This document shows, piece by piece, positions 1 to 64,000 of a DNA stretch of 64,000 nucleotides. How positions within the stretch are numbered: position 1 is the stretch's first letter; every line of letters begins with the position of its first letter. Origin of the DNA: Prostheceraeus crozeri. Its lineage: Eukaryota; Platyhelminthes; Polycladida; Euryleptidae. The stretch lies in assembly GCA_907163375.1 (NCBI GenBank), contig CAJQUW010007784.1, positions 558,001-622,000 of the forward strand, written 5' to 3'. The notes beneath the pieces were generated by a model. The model was not told the DNA's origin. It searched no databases and was given only the letters and a program-made list of their open reading frames with translations. Made by a program: the position numbers and the translations under genes.

Positions 1-700
1 CATTCCATCGTTTTACTAACTCAATAAGTGATAAAGGTTGAACACCACGCTTTTTCAAAATGATGCGTTCTTCGCATTCTACAACATCTTCATCAAATAT
101 TTTAAATTTATAATGAAATTTGTTGATTCGATTTGAATAAACTTTTTTAACATTTGCAGTAGCAATTGACGTTAGATGTAGTCCATGACCAAAACCGAGA
201 TGTGGATAGAATTCATTATCCAACCTCAGTGTAAGACCTTTAGTAAAAGAATGAAAGCGAAGGAACTGTCTCCCACTCCAATGATAGATAGTAAACTCAT
301 AAACCTTCTTATCCTTATTCTTCATGATGGAAGTATTACCACTGTTGAACGCCTTAATAATTTTCTCATTCCCAAATGGACCATAATAATCTGATTTTAT
401 CTGAATCCATTCATAGTTCCACTTTCCATCTGACGTTAAATTGTATTGGAACTGGAATGCATTATTCATCGTTATTCCATCATGGGTGCGAGGAGTCAAT
501 ATCATTTCTTCCAAATTATTCACATTCTGAATATTGCTATCATAGCAAATACTAGAAACGCCAACCTCCCATTCACCTTCTAAATGTAGAGGGCGATTTA
601 ATTCTACTCGATAGTCTGATGGTTTATTTTTGGGAAATTTATTCATAGAAGCATTACTGGGCAAGTAGATTAGAAACGAGTCCTTATTTTCACTTTCCAT
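1..700 (-). CDS. Penton-like minor capsid protein, N-terminal 233 codons, runs off the window
   Basis: An uninterrupted reading frame starts at ATG 700-698 and is still open at base 1. The first residues contain the pattern that begins Polinton minor capsid (penton, single jelly-roll) proteins: a hydrophobic strand then LPSN, FPKNKPSDY, and a LEGEWEVGVSS block around residues 12-50. The same N-terminal pattern starts the neighbouring gene at 2132 and the gene at 28465 in element B. A penton-type protein would form the capsid vertices. It is the second penton-like gene in element A, directly downstream of the other. Because there is no terminal stop, the C-terminal half cannot be judged. Confidence 0.75.
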   Translation of the reverse strand, partial: MESENKDSFLIYLPSNASMNKFPKNKPSDYRVELNRPLHLEGEWEVGVSSICYDSNIQNVNNLEEMILTPRTHDGITMNNAFQFQYNLTSDGKWNYEWIQIKSDYYGPFGNEKIIKAFNSGNTSIMKNKDKKVYEFTIYHWSGRQFLRFHSFTKGLTLRLDNEFYPHLGFGHGLHLTSIATANVKKVYSNRINKFHYKFKIFDEDVVECEERIILKKRGVQPLSLIELVKRWN

Positions 701-739
701 ATTATTCACATGGGAAAAATATATTAGCATACTTTTGCA

Positions 740-2132
740 TTAACTCTTCATTCGGAAATGGAGTGTGATACTTGTCACAGCATCTTTATGAAAAGGAATC
801 AACGCACCAGCATCGTCATATCGTCATAAATTGCAATATCAATTTGTGGGATGTAGTTTCATTTCAGCTTTGTATAATGCACTTTCTTGAAAGTATGCTC
901 AGATAAAATACTGCAGCTTTTTGGCTGGTATGGTATCATTGCTAGCAATGGAGCTTCAACATCTCCCACACGTACATCTTCACCAATATTGGAATATATC
1001 TGAAAATAGTTAATACGACGCGATAGTGACATGTCTGCGCTAGCTTTGGTTACAGTACCACTTTTAAAGATATTTTGATCAAAACGCAAAATGTCCATTA
1101 GAGTTTTATCCATAATTAGTTCAATACCTTTTCCACTTATAGTGAGAGAAAAAACACCTTCTTTTTCAGAAAATGAAATTTGTTGGTCATTAATCACTTC
1201 ATTCAAATAATCTACAACCAATTTAACTGAAGTAATAATGCGAGGCATCAACACTCTTGTTTCATGTAAGACACCACCGAAAGGCTCTACACACTTTCTG
1301 TATAAAGATACGGCCCATTCTGTATCAAATTGATTTGACCTTTCACATGGTAAATGTTGCATATCAAATTTTCCATGAACAGCTGCTGAACGATGTCGTA
1401 AGAACTGATGAAAATCTTTTGAACAAACTAATACTAGATCTTCATCATTTAATTTACTTATTGCAATATGATTAGATGATTTGATATATGTCAATGTTGC
1501 CACTTGTTTACCATCAACTCGAAGGAGATAATTAAATTTCTTCAATAATGTTTCAGGAGTCATGTTTGTCTTTCTTGGCTTAATCACAATCTTCTTCACC
1601 AACGTCTTCTCATTTTTTGGAATAAGATCTACATAATAAGCTTCCTCTCGATATATTAACTGTTTATGACCACTTATGTGGTAATTAACGTTAAAATTAT
1701 CATAGCTTGTTAAGGCGCTAGCGAGGTAACCTAAATCATTTCTTAAACTTGGACTTAAACCAACAGTCCAATCTTTCTCAACTACATGATGTACATAATT
1801 ATGATCATCATTGTGCGGAGTAAATTGGACAATATGTTTACACGCTTTATTCAAGAAATCATATATAAACTTTTGACATGATAAGAGATCTGTGGAATGT
1901 ATACTCGGCAGCCCTTTTCACATTGGTAAGCAGCTGTGCGTCTCATATTAATAGTCATCACCTCATGATCAAAAGTATAGACACAGTTGCTATGAACAAG
2001 TTGAGTGACACCCACTTCCCAATTTCCATTTAGCTGTTGTGCATGATCAATGGGAGTAGAAAAGAGTGCGGCTCGATTACTAGCAAATCTATTTGCAGCC
2101 GCATTGCTAAGCAAAATATGATAAAACGACAT
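740..2132 (-). pseudogene. Penton-like minor capsid protein, broken
   Basis: The gene starts at ATG 2132 with the LLSN...LNGNWEVGVTQ N-terminal pattern of Polinton minor capsid proteins, and later shows the VGDVEAPLLAMIP block that matches VGDIEAPLLRTFP in element B. Three lesions are visible: a frameshift near 1855, a TGA at 859-861, and a frameshift caused by a perfect tandem duplication of an 8-base unit at 812-819 and 820-827. Past the last lesion the conserved tail (a DAGALIPF-type motif followed by a TLHFR-type end) is still readable to a TAA at 740-742. The start lies 36 bp from the divergent plus-strand gene at 2168, so the two share a very short promoter region. Confidence 0.75.
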
Positions 2133-2167
2133 TTTTATATTGCTGATCTGCAACTTTGCATAACATC

Positions 2168-2524
2168 ATGAAGACTTGGATTTTGGACTCTCTACAATAT
2201 ATCAGAGTTGATCGTGATGGAAACGTACATTTCAAAAATTCTCATGGTCATACATCAAGAGTTATTACATTAACATGGCGACAATTTGTCAACCTCAATG
2301 ATATCATGAGGGATTTGGAATATTTTGAAACATTAAGATTCATCTCCTTGGGTGATCAAGTTTGGCTTCAACATTACAGAAATGAAATTCAAATCTGCCT
2401 TTCTCATTCCGCAAACTGTTTCTCATTTCGCAAATACAATTGGGAGAAGTATAGAAGATACATACATCGCTCCATCATGACATTTATTCGTCGTGAGTTC
2501 ATCGCCCTACTATGCAAATCTTAA
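2168..2524 (+). CDS. Small protein of unknown function, possible PC4/Sub1-like fold (paralogue 1)
   Basis: A 118-residue protein from ATG 2168 (an in-frame TTG lies 12 bases upstream). It is a paralogue of the next gene: both share WxLDSLQ at the start, a DGNV.FK/DRNVYFK strand, then W/Y-R-x-F-x-x-L-x-x-IM-x-DL-x-YF, a G-x-x-(V/I)WL strand and a WEKY(R/K)-x-x-(I/V)HRSI helix near the C-terminus. The beta-strands followed by an amphipathic helix with a conserved Trp, occurring twice, recall the PC4/Sub1 transcription coactivator domain, but this is a guess from pattern, not a firm match. It is the first of three same-strand genes ending in a TBP homologue, which supports a role in transcription. 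Intact. Confidence 0.6.
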   Translation: MKTWILDSLQYIRVDRDGNVHFKNSHGHTSRVITLTWRQFVNLNDIMRDLEYFETLRFISLGDQVWLQHYRNEIQICLSHSANCFSFRKYNWEKYRRYIHRSIMTFIRREFIALLCKS

Positions 2525-2546
2525 TCAGACATGACTACCACGCACC

Positions 2547-2897
2547 ATGAGTTGGAAATTAGATTCCCTACAACGTATTGAAACGGATCATGATCGAAAC
2601 GTTTATTTCAAAGATTCAACTGGAAATGTGAGAAGAGAGTTTGCTTTATCTTATCGTCATTTTCAATCTCTACATCATATCATGAAGGACTTGAAATACT
2701 TCTATATGAAAAGACATTCACGTATTGGAAATCGCATCTGGTTGCGCGTCAACAAACGGCGAATTCAACTCTATCATTCCCAACTCCATACTAACTTCAC
2801 ATTTCATCAAGGTAGTTGGGAAAAGTATAAAAGGAAGGTACATCGCTCAATTTACTCATTTTTTCATCATGAAGCGCCATCGCTACACCATCGTTAA
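2547..2897 (+). CDS. Small protein of unknown function, possible PC4/Sub1-like fold (paralogue 2)
   Basis: A 116-residue intact protein beginning 22 bases after the stop of its paralogue. It has the same layout: WKLDSLQRIE, DRNVYFKDSTGN, HHIMKDLKYF, GNRIWLRV and SWEKYKRKVHRSIYSFF. It is rich in Arg, Lys and His (basic), consistent with nucleic-acid binding. Its last 29 bases overlap the start of the TBP-like gene in another frame. Element B carries one degraded copy of this family in the same place relative to its own TBP-like gene, so the association is conserved. No function can be assigned with certainty; the PC4-like interpretation is inference. Confidence 0.6.
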   Translation: MSWKLDSLQRIETDHDRNVYFKDSTGNVRREFALSYRHFQSLHHIMKDLKYFYMKRHSRIGNRIWLRVNKRRIQLYHSQLHTNFTFHQGSWEKYKRKVHRSIYSFFHHEAPSLHHR

Positions 2898-3414
2898 CAT
2901 TCTCCGTCGCTTCAGACTCTACACCAAAATCGATCTCACAACATTACACCAACACCTTCCAAACAGCAAGTATTACCCAGGCCGACCTCAAATGTTAGTG
3001 GTGAAGATGAACAATTCACGGAATCTTCAACTCTTCCCAAATGGGACTGTACAGATTCTCGGCGCCCTTTCTCATTCATCGGCGCAGTCAATGCGCTTAG
3101 AGCTACAGAGACTACTACGTCGGATATGGAAGAGGGAGAGGTGTGTGATGTCGAATCTGACTGTGGACAATATGGTGATCTCTACTCAATTGAGTGAAAG
3201 TGTATCATTTTTGAAGATTCGTACCAGCAGTTACAATTTGTGTTATGAACCCGAACTTTTTCCTGCATCTCTCATTAGTTGTTGGTTACCTGTGCATGTT
3301 GCAATCTTTCATAATAGTAAAGTGATCATTACTGGACTAAAATCTCATGTACAAGCAAATGTGATCCTAGACTATCTCATCGAGTATGTACGTAGCCAGC
3401 GGATTGTAAAATAA
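2869..3414 (+). CDS. TATA-box-binding protein (TBP) homologue encoded by a Polinton-like element
   Basis: A 181-residue protein from ATG 2869, the length of one TBP core. Two direct repeats are visible. Repeat 1 (about residues 7-87) has TIVN, KIDLTTL, YYPGRPQMLVV and LFPNGTVQILGA, in the order of the TBP repeat. Repeat 2 (about residues 97-178) has LTVDNMV, YEPELFP (identical to the eukaryotic TBP motif) and AIFHNSKVIITGLKS. Of the four DNA-intercalating phenylalanines of TBP, three are kept (F56, F131, F147); the fourth position is P40. TBP bends TATA-box DNA to start transcription. The gene overlaps the preceding gene by 29 bases and is uninterrupted. A host origin by capture is likely, but it is far more divergent than any cellular TBP I know. 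Confidence 0.85.
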   Translation: MKRHRYTIVNILRRFRLYTKIDLTTLHQHLPNSKYYPGRPQMLVVKMNNSRNLQLFPNGTVQILGALSHSSAQSMRLELQRLLRRIWKRERCVMSNLTVDNMVISTQLSESVSFLKIRTSSYNLCYEPELFPASLISCWLPVHVAIFHNSKVIITGLKSHVQANVILDYLIEYVRSQRIVK

Positions 3415-3440
3415 AAAACAATTTTTCCAACATGATGTTT

Positions 3441-3902
3441 TTATTTCAAATCATGATAGAACTTACAAATCATTTTTTCATTAGAGGATGGATTACATGA
3501 AAAGTTTTGAATAACAGATACAAATCGAGATACATGTAAACGTTTTAAGATGAAGTACAGTACAAAAGCACCACACGCTGATGAAAGTGGATGTTGTAGT
3601 ATGCGTTCATTTCGCTGATATTGACGCGTATGTTTTCTCAACTACTGCTGTGTTGGTATATTTGGAGGATGAGCAAGAGAGTCAAATAGTTCACCACGTC
3701 GGTCTTCTCCAATAAAGATCGCTTTCCAATGCTCACCGCCTAAATTCTGCGAATGAGTGTTTAGCACAATAAAGATGGGATAGTGATTTATTGCAGGTGG
3801 TAAGGTATCGAGCGAATAGACATTATCGAAAGCTTTCAACGTCGCTTCGTCTGCATTACGCTGTACTTTAGTTTTAATATCGTCAGCAGTCTACCAACTC
3901 AT
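3441..3902 (-). pseudogene. Adenovirus-type cysteine protease, broken by two stops
   Basis: The frame begins at ATG 3902, sharing one base with the capsid gene's stop (TAATG overlap). It has the maturation protease hallmarks: a catalytic-His block GGEHWKAIFI, an LFDSL block with the acidic residue, and the nucleophile block SSACGAFVLYFI. It would be 153 residues, against 154 in element B. An in-frame TAG sits at codon 4 and another at 3642-3644, between the LFDSL and Cys blocks. In Polintons this protease is expected to process capsid and core precursors. The rest of the frame is open, so the damage looks recent. Confidence 0.8.
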
Positions 3903-5185
3903 TAACGATTATACTGAAGAATCACGTCACGATACTTTGTAATTTCAATATTTGAATCGAAGACTGCATAAATTAATACATTGATCGTCTCAGGTAGTGT
4001 TCTTTTGAACGTCAAATCCAAACGAATATTATGAGGCACGTTCGCTTGACGATAGGGTGTACTAATATCGCTGTCAGCAGTCAAATCAAATGCATAAATA
4101 GTATATCCACTCTTAAACTCTTTCATAGTCAGTCCGTTGGTGTCATCCGTATTGTAAAAGCCAAAGACATCCATAAAATCAACATACGTGTAACTCCGCA
4201 TAAATTGATCCGAAGCAAAATCTGGTTTGTAGGTTGGACTAGGACGACTCACTCCATTTACACGTAAAGCAATTTCACTTAACTGATTGTGTTTAAAATG
4301 GAAAGGATTCTTCTTTATATTACCATTAAATGCATCATTTTCAACCATTGCCACCATGAGGAGCTTCGGTGCTTCCGATGGAAAGAGGCCATCTTTCATG
4401 AAACTCTTTTGATCTTTAGGAATTGTAAAGGTGAGAAGCTTTGTATGCCGAATGGGGTAAATGGCATTTTGGCGGTTAAGACCTTCAGCATGCCCTCTAA
4501 TTACACTTGGATTCGGTACTACTCGACGAATGTAAAGTGCAATATCTTCCACATGAATTCTAAAATTGTCAACTTTAGCAAATGCATTCAGCGCAAATTC
4601 AGGCTTATTCAATGTCAGCTTGAGTCGCATGCTGGTATTACAGAGTAAAAACGTTGACTGTCTAAAGAAGTCTAAATTCAGCGGACCATATAGCGGACAT
4701 ACTTTACTATCTTTAATCATAGCAGATCGCTTTACAAAGCCACTGTTTGTTTCAGCATCAAATTTTCCTGCTTCATCTCTGTAACATCCCATGGCTTCCA
4801 TATGACTTTTTTGTGCTGCTGGATGAAACTGTGATACATGATTGAAATATGATTTATAGGGATAATCGCTTTGACCACCTTCCACCTGCTGCTCTCCAAT
4901 CGTTAGAGAAACATCGCGAAGTAATGTAGTCAATGGTAAATTGTTCAGTCCAACTTTATGTGTATCGTCAATAGCAGTTCCATCTGCTTGCTGAATTCTA
5001 AACCTCAAATCAACCATCGCATAACTCAAATCTATGTAGTCATCACTACCACCAGGAATAACAAATTCAATGGGGCCAGCATTCTCAGCTGTTCGAGGAT
5101 GATAATCTACAATACTTGAACTAAGAATATCTGTCTGTATGCCTTGTTGATCAAACAAACAAAACCCGGAAGTTTTACACTCCAT
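3902..5185 (-). CDS. Major capsid protein, Polinton/adintovirus type (F54H12.2-like family)
   Basis: An intact 427-residue protein. It has the family's features: an acidic FCLFDQQ N-terminus, IVDYHPRT, the GPIEFVIPGGSDDYIDLS block, RDVSLTIGEQQVEGG, YPYKSYF, DFFRQS, and a C-terminal GFYNTDDTNGLTM...FDLTADSD section. In invertebrate genomes this family is annotated F54H12.2-like and is taken as the double-jelly-roll (hexon-like) capsid protein of Polintons; assignment as major rather than minor capsid is from family knowledge. Element B carries a homologue of exactly the same length (427 codons) with three stops. The gene sits between the pX-like gene (2 bases upstream) and the protease (1-base overlap), the usual virion cluster. 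Intact length suggests recent activity. Confidence 0.8.
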   Translation of the reverse strand: MECKTSGFCLFDQQGIQTDILSSSIVDYHPRTAENAGPIEFVIPGGSDDYIDLSYAMVDLRFRIQQADGTAIDDTHKVGLNNLPLTTLLRDVSLTIGEQQVEGGQSDYPYKSYFNHVSQFHPAAQKSHMEAMGCYRDEAGKFDAETNSGFVKRSAMIKDSKVCPLYGPLNLDFFRQSTFLLCNTSMRLKLTLNKPEFALNAFAKVDNFRIHVEDIALYIRRVVPNPSVIRGHAEGLNRQNAIYPIRHTKLLTFTIPKDQKSFMKDGLFPSEAPKLLMVAMVENDAFNGNIKKNPFHFKHNQLSEIALRVNGVSRPSPTYKPDFASDQFMRSYTYVDFMDVFGFYNTDDTNGLTMKEFKSGYTIYAFDLTADSDISTPYRQANVPHNIRLDLTFKRTLPETINVLIYAVFDSNIEITKYRDVILQYNR

Positions 5186-5187
5186 GA

Positions 5188-5643
5188 TTAGAAGTTATGG
5201 CAGCGTCGTCGTTTAGCGCCTGATGAATGATTAGAGCCTCTACGACGTTTGCGTGAATGCCTTTTGACTGAAGATCGCACCTTACCAGCTCCGCGATGTT
5301 TCCTCCTTCCTTTATTCATTCGTTTAGGCGATTTCTTTCCTTGAGTAACACCAGCAAAGGTCTGCTTCAATGTTTTTAAACCGCGTTCCTTCCCACGATT
5401 CAACAAACTGCTCTTAAAACTTCTACCTCTGGAAAGATCACTAGCAACATCACCAGCAAAGTCAACGGCATTACTTAAAACATTTCGTTTTAAAGATCTT
5501 CCGACATTGGATATGAGAGGTGCTACAACAGATTTCAGTGCACCAAGTATGCTACCTCCACGTTGGCGGCGAGCGCCGCTGTAAATTTGTCCTCCACTAC
5601 TTACATAGGAGGGTCGTGAATAAAATGAGGCAGTTGGATTCAT
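5188..5643 (-). CDS. pX/mu-like basic core protein
   Basis: An intact 151-residue, strongly basic protein. The N-terminal third has YSRPSYVSSGGQIYSG followed by RRQRGGSILGALKSVVAPL, an amphipathic and glycine-containing stretch like the adenovirus pX/mu and pVI-type precursors. The last 50 residues are almost all Arg, Lys, Ser and His (KRRRGSN, AKRRRC), as expected for condensing packaged DNA. A homologue of the same layout is at 26362-26844 in element B. Position just upstream of the capsid gene agrees with the virion gene cluster. It could be a target of the neighbouring protease; no cleavage site is claimed. Confidence 0.75.
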   Translation of the reverse strand: MNPTASFYSRPSYVSSGGQIYSGARRQRGGSILGALKSVVAPLISNVGRSLKRNVLSNAVDFAGDVASDLSRGRSFKSSLLNRGKERGLKTLKQTFAGVTQGKKSPKRMNKGRRKHRGAGKVRSSVKRHSRKRRRGSNHSSGAKRRRCHNF

Positions 5644-5684
5644 AGCTCAAACCCTAAACATTGTTAGTTACAACTTTGCATGAA

Positions 5685-6951
5685 TCACTGTCGATCACTT
5701 AGATGAAAGATGTCGGCACGACGCATCCAAGAGTTCATACTTGAAGGATAACCAGTCCATTTAACAAGACACCATTCTTCACCTTGCCGTTTTTTACACC
5801 GAATGATTTTCTCTACCAAATATGTTTCACTTTCAGTGACTACCTCAATCTCATCGCGGTAAAAGCTACCCTCAATTTCTTCATTATCGTAATCTTTCAA
5901 CTTGTAGGTGGTCGGAGAGTCTTTTTGATCAATCCTTGATACTGTAAATACCTCCTCTGTCCAATTCGGAAGGTACCCTTTGGCAAAAACACTTTTCACT
6001 TTTGAGATACGAACTTTATCACCAATTTTCACATCACTTTTCACATGAGTGCGTTTACGTTGGAATGATTCGCGCACTTTATCTACATTGTCAGCAGTTA
6101 CATCTACTGGTCTGAGTCCAATAGAACGATGGATAGAGTGATTGTAGGCATGGAGTGTATCTTGTAGAACCTTTGTCCAATTTTGTGTCAAGTTCGCAGT
6201 AAAATGTCGCCACAAGCGATTTTTTAATGTGCGATTAAAACGTTCAACGAGTGTAGCTTTATAGGCACTCTTTACACTAAACAACTCAATGTCATGCCTC
6301 TCAAATAATCTTCTCACATGCTGATTTTAAAACTCTTTTCCTTGATCACTCTGAATTCTTTTTGGAATGCGACCTTCTCGAAAAATTGTTTGGAATGCTT
6401 TTGCTACTCCTTTCCTTTCTTTAGTTTTTAAAGGTTGGGCCCACGCATAACGCGAGAAAATATCAATGACGGTTAAAATAAAATTATTGCCCGAGTTATG
6501 TTTTGAAATGGAGGCAACATCACACAAATCTGCTTGCCACTGTTCATCGATGTCATGAACAATATAATGGCGGGTGCGGTACTTCTTTTTCGCTTGTTTG
6601 TGGAGTGTATAGGTAGCCTGACCCTTTAACCATCGTTTCACTTGTGATTGTGGAAGACCACTCGCTTTTGATTATTTCTTGATCGATGCAAATCCTGCCG
6701 GATGTTTTACATCATAATAGATTGACTTCAAACGTTCAGTCGATGACGACTGACTCTTTTTCCACCTTCTCATCTTTTTGCTTTCTTGCCTTTCTACATT
6801 TACAACAACTGCAGCATTTAGCTTTAGCGGTTTTGCGATCCTGTTCACATTGCTTAGGAGTTTCATTGTGAGAGCTGGCGCAGCAAGTGCAAGTGACAAC
6901 GACACTCACCTCTGGCGGCTCATTACATGGCAAGCAACACATCTGCTTCAT
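5685..6951 (-). pseudogene. Retroviral-type integrase with zinc-binding region and chromodomain, broken
   Basis: An rve-family integrase. From N to C: a Cys-rich leader (CCLPC, CTCC, CCSCCKC), the KHPAGFAS and VKRWLKGQATYTLHK region, the first catalytic Asp in QWQADLCDV, the second in SDQGKEF, the catalytic Glu in LVERFNR, and a C-terminal chromodomain (VEKIIRCKK...VKWTGYPSSMNSW). Three lesions: a frameshift near 6740-6790 after the Cys-rich leader, a TAA at 6672-6674, and a TAA at 6327-6329 between the second Asp and the Glu. The last removes the catalytic Glu, so this copy is dead. The chromodomain would direct insertion to histone-marked chromatin. Confidence 0.85.
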
Positions 6952-6952
6952 A

Positions 6953-7645
6953 TTAATAGTCTGAGAACATGTATTTCTTGGGAGGAGCAGTTTTACGTTT
7001 TCCTTTTACTAGTTTTAGTGGTGGTGTAGATCTACGTCGAGTTCTTCCTCTTGTTTGCTTAGTGAGTGTGGGAAGGGATGTAGCAGGTGACGTCTTAAAC
7101 CAATTTGTTGGCATTTTCATCGTCTGAAGCATTGGAGTAGTAGCCACTGTTGAATCAAGTTCTTTCAATGTCTCATTATTCAAAGCAAATTTTGGTACAT
7201 TATGCTTTTTCAATAGTTTAAGAAAGTATGAACAACCAGGTGGAACATAGCCCTGACGGCGCTTTCTACGTGTCGCATACTGAATCAAGTCTTCATAACG
7301 TGAAGCATCAATCACTTTATTTTCATCTGTAATGATTTCTCCTCTATCATTTACATTGAGATGGGGTTCAATACTATTGAAAAGAGATATGGCATGTGCG
7401 CGAGATGCTAAAGGTGTAGCAGTCGATATAGAGTCACGCATCTTATTCTTCAAGCTTTTCAATTGCTCAACAGTTTCCGATTGTAATAATACAGCACGAT
7501 GTGGATCTTTGATGTGAACATTTTGCTGATAATCTATTTCTTTCCTATACATTTGATTTGCAAGAGGTTGCTTTACTTGCTGCATGGCAGTCAATTGTAC
7601 ATATTCATCCTGAGGTATAACAATCATGCGAGAATAAGAACTCAT
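6953..7645 (-). CDS. Conserved Polinton-type protein of unknown function
   Basis: An intact 230-residue protein starting MSSYSRMIVIPQDEYVQL. The same start (MSYSKMVVIPQEEYVQL) and a shared NDRGEIITDE / NERGEIIDE block occur in the element B homologue at 29760-30412. The middle contains YEDLIQYATRRKRR and the C-terminal 60 residues are basic (TRGRTRRRST, KGKRKTAPPKK). It is placed between integrase and ATPase in both elements. Its ATG overlaps the ATPase stop by 4 bases (ATGA). Possible structural or DNA-associated role; no known domain was recognised. Confidence 0.65.
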   Translation of the reverse strand: MSSYSRMIVIPQDEYVQLTAMQQVKQPLANQMYRKEIDYQQNVHIKDPHRAVLLQSETVEQLKSLKNKMRDSISTATPLASRAHAISLFNSIEPHLNVNDRGEIITDENKVIDASRYEDLIQYATRRKRRQGYVPPGCSYFLKLLKKHNVPKFALNNETLKELDSTVATTPMLQTMKMPTNWFKTSPATSLPTLTKQTRGRTRRRSTPPLKLVKGKRKTAPPKKYMFSDY

Positions 7646-7935
7646 AGTTTGTAGATAATCATGGGAGTTTTCAAAATATCACTTCGAAATCTAAATTCTT
7701 CCGGACACTCTTGCGTAAAGTCAATGAATAAGTAACCGTGTGGTTTTTCAGTAGCTGCTTGAAAAATTTCAATTAAGGCTTTTGATCCTCTGGGTGCAAC
7801 TTGTCGCGCTAAAATTTCAAATTGACTTTTATCTCGCGGATTCTTGAAAATAGCATAATAGTGTGTATTCAGGTTTCGTGTACGAGCTTCTTTTCCATCA
7901 GGAAACAAATTTTGTGTGATATAGATGATAAAGCA
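7642..7935 (-). pseudogene. Packaging ATPase (FtsK/HerA type), C-terminal remnant
   Basis: About 95 codons match the last part of the intact ATPase at 30452-31087: TQN-F-DGKEARTRNLNTHY, IFKNPRDKSQ, then KPHGYLFIDFTQECPEEFRFRSDI. The N-terminal half with the Walker A and Walker B motifs is missing. Upstream of 7935 the sequence turns into an AT-rich repetitive stretch (repeated ATGATGTGCTTATA at 7940-8000) and then into unrelated genes. The break is therefore a deletion or replacement rather than a point lesion. Without the ATPase this copy could not package DNA by itself. Confidence 0.8.
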
Positions 7936-7980
7936 CCTTTTATGATGTGCTTATATGATGTTATATGTGCTTATATATGC

Positions 7981-8307
7981 TTATATGTGTTTGCTTATGA
8001 TGTGCAAAATATCATCAATGATTAGATTGGGAAATACTTTCCTCTCCTTACCAGGATTATTACGAAAGATGCGTATAACATTGAAAGCAGCTAACCATCG
8101 TTTAAAGTCAATAAGAAGAGCAGTCTCACAAGAAAAGCCATAGTCTTGCAAATATTTCAGATTAAGTCCATGAATGTGTTTTCTCGCCCATTGATCAACA
8201 TTGGGATTGCAGTTGGCATGTTGATGATAGACACTGACAATCTGATATTTCCAATTGTTCATAGCAATAGCACTGAGCTACTGTACAGGTTCACCCTCAC
8301 AATCCAT
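7981..8307 (-). pseudogene. Unknown protein, one in-frame stop
   Basis: An open frame of 93 codons (from ATG 8262), extended upstream in the same frame to ATG 8307 across one TAG. Features: HQHANCNPNVDQW, YLQDYGFSCETALLIDF, and FNVIRIFRNNPGKE. I do not recognise the family. It occupies the place where the N-terminal half of the packaging ATPase would be expected, next to a small RING-like frame. It might be an accessory virus gene or inserted host sequence. Confidence 0.35.
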
Positions 8308-8359
8308 AAAAATGATGATAGAAGCCTAAAACGGAAATTTACACATCTAAGGAAACGTT

Positions 8360-8560
8360 CTATAACATATTACAAAATGAAGAATTACATCGATGCTTTT
8401 CACGACAAAATACGCAAATGATATGATGGCAACGAAGAAGTAAAATGTATCTAATAAGACCACGTCTACGACACTCAAAGCACATAAGCGAATTGTCATA
8501 GGGTAGAGTTAGGAAAGGACTAGTAATTCTCTTTCTTTGATTTGCGTTTTGATGCAGCAT
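8360..8560 (-). CDS. Small RING-like Cys/His protein
   Basis: A short frame, likely start ATG 8560 (or 8485), overlapping the end of the upstream gene. Metal-ligand spacing is RING-like: MCFECRRRG, then LRCHHIICVFC, then HRCNSSFC at the C-terminus. RING fingers act as ubiquitin ligases or protein-interaction modules, and small viral RING proteins often counter host defences. There is no match in the same place in element B, though element B has a different Cys/His protein at 14221-14511. Short and unconfirmed. Confidence 0.4.
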   Translation of the reverse strand: MLHQNANQRKRITSPFLTLPYDNSLMCFECRRRGLIRYILLLRCHHIICVFCREKHRCNSSFCNML

Positions 8561-8915
8561 TCTTCTCCGACTTGCGCTTCGTACCACTGCTGTTAAGGAT
8601 TTGATCAATTATGTCGTCCACGTTGGGTGGTTCTGGAATATATAGGATGGATTCCATATGCATGGAGAGAGAGGCTATTTTATTATCCTTGTGCCGACCA
8701 TAATATAGCCCATTCACTTTGAAAAGGATATCCCAAGTACCTTCTCCGAGCTCGTCGCATGTGATGGGTGTTGAATGATCTCCCTCCTTCTTATAGTAAG
8801 TGCACCAATGTGATACCGGTAGGCAAATTTGATTACCATCCCAAATCTTTCTATAGGGAGTATCCTTGTCATCTCTCGCCTTCCACTCTTGAGCAAGAGG
8901 AGTAGGAATGTCCAT
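8520..8915 (-). CDS. Conserved accessory protein, possible OB-fold/ssDNA-binding type
   Basis: 131 residues from ATG 8915. The centre holds GTWDILFKVNGLYYGRH, then KIASLSMHM and a proline-containing ILYIPEPP segment, followed by a Lys-rich tail (KRKSEKN, KRKSKK). Element B has the same layout at 31229-31736 (LVHVTGLYIGSHG, KVASLQMKV, LVYEPLP, then Lys-rich tail). The alternating strand pattern and basic tail suggest a nucleic-acid-binding, OB-like protein, but this is inference. It starts just after the stop of the spliced gene and in the same frame. Confidence 0.5.
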   Translation of the reverse strand: MDIPTPLAQEWKARDDKDTPYRKIWDGNQICLPVSHWCTYYKKEGDHSTPITCDELGEGTWDILFKVNGLYYGRHKDNKIASLSMHMESILYIPEPPNVDDIIDQILNSSGTKRKSEKNAASKRKSKKENY

Positions 8916-8927
8916 ATTTAATGTCAC

Positions 8928-9294
8928 TTACTCCTCAATAATATCAAGTTGGTGGCGAATGTACGGACTCACGGGGATCAGTATGTAGTCCCCATACTGA
9001 TTGTGCATTATCTTGACATCCGTGGAAGGGAGCATTCCCGTTTGGAGTACTATGCTATGATCGTCATAACGCAAGACTTGTTTAAATTTACGCTGTAGCG
9101 GTGTAGGATTATGTACCTTGGTTGTTTCTTCCACTGGCCTCAGTTGTAGATGATCTGATCGTAGCGAACCTTGTAACGTTTGACCGCCATTTTGTCCTAC
9201 TAGTGCAGCAGATGGAGTAGATGCCTGAAAATGAAAAAGATTGTATTAAGTTTACGTTCAAGGGAGGAGAGGGAGGAAAGTAGCGACTTACCAT
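8928..9294 (-). CDS. Spliced small gene with a 67-bp intron directly after the start codon
   Basis: Exon 1 contributes the ATG (9294-9292), followed at once by GTAAGT (donor). The acceptor TTTTCATTTTCAG ends at 9225, and exon 2 (9224-8928) continues in frame to TAA. The joined product is 99 residues, with PTPLQRKFKQVLRYDD and HNQYGDYILIPVSPY. The intron is 67 bp (9291-9225). The TATA box at 9397-9404 would place the transcript start near 9370. The element B counterpart is probably 31734-31964. Function unknown; this is the first gene from the right end of element A. Confidence 0.6.
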
Positions 9295-9396
9295 TTTAGT
9301 TGGATAATAGAATAGGGAACTAGAAAGAGAGAAAATGTGCGTCCGTCACTCGTGTGATTCAACGATGGAATGATTCTCACTGTGGAAGGCTCGCTA

Positions 9397-9442
9397 TTTA
9401 TATAGAAATGCTTGATTCTCATTGGATGATGATCCTCATTGG
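9397..9442 (-). promoter_or_regulatory. TATA box with two CCAAT boxes, right-end promoter of element A
   Basis: On the minus strand TATATAAA (9404-9397) is preceded by two CCAATGAG-(A/G)-ATCA repeats whose CCAAT cores are at 9442-9438 and 9425-9421. The spacing from TATA to the spliced gene's ATG (about 100 bp) is normal for an RNA polymerase II promoter. Confidence 0.6.
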
Positions 9443-9640
9443 ACAATAACATCAAACTGATTCCAAATCTGGCCTCCGTTTACCAATCCGAGCCTTCATT
9501 CGCCCGCTGGAGCTGTTTCTTGGGAAATTCTAACTCTGTCGCTTTTCGTCAATCTTCCAAAATCTTAAATGGCGTCTCACATCTAAACGAAGACAGATAT
9601 GAACAAGCCGTTTCTTTCACTGAATTTGTCTCACTCTTAG

Positions 9641-10132
9641 CTTTCAAACGAGCTATTGCACGACAAAATCCGTCCACTGGAAGCCAAGATCGAAGCTAGC
9701 TCTCCCGAGGGGGGGGTCAGTGAAATTTGATGAAAAATGTTTTGGTGAAGGTCCCAGGTCGAAATGCCACACTTTGGAAAATTTTCAAAATTTTGTCCAT
9801 ACAAAGTCACTCTGACACTTAGGATTTTTCAGGTGAGCTCCGACCTAAAATCTTGTAACAGTTCTAACTTTTGAACGGCTGGTCCGATTGACTCGCGGCA
9901 AAAATGTCGTCGAGCAGTTTTTTCTCCTCTTTCAAACGAGTAGCTGTAAGACAAAATCCGTCCACTAGAACCAAAGTTGGAATATTGCTGTCGGGGGGGG
10001 GGTCAGTGAAATTTGATGAAAAATGTTTTGGTGAAGGTCCCAGGTCGAAATGCCACACTTTGGAAAATTTTCAAAATTTTACCCATACAAAGCCACTCTG
10101 ACACTTAGGATTTTTTTCCGGTGAGCTCCGAC
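9641..10132 (+). repeat. Two-copy tandem duplication, about 290-bp period
   Basis: Copy 1 is about 9641-9844 and copy 2 about 9933-10132. Both start CTTTCAAACGAG, contain AAAATCCGTCCACT, a run of 8 to 10 G, then a long near-identical block beginning GGTCAGTGAAATTTGATG and ending GTGAGCTCCGAC. A few indels and substitutions separate the copies. It lies just outside element A and may be a satellite or a terminal repeat of an unidentified element. Confidence 0.75.
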
Positions 10133-11920
10133 AGTCCACCCTCCCAACCTGGCCGGCACACCACGCCAACCTGGACAGCACATCACCGCGCGCTACGACG
10201 GCCGGCCAGAGGGGGGACGTCAGACTCGAAGCAACACGGCGGCACACCACGACCGACTCGACGGACAGGAGGGGGGGACGTCAGCGACGGCGGCCATCTT
10301 GCGCGGTCCAGTGGTGGAGTTTTGCTTACTACTAATAATTACACATGACGCTGTCGATGGAAATGATCCTATGTCGTGTCGGTGAAGTGACCCACGATCA
10401 TGCTTTCATCAGCAGTCAGTTAAATAACTTTTTCGCCAGCCATATTGTAAATAAATGGGTCCACCGGTGCCCCCCCAGGTAGAGAGGCCGCGCGACGGGC
10501 CTGGTCCGCGAGCGATATCTTTTCTCCCTGTCATTGTCATGTGAATGAGGCGCGTCTATTGAAGGTCGCAAAATAGCCCGGGTGGACGTATGGAAATAAT
10601 TTGCATGCGCAGTTCTCCTTCAGTAATGAAATGTGAGGTTTGCGTTGGAAGACATACATAAAAAGAATCAACTGGAGTGCGTTCTTCTGATATTGAACTA
10701 TTGCAATTGCAATAAATGCAAAAAAGTGCAGACGCAAAATTTTGATTTCATAATAGTATATCATATCATGCGAAATAATTATGATTTCATGAATCAAATT
10801 TTTAAGAAATTTATGGGGAGACATTTTTGATGCATTTTTACGCAGGATATGCATAAAGATCAATTTGTTTTCAAAGATGAACATTAGTAGAGTTTACAAA
10901 AACTATTTAGGAAATAGACAGCAAGAAGTGAGTGAGGGAGAGAGAAAGAGAGAAGATGAACGACAGAAGAGATATGACGGAGAGGGAGAGAACAAGAAGA
11001 TAAAGAAGAGAAGTGAGGAGAGACAAGAAATGGAAGAGGAAGATAAGTGAGTAGAAAGAGAAGAAAAAGGAGATGGCTGATGTGAGAACTTATCCTAGTA
11101 CTTATTGTTCCTATACTTGCCTTCTGATCTAAATGGACAACTTTTGAGTTGATGGAAGGCCTACTTGATTTCAATAGTACGACCACAATTTTTAAAATAA
11201 TGCAAAAAAATTTAATTCACCGCAATGTCAAGATTAGCCTGCATTTTCCATTACAAAGTGTAATATGCTACATCACATGATCCGAAGGCGGAGCAGCGAA
11301 TAGAGCTGAGGTACGTGGTCAGAGACTGACAAGCGGCTGTAAAAAGTTTATCAGTGTATGAGCATTATTAGAACGAATAACACCAAAAATAAGTCAAGAA
11401 CACCACTTTCCTGTATAAGATCCAGTCTCTTTTTGTTTCTTTTCCAGCTTGCATAATGAAACAATGCAATGTTTTTGTTGATAACTCTCCGACCATTTAA
11501 GTTTTCTGTGCCTTGCGCGCACATGCTCGTAGACGATGCTCACAATTGCGGAGGCCATAATAGAAGTGCATCTATATAGGCCTACATGCTAGTTTTTTAA
11601 CTTCGATAGCGATTATAACGAATAATAAGGAAACATTTGTCCTTGATAGCAAGTGAATTGAGAAAAATCTTTTCAAGAAATCGGTCGTCGCTTGCAACAC
11701 TTGGTTGTTTTTGCTTCTTGCATTAGTGGGCGGAGTGACGAGTCCTCAGGCTTTTTGCCTTACTCTTGAAATTCGAAAACGATTGTGACGAATTATTACT
11801 CTAGTAACGCAAAATCAATATGATCAATATCAATAGTAATGAATATTATCCATAAATGCAGGTCTACAAATTATTGTTAAGTATGAATTAAAAAGATAAC
11901 GCAATAAAAATTAGGCCCAA
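10133..11920. other. Unassigned sequence: GC-rich block and purine-rich tract
   Basis: 10133-10330 is GC-rich with repeated ACGTCAG and CCGGC motifs; 10440-10580 is also GC-rich. 10915-11075 is an almost pure purine (GA) tract on the plus strand. The remaining 11,080-11,920 is AT-rich. No coding region could be supported. Confidence 0.5.
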
Positions 11921-11938
11921 TTAACCCTTTCAATCCTA

Positions 11939-11992
11939 TGACGACACGTTGTCGTCACGCTTACATGCGCTATGACGACAGCGTGTCGTCAT
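11939..11992. repeat. Two subterminal palindromes, likely transposase-binding sites
   Basis: TGACGACA-CGT-TGTCGTCA (11939-11957) and ATGACGACA-GCG-TGTCGTCAT (11972-11992) are perfect inverted repeats with 8- and 9-base arms around 3-base spacers, with starts 34 bases apart. Subterminal palindromic repeats of this kind are common in piggyBac ends. Confidence 0.75.
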
Positions 11993-12447
11993 GAGAAAGT
12001 TTGCTAACTGTTTAGGCGTGAAGTATTCCAGTTGCTTGTAAAACACGTTAGATGTTGTCTTTAGCGCATATTATGTGCAAACCAACTAACTATATTTAAT
12101 AGAATTAACCGCTGTAATGGTACATGTACATGTAGTAGGTTACATGTACACGTACATCAAGTCTATTGAGGGCAAGTAATGCATTAGTTGCATGCTGCTG
12201 CGATCAGCTGTGTCTTGTGTTTCTGCTGTCTTTTCATGATCTGATTGTCGGCAATACAGCTCAGCAGTTGCAGTGCGATGTCACCTGCATTCAGTCGAGC
12301 CACACATGAAGCATATTCAAAGTATTGATTGATGGTGATTGTATAATGACGTCCGGTAAAGATTGCGCGTGGCTGATTCGTTGTTAGGTAGAGCAGCTTG
12401 CACGGTATATTGTCATTTGTCACAACTAATTTCTTATCATTCTATCA

Positions 12448-13800
12448 ATGGCAGCGGCACTATCAAGTAGTACCAGGCACTCAACACGCCGAGTGCAGCC
12501 AGTCCGTCGCTATGGTTTTGATTCCGATAACAGTGAAGACGATTCGGACAATGAAGATACGACTTTTGATCCTCCCCATATTACAGATGAGTCGTCTTCT
12601 GATACCGATTCTGATGGCAGTGAAGATCTAGAAGCGAGTGCCGAAGATGGGTGGACTATCATCGAGCCGACAGATGTCAGTGATGCAACTAACTTTGTGT
12701 TTCTTGGAGAGTGGGGCTGGACAGATACGGAGATTGACAGTGCCGAATTTACTGTGAGAGATTACATAATCAAATTTCTACCAGACAATTTGTTTGAAAC
12801 CCTCACAAAATGGGTGAATGACCGTGTCCTTATTGAAAATGTTCGAATGATGGAGGAAGAGCAAGAAGAAATGCACTGGAAAAATGTTACTATTTTAGAA
12901 GAAGACATTTGTTGGTATTACTCTTCTAATGGGCATCGTAAAGAAACCCACAATCAGATCTTACTGGCAAACCGAAGAAATGATGACAACTCCCTTCTTT
13001 TTGCAACCAAAGTGTCTGAGTCGTGACAGATACATCGCTATTCTGAGATCCCTGAGATTCTCGGATCCATTTGCGGTGGACCCATCCAAGAAGGAAAGCA
13101 GACTTAGTGGTTTCTTCTCTATTGTGAATGATCTTTGTTCTCAGTACCGACCACTTCAATCTCTGAGTTTGGATGAAAGTCTTGTATTATTCAAGGGAAG
13201 GCTTTCAATCAAGATGTTTATTCGGACGAAAAGATCCAGGTTTGGTGTGAAGTTATTCATTCTTGCAGATAGAACGGGATACATGATTTATTCTCAAATC
13301 CATGTTGGCAAGGATACCTGTTATGAAACCGGCGAGCCTGGTACTGAGGCGCTTTCGAATAGTGAAAAGATAGTCGTTCGATTACTTTGAAAGGCTGACA
13401 TGCTTGACAGGGGATACGTCCTGAATATAGACAATTGGTTTACAAGCTTGCGGCTGATAGAGTACCTTCTTTCGAGAAATACGGGTGTTCGTGGAACAGT
13501 CAGACCGCAAAGAGGAATTCCAAAAATTCTTATTCAAAAGAAACTGCAACCTGTGTCATCGGCATTCGCTGAAAAGGACCGAATAATAGCGGTAAAATTC
13601 TGTGACAGAAAGGATGTTTATCTGATGTCCACGTGTGACAATGCTTCTCTGGTGCAAAAAGAAAGGATTTCCAAGGGCAATGTTCGAACCAATGTGCTCA
13701 AGCCATCAATTGTCGAGAATTACAATCAAGAAATGGGAGGGATAGATCTCACAGACCAAGTTAATCGTCAATACAACTGCGCTAGTAGTGAAAACTGTGC
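12448..13800 (+). pseudogene. piggyBac transposase (PGBD4-like), N-terminal two thirds, broken
   Basis: Starts at ATG 12448. The N-terminal 90 residues are acidic and Ser-rich (DSDNSEDDSDNED), as in piggyBac proteins. The catalytic Asp motifs are visible: SLDESLVLFKGRLS, NIDNWFTS, and QEMGGIDLTDQ. LLMGIVKKPTIRSYW and CLSRDRYIAILRSLRFSD also match the family. Lesions: a frameshift between about 12840 and 12905, and a TGA at 13388-13390. The homology ends near 13790 (NRQYNCASSENCA), before the remaining C-terminal part and the Cys-rich domain. Same strand as the C-terminal fragment at 32703. Confidence 0.85.
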
Positions 13801-13804
13801 CCTA

Positions 13805-13945
13805 CTTGCGAGGGATAGGTACATGGATGGGTACATGTATAATTTAGTGTTATCAATAGGTACATGGATAGGTACATGTATAATTCAGTGTTATGAATAG
13901 GAACCTGTATGAGATCTGTTTTACTGGATAGGTACATGTGTTCGG
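13805..13945 (+). repeat. Minisatellite with GGATAGGTACATG units
   Basis: GATAGGTACATG is repeated at least four times, within a longer unit of about 40 bases that ends in TACATGTATAAT(T/C)(T/C)AGTGTTAT. It lies exactly where the transposase homology stops and may mark the left boundary of the inserted element. No inverted copy was found near 32.6 kb. Confidence 0.6.
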
Positions 13946-14220
13946 TACACTCGGTTGAGTACACTGTGTTTCGGAACGTCTATGATCGAACTTGTGTGGT
14001 TTGGTTCTGAGCACTTGGGTACGCACCGATAGACGTCCGTTGTTTGATTTTGAATGGGTTTGCTCAATTGCGACTATTGTGACAATTATTTTAAATGTAG
14101 CACTATTTAGATGTGAAACTTTACTGTGCAGTTATGATTTAGTTGCTCCCCAATAAGAAAACCAATTCCAGAACTATGTTTAAAATGAAAATGACAAGAG
14201 ATTTACAATGTAAGTTTAAT

Positions 14221-14511
14221 TTATGCATTAAAAATAAATGATGGGTACAGATCACGTCCCTCAGGCGACTCCATGATCTTCAAGAAGTCATCACACCATT
14301 CATGAAATGTCTGATTGTTGCTAAAGTCATGGTCACACTCGTGTACCGGACACTTCACTGGTAGTCCATTCCGCCTTTGAAGTGCAGAGACAGTCAAGGT
14401 CTTCCATAGGGCCACTTTGCAGCCGCAAGACAGATGCATGGTCATGTCCAACTGACCTCCCATAATGACTTGGCTGTCATTTTGAAAATAAAATAATGGT
14501 TTTGAGGACAT
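14221..14511 (-). CDS. Small RING/U-box-like Cys/His protein
   Basis: An intact 96-residue protein from ATG 14511. Possible metal ligands: LSCGCKV, then after about 20 residues VKCPVHECDHD, and FHEWCDD. The CxC...CPxHxC arrangement resembles a RING or U-box-like finger. Its promoter is a TATATAAAG box at 14568-14576, on the minus strand, back to back with the promoter of the next gene. The family was not recognised. Candidate ubiquitin-pathway or transcription modulator by pattern only. Confidence 0.5.
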   Translation of the reverse strand: MSSKPLFYFQNDSQVIMGGQLDMTMHLSCGCKVALWKTLTVSALQRRNGLPVKCPVHECDHDFSNNQTFHEWCDDFLKIMESPEGRDLYPSFIFNA

Positions 14512-14567
14512 GCTTCTTGTTATGGAACGTTGAGGATAAGTACTTAACAGTTAGGAACAATGACATC

Positions 14568-14651
14568 CTTTATATAGTTATATATTCTTTAGGGAAGTTC
14601 GGTATCTCTCTGATTGGCTGTTGGGATTTCCTTTGTTTAAAAAGTATATAA
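14568..14651. promoter_or_regulatory. Divergent promoter pair with two TATA boxes
   Basis: Minus-strand TATATAAAG (14576-14568) drives the 96-residue gene; plus-strand TATATAAG (14644-14651) drives the 153-residue gene. An ATTGGCTG motif at 14613-14620 (inverted CCAAT box) lies between them, and the same 8-mer occurs upstream of the PolB TATA box (19342-19349). Confidence 0.65.
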
Positions 14652-14733
14652 GTCCGAGGTTTGTACCAATTCTTATCAAAGGTTCTAATCCTCACGTTTA
14701 CAAGTTACAATTATTTTAAATCTACAAGTCATA

Positions 14734-15195
14734 ATGGATCGCAAACAGGAAGCCGCAGTTGAGAACGGTACTGCTGATCGTACCACTTCGCCAGTGGAAC
14801 GTACCAATACACCTCCCCAATCTCCGATGGAGCGATCGACAACACCAAACGAGCCGGTGGTGTTCACCCAAGCCCCTGCATCGCCCGACTACTCGAATGA
14901 TGAAGATAGTGACGTATTAATCGAGACGATGCGTCACATGAATAAGAAGTCCATGCAAACGCCACTTTATGGAAGGGTCACGGTCAAAGTGAAGAACGCC
15001 CCGAAAAAGTATCACACCAAACGGGTGTTCATGAGGATGGAGCCGAACGAGCGGAACCTCACAACCGCTCTCGAATTTTCGGTCATCGACCTTGACACAC
15101 CACGTCGCTGTCCCTGTGCGCCCAAAAAGACCAGGATCCATGTGCAAGTGGACTTGAAAAAACTTGTACCCTTTCCTTACCTTGATGACATTTAG
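14734..15195 (+). CDS. Unknown 153-residue protein, disordered acidic N-terminus and basic C-terminal half
   Basis: Intact from ATG 14734, 83 bases after the TATA box. The first 60 residues are low-complexity and rich in Pro, Thr, Ser and Glu. The second half looks folded, with alternating hydrophobic strands: YGRVTVKVKNAP, KRVFMRMEP, LEFSVIDLD, CPCAPKKTRIHVQVDLKKL. I do not recognise the family. Short leader, strong TATA box and divergent partner are like a viral transcription unit. Confidence 0.5.
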   Translation: MDRKQEAAVENGTADRTTSPVERTNTPPQSPMERSTTPNEPVVFTQAPASPDYSNDEDSDVLIETMRHMNKKSMQTPLYGRVTVKVKNAPKKYHTKRVFMRMEPNERNLTTALEFSVIDLDTPRRCPCAPKKTRIHVQVDLKKLVPFPYLDDI

Positions 15196-15663
15196 TGTGT
15201 TTTTTCTTAATCTCTTCATTTAATATTCATTTGTATATATGAACAGACTTGTTTTATCATTTCACAAATCGGTCTTCAATTAAGGTCTGAATGGGAAAGG
15301 GGAATAACTATCTACAATTAATGATGTTCAATAACTGAATTGAAACGAAAAATCAAATATGAAAACTTCAACTTGAAATAAATAGGAACATATAACTTTT
15401 AAAGAAACAGTTATGTTGTTAATTTAAAAATGCTTGTAGCAGTCCAGGATGATATCATACATGTGTCATACACGACACCATAAGAATGAGAATGAAAAGA
15501 CCTTTCGAATGATATAAGGTATGTACCCATTTGATGAAAAAATCCTAGTTGTATGCAACTTGAAAAAATTCCAAGTTTTTTTACAAAAATGACTAAGTTT
15601 ACAAATTTTCAAAGTTAAAGTTTTACAACTAAAAAATGACCATAATATACAAACCTCTACACT

Positions 15664-15806
15664 TGACCTTGACCTTAGACCTGACCTTAGACCTGACCTT
15701 AGACCTGACCTTAGACCTGACCTTGACCTTTGACCTTCATACACTTCATACACTTCATACACTTCATACACTTCATACACTTCATACACTTCATACACTT
15801 CATACA
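15664..15806 (+). repeat. Two minisatellites: CTTAGACCTGAC and TTCATACAC units
   Basis: 15664-15735 contains repeated GACCTTAGACCT (12-base unit, four copies with flanking variants). 15735-15806 is a perfect 9-base repeat TTCATACAC, eight copies. Spurious long reading frames on both strands come from this repeat. Confidence 0.9.
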
Positions 15807-15821
15807 CGGCGGGGGGGCCTC

Positions 15822-15856
15822 AAAATTTCTCGGGCGCTTCGCGCCCTCGAAAATTT
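15822..15856. repeat. Inverted repeat (hairpin)
   Basis: Arms of 16 bases separated by TTC, matching at 13 of 16 positions with a perfect GGGCGC-TTC-GCGCCC core. Confidence 0.7.
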
Positions 15857-15899
15857 ATTTACCCATGGGTTCCGGGTGCCATAGATACTCTTCTTGCTT

Positions 15900-15935
15900 C
15901 CCTAACCCTAACCTTAACCCTAACCCTAACCCTAG
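15900..15935 (+). repeat. Interstitial telomeric repeat (CCCTAA)
   Basis: Six hexamer units: four exact CCCTAA, one CCTTAA and one CCCTAG. This is the animal telomere sequence (TTAGGG on the other strand). Confidence 0.85.
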
Positions 15936-15941
15936 TATTTT

Positions 15942-16041
15942 AATTTGATTATTTGAATTTTGGCGCGAAATTCAAATTTTCGAAAAAAGTCTTTAAATTT
16001 GATTATTCGAATTTTGGCGCGAAATTTGAATTTTCGAAATT
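15942..16041 (+). repeat. Two-copy AT-rich tandem repeat, 54-base period
   Basis: AATTTGATTATT(T/C)GAATTTTGGCGCGAAATT occurs at 15942 and again at 15996, each followed by CAAATTTTCG or GAATTTTCG. Confidence 0.7.
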
Positions 16042-16355
16042 TAGCGCTTAATTCAAATTTTAATGTTCTATTCAAATCGCACGTTTTACATCTTCAAATA
16101 TGAATCATTATATCACTATTAATAATAACATGTATATCAAAATATTATATCAGTCCATCAGTTCATATTACTTTGAATTCACTCTACTGTTTACATGTAG
16201 AAATCTTTCAACACATATGATGGCACTTCCATTTCTAAGGTTGAAAATAAACCAGCTGTTCCAATTCTTGTTTGAGTTATCAATTTTGTTTAACTGTACT
16301 AATGCGATGATGTGATGTCATAAGGTCTTTGTTCATAGTTGCTTTGTCAATTTCA

Positions 16356-16364
16356 TATATAAAG
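16356..16364 (+). promoter_or_regulatory. TATA box of the seven-exon gene
   Basis: TATATAAAG, about 110 bases upstream of a GTGAGT donor site at 16467. A transcript start near 16386 is expected. Confidence 0.5.
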
Positions 16365-16385
16365 AACTTGCACACATCAGATCTT

Positions 16386-19268
16386 CACTCATTTTTGAAT
16401 TATTCAGTGTCCATAGCAGACGTCGTTCTTCGTTTCTCCGTTCTCCGGTTCATATTACAATTCTGAAGTGAGTTTCATTGTCATGTTGTGCTACTTTATA
16501 GGATATTTGGGAGTAGGAACATCATTAAGTTCTTATAACCAAATAGCTTTAAATATAGAAGTCTGGGCTTCAGGATAGGAACACTTTATGTTACATTATT
16601 AACCATGTTTTCATTTATTTTCTTCCTATATTAAGTCATCCAGAGGAGACACGACTGTATAAGTCTGAGTAAAAGTGCAATTGACATCCGTATTTTTAGA
16701 CATTGTTTCTAAATAAAAAGATGCTTAAACAAAAATTCAATGTCATCTGATAGCAGATGCATGAGATTCAAATTTGTTTAATCAAACTAATTTATTAACG
16801 GTTGAAATTTTCGAAAATTTTACTTTCATTCTATTATGTTTATTTCAATTTAAAAGAAATATAAATCAGCTGCTTCCATTAAGTTCAAACTTGTTTAATT
16901 AAACAAATTTTTTTAATGGCTCAAATTTTCGAAAATTTCACTTTCTTTCCATTATGTTTATTTCAATTTAAAATAAATATAAATCAGCTGCCTCCATGAA
17001 TTTCAAACTTGTTTAATTAAACAAATTTTTTAATGGTTGAAATTTTCGAAATCTCATTTTCATTCAATTATTATTTCGTAATTAAATAATGATTAATCAG
17101 CTGTTTCCAAATTTTATGTCTTTTTATGAGCAAACCCTTTGAAATGAAATTTAACTTTCGAATCTCAGTTTCCATTTCATCCATAAATTTATTTCTTCTT
17201 AAAATTTGTCTAATATTAATCTAGTACTTAATAAAGCTTTGAAGGTGGTACATAAATGATTTCTTATTTAATAAGGGATTAAATTATAATAAAAGTTTTT
17301 TATCCTCTACAGAAATGGTTCGACATGAAAGTATCGCACGGCAACGTCTCGTCTTCCATTTTTGCGAGACATGTCAACTGCCCGTTTGACATGCCAACAA
17401 AGGCGGGCACAAGGAGTGCACCTTCAGAGAAGACTGCTCCTACATCTACTGCCTTTCCTGTAGGACGTATGAAAGGAGTAATATGAAGGCTAACAGCGAT
17501 TCGGCGAAGGCCTTCATTGTTCGTCATACCCCCTGTGCTCTTGAGAATGGACGGAAAGGGATAAATTTGACTTCAAGTAATGAAAAAAGAAGTTACAACG
17601 CCTCTTTTCGAAGGACAGGCCGGTGGAAGGTGTTTTGTCCCAGGTGGACGAACCTCAACATCCTCCCAAGAAAGCCCCTAAGTCTCGCGCTCCCAAGAAA
17701 GCCCCTAAGTCCAGAGAATTTGTCGACGAGACTTTCAGCGATTTTGAGGTAAGTGATGTCAATCCTACATCCTAGCTTCAACGAATAACTGATCCACTGG
17801 GGATAGATAAAATGCTACTTCATTAAGTCAATATAACCATATGTCGTTTACACATTTCAGGGATTTGGTGATGCCCCCACCGAAGAACACAAAGGTGTTG
17901 GTGCAGAAAAAACTCATCGTTAAAGATGTGAGAATCTATTTACTTGGGTTATTATTCATATGCATAATTAAATCAATGTTGTTAAAACATTTCAGACTGA
18001 ACCACCTCAAGCGATGACAGTCGGGTTTGAAGATGGAAATGTGGTGGAAAACTTGCGAAAGGTAGCAAATTAATGTGCTTAATAGTTTCTAAGGAGAAAT
18101 CAAATATGAATTTCTTTTTTAGCTGTTTCCAAGTGTTCAATCAATCCCCGCATGCCCGAAGCTGCCTCGAGGGAATTCCCCAGGAAAAACCTCGCTTCTA
18201 GCCCCCTAAGTGTGATTGCTGTGGTCTACGCTCAGATAACAGACAACAACAACACCTTGAAAGCCTGTCTATGTCTATCTCTTTATATAAACATATTGTC
18301 ACATTTTTCCGCTGCAGGCTGTGGGATCTCTATCCCTTAAAAAGCATAGGAGCTTTTTAAGCACGCCAGCGACAACTACGTCCATTGAGGACAATGACGA
18401 GAGGCCCTACTCCATACGCGAATCATCCTCATCCGAGGATTCTGCAACATCATCCTCATCCGACGATTCTCCAACATCGTCATCCGATGATGACGATGAA
18501 TCTGTTATTAATGTAAGTATGAAGCTTGGTTAACTGCTTCAGTGTAGAATTTTCTATTAAAACATTTTGAAACTTACTTTGTTGACAATTATCCTAATAA
18601 ACAATTGTTTCCTTTCTTTACAGGAGTCCGTCATGTGTGCCTCACAGGAAGAGGTGTCCTTCAGCCACATCCGGGCATCCCCCAGCTGGAGCGTCCGCCT
18701 GCCGCTGTCCCCGATGATGACGCTTGCTCCTCCATCCCCTGTGCGTCCTCTATCGCTCACAGTTCCTTCTTGTCCGGCACCTCCGATCCCACCCCCTCCA
18801 ACGCCCGCAGCTCCTTCCTCTCCGTCACCTCCGATCCCAGCCGCAGCTCCTTCCTCCGCGACACCTCCTATCCCCGCCGCAGCTCCTGCTACAGTTCCCA
18901 AGGCCCCTCTCCCAGTGCAAGAGTATGATGTCGACCTCGACGCAACGGCGGAGGAAGACATTTACTCCAAACTACGCCGTTGCCAAGAGCGTCTGAGAGA
19001 GTCCGAGGCTCGTGAGGCTCAGCTAATAGAGGACAACAGAGGTTTGGTTCAGTCCTTACAAAATATAACTCAATCAAACCTCCTGTTGGCCTCGCAAGTG
19101 ACCAACATTCAGAGGCACGACAAAGAAACATTGGTGCACATCGAGTGCAGAGACAATGCCACTAGAAAGGTGCGTCTAACGAGGATACACGACTTGGGTG
19201 GCTGCAGTGAAAGCTGCAGCCACTTGAAGTTGTACCACAATGGTATTGTGAAATGTGTTAAGCTTTGA
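16386..19268 (+). pseudogene. Seven-exon gene of unknown function with zinc-finger-like, acidic, Pro-rich and coiled-coil parts
   Basis: Exons inferred from splice sites: 1 (about 16386-16466, non-coding), 2 (17313-17748, ATG 17315), 3 (17861-17927), 4 (17996-18061), 5 (18123-18209), 6 (18318-18512), 7 (18624-19268). Reading phase fits across every junction, giving about 500 codons. Exon 2 has a CETC...GGHKEC...CLSC Cys/His array; exon 6 is Ser- and Asp-rich (SSSSEDSATSSSSDD); exon 7 is Pro/Ala-rich, then a coiled coil (RRCQERLRESEAREAQLIEDN) and a C-terminal Cys-containing part (HIECRDNATRKVRL, CSESCSHLK). Two in-frame stops: TGA 17387-17389 and TAA 18207-18209 at the exon 5 end. Family not recognised. 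It lies directly upstream of PolB. Confidence 0.5.
16767..17110 (+). repeat. Three-copy tandem repeat in intron 1, about 117-base period
   Basis: Copies start at about 16767, 16884 and 17002. Each has TTCAAA(T/C)TTGTTTAAT, GAAATTTTCGAAA and ends near AATCAGCTG. The third copy is the most diverged. Confidence 0.75.
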
Positions 19269-19341
19269 CTTTTTTTCTTTGAAAAATTAATTACTGAAAA
19301 TTTTAAGTGTTTTCTCTTTACAACAGATCGGAACATATGGT

Positions 19342-19389
19342 ATTGGCTGGTGATGACGCTGACGTCATTAGATGGTAGATGTATATAAG
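19342..19389 (+). promoter_or_regulatory. PolB promoter: CCAAT-type motif, CRE and TATA box
   Basis: ATTGGCTG (19342-19349), the palindromic CRE/ATF site TGACGTCA (19360-19367) and TATATAAG (19382-19389) precede the PolB ATG at 19421. The transcript start would be only about 10 bases before the ATG. Confidence 0.65.
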
Positions 19390-19420
19390 GGCTTGCTAAT
19401 TTCAATCCTCATCAATAATC

Positions 19421-22400
19421 ATGGTTGTCTGTACCAAGTGTGGAAAAGTATTTACTCTCATAGGCAATTTGCAACGTCATGAAAAATTTTGTAAGTTAGG
19501 AAAAACGTATCAATGTAGCAAGTGTCCATATAAGACGAATAGGATAGATAATCTTAAGAGGCATAAACTTGTATGTAATAATAAACCGAATGATAGCATA
19601 ACAAAGTTAAATTCAAATAATCAAAATAGATCTACTTCTAAGCCAACAACCAGCGCTTCAACTAACATACAAAACTTTATGCAATACTGCTCTCGGTGTG
19701 GTAAAACGTATAACTCTATAAGTAGATTTCGACAGCATATGAATGTACATAATACAAATAGTGAGATAAATATGCATAATAACTATGGAACTGTTAGTCT
19801 CAGCGAAAGCGCACTCAATGGCCATGAACGTGTGTATGATATCACGCCAACAACACCTACTGTGGACATAACATCATTCTTAGAAAGCATGCGTTCCATG
19901 TTAGGGAATTTAGTGCCTGACTTACTAAGGAGCTATCAATTGCGCGGTCGTCTGATTGCACAAATTCGTTATGTCCGTTCTAATCCTCAAGAAGAAGAAA
20001 CTTTTCTCGCACACTTTACCTCATCATCCTCAAACTATATTTATGACTATGATGCTTGGTTTTAGGATCATCTAAATAGTCTAATAAATCATATTGAAGC
20101 CTTCACAAAAAAGGGTAGCAATTGGATTATAAATGATGTACAAAATATAGAGTTCAATGTAATAACAAGTCCAATACTGTCAGGTGGACAATCATTTCCT
20201 CTACCAAAGAAGTTAAAAAACTCTAAAGCTGTCATTAATGTTAATTCAAATGCAAATGATTGCTTCATATATGCAGTTTTATCAATATTGCATTATAATG
20301 AAGTACCTTATTAAAGGAATGAAGTAAAATCATATAGTAAGTGGACATCTGAGCTAAATATGGAAGGCATTTCCACACCAGTATCAATCAAAGATATTTC
20401 AAAATTTGAGAAAAATAATGATATTAAAATTAACATTCACTTTTATGAAAATGGACTCAAAGGTGTTCGTTACAATAGTAACTTTACTGGTAGGCAAACG
20501 GTTAATATTTTGCTAATTCTAAACAATGGAGCAGCACACTATTGTGGAATTCCAAAGCTGTCAAGATTGTATAGGAGAACTTTAAAAAGACATAAATACT
20601 TCTGCGAAAGATGCACTCAGTCATTCACATATAAGACAACACTAGAACGACACTTCCAGTTTTGCATTCGAGGAAAAGCACAAATAGAAAAAATGCCATC
20701 GGATCTAAAAGTACTAACAAGTAGCATGGAATATCAACTAAGTCCTCCTTTAGTAATTTATGCAGATATAGAGTGCTACATTGATAATAAAATACATAAA
20801 CCTGCGGCCATTGGAGCTTATCATGTCTGGCATAATGCCCTTCAATCGAAATTTGAAAACAAGTATTACCTCTTTGAAGAGAAAATTGCACAATTAGTTT
20901 CTTGCACCACTTAGAAACTGTAGCCAAAGACCTATATGACAACCAATATGCAACAACTAGGCACCCAATGACACTGTCAGTGGATGAAAAAGCAAGCCAT
21001 GAGAATGCAGAATGTTGCAACAAATGTAAATCGAAATTCAGCGATGAAGTCATAAAAGTTCGCGATCATGATCATATCACCGGACGATATAGGCAAACAT
21101 TATGTAGGAAATGCAATCTCCGGTTAAGACTTAACAGACGGGAGCTCCCCATATTTTTCCACAATTTTAAAAATTATGATAGTCACATCGTTTGCTATAA
21201 AGCGATTGGAAGAATGAAATGTTGGAAATTAGATGTTGTAGCAGCAACTGCTGAAAAATATATACCTTTATCCCCCAGTGTCCCTGTAAATGAATACAAA
21301 GGGAAGACAGTATACTTTAAACTAAAATTCTTAGACTCATATCAATTTCTAAGTGCATCCTTGAGTGAATTAGCCAAGGGCTTGCAAACGTATGAGCATG
21401 TAGAGACATTAAGGGTAGAATTTCCACAATTAAGTGATAATGTTTTATATCAGAAGGGAGTGTTTCCATATTCATACTTCAAAACCTTAAACACGTTGAC
21501 GGGAGACTGTCTACCACCACAATTTGAATTCTATAATGATCTTACTCGTGAGCACTGTTCCGATAGTGAATATGAACACGCTAACAAGGCATGGATTGAA
21601 TTTAATTGTAGCACATTTGGTGATTACATGCTGGCATATCTGAAGTTAGATGTTTTATTGTTGGCAGACATATTTGAAGTGTTTAGAGCATTGAGTCAAC
21701 GTGAGGATGAAGTCGACCCTGTACATTTTGTCAGTCTCCCACATCTTCGCTTTCTTTACCTCAGCACTAAATTTCTCTTCCAATGATCCCCAACACTACA
21801 TACAAGATGAAAATATGTACAATCTATTTGAACGAGGAATTAGAGGGGGTATGACTTTCACCAACATTCACCGAGCGCGTGCACGCATTGAAGAATTAGG
21901 AAATAATACACATGAAAGTCGACATTTGACCTACTTAGATGTTAATAACCTTTACGGTTCTTCACTCAGTAGGAATCTACCCCACTCAAATTTCAAATGG
22001 TTGAATGAAAGTGAATTAGATAATTTTTTAAATGAAGAAAATGTTCAAAATATAGATGATGATGGTGAAATCGGCTACATTTTTGATTTAGATTTAGAGT
22101 ATCCTGCAGCCATTCATGATGACACTGCCGATTTCCCATTAGCTCCAGAAATGCAGATGATTGAAAAGAGAATGTTTTCACACTATATGAAAAATCTATA
22201 TGAAAAAGTAAGACCAAATACACATTTTTCTTCTATCAAGAAACTTCTGCTCCATCAATTTGATAGGGAAAATTATGTAGTCCACTGCTCAATTTTAAAA
22301 TTTTACTTGACCATGGGCATGAGAATCAAGAAGATTCATAGTGGCATAAAATTCACACAAAAGCCCTGGTTAAAAACATACATTGATATGAACTCTCAAA

Positions 22401-23281
22401 AGAGGGCTCAATCAAACACTGACTTCGAAAAGTCATTCTGCAAATTGAAAACTAATTCTTTATATGGTAAAACAATGGAAAATGTAAGGAGAAGGAAAAA
22501 ATTTAAACTAGTCAACAATGAGAAACAACTACTGAAATTGTCAAATCATCCTCTCTATGTTCAACACAAAATATTTGATGAAGATCTGGTTGGTATGGAA
22601 ATGTACAAACCTTCAATAGTTTTAAATAAATTAATATATGTTGGTCAAGCAGTACTTGACTATAGTAAGTTGGAAATGTATCAATTATATTACAATGATC
22701 TAAAAGGGTGTCCACTGATAAATAGAACGCGGTTTTGCGGACGTGATACCGACAGTTTCTTCCTATGTTTATACACATCACCATCTGTCCGTCTGGAAGA
22801 TATACTTCCATACTTCGGTGAAAAGTTTGACTCTTCAAACTATGACAGTCATCACCGACTATACTCAACTACAAACAAAGCTAGATTAGGTTGTTTTAAG
22901 GATGAGTCTGCTGGAAAGTTGCTTGAGAAAATGATCCTACTAAAACCCAAAATGTATTCAATGAAATATCTAGACTCTACGAATCATAGCATCAAACGTG
23001 CAAAAGGAATTCAGAGAGCAGCAGTTAAAAAATTGAAACATAATGACCATAGGAGTGTCTATTATAGTGAGAATGATACAACTGAAGATATGACAATTAT
23101 AAATTCAAAAAATCACATAGTTAGCACAAAATCATTTAGGAAGCGAGGTCTTTCACTTTGGGAGGATAAGCGCTGTTGGCTGGATAAAAATTTATCATTA
23201 CCATATGGACACTACAGCCTAGGTCTTCCCCCACCGTCGAAGAGAAGGAGATGCCTTCCTGTCACAGGTGATGTAGAATAA
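19421..23281 (+). pseudogene. Protein-primed-type DNA polymerase B with N-terminal C2H2 fingers, broken
   Basis: About 1,285 codons. The N-terminus has C2H2-type fingers (CTKCGKVFTLIGNLQRHEKFC, CSRCGKTYNSISRFRQH). Exonuclease motifs: VIYADIECYI (Exo I), FFHNFKNYDSH (Exo II) and YLKLDVLLLADI (Exo III). Polymerase motifs: A in YLDVNNLYGSS, B in KLKTNSLYGKT, C in RDTDSFFL. A VRDHDHITGRYR block is also typical of Polinton PolB. Lesions: TAG 20063-20065, TAA 20312-20314, a frameshift between about 20860 and 20915, and one near 21760-21790. Everything else is open to TAA at 23281. It would replicate the element from a protein primer. Confidence 0.9.
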
Positions 23282-23589
23282 GTCTAAATTAAGAAAAACA
23301 AACAATACAATATTCCACTTGTAATAGATCTTGCGATTGCTGCATCTTCCGACATGTAGCAACACTTACTAATACATAAGTAGTCTTACTAAAATTGAAA
23401 TTTCTACATCTTTCCGATATGTAGAAATGATTACTAATAAATAGGTAGTCCTAATGTAAATGAATATGTGAAGAATTTGTACTCAACATCATTCCGATAT
23501 GTTGAGCTAATAAAATAACAAACTTTAGGCAAACATTAAACCTAAATTTGAAACATAGCTTTCGGAACATGCCTCATTAAATTAGAACA

Positions 23590-23940
23590 TGGAAACTTAG
23601 TGACGTTCAAAACGTTCACATAACAAATTCTAAAAGAATAGCATTTCGTCATTCAATAGCAAATAGTGATCGAAAACATCGTGGCGTTTGTATTAGTATT
23701 GACTCATTGCCTTCACTGAAAGACTTTGCGGATCTCATTGACAACCATAAGACTCGGATCAAGATTCCTCTCGATGACAAGGTATGGATAAAGTGTGATT
23801 CATCAGTCAAACTATACGTCTGTTCATCAAAACGGGAAGATGTTGAACATCGATTTTTTCGTTTCAGTGACGTCACATGGGAAACCTTTACAAGGGAGAT
23901 ACTACCACAGATAACGTCATTCATTAAAGATGGAGGACAT
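23590..23940 (+). pseudogene. Degraded copy of the PC4-like small protein family
   Basis: An open frame beginning WKLSDVQNVHI, with DDKVWIKCD and FRFSDVTWETFTREILPQITSFI, matches the layout of the two proteins at 2168-2897. The nearest ATG (23589) is one base out of frame and a stop precedes the frame, so the start is damaged. Its normal end is also lost, since the frame runs on to 24111 over the next gene. It directly precedes and overlaps the TBP-like gene, as in element A. Confidence 0.55.
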
Positions 23941-24499
23941 CAAACGGTTGGAAGTTGTAAATCGGATGTTAACTACAAAAGCGAAGTCAAAACTCAATCT
24001 ACAAGAGATCGAGAGGAATATACCCAACCGAAAACAATGGTTACTGATAAAACGCAAATTGAAGCCGACAACGAGCTTACATGTTGGAAGACCCTCAATG
24101 TTAACATGTAGGATTCAGAGGAAGGATAAATCTCTCACTATCCTATTCTTTCCAAGTGGAACAATCCAATGTATTGGAAGGGTCATGGAGGGTGATCTCT
24201 GATATCTACACTTTACTTTGGAACATTTACTTGGTGATTCATTATCTGATTGGGAAGTGAAGACAATGACCGTGTTATGTGAATTACACTATCACTATGA
24301 CTTCCGTAAAGTTACATCATCACATAATCTAACTTATGAAGTGGAGTTATTTCCAGCAGCTCAATTGACTAACTGGCATCCATATCATGTTCATGTGTTC
24401 CATAATGGAAAAATTGTGATAACCGGCATCAAAGACATAAGTGATGTACCTCCCATCATATGTGATTTGAAAAAACGTTTCATGAAAACCAAATTGTAG
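23930..24499 (+). pseudogene. TATA-box-binding-protein homologue, second copy, one stop codon
   Basis: 190 codons from ATG 23930 with one TGA at 24200-24202. Repeat 1: RLEVVNRML, KLNLQEIERNIPN, GRPSMLTCRI and LFFPSGTIQCIG. Repeat 2: TYEVELFPAAQL, then HVHVFHNGKIVITGIK. These correspond one-to-one with the element A protein and with the two TBP repeats. Intercalating-type Phe residues are kept in FFPSG, ELFPA and VFHNG. The sequence is strongly diverged from the element A copy, so the gene family has been kept through a long separation. Confidence 0.8.
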
Positions 24500-24606
24500 A
24501 TTTTGTATATATGTGAATAGATAATGAAATATGAATATGTTTTTGTTTTCCTTATAAACCCTTGTTTTGGAAAAAAGAGAGCAAGTTAATGATACAACAT
24601 AAAACT

Positions 24607-25071
24607 TTATTTCAAAACTGTTTGGACATATTTAGTAAGAATTACATCATTTTTATCACAGTTTTTTGAAAATAGTTCTAAAGCACTTTTACAGTTATTT
24701 TTCAATGGTCTCTCGTTGACAAAATAGAGTACAAAGCCACCGCACATTAGAGATGTATTACTTTGAAGTGGGAACGATGTCACTTTCCTAACAGTCCAGG
24801 AGAGCCTGTTCATCCATAATGCGATATCATGTAAACGAGGTTGATTAAGAGAGTCAAAATATTCGGCAACTTTATATCGATTGATGTATGCAGCAATCCA
24901 ATGTTTTCCGGGAAGCTTGTTGGTATCCGTATTGATGATAAGCGAACAAGGATAGAAAGGAATTGAATCAGGTAAATTATCTCTAGAAAAGACATTGAGA
25001 AATATTGTCTTGGAGTAGGGATGAGCTTTCCTCATTTTCCTCAAGATTTCTATGTTGCTTAAGTTACTCAT
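24607..25071 (-). CDS. Adenovirus-type maturation cysteine protease
   Basis: An intact 154-residue protein. Catalytic residues by family pattern: H57 in PGKHWIAAYI, D73 in AEYFDSL, Q103 before the active site, and C110 in SLMCGGFVLYFV. This triad order (His, acidic, Cys) is that of the adenovirus protease family. Its ATG overlaps the capsid gene stop by 4 bases (ATGA). It would cleave capsid and core precursors in particle maturation. In contrast to the element A copy it has no stops. Confidence 0.85.
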   Translation of the reverse strand: MSNLSNIEILRKMRKAHPYSKTIFLNVFSRDNLPDSIPFYPCSLIINTDTNKLPGKHWIAAYINRYKVAEYFDSLNQPRLHDIALWMNRLSWTVRKVTSFPLQSNTSLMCGGFVLYFVNERPLKNNCKSALELFSKNCDKNDVILTKYVQTVLK

Positions 25072-26351
25072 CTCTGATAGCTGACAGTCACGTCTCTCAT
25101 TCTTGTTATCTCAACTTAGCTATCATAGATAGCATAAATGAGACAAGTAATTGTTTTCTTCAAAGGTGACTCAAATGATACCTCCAGTCGTAGATTTCCA
25201 GGCTTTGTAACTCCTACGCTTTCACCACCTAGATCTGGATCTGCTGTCAGGTTGTACATAATGAAGAAGTAGCCATTCTTGTACATATCCATTGTAATTC
25301 CATTTCAATCATCTGTATTAAACATGTTGAGGTCGGTGAAAGTAGAACCATATTCACGTGCGAATTTACCATCTTTGAAATTAGGCTCATATGCTTTGCA
25401 AGATACAAATTTCCCATCCTGATAGAGTGCTAGTTTGCTAACATTAAAGTGTTGGAAATTGAATGGATTCTTTTCAAAAGCACCAATGAATGCCTCATTT
25501 TCCACAAATGTGATAAACACCGCCTTTGGCATTGCAGTGGGAAAAAGATTTGGGTAGGCATGTGAGGATGATCCTGCATCAATTGTGAAGTTTGTCAACA
25601 CACTGTGATTAACTGGATATATTGCATTGTTTTTCCTCAATCCTGTCGCATGTTCGTTGATGACTGACGGGTTCATTGTTACTCGCTTTACATTGAGCAT
25701 GGCATTACTTATGTTGACTTGATAGTTTGTAGCTCCAAAAGCCATTAACGCGAACTCAGGATTTGCAGGAATAAATTTTATTTGCATTTTAACCTGTGAT
25801 AGCAGATATCTAGATTGACGAAAGAAATCAAATTAGACGGGTCCTTTCAAGTATAATTCCTTTGAATCCGCTGTTAAATCCATTCGTCTTTTCAACCCTG
25901 TATTTGAGACATCATCAAATTTCCCTTGCTGATCATCATACCACCCAGAAACTTGCAAGTGTGACTGTTTAGCTTGCTTTTGAAATTGAGTCATTGCATG
26001 TATATATGCTCCATATGGATATGCTCGATCCCCTCCTTCAATCTGTTTGTCATTCAATATTAGATACACATCTGAGAAAAGACTGGCAATAGGAAGATTT
26101 GCTAATCCCACTTTATCCTTGGATGAATCGATATTTGTACCATCAGTCTTCTTAATTTGTATACACAACTCTAAATCAATGGATTGACAGTCAATATAAT
26201 CTTGAGGATTGGCAGGTATATCAAACTGAATAGGCTGCTGGTTACCATCGATATTTGTTGTGGGGACTATGTCTACAATTGTTGAGGAGATGATGTCTGT
26301 CTGATGAGGGGGAGAATCGAAGAAACACAAAGCCGAATTGATACTCTGCAT
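25068..26351 (-). pseudogene. Major capsid protein, Polinton type, three nonsense codons
   Basis: A 427-codon frame, the same length as the element A protein, with no frameshift. Shared motifs: ALCFFDSPPHQTDIISSTIVD, QPIQFDIPANPQDYIDCQS, YLILNDKQIEGG, AYPYGAY, the DFFRQS position and FNTDD. In-frame stops: TAA 25833-25835, TGA 25305-25307, TAA 25116-25118. The reading frame is otherwise clean, so all inactivation is by point changes. Confidence 0.85.
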
Positions 26352-26361
26352 CGTATTAGCT

Positions 26362-26844
26362 TTACAAATATGTTGTCTTCCTTCGTTTTGACTTGTTTCT
26401 AGTCGCTGTGGAATTTCGTTTGCGCTTTCTTGTTTTCACTCGACGTCTAGATTTAGAACGTGCTGCTCTAGTCGGCTTTTTACTTTTCCTGCGTCTTTGC
26501 TCAGTAACTCGACCGGATCCAACTTGTCTTGACTTCCTACGCTTCTTCCGAACTGTACGTCTCGTCTTTGTTAAATCATCTAATGCGTCTATGGCAGATT
26601 GCTGCGCGCGCATTTTCATAGATTCACCGATATCCTCACCTTGAAGCGCATCAGCTGCAACATTTGCACCAAAATTTAAAGCCCTGCTTCCAACACGCTT
26701 CATGATTGGTACGCCATACTTTTTGAGTGTTGGAAGAACCATACGTCTTAGTGCACCAAATATGCCTCCTCCAACTTGTCGTCTACCTCCAACAAACACG
26801 GGATAACCGCTCTGATATGATGGTCTACTGTAAATGCCTGTCAC
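26362..26844 (-). CDS. pX/mu-like basic core protein
   Basis: An intact 160-residue protein. YSRPSYQSGYPVFVGGRRQ is followed by VGGGIFGALRRMVLPTLKKYG, like the element A protein and adenovirus pX/mu and VI-type precursors. The last 60 residues are nearly all Arg, Lys and Ser (KKRRKSRQ, RRRVKTRKRKR). It is likely to condense DNA and may contain a membrane-active amphipathic helix. Located directly upstream of the capsid gene, 10 bases apart. Confidence 0.75.
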   Translation of the reverse strand: MTGIYSRPSYQSGYPVFVGGRRQVGGGIFGALRRMVLPTLKKYGVPIMKRVGSRALNFGANVAADALQGEDIGESMKMRAQQSAIDALDDLTKTRRTVRKKRRKSRQVGSGRVTEQRRRKSKKPTRAARSKSRRRVKTRKRKRNSTATRNKSKRRKTTYL

Positions 26845-26887
26845 TATGACTATTGAATAACTATGGAAGTCACATTAGCGTAAAGCC

Positions 26888-28465
26888 TTATTCTCGTGAC
26901 CTAATGTGTAGGGTCAAAACAGTAACACCACCACAGAACGGTACTACTTCTCCTGCGTCATCATGAATTGATATGTAAATTCTATTGATGAAATTTCGGC
27001 TGATTGGTAGATACATTGTGTTAAAAAATTCTCGATTGATTAGTTGCTTCCTTACGGATGAGAGAGGAAATGTGCGCAGAAGTGGGGCCTCAATGTCGCC
27101 AACCCTTGTATATTCAGTAATGTTACAATAGACGTATAAGTTACTTATATCACGCTCTAGTGATGGGGCTGTATCGCCTATTGATGTGCCTTCATAAATA
27201 GTTGATTTTGAGAATCCCAATGTGGTCGTTAACACGCTATCCAGCTTGATAAGAGAGTTCTTCCCTACCTTTAGAATCATGCGTTTCTTATGTGGGTCAT
27301 AAGAAAAGTGATATTCATCTGCATCAAGGTAATCTACACCAAACTCATTTAACTTTGTACACAATTCAGATGGCGCTTTCAAGCTTTCAATGTTCAAATT
27401 AACTCTTTTTACAAGTTCACTGGAAGTAGACAATTCATCACCCAATATGTCTTCGCTGTATACGTGGATATCCTATGAAGCATTTGTTGATGCTTTGAGT
27501 TTAGAAGAGGACAATTGAACCTTGAATGTATCATTTAATTCTGTCAACCAAGGTGCGCTTTCAAGGCCCTTAAACATCCCAATCATTTCAGATCCGAATT
27601 CAATAACAGCGGACTCAGACTTTTCCAATGGTGTCTTTTTAGTAAAAACAATAAATTCTGCCTCCGTTTCAACAGTAAATAAAGTTACTTTCTCTTTCTT
27701 ATATTCACAAGTCATTAACGTTTCTGGCACTGATCCTTGAAACTTTCTTGCAAAGTCTTCAACACTTCTAATGACCTCAAATTTATTTTTTACTCGGATG
27801 CTCCTTTTTTGTAATGCATACAATGGCCCAATTCTACATTGAAAATCAGTGACTTTCCTCTCCGAATTCCACCCACGTCCATTGTACCAATACCTTGATG
27901 AGAAAGTTGTTCTGGAATACCCAAAAGTATGACTCAAATCCTTACCTAATACAAGAAGAACATGCTTCCCTTCCTTCATCAATTTTGTTGACCCCTTTAT
28001 GACTGGTTTGTAGAATTTATTCAAAGTCAGCTTGAAGAGATCATTTATTCGTTCAAACATTCTACCGATTTCCTTTTCTGTATCTTGCAAGCTCATTGTG
28101 AGAACCTTAGAATCAAAAGTTGACGTTGCAAATGCCTTTTGAATTTTAATCATGTTTTGGACAGATGGTAAAGATGTTGAAAAAGGATGTAAAGTTAGAT
28201 GATGAAAAGCCCATGTACCATGTAGACTATTTTGAAATATGCGAAAGCAATCATCCTTCTCTCGCACTTCTTTATGTAATTCAAAATAGTTGTTCTTTAG
28301 CAAACTGATATCGTTGTAATAAGTAATTTCAGTTAGAGCAACTTCATGGGGTCCATACAGAGTAATTGGATTAGCGAATTCAACAGAGTATAGAGATGGT
28401 TTGTTACTTGGGAATATCTTGGGGTTGCTATTGCTTGGAAGAATGATGTTGAAGTTAGTAGACAT
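26888..28465 (-). pseudogene. Penton-like minor capsid protein, one stop codon
   Basis: 526 codons from ATG 28465. The N-terminus has FNIILPSNSNPKIFPSNKP and the C-terminal third has LYVYCNITEYTRVGDIEAPLL and IYISIHDDAGEVVPF, both signatures of Polinton minor capsid proteins. One in-frame TAG at 27473-27475 separates two otherwise continuous parts. In element B it sits between integrase and pX-like genes, but in element A the penton-like genes lie beyond the TBP-like cluster, so gene order differs. Confidence 0.8.
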
Positions 28466-28505
28466 GTTAAACTCATATATGGAAGAAGTCACATGCTATA
28501 TTAGC

Positions 28506-29725
28506 TTAAAAGTTACGAGTGTCTCCCACCTCCACATTTTGTAGATCCTGGTGCGTTATCCAGCTATTGAATGAATCAGGATATCCTTTCCATTTAACTA
28601 GATATTTCCTTTGATTGCCATGACCTTTCCTCCTAATTATTTTGTCAATCATATACACCTCTTCACTTCTGTCTACTACTTGCAATTCATAAGAGTAAAA
28701 TTTTCCTTCAATTGGATTGCCATGGTAATCTATTAATTTATACATGGTGGGTCTAAATTTTGTATTTACTTCATCCACAAAAAACTCTTCTTCAGTCCAA
28801 TTATGTAGATACCCCTTCTCAAATGTAGACTTAACCTTTGAAATCCGAACTCTATCACCAACATTAATTTTCTTTTCATTGGAAATGTTTTTCGCTTTCT
28901 TATCATACAATCGAAGCCATACATCCATCGCATTATCTGGGGTAACATCAACTGGTTTCATCTTAATGATTCGATGATAGCTTTCATTGTAATTCTTAAC
29001 AAATTTCTGCAGCTCACTTACCCAAACATGTGTATTTTTTGCAGTGAAATAGCGCCATATTTTTGTCTTCAGTGTGCGATTGAACCTCTCAACCATGGCA
29101 GCTTTATAAGCACTTTTGACACTAAACAATTCCACATTATGACTTTTAAGGAGACTTCGAACATGAGAGTTTTCGAATTCCTTCCCTTGATCGGTCTGCA
29201 TTCTTTGCGGAACACGCCCGTCATCGAAAATGCTCTGAAAAGCCGCTTCAACTTCTGGTCCTCGTTTAGATTTCAGCGCACGTGCCCAAGCATAGCGAGA
29301 TAAAATGTCTATTACGGTTAAGATGTACTTATAGCCATCATTGTACTGTGATATCTGCTGCATGTCAGCCAAGTCCGCTTGCCATTGACTATCTATATTG
29401 TTAACAACATATTTCTTGTTGGAAACCGCTTTCTCGCATTTTTGTGAAGAGTGTAAGTCGGTTGACTCCTCAACCACTTCTTAACTTTCTCTATTCCCAC
29501 ACCTGCTGCACGAGCTAGAACCTCCGGACGATTGAAACTTGCGGATGATTTAAGTCGTAATAAATCTTTCTGAGTTTCACTGCTGTATTCATCGTCTTTG
29601 TTCTGATTTGCACGCGTATTACTCGCACAGCAACTGCTAACACAATTGATAACAACCTCTATGCCCTCTTCTGCTTTACCTTCGACCGCAGATTTCAAAC
29701 AACAGCAAAATTTTTGTAACGACAT
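28506..29725 (-). pseudogene. Retroviral-type integrase with chromodomain, one frameshift
   Basis: The Cys-containing leader (KFCCCLKS, NCVSSCCASN) and WLRSQPTYTLHK region are in one frame; from about 29430 the frame shifts. The rest is open: QWQADLADM (first Asp), TDQGKEFEN (second Asp), MVERFNRTLK (Glu), KGYLHNWTEEEFF, and a C-terminal chromodomain (IDKIIRRKG, YLVKWKGYPDSFNSW). All catalytic acidic residues are present, so only the frameshift inactivates it. Integrase of this type makes 6-bp target duplications in Polintons. Confidence 0.85.
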
Positions 29726-29759
29726 GATATGAGAGAGGCAAGGCTTAATTCATATTTGC

Positions 29760-30412
29760 TTAATATTTACTATACTCCTTCGCAACACGCATTGAGCGCC
29801 TAGTAGCTCTTTTTGGTTGCAGATCATTGGGATCATGAAGCTCTCGCTTGACCGCCATCGTGGGTGTTTTACTCTTTGATCCATCTTGTAAGTGACCCTT
29901 ATCCAATTCATTCACAGTCGGTCCTCCAATAATATTGTGAGGTACATTTTGATCAGATAAAATTTTCTGAAAATATGTCCACCCTTGTGGTGCACCTAGT
30001 TTTCGCCTTACATCTCTGACAGCATATTGTAGAAGGTCATCTATATGTGACTATTTCTAATCACATCACCAGTTGTTTCATCTATTATCTCCCCTCTCTC
30101 ATTGAACTTCACATGTGGATCAATGAAGTCAAATAATCGCTCAGCGCGCACACGATATGGTCGAGGTGTTGACAAGGTTATAAGTCGTCGCAACTTGTCA
30201 CGAATCTGTCGCCTCTCGTCAATGTTTTCAGCTGCTAACTGCATTCGTCGATAGGGATCCTTAATCTTCTGAATTTCCATATCCTTTTGTGTTAGTTCCT
30301 TAAGTTGATTCGTAATAGGTTGATCTATATTTTTGACTTCCTGTGCACTTTGTAATGTAGTCAATTGTACATACTCCTCTTGAGGAATGACTACCATCTT
30401 TGAATACGACAT
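29760..30412 (-). pseudogene. Conserved Polinton-type protein of unknown function, one frameshift
   Basis: Starts at ATG 30412 with MSYSKMVVIPQEEYVQL, as in the element A homologue (6953-7645). The first frame stops at 30041-30043 (NSHI); the C-terminal 90 codons are open in another frame and contain DLLQYAVRDVRRK and a basic end. One frameshift near 30040-30050 explains this. Located between integrase and ATPase as in element A. Confidence 0.6.
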
Positions 30413-30451
30413 GTTTGAAAATAATAAGGCAACAAAGTACATTGCTTAAAA

Positions 30452-31087
30452 CTAACTGTGAACCGAGAAAACTGTCATTGGTTCAGCGGAATTAGGTATG
30501 ATATTTGTTCGAAATCGAAGTCGTTCCGGACATTCCTGGGTTAGATCAATAAATAGATAACCATGTGGTTTCTTTGTTACATCTTCATATATTTTTGAAA
30601 GTACTTTAGGTTGTTGAGGTAATATCTGTCTACTGAGATGATGTATCTGACTGCTATCTCTTGGATTTTTAAATATTGCCAAATAATGTGTATTCAAACT
30701 TCTAGTTCTTTGCTCTTTCCCTCCATCGAAGATGTTTTGGGTGATGTAGATTATAAAAGCTTCCCTATGATGTGCAGTTTGAATGAACATTTCAGTTACA
30801 TCCTTTGAAGATTTGCTTTCTCGTAATAGATCATCTAATACTAGTAAGTCACCTGCTTTGATATCCTCAGTTGATGGTAACCCTTGCTTCACCTCATAAC
30901 CTTTCTGGCGAAGTGCAGAATGTAGTTGTGGTTGAAATATTCCATAATACCATTTGACTCTCTTAATTTCCTTGTTAAACATTTCATTTCTATGTTGTAG
31001 CAATTCAGTTACAAATGTAGTTTTACCGGACTGACTTGGTCCAGCGACACACATTGTGCGATCAGTGAATAGACGAAAATCTGTCAT
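30452..31087 (-). CDS. Genome-packaging ATPase (FtsK/HerA type)
   Basis: An intact 211-residue protein. Walker A is AGPSQSGKTTF (Lys at residue 22); Walker B is LLVLDDLL about residue 82; the sensor-like segment is IIYITQNIFDGG; the C-terminus has KPHGYLFIDLTQECPERLRFR, the most conserved block of Polinton ATPases. It would pump DNA into preformed capsids. The element A copy keeps only the C-terminal 95 codons, so this one is the useful reference. Confidence 0.9.
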   Translation of the reverse strand: MTDFRLFTDRTMCVAGPSQSGKTTFVTELLQHRNEMFNKEIKRVKWYYGIFQPQLHSALRQKGYEVKQGLPSTEDIKAGDLLVLDDLLRESKSSKDVTEMFIQTAHHREAFIIYITQNIFDGGKEQRTRSLNTHYLAIFKNPRDSSQIHHLSRQILPQQPKVLSKIYEDVTKKPHGYLFIDLTQECPERLRFRTNIIPNSAEPMTVFSVHS

Positions 31088-31228
31088 CTTATAATTCCAT
31101 TAACATTAAACTCATTATCCCGCTAATTTTGCTTAGAACAACAAAACAGACACATGTTCCAGATCACGTTTATTTACATTCAGAATAGAAACTTTCAAGT
31201 TACATTTACAAATTAAAACATTTACAAA

Positions 31229-31736
31229 TTAAAACATTTGTGTTTCCTCATCACAATTAGGATCATAGAAAGTTTTCAAGTCAGCATCTTGGCGCTGCAA
31301 CTTCAATTTAGGATTCCCATCTTTAGATTTCCGCCCTCGCTTTTTGCTCTCTTCCTTCCCATCACTTGAAGCAGTCTTATCAATGTTAATTAAACATTTA
31401 TCAATTGGTAGTGGTTCATAGACTAGTTGAAGAACCTTCATTTGTAAAGATGCGACTTTACCAGTCGAACCATGTGAGCCAATATAAAGTCCGGTAACGT
31501 GCACTAAGCCCATATAGCGACCCCGTTTGAGATCCTCACATTCCATCGCGTTTGTTAAGAGATCGAATGCTTGAAAATGATCCGATAGTTTTAAAAACAA
31601 GTGTATCGAATTCCGGCAATTCCTTGTAACCAACTCCTTCCTCTAATGCCTTTCTCCAATGAGTGGGAGCACTTTCAGGCAGCTCAACCCATTCTTTCGC
31701 GAAAGAGTCAATAGTTTTAAGAATCACCTGTTGCTA
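31229..31736 (-). pseudogene. Conserved accessory protein, possible OB-fold/ssDNA-binding type, frameshifted
   Basis: Two overlapping frames joined by a frameshift between about 31536 and 31633. The N-terminal part has FAKEWVELPESAPTHWRKA; the C-terminal part has LVHVTGLYIGSHGSTGKVASLQMKV and LVYEPLP and a Lys-rich tail (KKRGRKSKDGN). Matches 8520-8915 in element A. The upstream stop (TAG 31734-31736) separates it in frame from the next gene, as the TAA at 8928-8930 does in element A. Confidence 0.5.
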
Positions 31737-31964
31737 TTTTGGAAAAGTCACTCGCATTTGTCTCATATTGCTATACCCTGATGTAGACATACCATTACTG
31801 TGGAAGAATGGAACTTGAAGATAAAAGCCATCATCACCATGATTCAAGGTTTGAAAGTAGAATGTATTTCCAATCCCTTGCACCTTTCGTGTCGGACGAA
31901 GCTTCAAGAGATCTTGCTCAAAAGCGTCACCTTCCTCTCTGATTGTATACATTTTCTGAGTCAT
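31734..31964 (-). CDS. Small protein, first right-end gene of element B
   Basis: 76 residues from ATG 31964, ending at TAG 31734-31736. Contains KMYTIREEGDAFEQDLLKL and YFQTLNHGDDGFYLQVP. By position it corresponds to the spliced 99-residue gene at the right of element A, though sequence similarity is weak. It has its own TATA promoter (32050-32057). Function unknown. Confidence 0.5.
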   Translation of the reverse strand: MTQKMYTIREEGDAFEQDLLKLRPTRKVQGIGNTFYFQTLNHGDDGFYLQVPFFHSNGMSTSGYSNMRQMRVTFPK

Positions 31965-32049
31965 GTTTCAACAAGTACTAATTCGGAGCTTACAACCAGC
32001 GCAAATGAATTGTCACTTGAAAGTGGTAAAATATCATTAAAGCGTCTTC

Positions 32050-32100
32050 CTTATATACACCTATATATGACTCATCAATCAAAGTGATGACGTGTCACTT
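32050..32100 (-). promoter_or_regulatory. Right-side promoter of element B: TATA, AP-1 and CRE-like sites
   Basis: On the minus strand TATATAAG (32057-32050) is preceded by an AP-1 site TGAGTCA (32074-32068) and by a palindrome-like TGACGTGTCA (32088-32097 on the plus strand) within AGTGA...TCACT arms. Confidence 0.6.
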
Positions 32101-32179
32101 TATGATTCGCTAACCTTATATTAACATTGCAGCAGTTGCTGCAATCCTTCCAAGCGGACTATTGATTACACCATTAATA

Positions 32180-32512
32180 CTAGCTGTTTCCAATATCATT
32201 TAACATACTTAGAAACCCACCACCACCGCGCTGAATTAAGTTTCGCCTTTTCTTATCACTACTCCTTGGATTTGAAAACTTTTTTATGCTATTCAAAGAG
32301 CCAGCATTCAATAGAGGCTTGTAAATAGGTAGATATTTGTGTATTGCAAAAGCTAAATCACGAATGAAATCATCACTTGAATTTTGAATCAATTTACACT
32401 TCTTCTTATTATCATGTATCCTGTTTAACTTTCGCAACGCCTTTTTAAACTGACTTGAAGGTTTGAAGGACCGTTTCGATTGACGAGAAGATGCCTTCCG
32501 TTTTACAGACAT
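32180..32512 (-). CDS. Small basic protein with C-terminal RGGGGF motif
   Basis: An intact 110-residue protein, Lys/Arg-rich (KRKASSRQSKRSFK, KKALRKLNR, DNKKKCK), ending in LIQRGGGGFLSMLNDIGNS. Small basic proteins with a Gln/Arg-Gly-Gly-Phe-Leu end near the terminus are commonly present in Polintons. A DNA- or capsid-associated role is possible. It is the last recognisable gene of element B. Confidence 0.6.
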   Translation of the reverse strand: MSVKRKASSRQSKRSFKPSSQFKKALRKLNRIHDNKKKCKLIQNSSDDFIRDLAFAIHKYLPIYKPLLNAGSLNSIKKFSNPRSSDKKRRNLIQRGGGGFLSMLNDIGNS

Positions 32513-32702
32513 TTTTATTCTAATATGGAAATAGATAATACAGTTACAATTTTTGCTTAGTACTTACAACATTATACACAAAAGTTTACAAGCATTCACA
32601 GAGTTTGTTGCTGGTACCTATAAAATTACATAAAACACTTAACAAGTTGTAGAGGGAAACTGATATACACTCACATCGGCTAGAGTCTGATTTGTAGCAG
32701 TT

Positions 32703-32915
32703 ATGAGCTGCTCAATGTCTTTCATTAGATGTTTTGAAATTGGGCAGCACATACAGCAGGGCTTTGAATGGAAAGTGGCGGAACGTGATGTTCAACGAGG
32801 ACGTTGCCATGTTTGTCCAAAGCGAAATCAAGTGAAGGTAAGATACCAAATTTGTGAAAGGTTTGTGTGCAGCAACCACTCTACTCGTCGACCACTTTGT
32901 GATATTTGCAAGTGA
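32703..32915 (+). pseudogene. piggyBac transposase C-terminal Cys-rich domain
   Basis: RGRCHVCPKRNQVKVRYQ, then CERFVCSNHS and RRPLCDICK before TGA: the zinc-finger domain that ends piggyBac transposases and binds the transposon ends. The part in front of it is short and not recognisable. It is on the same strand as the N-terminal two thirds at 12448-13800, and nothing else of piggyBac lies between, which suggests one transposase interrupted by element B. No right piggyBac terminus with TTAA was found. Confidence 0.75.
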
Positions 32916-35900
32916 TTTTTGTGTTAAATCGTTTTGAAAGTGGCCTTGAGTGATAAGTTTTGATAAGTAGCCAATAAATGCATACAACTGGATTATTTGC
33001 TTTTTTCTCTTTGTCTGGTACATATTACATTGTCAGATAACATTGGGATTTAGAATGGAGATCTATAACAGGTGTTAGAATAAAAAATATTAACCGAGCC
33101 CAATGGGCTCTAGCTGCAACCAATACGTAACTTTTTGTGGTGCAGTGCAACGGACTAGGGTTAAGTGCAAAATATTCCATTATGTAGATTTGACCCCATC
33201 CGCATGAAAAAATATGATGATTCTAGTGTTCCATCAACCAAGCTAGAAAAAAGGTACTTTTATCCTGAAACAAAGTTTGTCCAGTAGCAATGAATAATTC
33301 CCGTTTTTTTACTTTTTAGAACTGAAAGCAACTGTTACTTCTGTTGATCTTTCCATTTATTTTCACTACATCTACTACTCAAATTTAAGTACTAACTCGG
33401 TTACGTACACAAAGGCCAACTCATAAAGTTGGCAATTTTGACTCTCTAAATGCCAAGCACAGAAAGAGAATGACACACTGACCAACCAACTTGGATGAGA
33501 TTACATTTCACATTATCCACAGTCGGTCTGTGTTTCAGTCACAAATGCATGGTTGGGCAAACATCATCGAATGCATACATAATGTACATCTAAATATTCA
33601 CTCATTCATTCGACACATACATTCACACATATACAAACTTCATTACAGTGACGTATGCCATTTATGCGAAACGTACAATTTGAGATACAAGAAAAAGTGG
33701 TGTTCCAACACATGAATTGAACACTCAACGGGTAGCCTTGTTTAGGTGACGAGATGAAAAGCTGCACTACTAAGGTATATATAAAAGTAATACGTTAGAA
33801 GCACGGTTTCCGTTGCCATCTCATAACCAAACAAGTATGTATAATAATTGCAATGAGTGTAATGATTTCAAGAAATGGATGACAAAATGATGGAAAAGGG
33901 AACACCCACTTCATGTCAGATCACGATGATCTGCATGAACTTCGTTCAGCATAAATGATGAGTAGTAAATTTTAATAATGAACTTCAGGTGACATCAAAT
34001 AAAGAGTCACAATACCGAGTATATGCTGGAGGAGTCAATCTCTGGGATAGAGGAAATCCTCTAAGATTACGAGATTTGACAGCTTAATATATACAAATGT
34101 AAATTAACATCAAATGAAATCAATACAATGAAAAAGCCAGTAGTAACAGGAAAATGATACATTCAAAAATATATAAAATGCACAAATCACATTGAAAGAA
34201 AAAAATAAGATTCATATACGATGCCAGATTGTACAGTTGCTCATCGAAGCTGTATGGGCACTAAAATACAACGCCAAGTTTGAAATGATGGAAGCACAAA
34301 GACAATCATTTGTATTTAAGCTGTCAAAAGACGTAAGAAGAAATGGATAACATGACGACTTTCTACAACACATACTGGGAAGGAAATTGGTAATATTTTG
34401 ATATCAGCATTTTCTTTCACAAATTGTCATAACGTATCTATAAAAGATAATTTACACCATCCAATTATCAGGATGAAATGAAAATGCAAGCAAACACAAC
34501 CCTATTCAACAAGTGATTAGGGACATTCAATATCAACATTGACTTCACCTCTCCGTTTCACATACAATAAATGAGGTCAACAAAAATAAATTATTGCACG
34601 ATACAAAACCAAGGCTGATTATCAGATATGCCGGAATTTTAGTTGTCAAAAAGAGACCGAACAGCTGTTATGCCGAGGACATATTATGCGCTACAAGGCG
34701 TGACCATTACCAAGTAGAGGTTGGCATATTATAGAAAATTAAAAGAGTATCGTTATGATAATATGCGCTTTTCGGGTTCAATCAAGAATCAGGTTCATCA
34801 AATGAATCTCAATGTTTCAATGCAGGAAACACATAAAATTCATCAATACATAAATATTATGCTTTTCGCAGCAAGTGTTACTCTTGACATCAGATGTCAA
34901 TCTGATACAGGGGTCAGTCATGTTAAGGATTTTTCATATTTATCTCAATATCTGCATACATTGGTCGTAGCATCTGCTTTCTACAATTCGATGTACGCGT
35001 GCACTTCGAATTTACCAGTCATAACTATCATAATGCAAGTAGGTAAACCTCTACTTCCAAAGTTAACATTAACCTCAAATCTTACTAGATTTTGCGTATT
35101 GAAATTTGTTTCTTATTTGTCAACGATAGAAGTCCCAAATAAGTTCCCGATATCATTAATTACATTCTAATTGGTAATGGGTACCTTTGCATATCCATAT
35201 TCTCAATGTTAAGTAAGTGTCTAGAATATAGCATATTTGCCAGATGCTTAGGATGTTCAAATTTACGCGTTCAATTCACATGATGCATATCCCATAAACA
35301 GTCAGGGTGCATAAATGCTATAGTTAAATGCTCTCTGATCACGGTGTGACAATTATAATATACAGAAGAATTCACAGATCCAAAATATTCTACAGAAGGC
35401 AGTATTTGTCTTCGTTTTGAACTACAACGATAGAACAGGTAAATCTGATCGATAAATTGATAAAATGATGATACAAAACATGAGTATACGTACTAAACTA
35501 ACAGCGAGTCACAATGTGTTCATTGGGCTGCGAGCGGCCAATACCTGATCATGAACATTTTACACGAATAGGCATTTACAGTGATGCCTGTCATAAATGT
35601 TCAAAAAACAAACATGTTATGTCGACAACAAAAATTCTTAACAATAGCATGAATTTACATGTACTACAAACGTCACAGTCATGGTTTGCTTTTGAAGGAA
35701 ATGGTCAAAAACTCAATATTCTAAAAATGGACGAAAATCACTACCCATTATTCACCTCATGCAAAATTTTGTCAATGGATTTCGTCTGACATAGAAGTCA
35801 AACATATTCCAATATCAGATTGACAAAGTTAATACTTCAGAAAGAAATCTTAATTGAATCGCGACAGTTTACAGATAGCAAATGTTTGGAACAACCTTTG

Positions 35901-36323
35901 ATCATAGGAAAAAAGCATGCAGGATAAGTACAGCATCGATGAAAATTGTTACAAATAAAACTTGATGGTGTGAAGTACGCCGCTCTTATTATTTTTCTTT
36001 CATTAAAACTGGAACATGGTTGATTACATAAAATGTCAAGAACACAACGGAGCTTCAGTTTTAACGACTTTCAAAAGAAAACAAATGCCTCCCATAGTGC
36101 GGGATTATGCGACACAGTGTCACTAAGTGGAAATGGGACAGTTCGGACTAGGCAATCAATCACAAGAGATTCATTTCATCATATTTATCATCTATTCATA
36201 CAGAATATAGAGGTATACTGGTACGAATGATGTTATAGCTGCCTTCATACCTCTCAAGTTATACACACATACTCCTTTCTACGGTCCCAAATTCACTTAA
36301 TCTGATACATTCCTGCTGATTTT
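32916..36323. other. Long AT-rich stretch, probably intergenic and host 3' UTR
   Basis: No gene could be supported. The part nearest 36323 is probably the 3' UTR of the minus-strand zinc-finger gene, whose stop is at 36324. Short open frames here lack any recognisable motif. Confidence 0.4.
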
Positions 36324-36968
36324 CTATTTAACAGGATTTACAGGAGGATTATTAACAGGAACCTTCTTATGTACCATTTTCGTATGGATGTGCAAATGTT
36401 CCTTTCGTTTGAATGCTTTAGAACACCAGAGGCAGGGATAAGGGCGCAAACCAGTATGATCCATCATATGCCTTGTTAATTGTCCTTTCTGTCGGTAAGC
36501 CTTCCCACATGTCTTGCAGGCAAAAGGTCTCTCCCCTGTATGTGTGCGAATATGTACGATTAATTGCTGCTTGTTGTGAAAGCTCTTCGGGCAGTACTGG
36601 CATGCAAACGGTTTGTTTGGAGTGGTAGTTGATGGGGTAGTACCGCCAGTATTACCTGACCCACCAGTGCTGCTTGTTGGGGCAGGCACCACGGTCGTAG
36701 GAGTGGCACCGTTGCTGGGACCTGTCTGAGAAGTCGTGGTTTGAACCTGTGATGAGCCCGGGCCTGAATTCGCCTGCGTCACCGTGTTCGTGAGTGGCTG
36801 AGGTGTAACTGCAGGTGTTAGCTGCGTGGTTGTTAGTTGATTGGCTGGTGATGCACCGTCCACCATATCAAGAGCAATGGTTGCGGTTTTCATTTCTTGA
36901 AGTGTATTGCCTGAAGCAAGGGGAGCCAATTCCATTGCAACCGGTGCAACCCCGCCATTTAGCACAGC
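36324..36968 (-). CDS. Host C2H2 zinc-finger gene, last coding exon
   Basis: Exon 3 of the host gene, acceptor TTTTTCCTCAG ending at 36969, in phase 0 with the exon ending at 45550. It encodes a Thr/Ser/Gln-rich region, then three C2H2 fingers: FACQYCPKSFHNKQQLIVH, FACKTCGKAYRQKGQLTRH and YPCLWCSKAFKRKEHLHIH, joined by TGERP and TGLRP linkers, then a short Pro-rich tail to TAA. It acts as a sequence-specific DNA-binding domain in the nucleus. The individual orthologue was not identified. Confidence 0.85.
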   Translation of the reverse strand, partial: AVLNGGVAPVAMELAPLASGNTLQEMKTATIALDMVDGASPANQLTTTQLTPAVTPQPLTNTVTQANSGPGSSQVQTTTSQTGPSNGATPTTVVPAPTSSTGGSGNTGGTTPSTTTPNKPFACQYCPKSFHNKQQLIVHIRTHTGERPFACKTCGKAYRQKGQLTRHMMDHTGLRPYPCLWCSKAFKRKEHLHIHTKMVHKKVPVNNPPVNPVK

Positions 36969-39267
36969 CTGAGGAAAAAGCAAAAAGAATGTCATTTTAT
37001 TGTTTACGTAGAAAAACAAGTATGTTAAGCATACAACTGATGATGATGATGGCTTAACGTTACTACTCCCCCATACTGTGGACTAAGACCATGCTGACAT
37101 GGTCAGACCTTTAACTGGAGAGTTGTGATCTTTTAGCCCGGATGCCCTTCCCGACAACACTTTCAGTGCTTGACTTCTGCACCGAAGGATCTAACTGTAC
37201 TACAGTATGTCACAAGAGATTCCCTGAGTCGGCATAACTCAAAATGACGAATCGATCGGCAGCGGACATCTAAATTACAAATTATAAACCGACACAATGG
37301 TGGCTACATATACGTACAATTGCATTCCAAGTCAAGATGATCTCTTTGATGAGGTTGAGGAACCTCGAATTCAATAGGTTCTATCTTTAGGGAAATATAG
37401 GCAAATTAGTATAATACCTATAATATGTGTGCTTACAAGTGCGATTGATCACACTAGAGCTCCAAGCGGTTAAACTGACCAGATGGTTTACTTAATCAAT
37501 CTGCGTTTATTTTCTTCCTCATTATGTCGTCTTCATTAAATATATGACTCTGTTTACTAAAATGTTTTCCCAATTACGATTTTGTCCACATTGAGTTCTC
37601 GCACCAAGGGTTCTTTCTATTTTCTCAATGTCTTTAAAGCTTCGCTCATATAGTTCCAATCGCATTCTGTGCATTCATGGAGATAAACTGCGCTTCATTG
37701 GTTTCCTAGTGCTTCTCTTTCCTCAAATGGTCACTCAACTATCTTTAAAAACTTGCAAGAATCTTTGACAAGGAAAAGAGAGGTGCTAGGAAAGCAATAT
37801 ATGCGCAGTTTACAGCAATGAACTCACAGATTGCGATAGGAATAATGTGAGTGAAGCTTCAATACTCCCAGACTTATTTATCCAATATTTACCAGACTTT
37901 CCAGACATTTTCTTAAAAACGATACTTTTTCAGACCCGCGGGCACCCTGTTTTTGATGGTCAAAAGAAATATTTGTGATTCATTTATATTCGACGAGATT
38001 ACTGATCTTATTTATATCACTCAAAAGTATCCAAAAAGCCGTAAAAGATAATCGCGCATTTACAGACATAAATCCATTAAGATAACCGTGCAACTGTCCC
38101 TACAAGCGAAAAAATTAGACTATATCCTGAGCGAACATTTACGTAAGATTAAGTGCACCACAGAATTTTCGGATTGGTGGTTGAGAATTAAAAGGATTTT
38201 GATTATTATGGAGGCCTCCTACTATGAGAACTTCTATTTCCGTTGAAGCGACTTTCTCGCCAACATCACTGGCCATCATCAAAGCAATATTGGACCTCAA
38301 GATTGTAGCATACGGTGTGCTTTTCGTTCCTTCTCCTTCCATCAAACTTTTTATTCTCGACTTTTAATGTGATGGGCACTATTCTTCGATTTAATCATCA
38401 ACTCGGTTAATGATTTCCAACTGTCATTAAGAATTTTATACTTCTGTAACTGACTTGAAAAGCAACCTTGTCATCGGGAGAAGCATTGCAAAGTGAATAA
38501 TGTAGACAAGTTAGTTATAATAGCCCTGATAATTATAAACCCTACCTTGTAATCATATAACCCAATCATATCTTCTTAGCAAGTGGTCCTGGGTATGACA
38601 CTAAACTGCATACGTCATGCTACAGGAAAGATAGTACCTTACCCCAGCAATGGCCTAATGGCTCTAGAAATGTTCCTACTGGTAGATCTGGTCCTCCTGT
38701 AGCATGAGGGGCTGCTCATGGTCCCCAGCCTAGCTAGCTCGTGAGATAGATGAAGGACACTCTGATTTCAAACCACCTGCTGCCGTGCAGGTTATGCCTC
38801 GTCAGGCAAAGGCTAGGACTACCGCTTACAACAGTAGTTGGCGTCAGCAAGGGCATGCGGCCTAAGTAGGTAGGGGGTGCAAAAAATAGTTGACATTTAT
38901 CAAAAGTTTAGGTTTTGCACTATAAATGCTGTGACGATGGTTGCCAGGAGTAGGGAAGTGGTGGAGATGTTGGCGAAATTGACCTAGTTACGGCGGAACA
39001 TGCTACTGACTTCGTCAGCATAAAGCTAGAAATCGAATTTCACTCACTACTTTTCCCGATCGATGGAATGTCAGAATATCCGAACGCTCTACCCTTACGA
39101 CAAAGATACTGGCCTTTTTTGCGTAGCGGTAACTGCGAAAGCTTGTCGCAACAGCAAGCGAAACAATTTATTCTGGATCTCTTACAGCAAGTGAATTTTG
39201 TTTGAGACCAGTGCTTGAGTAGCCGTCATCAAATGAATCATGCGCCGAACTGAATAAAAGCTGCTGA
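36969..39267. other. Intron part, with probable dispersed repeats
   Basis: 37030-37210 begins with a TGATGATGATGATGG tail and contains GCCCGGATGCCCTTCC, which resembles 3' ends of dispersed SINE/LINE families. 38590-38875 (GGGGCTGCTCATGG, AAGGGCATGCGGCC) resembles a LINE 5' region. Both assignments are tentative; nothing coding. Confidence 0.35.
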
Positions 39268-39606
39268 TTGTCTCTCTCTGATCAATTGGATTCCTTTCTA
39301 AAAGAACAATCTGATATCAATGCTGTAACGACATCGTCTGAGTCGCCTCTCAGCCGTATTATTGCCAAAGAATTGGATTATCTAAAAATGACTGGAAAAC
39401 GTGTAGAAATTTTGGAGATCGACATGAAGTCGTTATTAAGGTCGTCATTACTGGTCGTCCCACCAACCAGTGTTGAAAGTGAAAGAGCTGCCAGTGTTGC
39501 AGGTGCGTTCTGCACAAAAGCAAGAAATAGACTTAGTGACAGAAGTCTGAATATATTGTGCGTACTGAAGTGGTTCTTCAGTCAAGATTTTCTCAAATGT
39601 GACTGA
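39268..39606 (+). pseudogene. hAT transposase, C-terminal dimerisation fragment
   Basis: VPPTSVESERAASVAGAFCTKARNRLSD and NILCVLKWFF match the hAT C-terminal dimerisation domain of the BED-finger type. Upstream (38.9-39.26 kb) only decayed remnants are present. 39940-40033 ends in GACATCCCTAG with GGGATT-type repeats, typical of the hAT 3' terminus. Confidence 0.7.
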
Positions 39607-40033
39607 TAAGGCGTCACTCGGATTATCCAATTTTAATTAAAAGCTGAATCGAATAATTAGGAATATATAATACTATAATATATAATAATTAGGCCTCCAT
39701 TATCAGTATACTTAGAAATCTCTGAGCATTTCAATCAATTCGACTTTTCTATCTTAAAACCAGGTATGCTTAAACACAACTATATATGTATGCAATTATC
39801 TTTTTCTCTATTATATTAGTTATATTTGTTGTATTACACACCTTAGAATATTTGTATTTTAACAACATATCCAATTTAAATATTATTTAGCATTGTTGTA
39901 ATAAGAAAGTAAAAAAAAACACAAATAAACACAGAAAATTGGGAAAGCAATAAAATTTCCCAATCCTGGGATCCCGGGATTAGGATAAATCGGAATTCTG
40001 ATACCGGGATTACAAAATACTTCTGAGATTGAC

Positions 40034-41900
40034 ATCCCTAGTATGGAACGTATTTTCCTTTTATGGACCACAGGTGGGAAGACCAGAAGAAGAAAAGGAG
40101 ACGTTCTGGAGCGAATTGTAAGACGAAGTGGAGAGCGTGAAGGAATCTGAGGTACTAATTGTTGCTGGAGACTTAAATGGTCATGTCGGTGCATGAGGCA
40201 CGGTTTTCAGGAAATTATTGGACCATATGGATATGGAGCAAAAAATCGAGATGGAGAATGCTGCACTTCTGTCAAAGTAGAGAGCTGAGAGTGCTCAACA
40301 CTATGTTCAAAAGGACGAAGAAAAGAAAATAACATACAAAAGTGGAGAGGCAAAACCCCAAATCGATTACATTCTTTTTCGAAGAGAACAGCAAATAAAT
40401 GTAAAAGACTGTAAGGTCATCCCAGGAGAGGAATGTCTCACACAGCTCAGGTTGCTATACACTGATCTCATGAAAAGCATAAAAAAGAAAAGGATATCGA
40501 CAGGAGAAAGAAAAATCAAAGAATGGAAGTTAAATGACAAGGAAATAGCGACGAAATTCGCAGAGAAAGCTCAACACAAAAACGAAATGAATAATGGAGG
40601 ATGGGAAGAGCTATGGGAAAATGTGCTTGAGGTAGCAGAAGAAATATGTGGGATGACAAGTGGAACTAGAAGGAAGGAAAGAGAAGCTTGGTGGTGGAAT
40701 GAGTCCGCACAGGCACAGATCAAGAGAAAGAAAGCGGTGTTTAAAAGATGGCAGAAGACAAGACTTGCAGATGACTGGTCAGCGTACAAATGAAAAAGAC
40801 AGCGCCATAACAAAGGAAGCCTGAGAATACAGGAATAGGAACCTAGGCAGTGAAGAAAAGCAAAGGGAAATCTTTAAGAATGCAAAACAAATGAAGAAAG
40901 AAAGAAAAGACGTCATTGGTGCAAAATTGATTGAAGACGAGAGAGAAGAGATTCAAGTTGAAGAGGGAGAAATGATCGAAACACAGAGAAGATATTTTGA
41001 GAGGTTATTACATGAAGAAAATGAGCACCTAATTGAAGATGTTGCAAAAGTTGAGGGACTGCTAGAATCAGTCACAGAAGACGAAGTGAAAATGGTCTTT
41101 ATGGAATGAAAAGCAAAAAAGCATCAGGACCGACCGGAAGTATGTTAAAAAAGGCGAAAAGAGAGGATTGACAATATAAAAGAGTCTATCACATTTTTGT
41201 AGACCTGGAGAAGGCGTTCGACAGGGTCTCTCAGAAGACAAGAAATAACCGAAAGACTTGTGACCGTGGTTATGTCGATATAAGAGGAGTCTAAGTCAAG
41301 AGTGAGGACAGTGGTGGGAACATCGAACGAATTCCACATCGGTGTTGGAGTCCTCCAAGGATCAGTCCTGAGTCCGCTGCTATTCATTACAGTAATGGAA
41401 GAAGCCACAAAAGAATCAAAGAAAAATGGCCCGCGGGAACTTTTTTTTGCAGACGACTTGGTGTTAACAGTAGACAGCAAAGGAGAGTTGATCAATATGT
41501 TTAAAAAGTGGCAGGAAGGGATGAAGAGAAGAGGCATGAAAATCAATATGAATCAGAGAAGTGTCATACAATGGACCTAGCTGAGAAGATCAGGCAGAGA
41601 AGACTCCGATGGCACGGTCATGTTGATAGAAAAGAAGAAGGTTGCCTTGTGAAGGAAATGGAAATCATGGAAGTGGATGGAAAGAGACAGAGAGGAAGAC
41701 GTGGAGAAGGTGCGTGGAAGATATGGCAAAGCTGGAAAACAGGGAAGAGCTAGCTCAAACAGGAGTAGTTCGAGAAGAGCCATTGTCGCACGTCCAACCC
41801 CAAGATGATAGGAAAATAAAGACGCTAAACGTTGATGATGATCATCAGCATCGTATTTTCTTAGCAATCTCGAACGCTCTACGAACGGCACATGGGCGGT
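40034..41900 (+). mobile_element. Non-LTR retrotransposon (RTE-like LINE), 5'-truncated and decayed
   Basis: Endonuclease remnant: YGPQVGRPEEEKETFW and VAGDLNGHVG near 40060-40190, then IDYILFRREQQINVK. A connecting part has WEELWENVLEVAEEICG and WWWNESAQAQIK (40.6-40.8 kb). Reverse transcriptase: FVDLEKAFDRV near 41200, LQGSVLSPLLF, and FADDLVLTVDS near 41450. A RWHGHV tail follows and the element ends in a GATGATGATCATCAGC microsatellite near 41840, as in RTE elements. Many frameshifts. It lies in an intron of the zinc-finger gene, on the opposite strand. Confidence 0.8.
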
Positions 41901-42253
41901 ATTGAAAAACACCAGCAAATTTCGTGAAAGTTCTTGATGGTCACCGGTGAGGGTAGAGAAATCAAAATCATCGATATCTCCGCCATAAACTTAAGACATA
42001 CATCATCAGATTGTGTGACGGAGTTTTGAAATTGGATTTTCTCAAATACTGATATCCTGAGATTCGAAATAGCACACGGGATTGTAACCCCTCACAGAAA
42101 TCCGATACTACGAGTACAATGATGAAGAACTAGGACGGACATGCACATTGAAAACAACATCACGTCGTGAACATGCGTTGTCATGACTAAACGACGGCGG
42201 CTTCTAGTTGTTGACCAAGGTTAGGTACATTGTCAGCATACTATACAAGTACG

Positions 42254-43690
42254 CAGTGGCGGCCCGTCCATATGGGCGCCTGGGGCGCAGCCCTCCATTA
42301 AAAATTATTTACATCAAAGAAAATTTACACAGAACATTGCGCTGAAACGCAACTGATCTGATAGACTGAATTGAACTATCAATAGTTCAACCTGTACTGC
42401 TAAACACATTCGAGGCGTGGTTCAGTGACTCATTCAGACGTCACTCTCCCTCTCTTCTACCGGATGGGGCGCACAGTCTGTGCGCCTTGATTCATACATG
42501 TTTTGCTGATCATACATCTGCATACATCGAAGATTTTTAGCAGCTTCGCACGCGTAAACAATGCATGGATGGGGATTTCTCTTTTTCGGGTCTCGCTTTC
42601 GTACATTTTGATTAGGTAACGCCGCGCGTGCGTTAGGAAGTCAGATTCTGGTCAAACTTATGCTATTCTGATGCGTGTATACAAACCTTGGACTGGCGAA
42701 GCACTTTCAATCATAACTGTGTCTCACTGTGTCGACTGAAAATGAATCAGATTGCATATCTTTTAAGAAAGCCGTTTTCTCAACATTCCCTACAAGAAAA
42801 AATTGAAATTAGAAATCTCGGTCCGCCGAGGCCACGACTCAACGGCAGCCAAGCTCACGTTTCAAGCGACAGAGGACGAAACTACAGGAGAAATTTTAAT
42901 ACAGAATGGTATTCGAGATGTGAATGGCTTTGTGGATCAGATGAACTGGAAGCTGTATTTTGTTTTCCTTGTGTGCTATTTGGTGGTGATCATCGCTGGA
43001 CTTTACATGGATACAAGGACTGGAAACACCTATCGTCCAGAATACAGCAACATGAACAGTCTCGCACCCATCTTGCTTCTGCCTATCAACTTGGAACTTT
43101 TGGAGAGAACAACATCGCGCAACTACTGGACGAAAGTTACAAGAATCTCCAAATTGTTCTGACAACTCCCATGTCAACAGCTGAAGCTGAACGGTGTTTT
43201 TCAACCATGAAGCGCATAAAAACATTCTTTCGCAATACCATGACAGATAACCGCATGAATGCTCTTGCTATGCTTGCTATTGACAAAAACCTTGTCCGAA
43301 GCATTCCGAATTTTAACGAACAGGTTATTGACATTTTTCAAACTTTGAAAGAGCGAAGAGTCGACTTCGCTTATAAATCGTGAATAAATGAAAATGATAA
43401 ATGAAGTCGTTTTTACATTTGATGCCGGTTTCTGTTATCAAATCCAAATTTTTTCTTTCTTTACTTAACTTGGAAGTGTTCGAGCGATGATTTTGCTTTT
43501 AAGTAGGCTTCCGAATATAATGTCATTATGAAGGACCACAGTAGTATATTTGCACTGAGGCTTATCATGTCATAAACAGGCATTTACATAGGCGTAAATG
43601 AAATATAGCAGAGACCGCAGTAGATGATGGGCTAAGATGAAGACGTTTGTATTGCGCCCCACATGAGCAGGACTGCACGAGCCGCCACTG
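42254..43690 (+). mobile_element. Internally deleted hAT element with intact ends and target duplication
   Basis: Terminal inverted repeats CAGTGGCGGC(C/T)CGT begin at 42254 and end at 43690. The 8-bp target duplication CAAGTACG is perfect (42246-42253 and 43691-43698). Length 1,437 bp. It carries one uninterrupted shortened transposase gene. Confidence 0.9.
42688..43383 (+). CDS. Shortened hAT transposase: TTF-type zinc finger fused to dimerisation domain
   Basis: 231 residues. The N-terminal 150 have the TTF-type finger pattern (WYSRCEWLCGSDELEAVFCFPCVLF, DWKHLSSRIQQHEQSRTH). The C-terminal 90 are the hAT dimerisation part (PMSTAEAERCFSTMKRIKTF, MTDNRMNALAMLAIDKN). The catalytic RNase-H core is missing; the two parts join in frame near residues 140-160 (TFGENNIAQLLDESYKN). 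The protein could still bind ends and dimerise without cutting, as a repressor would. The unbroken frame and intact ends point to recent insertion. Confidence 0.75.
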   Translation: MDWRSTFNHNCVSLCRLKMNQIAYLLRKPFSQHSLQEKIEIRNLGPPRPRLNGSQAHVSSDRGRNYRRNFNTEWYSRCEWLCGSDELEAVFCFPCVLFGGDHRWTLHGYKDWKHLSSRIQQHEQSRTHLASAYQLGTFGENNIAQLLDESYKNLQIVLTTPMSTAEAERCFSTMKRIKTFFRNTMTDNRMNALAMLAIDKNLVRSIPNFNEQVIDIFQTLKERRVDFAYKS

Positions 43691-44475
43691 CAAGTACGTA
43701 TTCACGATTATCGCTATTTCTCTTAAAGTGTAGATCTTTTTTATTATGTTTTATATCATTTTTTTATTCTTTGCCTTGTGACAAGAATTTGAAACTGGTT
43801 TCAATAATTCGACTCTTCTTAAGATCTAGCAACATTGACACGTGCCTGACCGAGAAGCTCAACATTGTCCATTCTAGTACCACAAACAAAGCAAAACGTC
43901 AGACTTGAGTTATTGATTCTTTTGTTTTTTCGCCTCCTACTGTGCAACCAGTCGTCAACTTGCAATTTCTGAACATGAACAACTCAAGTCATGCTGATTA
44001 GTACGAGTTTCACACGAATCCGGATAGATGTAATAAAAAAAGCCAAGGAAAAAATATCCAGAGAACTTCAACGGATACTGCAATAAAATCCATTGGACAT
44101 CTTCAGATCTGGGACTCCGGTAATGAGGATGCACTTACACTTAAAAGGCGTATGATAAATTAGCTTTCTTTTACACTTGAAATTTGATCAGGCGCATGAT
44201 CCATTCATCTCAATCACCTGGATCGTTCATGCAATAAAAATTAAAGCAAAATGACGAGTGGTTGTAATTTCAAGGACCGAAATGCACAAAAATAAATAAT
44301 GCAAGAAACAGGCTGTTTACGAACATTGAATACCCTTAATCGATAAGCACAAGCGCGTCGACAACCATCAATGTGAATGCGCGACCTGCAGTCTATCACT
44401 ATCTTGTGTCTGTCAAATACCAAGTATCGCTGATGTAGTTTTACGGCGATAGTAATCTAGAACTTATTTTTTTCA

Positions 44476-44748
44476 TTATGTAGCGAGGAGGATAGGCTTT
44501 TGGTGATTAGCTAAGTATCGAACACTCCAAATTCGATGATAGTGCGATGCATTTCGTGCGGCTACGCTGCCATGATCACCCGTAAGCCTATTGGTGGTCA
44601 GCTAAGTATCGGAAACTCAAAATTCGATAATCATAATGCGTGATCATGACAGCGTAGCTGTTCGAAATGCATTGTACTCTTACCGAATTTGGAGTTTCCG
44701 ATACTTAGCTGACCACCAAAAAGGTGCGCTATCCTCCTCTCGACATAA
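44476..44748. mobile_element. Foldback MITE
   Basis: The left arm starts TTATGTAGCGAGGAGGATAG and the right arm ends in its inverse (CTATCCTCCTCTCGACATAA). The arms extend about 120 bases each, through AGCTAAGTATCG and GATGCATTTCG blocks. A partial internal copy of TGGTGGTCAGCTAAGTATCGG lies at 44590-44615. No coding capacity. Confidence 0.75.
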
Positions 44749-45549
44749 CAAAAAAAAGAGAAATAATGGAAGATTTTTTTCACCGTAATCTGCAATTCTT
44801 GTGTCAAATATAAGCGTGTGGCATCACTACTTTTGCACTAGGACAGTAGCACGATCGCTACAATAATATTTGACTTAGGGCAGCAATTTAGTTTTTATTA
44901 TTTTTTAAAAAACTTTTTTATTACACTGTGAAAGAATTTATCTTGGCAAGTTGTAATTTTAATTTGCCACTATTATCATCAAAACTAATTCCGCCCACTA
45001 GGGTGTTATTCTGTTATTATATCAAGCACAGCGCAGTTCTTGTATTTCGTCCCATCATTATTATATGACGAAATGCAAATTTCGTACGATGTCAAAACAT
45101 GTGTATTATATTATATTACATTATATCGTGCATTGTTTTGCTATCTGTATTGATCGCACGGAAACACATTTGAGATTCCGAATTAAACAACACTATTTTC
45201 TTTGGTCCAAATCAGGTAGCATTTCTGAAACATCGAGGAGTTATATCTGTCGTCACTTCACTGATATCATTGCTAAGAATTACATCATTTCATATTTTTC
45301 AGCTGTAGCATGTTGCAGGTACCCGACACATCATGCACACGGAACCTTTAAGGACATATCTGTATTGGTCCTAGTAACCTTGCTATTATTCTTACTGTAT
45401 GTCCATGGTTTTACGGCATAACACTACTGATTCAAGTCGTTTTCCTTCATGAGACCTCCACGGGCAAACAAATTTATATCAATATACCTACAATTTGCAC
45501 AAATGAATATTCAAGATAGATAACTATAAAGAATTGATCAGATCATCAC
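44749..45549. other. Intron sequence without recognisable content
   Basis: AT-rich; no motif-bearing frame. It belongs to the intron between host exons 2 and 3. Confidence 0.4.
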
Positions 45550-45774
45550 CTGAGGCAAAGCTTGCAATTGAAGCTGCGTGCCCGCAGTACTATGAAGGAT
45601 AGTTCCAGAAGGATGAAGTGCTTGGACGGTTAAAGGAGTTGTAAATTGAACTGTTTGACCCTGCTGTCCAGTCCCAGTCACCGCAGTTAGTGGCTGAAGC
45701 TGAACGGTTCTGGCTGCACTCAGAGATGTTTGCGTCGGCGCGAGAGATATCTGCTGAGTTGTTAGTTGCTGAAA
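45550..45774 (-). CDS. Host C2H2 zinc-finger gene, internal Gln-rich exon
   Basis: 225 bases (75 codons) in phase 0 at both ends: acceptor CACATTTTCAG before 45774 and donor GTGATG after 45550 (45549-45544). Encodes a Gln/Thr-rich activation-type region: FQQLTTQQISLAPTQ, TVQLQPLTAVTG and TQLQLQALPQ. It continues the Gln-rich exon at 53124-53686 and precedes the zinc-finger exon. Confidence 0.75.
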
Positions 45775-46477
45775 CTGAAAATGTGAAATATTAACATACA
45801 TATAAAATATTCTTTGGATGTAGGTTTTAGCATTTAGCACACGATTAGCATTCATAGGACAAACAAATAATGAACGCGAAGAGCACTAAGTTCTTAGATT
45901 GTCGCGAAGAAGACCGAAGAGATGAAAAAATCTGAAAATTACAGGAGCCGGAGTTCAGTAGGCAGAGTCCAGCATCCAATCGGAGATAAAGCTAGATCGA
46001 AAGGAGTATTTTTGAACCTGATAAAATCTGCAACCCAGGAAACCCGGAATAATCGTATTTATAATATTGTTTTTTTATATATGACACGTTATGTCAAGAA
46101 ATAAGTAAATAAGGAAGTGTTCGCGAAGAACAATTTTGCCGAGAATCGGTAAAAAACGACTTTATGCGGCAAAACATTTTTGCGAATTCTATCGAACGCA
46201 TAAAGGAGTGCAACCACCAGGACAAGTGCACTGGATCTTTTCGAACCGTCGATCGTTTGAGAAGTTGACTCATCGTAGGTTCCCTGTAGCTTCAATTAAA
46301 AACTTAGCTTTCCGTCAGGATGGCAACTCGCTAATTGAACAAAATTCATCGACTGAATTGAGAATATCCAGGAGCCTCACAACACTTCACACTTCTGTCT
46401 TCTGTTGGCTCTGGCATATCTTTAAGTCGTCTTGAGGGATTTAAGTTATTTGGAATTCTTCAGTAGCCAAGACTCTC

Positions 46478-46560
46478 CATGCAGTTGGTAGGGAATTGGC
46501 CTAGATAGCCAGAGGTCGGTAGGTCAAAACCGCAGACATGCGGTTGCTTACCAATAAATT
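46478..46560 (+). repeat. Possible tRNA-derived SINE remnant
   Basis: TGCAGTTGGTAGGGA resembles a box A and GGTAGGTCAAAACC a degraded box B, about 30 bases apart, like the tRNA-type head of a SINE. No clear tail or target duplication. Confidence 0.35.
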
Positions 46561-48434
46561 GAGCAGCTATATTCCAAAATTTGCCAGCAATGAAAATTTC
46601 ACCCCGTCCTAGTCATTCGTACATCGCACAAGGCAGTGAAGCAGCTGTTCGTGCTCACTGCATTTAGAAGCTTGAGATCAAACAGTTGTGCGGGTGAGCT
46701 ACAGTTCCTGGAAATATCGCGCGACTTTGGACAACGAGGTGACTTAGGACAAAATATAAATCTGAGCATTACACCAAGTAACTACTTTCAAAAGCTTTTT
46801 ATAACAATCGATCGCCATTATTATAATGCGGGACACATGCTACAATTACATGGCACTTGATATTCTGATGAGATTTCACTTTTTAATAAATATTCCAATT
46901 ATGAATCACATTACAAACCAGGAAACTTCCCCCCTCCTCCTAAAGAATGGTACCGCTATTCAACATAACCGCTTTCATAAAATATGGAATATCAGTGTAA
47001 TATGCTTGAGAATCACCTAAATTTTATTTTGAGCTTTTTCACTTGTTGAAATAATGATTAAGAATAAAGTAAAATGCCTGTCAACAGCCAACCGACTGTA
47101 AATGGGCAAAATGGGTGACTTTGGACAGTGGATGTGCCGAAATATATGTGCTTTACAGCGTTTCCAAAGTAAAATCTGAGAACCCGAGCAGGCCAAGTAA
47201 ATCCGCGCAGGTGGACCCTAACCCCCCTTTACATTGCAGTTTTAAGACCATATTTGTGATTTTCTGGATTTCATTTTCTTGCATATTCAAAAATGAATCC
47301 TACATAGTGATGTACAACTTTTACTTTCAATCTTAAGTAGACTTTCGATGGAACCTGATTGGGTCACTATAACTGTTTCTATCAATAGGGTCAACATATT
47401 GTAACCACGGTGACCACTCTTAAAAAAACAAAAAACAGACCTAATGGTATATAAGTAGCATAGTTAGCATTGTCAGTCTACATTTTTGGTATTTCATTGT
47501 AGATTCACGAATTCATGTACCTTAAATTGGAAATTATGACACCAATTTTGTTGTGAAGGAAATCACATGAAGTTTAATTTTCTTGATATTCAAACTGAGC
47601 GCTCCTGAATGACCGGCACATAAGCGTGCGTAAATAAAATAGCTACTCCTCCAAATGACACGCTTAATTGAATATCATCATTTAGACCTAAGGGAGTGTA
47701 AGGCATCAGGAGCAAGTCTACAACTAAAATCCTTGGCCATAAATTCTAACACCAACAACTTACATGATAATAGCCTGAATTAAAAAGACTAGATGATCAT
47801 AAAATATATTAAACTCAGCCATTATCTAAAAAGCACGGGATCTGTAACACCAGAAGAGAATCTCATAAACAATCCGCAATCGATAAAACTCCATAACAAT
47901 CCAATAATCCATCATTTGAATACAGACTTGCGTTTCATGGGAATGATATTTCAGAAAAAATGATGCACTAGACAGCCTGACTACCAAACTGATTGACACA
48001 TTTTCACTCACCTATAGATAAAAACTAGACTCCTACAAAAAAAAAGGAATAAAACAGATTTGCCCTAAAAAAAGACCTAGAAAAGACCAAAACAGACTAG
48101 TCTGTTTAAAAAGACCGAGTGGTCACCCTGATTGTAACTAGTAGTACTAGTAGGTAACTATAAACAAAGCGTAGTGTAGTAGGTACTGTATTTTCAGTAA
48201 TAATCAAAGACTTACAAAACAAAATGAACAGGAAACTATTCCGGTACCAATATCTCTCGAGTCAAGTGGCATGGGAATGTGACTACAACAAAAGATCTTC
48301 ATGATAATTATTGCAAAAAAATTCAAAAGTGGCCTAATGGTCCACGTTTTACTACATTTCACGGTAACTGAGTGTGAAGGACATATGGCTTATCTGAATG
48401 CAGATGTACATATTGACAGAAAAATAAATCTTTT
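46561..48434. other. Intron sequence without recognisable content
   Basis: No supported gene or repeat. Polyadenine stretches and short frames only. Confidence 0.4.
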
Positions 48435-50315
48435 TTAAGAAAAATTGTATTTATCCATTGAATTTGTAACAACTTGAATTGAGGATGACGAGAAAATAGT
48501 CAGAAAATGACGCCTCGTATCCATCAGTGGTTCGGTCGAAGGTAAAGTTCTCTTCAACTTTCTTTTGGACTCATCTTTTTTCGATGACACGGGAGCTGCA
48601 TCTGTTATCGACTGTGCTTCTAGCATAAGCCTCTTGGCTGCCTCCATGTATTCCATGGCCGTTTTCCGCTTACTCTCGGCGAGTTTCTCTGCGGATTCCT
48701 TTTCTTGCTTGACTCTTTCTCTTTCCATCTCTTTCTCCCTGGCTTTCAGATCTTCCTCTTTCTTTTTTTTTCTGCTTCAATGCGCTCCTTTTCCTTTTGC
48801 TTCAGATACTGCATGTAGGAATTCGATGCCTCATAGCAACGATCGAGCAACTTGCGTCCAATTGAGAACGTTACACTCTTGTATCCGCGATTTCGCATAA
48901 ATAATTTCACTGTCAGAATACCGTTAAAGTTGGGATCCTGCAATCTGTTGCGGTCTGTGGTCAAAATGCGATTCATCGAGCTAAACAATCTTTCAGTGTC
49001 AACGTTGCCATGAGGTAGAATAATGCAACTTTTGGCCAGTGCACTCAAACTGTGGTAGGCATCCTTCGAGGCTATCTGTTTCCAAAATTTGGGCAGGTCG
49101 ACTTCCTCTGTGTCAATTTGCGCATCGCTACGAAACTTGCGCCATTCAAGAAGTGCGTCGGCGTCGCAATCGAAATTCAACTGGGATTTGACGTGAATGA
49201 AATCTTCTTCCGCAACATTTTCCCTCTGCTTCGAATCCAAGAATTTGCAAGCCCTCAGAAGACGTTTACCAATAGGCAAGTAATGGATCAAAGATCGAAG
49301 GAGCTGGCCATAGAACAGACGAGCTCGTTGAAAAAATAATGCACGTTGTGCTGCCGTAAGATGGTCGTTACGAAGAGCTTCTCTAGCTTTCCCGCCAATC
49401 AGCAAATTGTCATCCGATAATTGTTCAACATTGTTCAACAATTCATCTTCATTCATCACCTTGTCAACATATTCTTGTCGAATAAAGGAACAACAGACGT
49501 CCGAAATGATCGATATCATACGATCGTAGATCAAATGTATCACAGGAGCTGACGTTTGAAAGAAGATCTCAAAGTCTTTAACGTTTTCAGGGCGAACAGC
49601 ACAAAATTCATATAAAGGGGAGAAACGGCGAATCTAGGAATTTCCGTACTCTCTTAACCCGTTCCTTTTTCTGCTCCGAAGCTGGCAACGATGAGAAGAA
49701 TTCAGATAAAGCGGGAAGCAATTCCAGAAACCGCTGAACCACTTCATAAATTTGAAGCCATCTAGTCTCCACTCTACGCAGAAATTTCAAAGGTTCCAAG
49801 TCCATCATTTTCTGAATTTTTATGAAAGGATTGGCGGCTTTGGCATACCGTAGATAGAAAAATGTATCATCAATAGCTTCTTCAAGCTCCTCGCCCAGTG
49901 ATGACATCGCTTTCTCGACCGTGTTGTGGACATGGTGCATTGAGCAACCCCCAACGTCGAGCAAGTTAGGATTGTCTTTCTTCAAGATGGATATGACGCC
50001 ACCTTTCTGGCCACGCATGACGTTAGCACTATCCGACATGACAGCGATACAATTTAGCAACGGTATATTTCTTGATACTAGCTCTTCTTTGATAATATCC
50101 GCCATCGTTTGAGCAGATGCCTCTCCTAGGGAGTGAATGGCAAGAAAGTCGGTATAAACTTTTGAAGTGTCGGAGTCGAAATGGCGAATTAATATGGCTA
50201 GCCACTTTCGGGAATAATCTATCGAGCCTTCGTCCATTAGAATACAGTATCGGTCAGTAAAATTGGGGTTCAGAATATCTTCGTCAATGTGCTTCGCAAT
50301 GTCAAATGAAGTCAA
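48435..50315 (-). pseudogene. hAT transposase, decayed, most of the catalytic region and C-terminus
   Basis: Three overlapping pieces in different frames. 50315-49608: CILMDEGSIDYSRKW, AVMSDSANVMRGQKGG (catalytic-Asp-type strand), CSMHHVHN and RRVETRWLQIYEVV. 49543-48746: ALAKSCIILPHGNVDTERLFSSMNRILTTDRNRL, the hAT dimerisation domain. 48728-48435: a charged coiled tail (KQEKESAEKLAESKRK). At least two frameshifts. The N-terminal BED-finger region further right is not readable. It lies in a host intron. Confidence 0.8.
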
Positions 50316-53123
50316 ATACGAAGCCTTCTGCGTTTTACTTTCATTGCTTGCAAAACCTTACATTCATCACACATACTTCGCAACGTTTCGCATACATCAT
50401 CAGCTATCAAGAAAGGCAAATCATGGAACACGCTAAAGAGGCACCAACGGATCTCCGCAGCGAGTACGTTGTCGGAATTATCATCAGCGATTGACTTCTT
50501 AGATTTCTTAGAAACAAAAAATCCAATTTCTTCATCCCCTTCAACGCTACCATACCACGTTTGTGATCAACAGTAGCTACATGGGCTTTAAGTCGAGGGC
50601 GCACGTCATCACAAGGCAGACGAAGTGGCGCCCGCGATTATTCGCTGAGACCTTCCATACACAGCAATCACAAAGTGCGATGAACCGATGGGAAATGTAT
50701 TTACCTAATATACGCACGTATATCGTTCTCTCTTTTGGTTTGACATCAGTTTTACCACTGCAACCTGATGAAGCGGACCTGATAAGTCCACGAAAATTTG
50801 TACATTTCTTTTATTTTATCTAACAAAAAATGTGCTCAATCAAATGTACTACAGAAGCTGTACATTAGGTGAACAATGTCTAATTTAAAATGATTTCTGT
50901 GAAAAACACCACACTAAGATTCAAAACGTAATTAAAACTGAAAAAAGATTGTGACATCAAAATTCCGCGCAGCTTCTCAATTTTCCGCGCTTCCGCGCAG
51001 AAATCGGCAAAACCGCGCAGCTGCGCGCTCACTTTTGGAAACGCTGGCTTCATTATGTCAACTAAAACCATATAGCGTCAATTTTCTTTCGAAAAGATAT
51101 CGGACAATGACTAAAAATGCTGTTGAAGACATTTCTTTTATTCTCCACGTCATGGGTTCTACGTCAGTTTCCAAAGACACAACATGCTACGAAGCCGTTT
51201 ATAGCAACACAATGCTCTTCACGGATTTTTTTCCAATTAGGGCTTCCAATCGTTCAAGAATTGCGTAGACCTAAATCGTTTTTTTCGAGATTTTAAGCCA
51301 CCCCCTCATCCATAATTGGTCCCGTAATCGCCGTTAAAAACCCCCTAAACGACACCAATTACGCAATCTTCTATCCAACACCATTAAATAATAACCGAGA
51401 ATGAAACGGAGACCAGCGAGAAATGGATCGATTTGGGCTAAGCCAGAGAATGATCAAAATACACAAAGTTTGAAAAACTCAACTGCTTATTTCAATAACA
51501 AAGGCTTTTAATTATTTATACACAGGATTCAGAGAGTGCCCCTAGTGAAGCATGCCCCTAGTGAAACCCCTAACCACTTTCAGAGTCCGCGTGGGCTGCA
51601 GGACATGTTGCATCAAACATAATGTGAAATTAGAAATATGCTCTTGTTGACAAATTCATTAGCTCTTAAGATTCTTAAACGTGCACTTCGGATGATTTTT
51701 AACATGATCTCAAATGCGTTGAAAGAGAAGTCATTCGATGTGACGCTCGACAGTGAAAGTTGTTTCGAAAGTCGCTGTAGCTGAATGAAAATACGTGATT
51801 ACGTCATTGGTGATCTGTGTGTGAGGACAATAGAATGTGATCGGGATGGAAGCCTGTAAACAAGCGTCAGAGACGCACAGAATAATGAATCGCATTTTTA
51901 TAAAACGCAGTGACTGACGACCATCAAAATGCAAGCGCATCATTTCAAATAGCAGCATTTTCATGATTTTAAGTTTGCTGCAAGAATGGCGCAGTGTTGT
52001 GTCTTCGGATGAATCAACCATACCTATACTGGGCGCAAAAATATTTGCTTCTATACAGATTCCCAACAAAAGCTTCCTTGTTTGTTACATGGTGTCGAAG
52101 CATATGATGGAAAGATACTCCTGATGAGCATAGACTTGCAACTTCTGCCCGCTTCGCCGAAGTTGACAAGTAAATGAATCTGCGACATGCTATGTTATCT
52201 GACCAATTTTGAAAAAATCAGTCTCTTTCGCTTGCGACCTAACGCGATCCCTTGTCTCAAAATGATTTCAATGATAATGACTTTTTCTCAAAATGATTCT
52301 GTCTCTAAGTGATCTAAATTCAATCATTTCAACTTAGAATAATATACACGAATTTATTTAGAAATTCCGCAAATTACCATTACTTTTTATTAGAAATGTT
52401 ACAAGAGCCATTACGATTCATGTTATCTTCATTTCAGACAAAATATTACCAATGCTTACAACCGGCAAGCAATAGATGTACATTCATTGTTTACTAAAAC
52501 ATTAAATGAATAAAACATGACTCTGGAAATTGTCAGAGGAATTTGATAGCATTTCTCCCCGAGTAAGGAGAACCTTGCATAAAAAGAAATACGCTAATTG
52601 TAAAAAGCAATCTGCTAAGTCATGGTTAATTGTTATGTATGCACTTAAATTTCTTTCTCGAAAAACATCCCTAATACGAGAAAACACTCGATCACTTTCC
52701 GTAACTTCCTATTGACGATTTTTGAAACCACCGGTTCATCGAACTCATAGCGGTCGTAGAAAGGTTACTGTTAGCTTACTCTCATTGGGAAGATCACCAA
52801 TTACGTGATCAGCAACTTTTGCATCACTTTTACTCTTTGACAATTCGGTTTGGGCAACTTTGAGTGGACTGATTCAAGCAGTTAGAGATAGACATTCGAT
52901 TATATACAATAACATTGAAACCGAAAAAAATCTACCGGTTCATCCTTACGACGGAAATGAATTCTAACGATAAGTAGCAAAAACAGCATCACACAATTAA
53001 ATGTATGCTGTATATTCTGACGGATTAGAGATTGACGGAAACTTTTGGTCAACTGAAGGAAACATATGGACATAAAATCTCGATTGCATGCTCTGGTCAA
53101 CTGTGATGCCAACCAATACTTAC
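50316..53123. other. Intron sequence, possible decayed 5' part of the hAT element
   Basis: 50.4-51.07 kb has short frames (SAQLRGFADFCAEARKIEKL) that might be the degraded N-terminal part of the hAT transposase; a GCGCGC-rich patch is at 50.97-51.03 kb. The rest shows nothing recognisable. Confidence 0.35.
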
Positions 53124-53686
53124 TTGTTGTTGTTGAGTTTGCTGTTGCGGTTGTTGTATTGCTTGTGGTTGCACTTGCTGTAGCTGAATTTGCTGTGTCT
53201 GGACTGTTTGCTGCGGTTGCTGGTGTGCAGCCACAGCAGCTTGTTGCTGAGCCATTGTTGGCAGCACAGTTGTAAAGGCCGTCAGAGGAAATGCTTTTGC
53301 TCCACTTGGGTGAAATTGCAGCAGAATTTTCTGCTGACCTCCTGCAGCACCAGGCAGGCCACTGGCAACTGCAGCCACCGCTTGTTGAACTTGTTGCAAG
53401 GTTGCTGTATTGGTCTGACCGGGGGCCAAGTTGATCTGCAGGGTAGTAGTTCCTGAAGCGACACTATTAGATAAAGCTTCCACAGGAAGTTGAATACATT
53501 TTGCCACAGAGCTCGGCGCGGAAAGTTGCTGAGAGGAGCATGCAGAGGAAACTGCCACCACAGGTGTTGTAGCAAAATTGGCAGTAGTACTAGGGACCGG
53601 GGATTGCACCGATTGTACCGTGGAAGGAGTGCTCACCGCGATGGCATTCATAATGCTCTGAGCGGGGTCTGCAGTGGAAAATTCTT
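53124..53686 (-). CDS. Host C2H2 zinc-finger gene, long Gln-rich exon
   Basis: 563 bases. Acceptor CCATTTTTGCAG ends at 53687; donor GTAAGT follows at 53123-53118. Encodes EFSTADPAQSIM at the start, then Ser/Thr/Ala- and Gln-rich segments (TLQQVQQAVAAVASGL, AAHQQPQQTVQTQQIQLQQ). Its first codon is completed by an upstream exon that was not found, so the true N-terminus lies further right. Gln-rich segments of this kind are transcription-activation regions. It ends at a codon boundary and joins the exon at 45774 in frame. Confidence 0.8.
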
Positions 53687-55866
53687 CTGCAAAAATGGAA
53701 ATATTATTACATCATTGAAAATCTACCGAATCTTATTGCTTACATAAACAGAAATAGACATCATTAGAAAAAGCTACAAGAAATATCCGAATTTTGCATC
53801 TACCCACGAGAGGAAAGAAAAAAAGTTAAGGATAAAATGAAGCCATCATCAGCAATCTACCTATTCTCTAATAATTTAAATGATTTTTTTCAATTTTGAA
53901 TTTAATCCGTAAATTCAAAATACGAACAATTTAGGAAGCAATCCATAATGAACAACTATGGCATGGAAAATAAGCAGATCTTGAAGTCCAATATCGAAAA
54001 CAAATAGAAAAATGTAACCTCTAAATTAAGGAAAATTAGTCAAGAAGTTTTGGTCTCACTGACTCACTATGTCCATTTCGGTGATGCTCAATCTACAGCC
54101 CTTTAGGCAGAGGGGTTTCGTATTTGCTGCAAAATCGCTTTAAGATCTTTAATTGTGATAAATCGGTTATTATACTCATGACGTTATTGTCGAGATTTTC
54201 CAATAGTTGATGTGTGTAGATTCCTGATGATGGCCACTTCAGATGGTCGAAATATTAAATTTGTCTTCTGATTTTTATAAAGCAACCAACTGTTTACTCC
54301 CTTATGATACAATTTTATTATCTTCTGTATTTATTATCTAAAGGCGCGTTTACACGTGTAATTTTATTGCTGCCACCAAACATGCACGCATTAACACTAG
54401 TGACACTCTCTTCAGGACAACTAGATTGCTGACATTTTTAGAAGTTGTTGCAACCGAGTGTCAGTAAAATATTGCGAGTGGGTCCTGACGGTTTCTAAAA
54501 AGTGTCAGTAAAGTTGAAAAAGGCGGAACTTTCACTAACACTACACATGGCACTCACATGATAATAATACCGTGATCAGGACGCACGGGTCTGACTTTTT
54601 GGATGCCGAATTTGTTCTTGCATTTTTCTTTATCGCCAATTTTATGTGCTAATGTGCATAACTTATTTGCATGAATATTTTCTACTATTCCTACTGTGTG
54701 CTGTTGTGTATTCTATTTACATCAATTTCAACTTCATTTCAGTAGCACAGAATAGATTTCCTTGACTTCCATTTTACTGGTAATTCCGCCTTTTAGTGGG
54801 AGTATGAGTATTTAGCTTTGCTTTCACCGGAATTCCTCACCAATGATCACTCACATAGCTATTTGTGTGTTGAATTTCAATCATCGACTGAGCAGTCGTG
54901 CCTCGGTACTGGGCTGCTAGACAACTGTGTAATAGATAAAAGCATCGGCAGGCGTGACCTATCTTTCTCGAATATCATGAATCATCGATTCATTGGTTAC
55001 TATCCTGACATCGACGTCGATTTAGATTTGCAAAACATACGGTAAAACGTTTTAGCAAATCAAACGATAATCGATGGTTTAACAATAAATAAGTAGCACA
55101 TGAGCATGAGTAAGCATTACTGACAGCGACCACACTAGGGTTGTAGGCCCGGGCTTGTGAAAAAATTCGGGACTGAACCCGCGCCCGGGACTTGGAACGA
55201 TTTCCATCGTCGATCGAGGGATTGAGTCTCCAAGTCCGAGATCTCGATTTCACAGGAAAAAGTTGTTATTTTGATCATTTTATCGCATTTCTCATTCCTC
55301 TAATTCTTCGCATTATAAAGCTATTTTCTAATTCTATTGAGGGTCACATTTTCAGCGTTTAACGAAATCACAGTGAATTGCCATCGTTCTAGCCATAGAG
55401 GGATCCAGCAGATCAACCATCCAGAGCTGCGAGTACACGGGTTTTCAACACTGTTGTAAATGAGTACAGTGACAAGATTGGAATGAGCAGCGAAGAGCGA
55501 GAAAGCTGCGATTGCTCTATAGCTTTTGCCACTCAGCTCATCCATTTCAATCAAGTAGTTATCAATACAAGACAGTCTATTGACGAAAAGTGCACCCATT
55601 TATCAGAGTCGCACATGAATGCGTCAAGCTACTGCACGTAAGTATACATATATCCAGTCAATTACCAGAGCACAAGATATATAGCATATATATATATATA
55701 TATATAAAATACAAATGGAAATAATATGAATATAAAGCCACAAGAAAATCAAAAGCCAAAATGCCCTGCCAATCGATTTCTACCGCTTAGCGGCTTGTCA
55801 AGGCAGAAATGAAGTATATTTATCTCAATAATTACAGATATCCAAATAATTCAGAGGATATAGAAA
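53687..55866. other. Non-coding, possible MITE end and short satellite
   Basis: 54350-54600 begins AAAGGCGCGTTTACACGTG, which resembles a DNA-transposon end, but no partner end was found. 55690-55710 is a (TA)n run. The missing upstream exon of the zinc-finger gene could be here but was not recognised. Confidence 0.35.
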
Positions 55867-56624
55867 TCAAATACAATTAAGAGTAGGCTGGAATAACTTA
55901 ATAAACATAGATTCCTTTGATTCCCTATCCAAACGGCCGGCACTTGGAGGCAGTTGATAAAATGGCAAGGCAATAAAATTGCCGCCACAGCTCGAAATAT
56001 GATGGCTTACTTTCAGCGAAGAATAAGTTTTTGTTTTTATTTGCTGTCTGTGTACAGTCATTCTGTGTCTGAATGTGTCCCCCGTCTGTCCGATGTAATA
56101 GTTTTTGCAACGGTCACAGATCAATTTGTATATTACATTCGACGACCGGCAATCCATGTTGTGTTTGATAGTAAATGTCTTAGTTCCCCCGGTGTTTCAA
56201 AATACAAACGATTGCATTCCACTATCATGCTACAGCTTTTACAACGTGGTTCTTGACATCGAGTAACACCTCTGACCGTTATGCGATTATTTCTTGCTAA
56301 AAGAGATATCAGTGTTCTCGGTTGCTTATATGCTTTCATAAATGAATAATTTCGAAATGGTTCCATTAAATTTAAAGTACTTGAAATGGGACGGATAACT
56401 TTGTTATAGACATCTGGATTGTTTTTGTTATATTCATGCATAAAAGGAAAGACTGGTTTATGTTCTCGCTTAATATTTACTGCGCTTAAGCTATTTGCTT
56501 TTCTTATTGCATCATCTATTAAGGAAGATGGGTACTTTAAAGATATCAACCGTTCTCGTAATTCTGCGAACCGGAAATTTCTTATCTGTTCTTGATTAAC
56601 AATTAATCTTATTCTACTAGCCAA
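55867..56624 (-). mobile_element. Penelope-like retroelement, 5'-truncated (linker and GIY-YIG endonuclease)
   Basis: 56624-56133 encodes the post-RT linker (SSLIDDAIRKANSLS, KPVFPFMHEYN, PRTLISLLARNN, CQEPRCKSC). 56157-55867 encodes the GIY-YIG nuclease: NVIYKLICDRCKNYYIGQTGDTFRHRM, then HRQQ and ESMFIKLFQPTLN. A frameshift lies near 56145. The reverse-transcriptase part is absent. Confidence 0.8.
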
Positions 56625-56633
56625 ATTGTACTA

Positions 56634-57716
56634 GCCTATTGCACGAAACTTCATTAGTTATTAGCTAATATTTTATGAACTAATAACTAATGATTATTAG
56701 TTCCACTAAAATCAGTTGCACAAAACGATAATAATTAAGAGTTATCGGCTAATAAATGTCATGAGGGAATTCCATGCAGATGACGTCAAAAGTATGTAAT
56801 TGTCATGAAAACAAATCGCCGTCTCATCGAATATCATTGCTGTATCTGCCTGTGCACGTCTTTTGATGTACAATCGTACTGTAAAGCTGTGTATCTGTAT
56901 AAAACTCTAACTTCGATCCACATACGAATAAGGCGTTAATTGAATGATTTCCATGCCTATCCACAAACTGATGTTCGTTCTCAGATGGGGCTTGTATCTG
57001 CACTAATGTCCCATCCATCAACCCACAAACATACGGCATTCCACCAATCGCAAAAAATTGCTGTTGAACATTTGCAACATTTGACGGAAAATGTACGAAT
57101 TCTGCTTGCAATGTTCCATAGATTGCGGCTACGACTGAGTGGATTGCGCGGCAAACATAACTTTTGTGCACACCATGGGCATCGCCAGTTATATGGTCAA
57201 ATGCATTTCCACTCAGAAACCTTAGACATAAAAGGATCTGTTGTCTGGGAGGCAGAGCATGGCTTCTTTTGGTCGTGTGTCGCAATTCGTTTCCAATACG
57301 TGCTTCAATGTACTGTACCATCTCTTCATTTAGCCTAGATTTTTCCTTGTGCTCCTCATCGATAACGTCAAAATTCGTTCTGTCTTTATATATACGTTCG
57401 CGGCTAATCCCGGCTTCAAAATAAATTTCACTGTCACTGTCATTGTCGCTTTCAAAATCCATTTGTAATTGCATCAAATTGTGAAATAATAGATCCTATC
57501 AATCTCGGAAGGTTAATAAACTCTATCAGTGAATCGACCGCTTTGTTATTAGCTCATGAATATTATTCGTCGTTTGTGCAACAGCTCGTTGATAGAAATT
57601 ATGAGCTAATGAAAATCTCGCGAACTAATGAATTTCATTAGTTAATAAATGTTTCCTGCAACTGTGCCGGAATTATTAGCTAATAATATTAGCTAATGAA
57701 GTTTTGTGCAATAGGC
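56634..57716 (-). mobile_element. PIF/Harbinger element with terminal inverted repeats
   Basis: The left end GCCTATTGCACGAAACTTCA and the right end (inverse) GCCTATTGCACAAAACTTCA match at 19 of 20 bases, and the similarity goes on with TTAG/AGCTAAT motifs. The 3-bp flanks do not match, so a target duplication is not shown. It borders the Penelope fragment on its left. Confidence 0.8.
56824..57477 (-). CDS. HARBI1-like nuclease, C-terminally truncated
   Basis: 217 residues from ATG 57477. Helix-rich N-terminus (LPPRQQILLCLRFLSGNAF, VHKSYVCRAIHSVV), then the first catalytic Asp in YVCGLMDGTLVQIQAPSENEHQFVDRHGNHSINALFVC. It stops soon afterwards, so the later Asp/Glu of the DDE triad are missing: a family member is usually longer than 300 residues. 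Cannot cut by itself. The frame is open, so the loss may be recent. Confidence 0.75.
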   Translation of the reverse strand: MMQLQMDFESDNDSDSEIYFEAGISRERIYKDRTNFDVIDEEHKEKSRLNEEMVQYIEARIGNELRHTTKRSHALPPRQQILLCLRFLSGNAFDHITGDAHGVHKSYVCRAIHSVVAAIYGTLQAEFVHFPSNVANVQQQFFAIGGMPYVCGLMDGTLVQIQAPSENEHQFVDRHGNHSINALFVCGSKLEFYTDTQLYSTIVHQKTCTGRYSNDIR

Positions 57717-59615
57717 CCCTGGTAAAAACAAAATGTGATAAAAACAGCTTTCGACTATATGTAAAAAAAGTCTTTGAACTAGTGATGTATCATCTACAAA
57801 CTCATTTGATTTGTAATATATTCCTCACAACATTTTTGTGTTCTGTTATGAACCAAGTTCTGTTATGAGGAAACCAATATTTCGTTCCTTTCAGTCGAAC
57901 ATTTCCTAGGAAAAATTCGTTTTTCCCATGTCACTCATATTTTGAATGAAGACTTAGGAGGAACTGCTAGTGTTTAAAATGTGCTCACTCTCTTCTTTCT
58001 TGTCACTATGTTGACAATTTGGGAACGTTTTTGAAAGTGTAACTTTCTTAGATTCATGTTAACATATCCGATGATTTCCATTCAACAAAATGTACGCATT
58101 ATTATTGTTAATAGATTCTCAAACTACCTTTGTATGTTATCGTACTTATAGCCTAATTATCCCCGCATGTTTCGCGAGGCACTACAAGTATCAATTAATA
58201 ATATTGTAGCATAGTACAGCTCAAACTGTATGGAATTGAATTCATTTTACAATTTCAAGATAATGCGGCAAACTAGAATGGACGAAAACTTCTGATCACT
58301 GGATTTGAGAAAATCTAACTTCAAAATCAACCACAGCAATTAATCGTGCACCTGAGTCACGTAATTCAGAATCATGAGAAAACTGAAACGCACCAGCCGC
58401 TATACACTCGGTGAATCTCAACGGAGATCTCAGGAATGCTATTTATACCTGAAAATTTTATCATAAATTGATCTATATTGACCGTTAAAATTGATGATTA
58501 ACTTACTTCGAGTTCATATCGATAATTGCATGCACACATGCATCACGGAAATCAAGGGCTATCAGTCCATTTATAATTTCGTGTGAGTCAGTTGCACGTT
58601 TAAACTGTACTTCTTTCTCATTTATGCTCTTCGTCTAAAGGCTATTTGGCATTTTCAACAAAACATAATTTCAGCACACGCAAAAGCACACACTCAACGA
58701 TGAAGACTATCAAAGCGAAGAACTCAGCAGGGTAACCTCTTCCACGAACTCTCAATCTTGTCTAGAGTTCTTATCCTTATCTAAAGACAAGCCTTTGCCT
58801 TTATCCCAAAACCAAGGTAATATAAGCAATGATAAATTGGGATAGGCTATTGAAAGAAAATAATTCACCTAGTTTCATTTTTTTTATCAGACGACGCATA
58901 CATAAATACCGTAACTTACCAGTCGCGGGAAATCGCAAAAAGATCGCTTAACTAGTGCAGCTATCCGCTTTCTTGATGACATCGCAGAGATAAATCAGCA
59001 AATGTCAAGTGTAAACTCTCTGCCGAAATTTTCTGATTCATCATAGATCGTTTAAGAGTCAGAAGCAATTTTTCATCAACTTTGAGTGTTAGCAACTTAG
59101 ATCAGATATATACTTTTTATACAGCTTTTTATCACATATGAAGTTTTAAGAAATGCTTTAAAAAAGAAAGCGAATTATATGACCAACTGTCAACTATCTG
59201 CATGTCCTATCAATTTAACATTTTAGAAAAAATGTTGTTTATAAACTAATGTGCCTTCAAGGCGAACACTTTCATATTGGTAGTACCATCCGACCGCTCC
59301 ATGTGAGAATCAAAGAACATGTTACCCGAGAAGCATCGTCTGTCTTAAACATCTGAAGAACTGTGATATCAACAACTGAAATATTGTAATATGAAAAGGA
59401 TAGCACAAATCTACGACTTATGGAAGCACAATTATTACTAAAGTACCAACCGAAAACTAACTCAAGAGAATAATAAGAGCAATACCGACAATTTCCATTC
59501 CTTTAATTTTATGACCAAGGACCTATAATTTCATCATCAAGATATCTTAGAATGCACTTATCTTTCTATATTTATAAAATTCCCTTTTATCCTATCATCT
59601 TCATCCTATTAACTC
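57717..59615. other. Non-coding stretch
   Basis: AT-rich with no supported gene, repeat or RNA. Confidence 0.4.
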
Positions 59616-60083
59616 ATGAAAATAGTGGGCCAGAGTACCTCGATTCCCTACATTCCTGGAGTCTCTGAGAGGATAAGGAGTGTCCTTCGCAAGAGTGACA
59701 TTCACGTGGGAATGAAGCCTACCTCTACTCTTCGACAGCAGCTGGTTAAGAAGCGACCCGTGCCTGCCACCGAGTTGGGGATCATCTACCAACTGCCTTG
59801 TGGCTCAGAGGGATGTAGCTGGAGCTATGTTGGAGAATCCTCACGAACGTTGGATGAACGAAGGCGAGAACATATGAAGGCTGTTCGAGACATTGACACC
59901 ATGCGCTCTGAAGTGGCTCAACACGCTCACGACTACTCGCATTCAGTAAATTTTGAAGAGATGAAGGTGATAGACAAGGAGAGTAACTGGAGGAAGAGAG
60001 TGATAAAAGAATCGTGGTGGACGAAGACGCTATCTTCCTCTAATCGCACCAAGCACCGCATCAGTGATATTTGGTTTCGGTAA
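59616..60083 (+). mobile_element. Penelope-like retroelement, second 5'-truncated fragment (GIY-YIG)
   Basis: A 155-codon frame. IPYIPGVSERIRSVLRK and STLRQQLVKKRP are the linker typical of Penelope-type elements; GIIYQLPCGSEGCSWSYVGES and DERRREHMKA form the GIY-YIG nuclease, followed by a C-terminal region (WRKRVIKESWW). Different family from the fragment at 55.9 kb. Confidence 0.8.
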
Positions 60084-60303
60084 CTTTGACTTTCTTTCCA
60101 ATTCTTGCTTTTGCTTATTATGCCTTGTTACTTATCTCCTCCTCTGTAGTAGTATGATTTCCATTTATTTCATGTTTACGGTCTCTATTTTCATAAGCCT
60201 GTCTTCAATTTCTATGCTGTAATTTTTGATGCTGCAACCTGTCAAGTGAGCTGTGCTTTGCGACTGTTGGTGAGTGACCAGTCTGTTGTCTGGAGTCACT
60301 TGC

Positions 60304-60343
60304 CTGACGATGACCGGTTGGGCCGGTTGAAAGGCCTTGCCTA
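60304..60343 (+). ncRNA. Hammerhead-ribozyme-like core downstream of the Penelope fragment
   Basis: CTGACGA (60304-60310), a six-pair stem GACCGG/CCGGTT, GAAA (60329-60332), a three-pair stem GGC-CTT-GCC and TA at 60342-60343. This follows the hammerhead core order, and Penelope-like elements are known to carry hammerheads. Stem I could not be paired and one base is extra after the first core block, so it may be degraded. Confidence 0.3.
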
Positions 60344-60559
60344 ATAAAAATTTCGATTTTAGCCAATACCTGGTTTTGTGGCCTCTCTCAATGGATATGG
60401 ATATTATTGACTCATATCTAAATTTGAAAATTTTTGTTTGCGAAGTTGTAACTTCTTCTATCCTCTGATGTGGCCTGATAAGGCGAAAATTTAGGAGCTT
60501 TTCACAAAGACCTATAAATAGCACGGCTTTTGTTCTATTCATATAACATCATGCTACTT

Positions 60560-63500
60560 CGGCGGAATTTTCAAATTTTAGAATAATATGCCTACTTTTA
60601 ATCATTCTTTGAACAAATCGCTACTCTTGATGATATTTAGTCTGAACAGTCTGGACGTGAAAAGAATGGTTTCGTCAAAGAAATTAGAATCGACAGTTAA
60701 AAAGATCTCGATCCAAGGTACTCAACGCAGTTTAAACATAATGTGATAAGATATTGGAAGCAACTTCGAGGCATGCAGTGATAACACGTCTAACTGATCT
60801 AATCGATTAACTGAGCCCAACAGACCAGGTCGAAGAGAAAATGAAGAGCACGTGAGTCTGCTCGCATCGAGGACTTCGGCTTAATTCTTTAATCAGAAAA
60901 GTGATACTTCGTTGTTGATGACTAACTGCGCAGTTGATTTCTTTAATTTGGATGCAAGAATGACATTTGATTTCTTTAATTAGATATTAGAATATGCAAC
61001 AATGGACTTTTCATCTCGTTTAACTTAGAAGTATAGCCAGCACTGTTAAGCCATGCTGATAGATTCCACTGTAAATTTTGAATTCCTTGTCAATTTAATT
61101 CACCGAATCATCAACGAAATTTGACTCGTGCATATTGCCAGAACACCCGAATTCAAAACAACTGAATATTAGGAACAACTGAGCATGATTAATTTTATAA
61201 TACTTCATTTGAAATAAGCATGCCTTCAACAAGTGTCAACATCAAAATGCATCATCGGCCTGACTCAGTGAAAATGCGAACCTGTATTGAAAGTGGACTT
61301 AACCTCGATCTATTGCCTCACAATTTATTTGTATGTGATCTATAGCAGTAGCCCATGACAGCTCATACTAAAGAAAACTAAAACAGACAAAATTTATGCT
61401 TCAGTGAGTATAACAGACGGACATAGTTACTGACTGTTTCAACGTCGTCAATTAATTACCTCCCCAAGAACCTTTGCATTCAAATTAACCAATAAGAGCA
61501 ATGAAACGCGAGTAATGCAACAATCAAATTCAGGTGCACCACACTGAAATCACATTATTTCGGATAACACGCGACATTGATAGAAATCATGACAACTCGA
61601 GTCTTTACAAACAGGCTTTTCACAAACTTATCTGTCACGCTAATTTCATATTGCATATTAAGTTCATTCGATCGATTCATTCAACAAATTTTCATCCCTA
61701 AAGACAAACGAGAGAATACACATTAACAAAACTGTTGGGAATATTCAAACGTATGAAAATGCAATCGGTGCATGCTGCATATACTTTCGTTGATCTAGCA
61801 TTTACAGTTGGGTTGATGCATGCTTTTCAGTTTGTAATAATTCTGTTTTGAATTCAACCGATTAATATTGCACAGATAACATTCAAGTTGAAATAAGGAA
61901 TTTGACATGGAATGGACAGCAGACTTATCAAATGTCATCTGAGGTAAGGACAAATTGCTGATATTTTTAGTATGAGCGGCACAAGCTTCAGTCAGACCTG
62001 AAGTAGTTAAGTGAGACCTTCATATTTTTTACTTTACTTTGCTCCACCCAAGGCACGAGACCATACCAGCAAGATAAATGGGCGTGAGACAGCCTTCATA
62101 CACTGACAATTCTCTTCCGGATAGGGTAAGCAGCCTCCTATAAAAGCGTTGGTACCTTTCAGAATTGAAAAGAATAATGTATTCTCCAATCAGTAGGACT
62201 ATGTGATGAGATCTGTGCATTTATGAAGCAGTACACCGACATGCACTGACATTTGCAGATTGATAGGATAATAATTTATTTTCTATTACCTGACACTCAA
62301 GCCGTCAGATCTGACAACAAAAAATCAGTAGGTACTATGCCTTATTTAAGATGAGCTTCTCTAAATAACCTCATAGTAATTCATGTGAGTGCATCCTGTG
62401 CGCATTTTGTGTCTACTCAATATATATATTTTCTATTTGTAACGATTTACTATTGCGTAGATACGCTAGCCAGAATTGTCACTTCAGATAGACAAAAAAT
62501 ACATTTAATGACTGGTTATTACAAAAATCCAGTAACATACCTAAGCAAGGATGAGCATTTTCCGCGGATCCGAGGAGCCCTAAAAAAAGTCTGCCCAATT
62601 CATTTTGTTCTCTTAGGAGCCCCCTTGAAATATGAATTTCCGTCTCGTAAATTCCTCGATGCCCTACTCTCTTTCCGGCATAAAGACTTTGCAAATTTTA
62701 CGATGAGCCCTCAGGTTAAATTACGATAAACATGATTTTCACCCGAAATGAAATCATTGTGATAATATTGAAGTGAGGTTGAGAAAATCTAGAAGACATT
62801 ATTTATCACTGTACTTTTCTACCGGTAACAGGTACATGCTACACCCACAGCGGCACCATTGACTTCAAGCTCAAGATGCTTGCAAAGCCGAGCCGAACGC
62901 CTAGCGGATAAGCGAGACTACAGATAGAAAATATCGGGTCGGCTAGAAATCTAGGAGTCGTTTTAGCCAATAACATCTGAAGACAAAATTTTAAGCATTT
63001 CTGCCAGCATTGGAAAATTCACCCAACTCTACGCACCTCATGCTCCATTGTCGTCCCACGATATCCGTAGGCTACATTCGCACATAAGACTAAACCAGAT
63101 TCAAAAAAATTTCAATACAACCAGTGGCTTTGTTTTGTGATGTATCCCCTTCATATACGTAGCTCATGGAATGTGATATGCAATAGCTACATGTATACCC
63201 GTCGACTCATTGTAATCGAGTCTCATTGGATAAACGAATTCCGAACATTGGATTCCTCTTCCTAGCTGGTTCAAAAGATCGGACTGCCATGCTATGAATC
63301 CGCGCCCGTACAGGACCTGAGAGAGAGAGCATGCCTGAAGAAGCAACTGTCCTAACACGGCTTACAAATTAGATACATAATATCTTGATTCATGTGAGAT
63401 TGAGACCAGTAGATTTTCATCAAGAGTGTAAAGGGAAAATATGTTGCTTGACTGGGTAGGCTAAACCACTTTAGTTGCGGCTTCGACTTGACTTAGCTGA

Positions 63501-64000
63501 AGATAAAATAAAGTCGGTAAGCCTAGACCAAGTTTTCTCTATCCATAGACATCTCTACTTTAAACTCTAATATAAATTGATCTACATTGATGCTGTTTTC
63601 TCATCATTCCCACGAATTTGTTAAATATTTTTCTTGAAAAACAGTAAATTCTCTTAGTAAAGAATAAAAGATTCGGACAAGGCGATTCATCAGGATCTTA
63701 CTGAAAGAAATAAGACAAATTTGCCGATGAAGCTGAGCTAACGCAAAACACGCGAATTGATGAATGTTCAGTAATAGCTTCATTGTCTGCGTTGAATTTG
63801 GTAGGTCAATCACAATGAGACCGTGAACTTACTGATATATCAATAGACTGAACACTTTAAAAACTTAATAGTGCAGGCCTACTCTGAGGAAGCAGGGTGA
63901 TTTTGGAGTGGACATATATATTATAAAAATTAAATTGCATCTGTAAATACTTTAAAAGTTCATCACTTGGCAAATGACTTCGTGTGTTCCCAGTTATTCA
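60560..64000. other. Non-coding stretch at the right edge
   Basis: No supported gene. Short frames such as 62385-62729 have no recognisable motif. Confidence 0.4.

Follow-up and report, generated by a model that had tools for sequence, protein, structure and literature searches.

Cellular TATA-binding proteins (TBPs), both eukaryotic and archaeal, are composed of two direct repeats that form a full-length saddle, with an Asn pair, a Phe pair and a Thr in repeat 2, and a YEPELFP stirrup, all of which are shared by the viral TBP (vTBP) described here. vTBP differs from them in having Pro, Gln, Gln and Leu at the positions of F99, L114, V122 and T124 (i.e., the yeast TBP numbering, which, together with the roles of the residues, we take to apply to the vTBP family) and one residue fewer at two places. 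TRF2/TLF, a gene of bilaterian animals, is a TBP paralogue without the canonical TATA-contact residues. The TRF2-like row of the host in our alignment is changed at F116, F190 and F207, whereas vTBP keeps all three. Viral proteins with a TBP fold are found in beta- and gamma-herpesviruses (i.e., BcRF1 of EBV, ORF24 of KSHV and MHV68, and UL87 of HCMV). In passages of the report on these proteins, BcRF1 is described as a TATT-binding protein at late promoters that acts with five partner proteins, as binding TATA and TATT alike in vitro, and as one of the herpesvirus TBP-like proteins that are ~10% identical to TBP and found within a six-protein complex (PMC4893493). Set apart from these proteins by their descriptions, vTBP consists of an ordinary TBP domain whose identity is evident from its sequence, and it may be likened to them only in its proposed working, not as a member of their group. 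In one survey, an excerpt of which gives these values, a TBP gene was present in 59% of mirusviruses and in 0% of Nucleocytoviricota (PMC10132985). Compared by description, mirusviruses are like the present case in that a DNA virus carries a TBP gene, and unlike it in belonging to another virus phylum.

The window, i.e., the whole stretch of 64,000 nucleotides analyzed here, contains at 2869-3414 (+ strand) an intact gene for vTBP. The preliminary description had proposed a two-repeat protein of 181 residues at this position, and the translation is indeed free of stops and matched by PF00352 (TBP) over two stretches (E = 3.6e-20, 72 bits against a cut-off of 22.9; Pfam), with repeat 1 at about residues 6-85 and repeat 2 at about residues 97-175. 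Each of the 35 distinct PDB sequences that matched vTBP at E ≤ 10 was a TBP or contained one, as judged from names or entries. The top match (1.7e-12) extended over residues 97-175, full-length matches (about residues 7-160) started from 1.5e-10, and the profile of the vTBP family reached 4.7e-24 at best. The structure predicted for residues 1-181 was that of the TBP saddle (VIA-align, which only re-ranks the matches of Foldseek itself); together with the PF00352 match, this upholds the proposed likeness to TBP and excludes a match to a short motif only. All 20 members of the vTBP alignment matched PF00352 at E ≤ 0.001. vTBP is a bare TBP domain of 181 residues that lacks an N-terminal extension. 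The motif residues named earlier are all in place, with YEPELFP at residues 126-132, Phe at 56, 131 and 147, and Pro at 40. Three of the four intercalating Phe of TBP are retained, so the complete set of four is not found in vTBP. By homology and fold vTBP is a member of the TBP family, from which canonical TATA binding does not follow.

To place these residues in the family, 102 proteins of at least 150 residues, from a TBP-family set of 121 (P0001-P0020 and P0036-P0136), were aligned to cellular TBPs. In repeat 1, the F99 position was Pro in 101/102 vTBPs, and Pro 40 of the window vTBP is not a private mutation. The L114 position was Gln in 93/102, the V122 position was Gln in 102/102, and the T124 position was Leu, Phe, Met or Ile in 102/102. 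F116 (102/102), R98 (101/102) and N69 (90/102, with 12 gaps) were kept in the same repeat, and V71 (kept in 6/102), S118 (13/102) and R105 (49/102) were often changed. The residues kept in repeat 2 included N159, V161 and F207 (each 102/102) as well as F190 and T215 (each 101/102). E186 (101/102) and E188 (102/102), presumably stirrup residues that face TFIIB, were also kept. Changes in repeat 2 affected S209 (kept in 4/102), V213 (8/102, mostly replaced by Ile or Met) and R196 (42/102), and the L205 position was Ala in P0001. Judged from the alignment, repeat 2 of the vTBP family is largely held, while not untouched, and repeat 1 appears rebuilt. That F99 and T124 were lost, with the matching F190 and T215 kept family-wide, does not look like decay or recent capture. 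Gln at the V122 position need not mean a new specificity, because the TBP of M. jannaschii has Asn, which is likewise polar, at that position.

The vTBP gene belongs to a Polinton (element 1) whose left end lies outside the window. Upstream of vTBP are genes for two small basic proteins, PC4L-a (2168-2524, +) and a second copy, PC4L-b (2547-2897, +), which has an early stop in the window; their family is without a Pfam or PDB match, and "PC4L" is a label only. A PC4-type identity, which had come up as a hunch, was rejected, as the best Pfam value (E = 0.014) was for another family and not above chance, and PDB gave only E = 2.5. In L032, L034 and L036, PC4L-b reads past the stop found in the window and, in a different frame, extends across the initial half of the vTBP gene; in the window, the PC4L tail frame and the part of vTBP that it overlaps fall within 2547-3197. 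Relatives have acidic ends resembling one another (MEEGE, MEDVEEGE). A PY-type gene (859-2132, -), split in two frames, is divergent from PC4L-a. Convergent with vTBP is a protease fragment (3642-3890, -) homologous to 24607-25110, and on the same strand lie a candidate for the major capsid protein (3902-5185, -), with a weak double jelly-roll match (PF21738, E = 0.015, below the cut-off) and a position kept in 9 loci; a pX-type basic protein (5188-5643, -), taken from the ORF list and the inspected loci; an integrase with chromodomain (5685-6671, -), broken in two frames (rve 5.2e-9, Chromo 2.7e-7); a conserved Polinton ORF, u6953 (6953-7645, -), seen in the inspected loci; and a packaging ATPase remnant (7642-7950, -), recognised by homology to 30452-31087. 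Homology to the PolB of the second element, which matches PF03175, places the PolB gene of element 1 in L037, just beyond the left edge of the window, and element 1 thereby has both PolB and the rve integrase with chromodomain by which a Polinton is recognised. The names PY-type and pX-type presumably follow Polinton usage, and the proteases at 3642-3890 and 24607-25110, neither of which had a match in Pfam, were named from what we take to be their motifs. Except for the integrase, the names in element 1 are thus tentative, being drawn from general knowledge, position and homology between elements, with Pfam support weak or absent. No terminal repeats were recovered: an inverted repeat of at least 40 nt was not found at 1-40000 of the window, and at 14000-36500 there were only short pairs.

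A second, decayed Polinton (element 2) occupies ~18.3-33 kb of the window and includes PolB, an integrase, capsid pieces, an ATPase and a TBP homologue. The latter (23930-24499, +) is interrupted by a single stop, and its two pieces (23930-24202 and 24203-24499), searched apart, matched PF00352 at 1.1e-4 and 1.4e-7. In both elements the TBP homologue follows a small basic ORF and is convergent with the protease, which in element 2 is at 24607-25110 (-). The element 2 PC4L (23570-24111, +) runs with its tail into the beginning of the vTBP gene, in a different frame. Three spaced stem-loop repeats at 23340-23505, with a loop around TTCCGA, precede the PC4L and vTBP genes of this element, and their arms covary (CTACAT/ATGTAG and CAACAT/ATGTTG). 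The PolB region (19400-23281, +) is in several frames (DNA_pol_B_2 5.6e-10) and is led by a C2H2-finger ORF (zf-C2H2 3.3e-12), which may be the N-terminus of PolB. Element 2 further contains an integrase with chromodomain (28506-29480, -; rve 1e-12, Chromo 1.5e-9) and a packaging ATPase (30452-31087, -; AAA_14 4.9e-5, below the cut-off). Elsewhere in the window are a piggyBac-like (DDE_Tnp_1_7) transposase broken into frames (12899-13900), hAT transposase remnants (42688-43383 and 48746-49543), a DDE_Tnp_4 transposase remnant below the cut-off (56824-57477) and a C2H2 zinc-finger ORF with three fingers (36324-37082), perhaps a host gene.

In the genome that contains the window (2.05 Gb), a PF00352 search, in which the best 150 rows of 10,982 candidates were scored, recovered exons of a canonical host TBP in two rows (123.7 and 54.3 bits) and a second host gene, which we take to be TRF2-like, in two rows (64.8 and 47.4 bits); the remaining rows among the matches listed had ≤51.9 bits. 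The TRF2-like gene, at 2532-2924 of L029, has several TATA-contact residues changed. As TRF2 belongs to bilaterians, the host is probably a bilaterian. Thirteen viral loci were inspected in pieces of ≤10 kb, 10 from the PF00352 search and three from a vTBP search. PolB was present in all 13, and a PC4L-type ORF lay by vTBP in 11; in lineages other than that of the window it matched weakly (E 2e-5 to 2e-4). The order TBP, protease (PRO), capsid (MCP), pX, integrase (INT) was found in nine of the 13 loci, which fall in three lineages, and the ATPase in eight of these nine; the putative protease, capsid and ATPase ORFs were in the order expected of a Polinton in the nine loci, with Pfam support below the cut-off or absent (capsid 0.015, AAA_14 4.9e-5, protease none). 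One of the nine, L025, has its PY-type gene on the other strand. The place next to the protease, where the preliminary description proposed to look for the TBP gene of Polintons, is thus occupied by it in these nine; in the other four (L024, L027, L028 and L035) vTBP and PC4L lie near PolB, with no protease or capsid within the 10-kb piece. L035 has two PolB matches on opposite strands (6124-9636), and contig C1944 has two vTBP matches on opposite strands, which looks like an inverted duplication.

The vTBP search of the same genome showed that the best 150 of 11,881 first-look candidates were full length, without a stop and 98-100% identical; these were ranked by similarity and represent the best end of the family. 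Twenty-three copies (L040-L062) were instead chosen by protease-side DNA. Thirteen of them had a vTBP match that was free of gaps and stops along the entire gene (one with its first base unaligned), four were gapped, four had a stop and two had the 3' part only. Differences shared by at least two copies were 6 synonymous to 4 nonsynonymous, versus 12 synonymous to 32 nonsynonymous or stop among those of a single copy (Fisher P = 0.067), with the four gapped copies contributing none. The single-copy differences look neutral, and the copies therefore appear to decay after insertion. The shared differences lean synonymous, which suggests selection on the active vTBP line, for which the family-wide residue signature is stronger evidence than the copy differences. 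A tally of 16 synonymous to 2 other differences was discarded as proof of selection, as its copies were ranked by protein similarity, some were counted twice (L003/L032, L005/L034 and L006/L033), and the divergent L026 and L036 were left out.

Beyond this genome, 19 relatives of vTBP were found by protein search and 180 at E ≤ 1e-3 by alignment search, the best 120 of which were listed. They derive from ena, lgn and jgi contigs of up to 24.7 kb, and one among the matches listed is named, as "TFIID TATA-box-binding protein". We infer that these wider relatives are Polinton genes. P0003 and P0010 have an N-terminal extension that, judged by eye, resembles the frame-shifted PC4L region seen in the window. 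P0022 (PC4L) and P0002 (vTBP) agree in the length of their longest contig (1771), which hints that they have the same neighbours. Viral contigs scanned with the vTBP alignment, a PolB piece, MCP, a PolB DNA pattern and one further alignment yielded no confirmed relative, nor did the genome contigs and phage records scanned, and the gene contexts thus come from the window's own genome. In a tree, 32 viral rows were split from 4 cellular rows with a support of 100/100, vTBP was on a long branch, and it did not group with the host TBP or the TRF2-like gene. P0001 was 27.3% identical to the TBP of M. jannaschii, within a range of 21-27% across the three TBPs aligned. As far as sequence comparison goes, vTBP represents a viral family separate from cellular TBPs.

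A TAWGCWA box precedes many of the viral genes. In the window it is found at 2108-2114 (+), 60 nt before the ATG of PC4L-a; at 2511-2517 (+), 36 nt before that of PC4L-b; at 2156-2162 (-), 30 nt before that of the element 1 PY-type gene; at 31129-31135 (-), 48 nt before that of the element 2 ATPase; and at 28502-28508 (-), 43 nt before that of the element 2 PY-type gene. Among 79 ORF starts (ATG, ≥80 codons) compiled by a mechanical rule from five lineages (elements E1 and E2, L022, L025 and L035), the box lay wholly within -60 to -20 in 12/79 on the sense strand (E1 3, E2 4, L022 3, L025 2) and in 0/79 on the antisense strand. Random stretches of the same elements gave a mean of 0.97 and a maximum of 5 (2000 draws; 1.05 and 6 in a repeat run of 500). 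The best exact 6-mer without a prior was AAGCAA (13/79 starts), whereas across 400 random sets no 6-mer exceeded 10. For the first, hand-picked 25 starts, four choices of region and length gave AAGCAA (a level reached by 0.75% of random sets), ATTAT (1%) and, twice, nothing (12% and 80%). TATAWA and TATTWA (each 4/79 vs. 2.4 expected) and the octamer were not enriched ahead of the viral starts. The related word YTAAGCW was not above the prediction of a Markov model in the elements overall, so what is enriched is the box at a given position and in a given orientation. Since E1, E2 and L022 had been inspected before the motif was defined, and the other two lineages have it in 3/28 upstreams (2 within -60 to -20, about 0.85 expected), the independent support is modest. 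With wider limits there were 14 box matches, those of L035 and of one start inside the element 2 PolB falling outside -60 to -20. These precede the ATPase (two lineages), PY-type genes (five starts, four lineages), pX, INT, PC4L-a, PC4L-b, two unknown genes (one in L035) and the start inside the broken element 2 PolB, which is probably not a real start. The box was absent before the vTBP starts and before most MCP and PRO starts, and pX, MCP and PRO may form one transcription unit.

We propose that vTBP is the element's own promoter-recognition factor, acting on the TAWGCWA box with host TFIIB and RNA polymerase II (Pol II), separate from host TATA promoters, a proposal whose chances we consider evenly balanced. 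The TBP homology, predicted fold, Polinton membership, shared signature, conserved neighbours and directional box are what has been observed; the binding of DNA, the recruitment of host factors and the reading of the TAWGCWA box by vTBP are what we infer. The vTBP saddle would sit on the box as on a non-canonical TATA-like element, ~25-50 nt ahead of many transcription units. Repeat 2, with its central minor-groove contacts kept, would anchor vTBP in the familiar way, and its stirrup residues, also kept, would recruit host TFIIB and Pol II, such that vTBP takes the place of host TBP on the viral genes. An altered half-site that tolerates G.C would be recognised by repeat 1, in which Phe, Leu/Val and Thr have given way to Pro, Gln and Leu. 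EBV BcRF1, with its TATT box, is a precedent for such a viral factor. Canonical TBP rejects G.C pairs, as the amino group of guanine meets hydrophobic residues, and two of these hydrophobic positions are Gln in vTBP. Given another half-site specificity of repeat 1, the viral genes could be activated jointly and independently of the TATA promoters of the host. The suggestion in the preliminary description that the element supplies its own TATA recognition is thus probably not literally correct, given that base-contact positions of repeat 1 (F99, L114, V122 and T124) are replaced in nearly all members examined and that TAWGCWA rather than TATA is enriched. The fullest version of the proposal, in which repeat 1 was rebuilt for the G.C step, TAWGCWA is read instead of TATA, host Pol II is seated on it, and this virus-own initiation evolved apart from that on the herpesvirus TATT box, is put forward only tentatively.

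The box could also have nothing to do with vTBP, being an initiator or the site of a host or viral factor, with vTBP reading ordinary A+T-rich DNA. We regard this as possible, if rather doubtful. CTAAG, which is part of the box, is itself enriched (8/79 sense vs. 1.2 expected), TAAG is the late initiator of baculoviruses, some copies of the box resemble the octamer ATGCAAA, and element 2 has a C2H2-finger ORF; against this, DTAAG is not enriched (9/79 vs. 7.1 expected), ATGCAAAT itself occurs in 1/79, and TATA is not enriched at these starts.

Were vTBP instead a decoy or regulator, bound to TFIIB, TFIIA or TAFs of the host without making use of viral promoters and thereby lowering or diverting host transcription during infection, its long branch, the loss of several DNA contacts in repeat 1 and the retention of E188 (102/102) and E186 (101/102), presumed to face TFIIB, would be accounted for. 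A pure decoy would not, however, need the base contacts of repeat 2 (Asn, Val, two Phe and Thr), which are kept in 101-102/102, and a directional non-TATA box precedes the viral genes; this role is unlikely. That vTBP is a roleless copy of host TBP recently captured by one element has in its favour only that the host has a TBP; both the tree and the signature common to the family refute it. The identity of P0001 to host TBP is 23.8%, whereas host TBP is 76.2% identical to the TBP of a microsporidian, and the family is present in several divergent lineages of this genome and in many contigs from elsewhere, so that such a capture is extremely improbable.

Polintons are considered to be related to adenoviruses, virophages and giant viruses, and to our knowledge general transcription factors are rarely carried by small mobile elements. 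The earlier remark that its author knew of no TBP described for Polintons or adintoviruses agrees with the open-access literature searched, in which we found no previous description, the founding Polinton papers and most subscription journals lying outside this scope. Neither TATA nor TBP was found in the main text of PMC11071296, PMC11071308 and PMC10120064, and PMC12220804 contains "tata" twice. Among the open-access texts joining TBP and Polintons are ones on the mirusvirus TBP and on the mirus-like elements of Cymbomonas, and a vertebrate review. A TBP of their own would explain how Polinton copies could be expressed as a unit, apart from host promoters. If vTBP does read the TAWGCWA box, a mobile element would possess a core-promoter code of its own. 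More than 100 TBPs combine a mostly conserved repeat with a remodelled one, which makes it possible to test directly what lets TBP reject G.C pairs, and the paired signature of vTBP and box would be a means to find and class Polintons.
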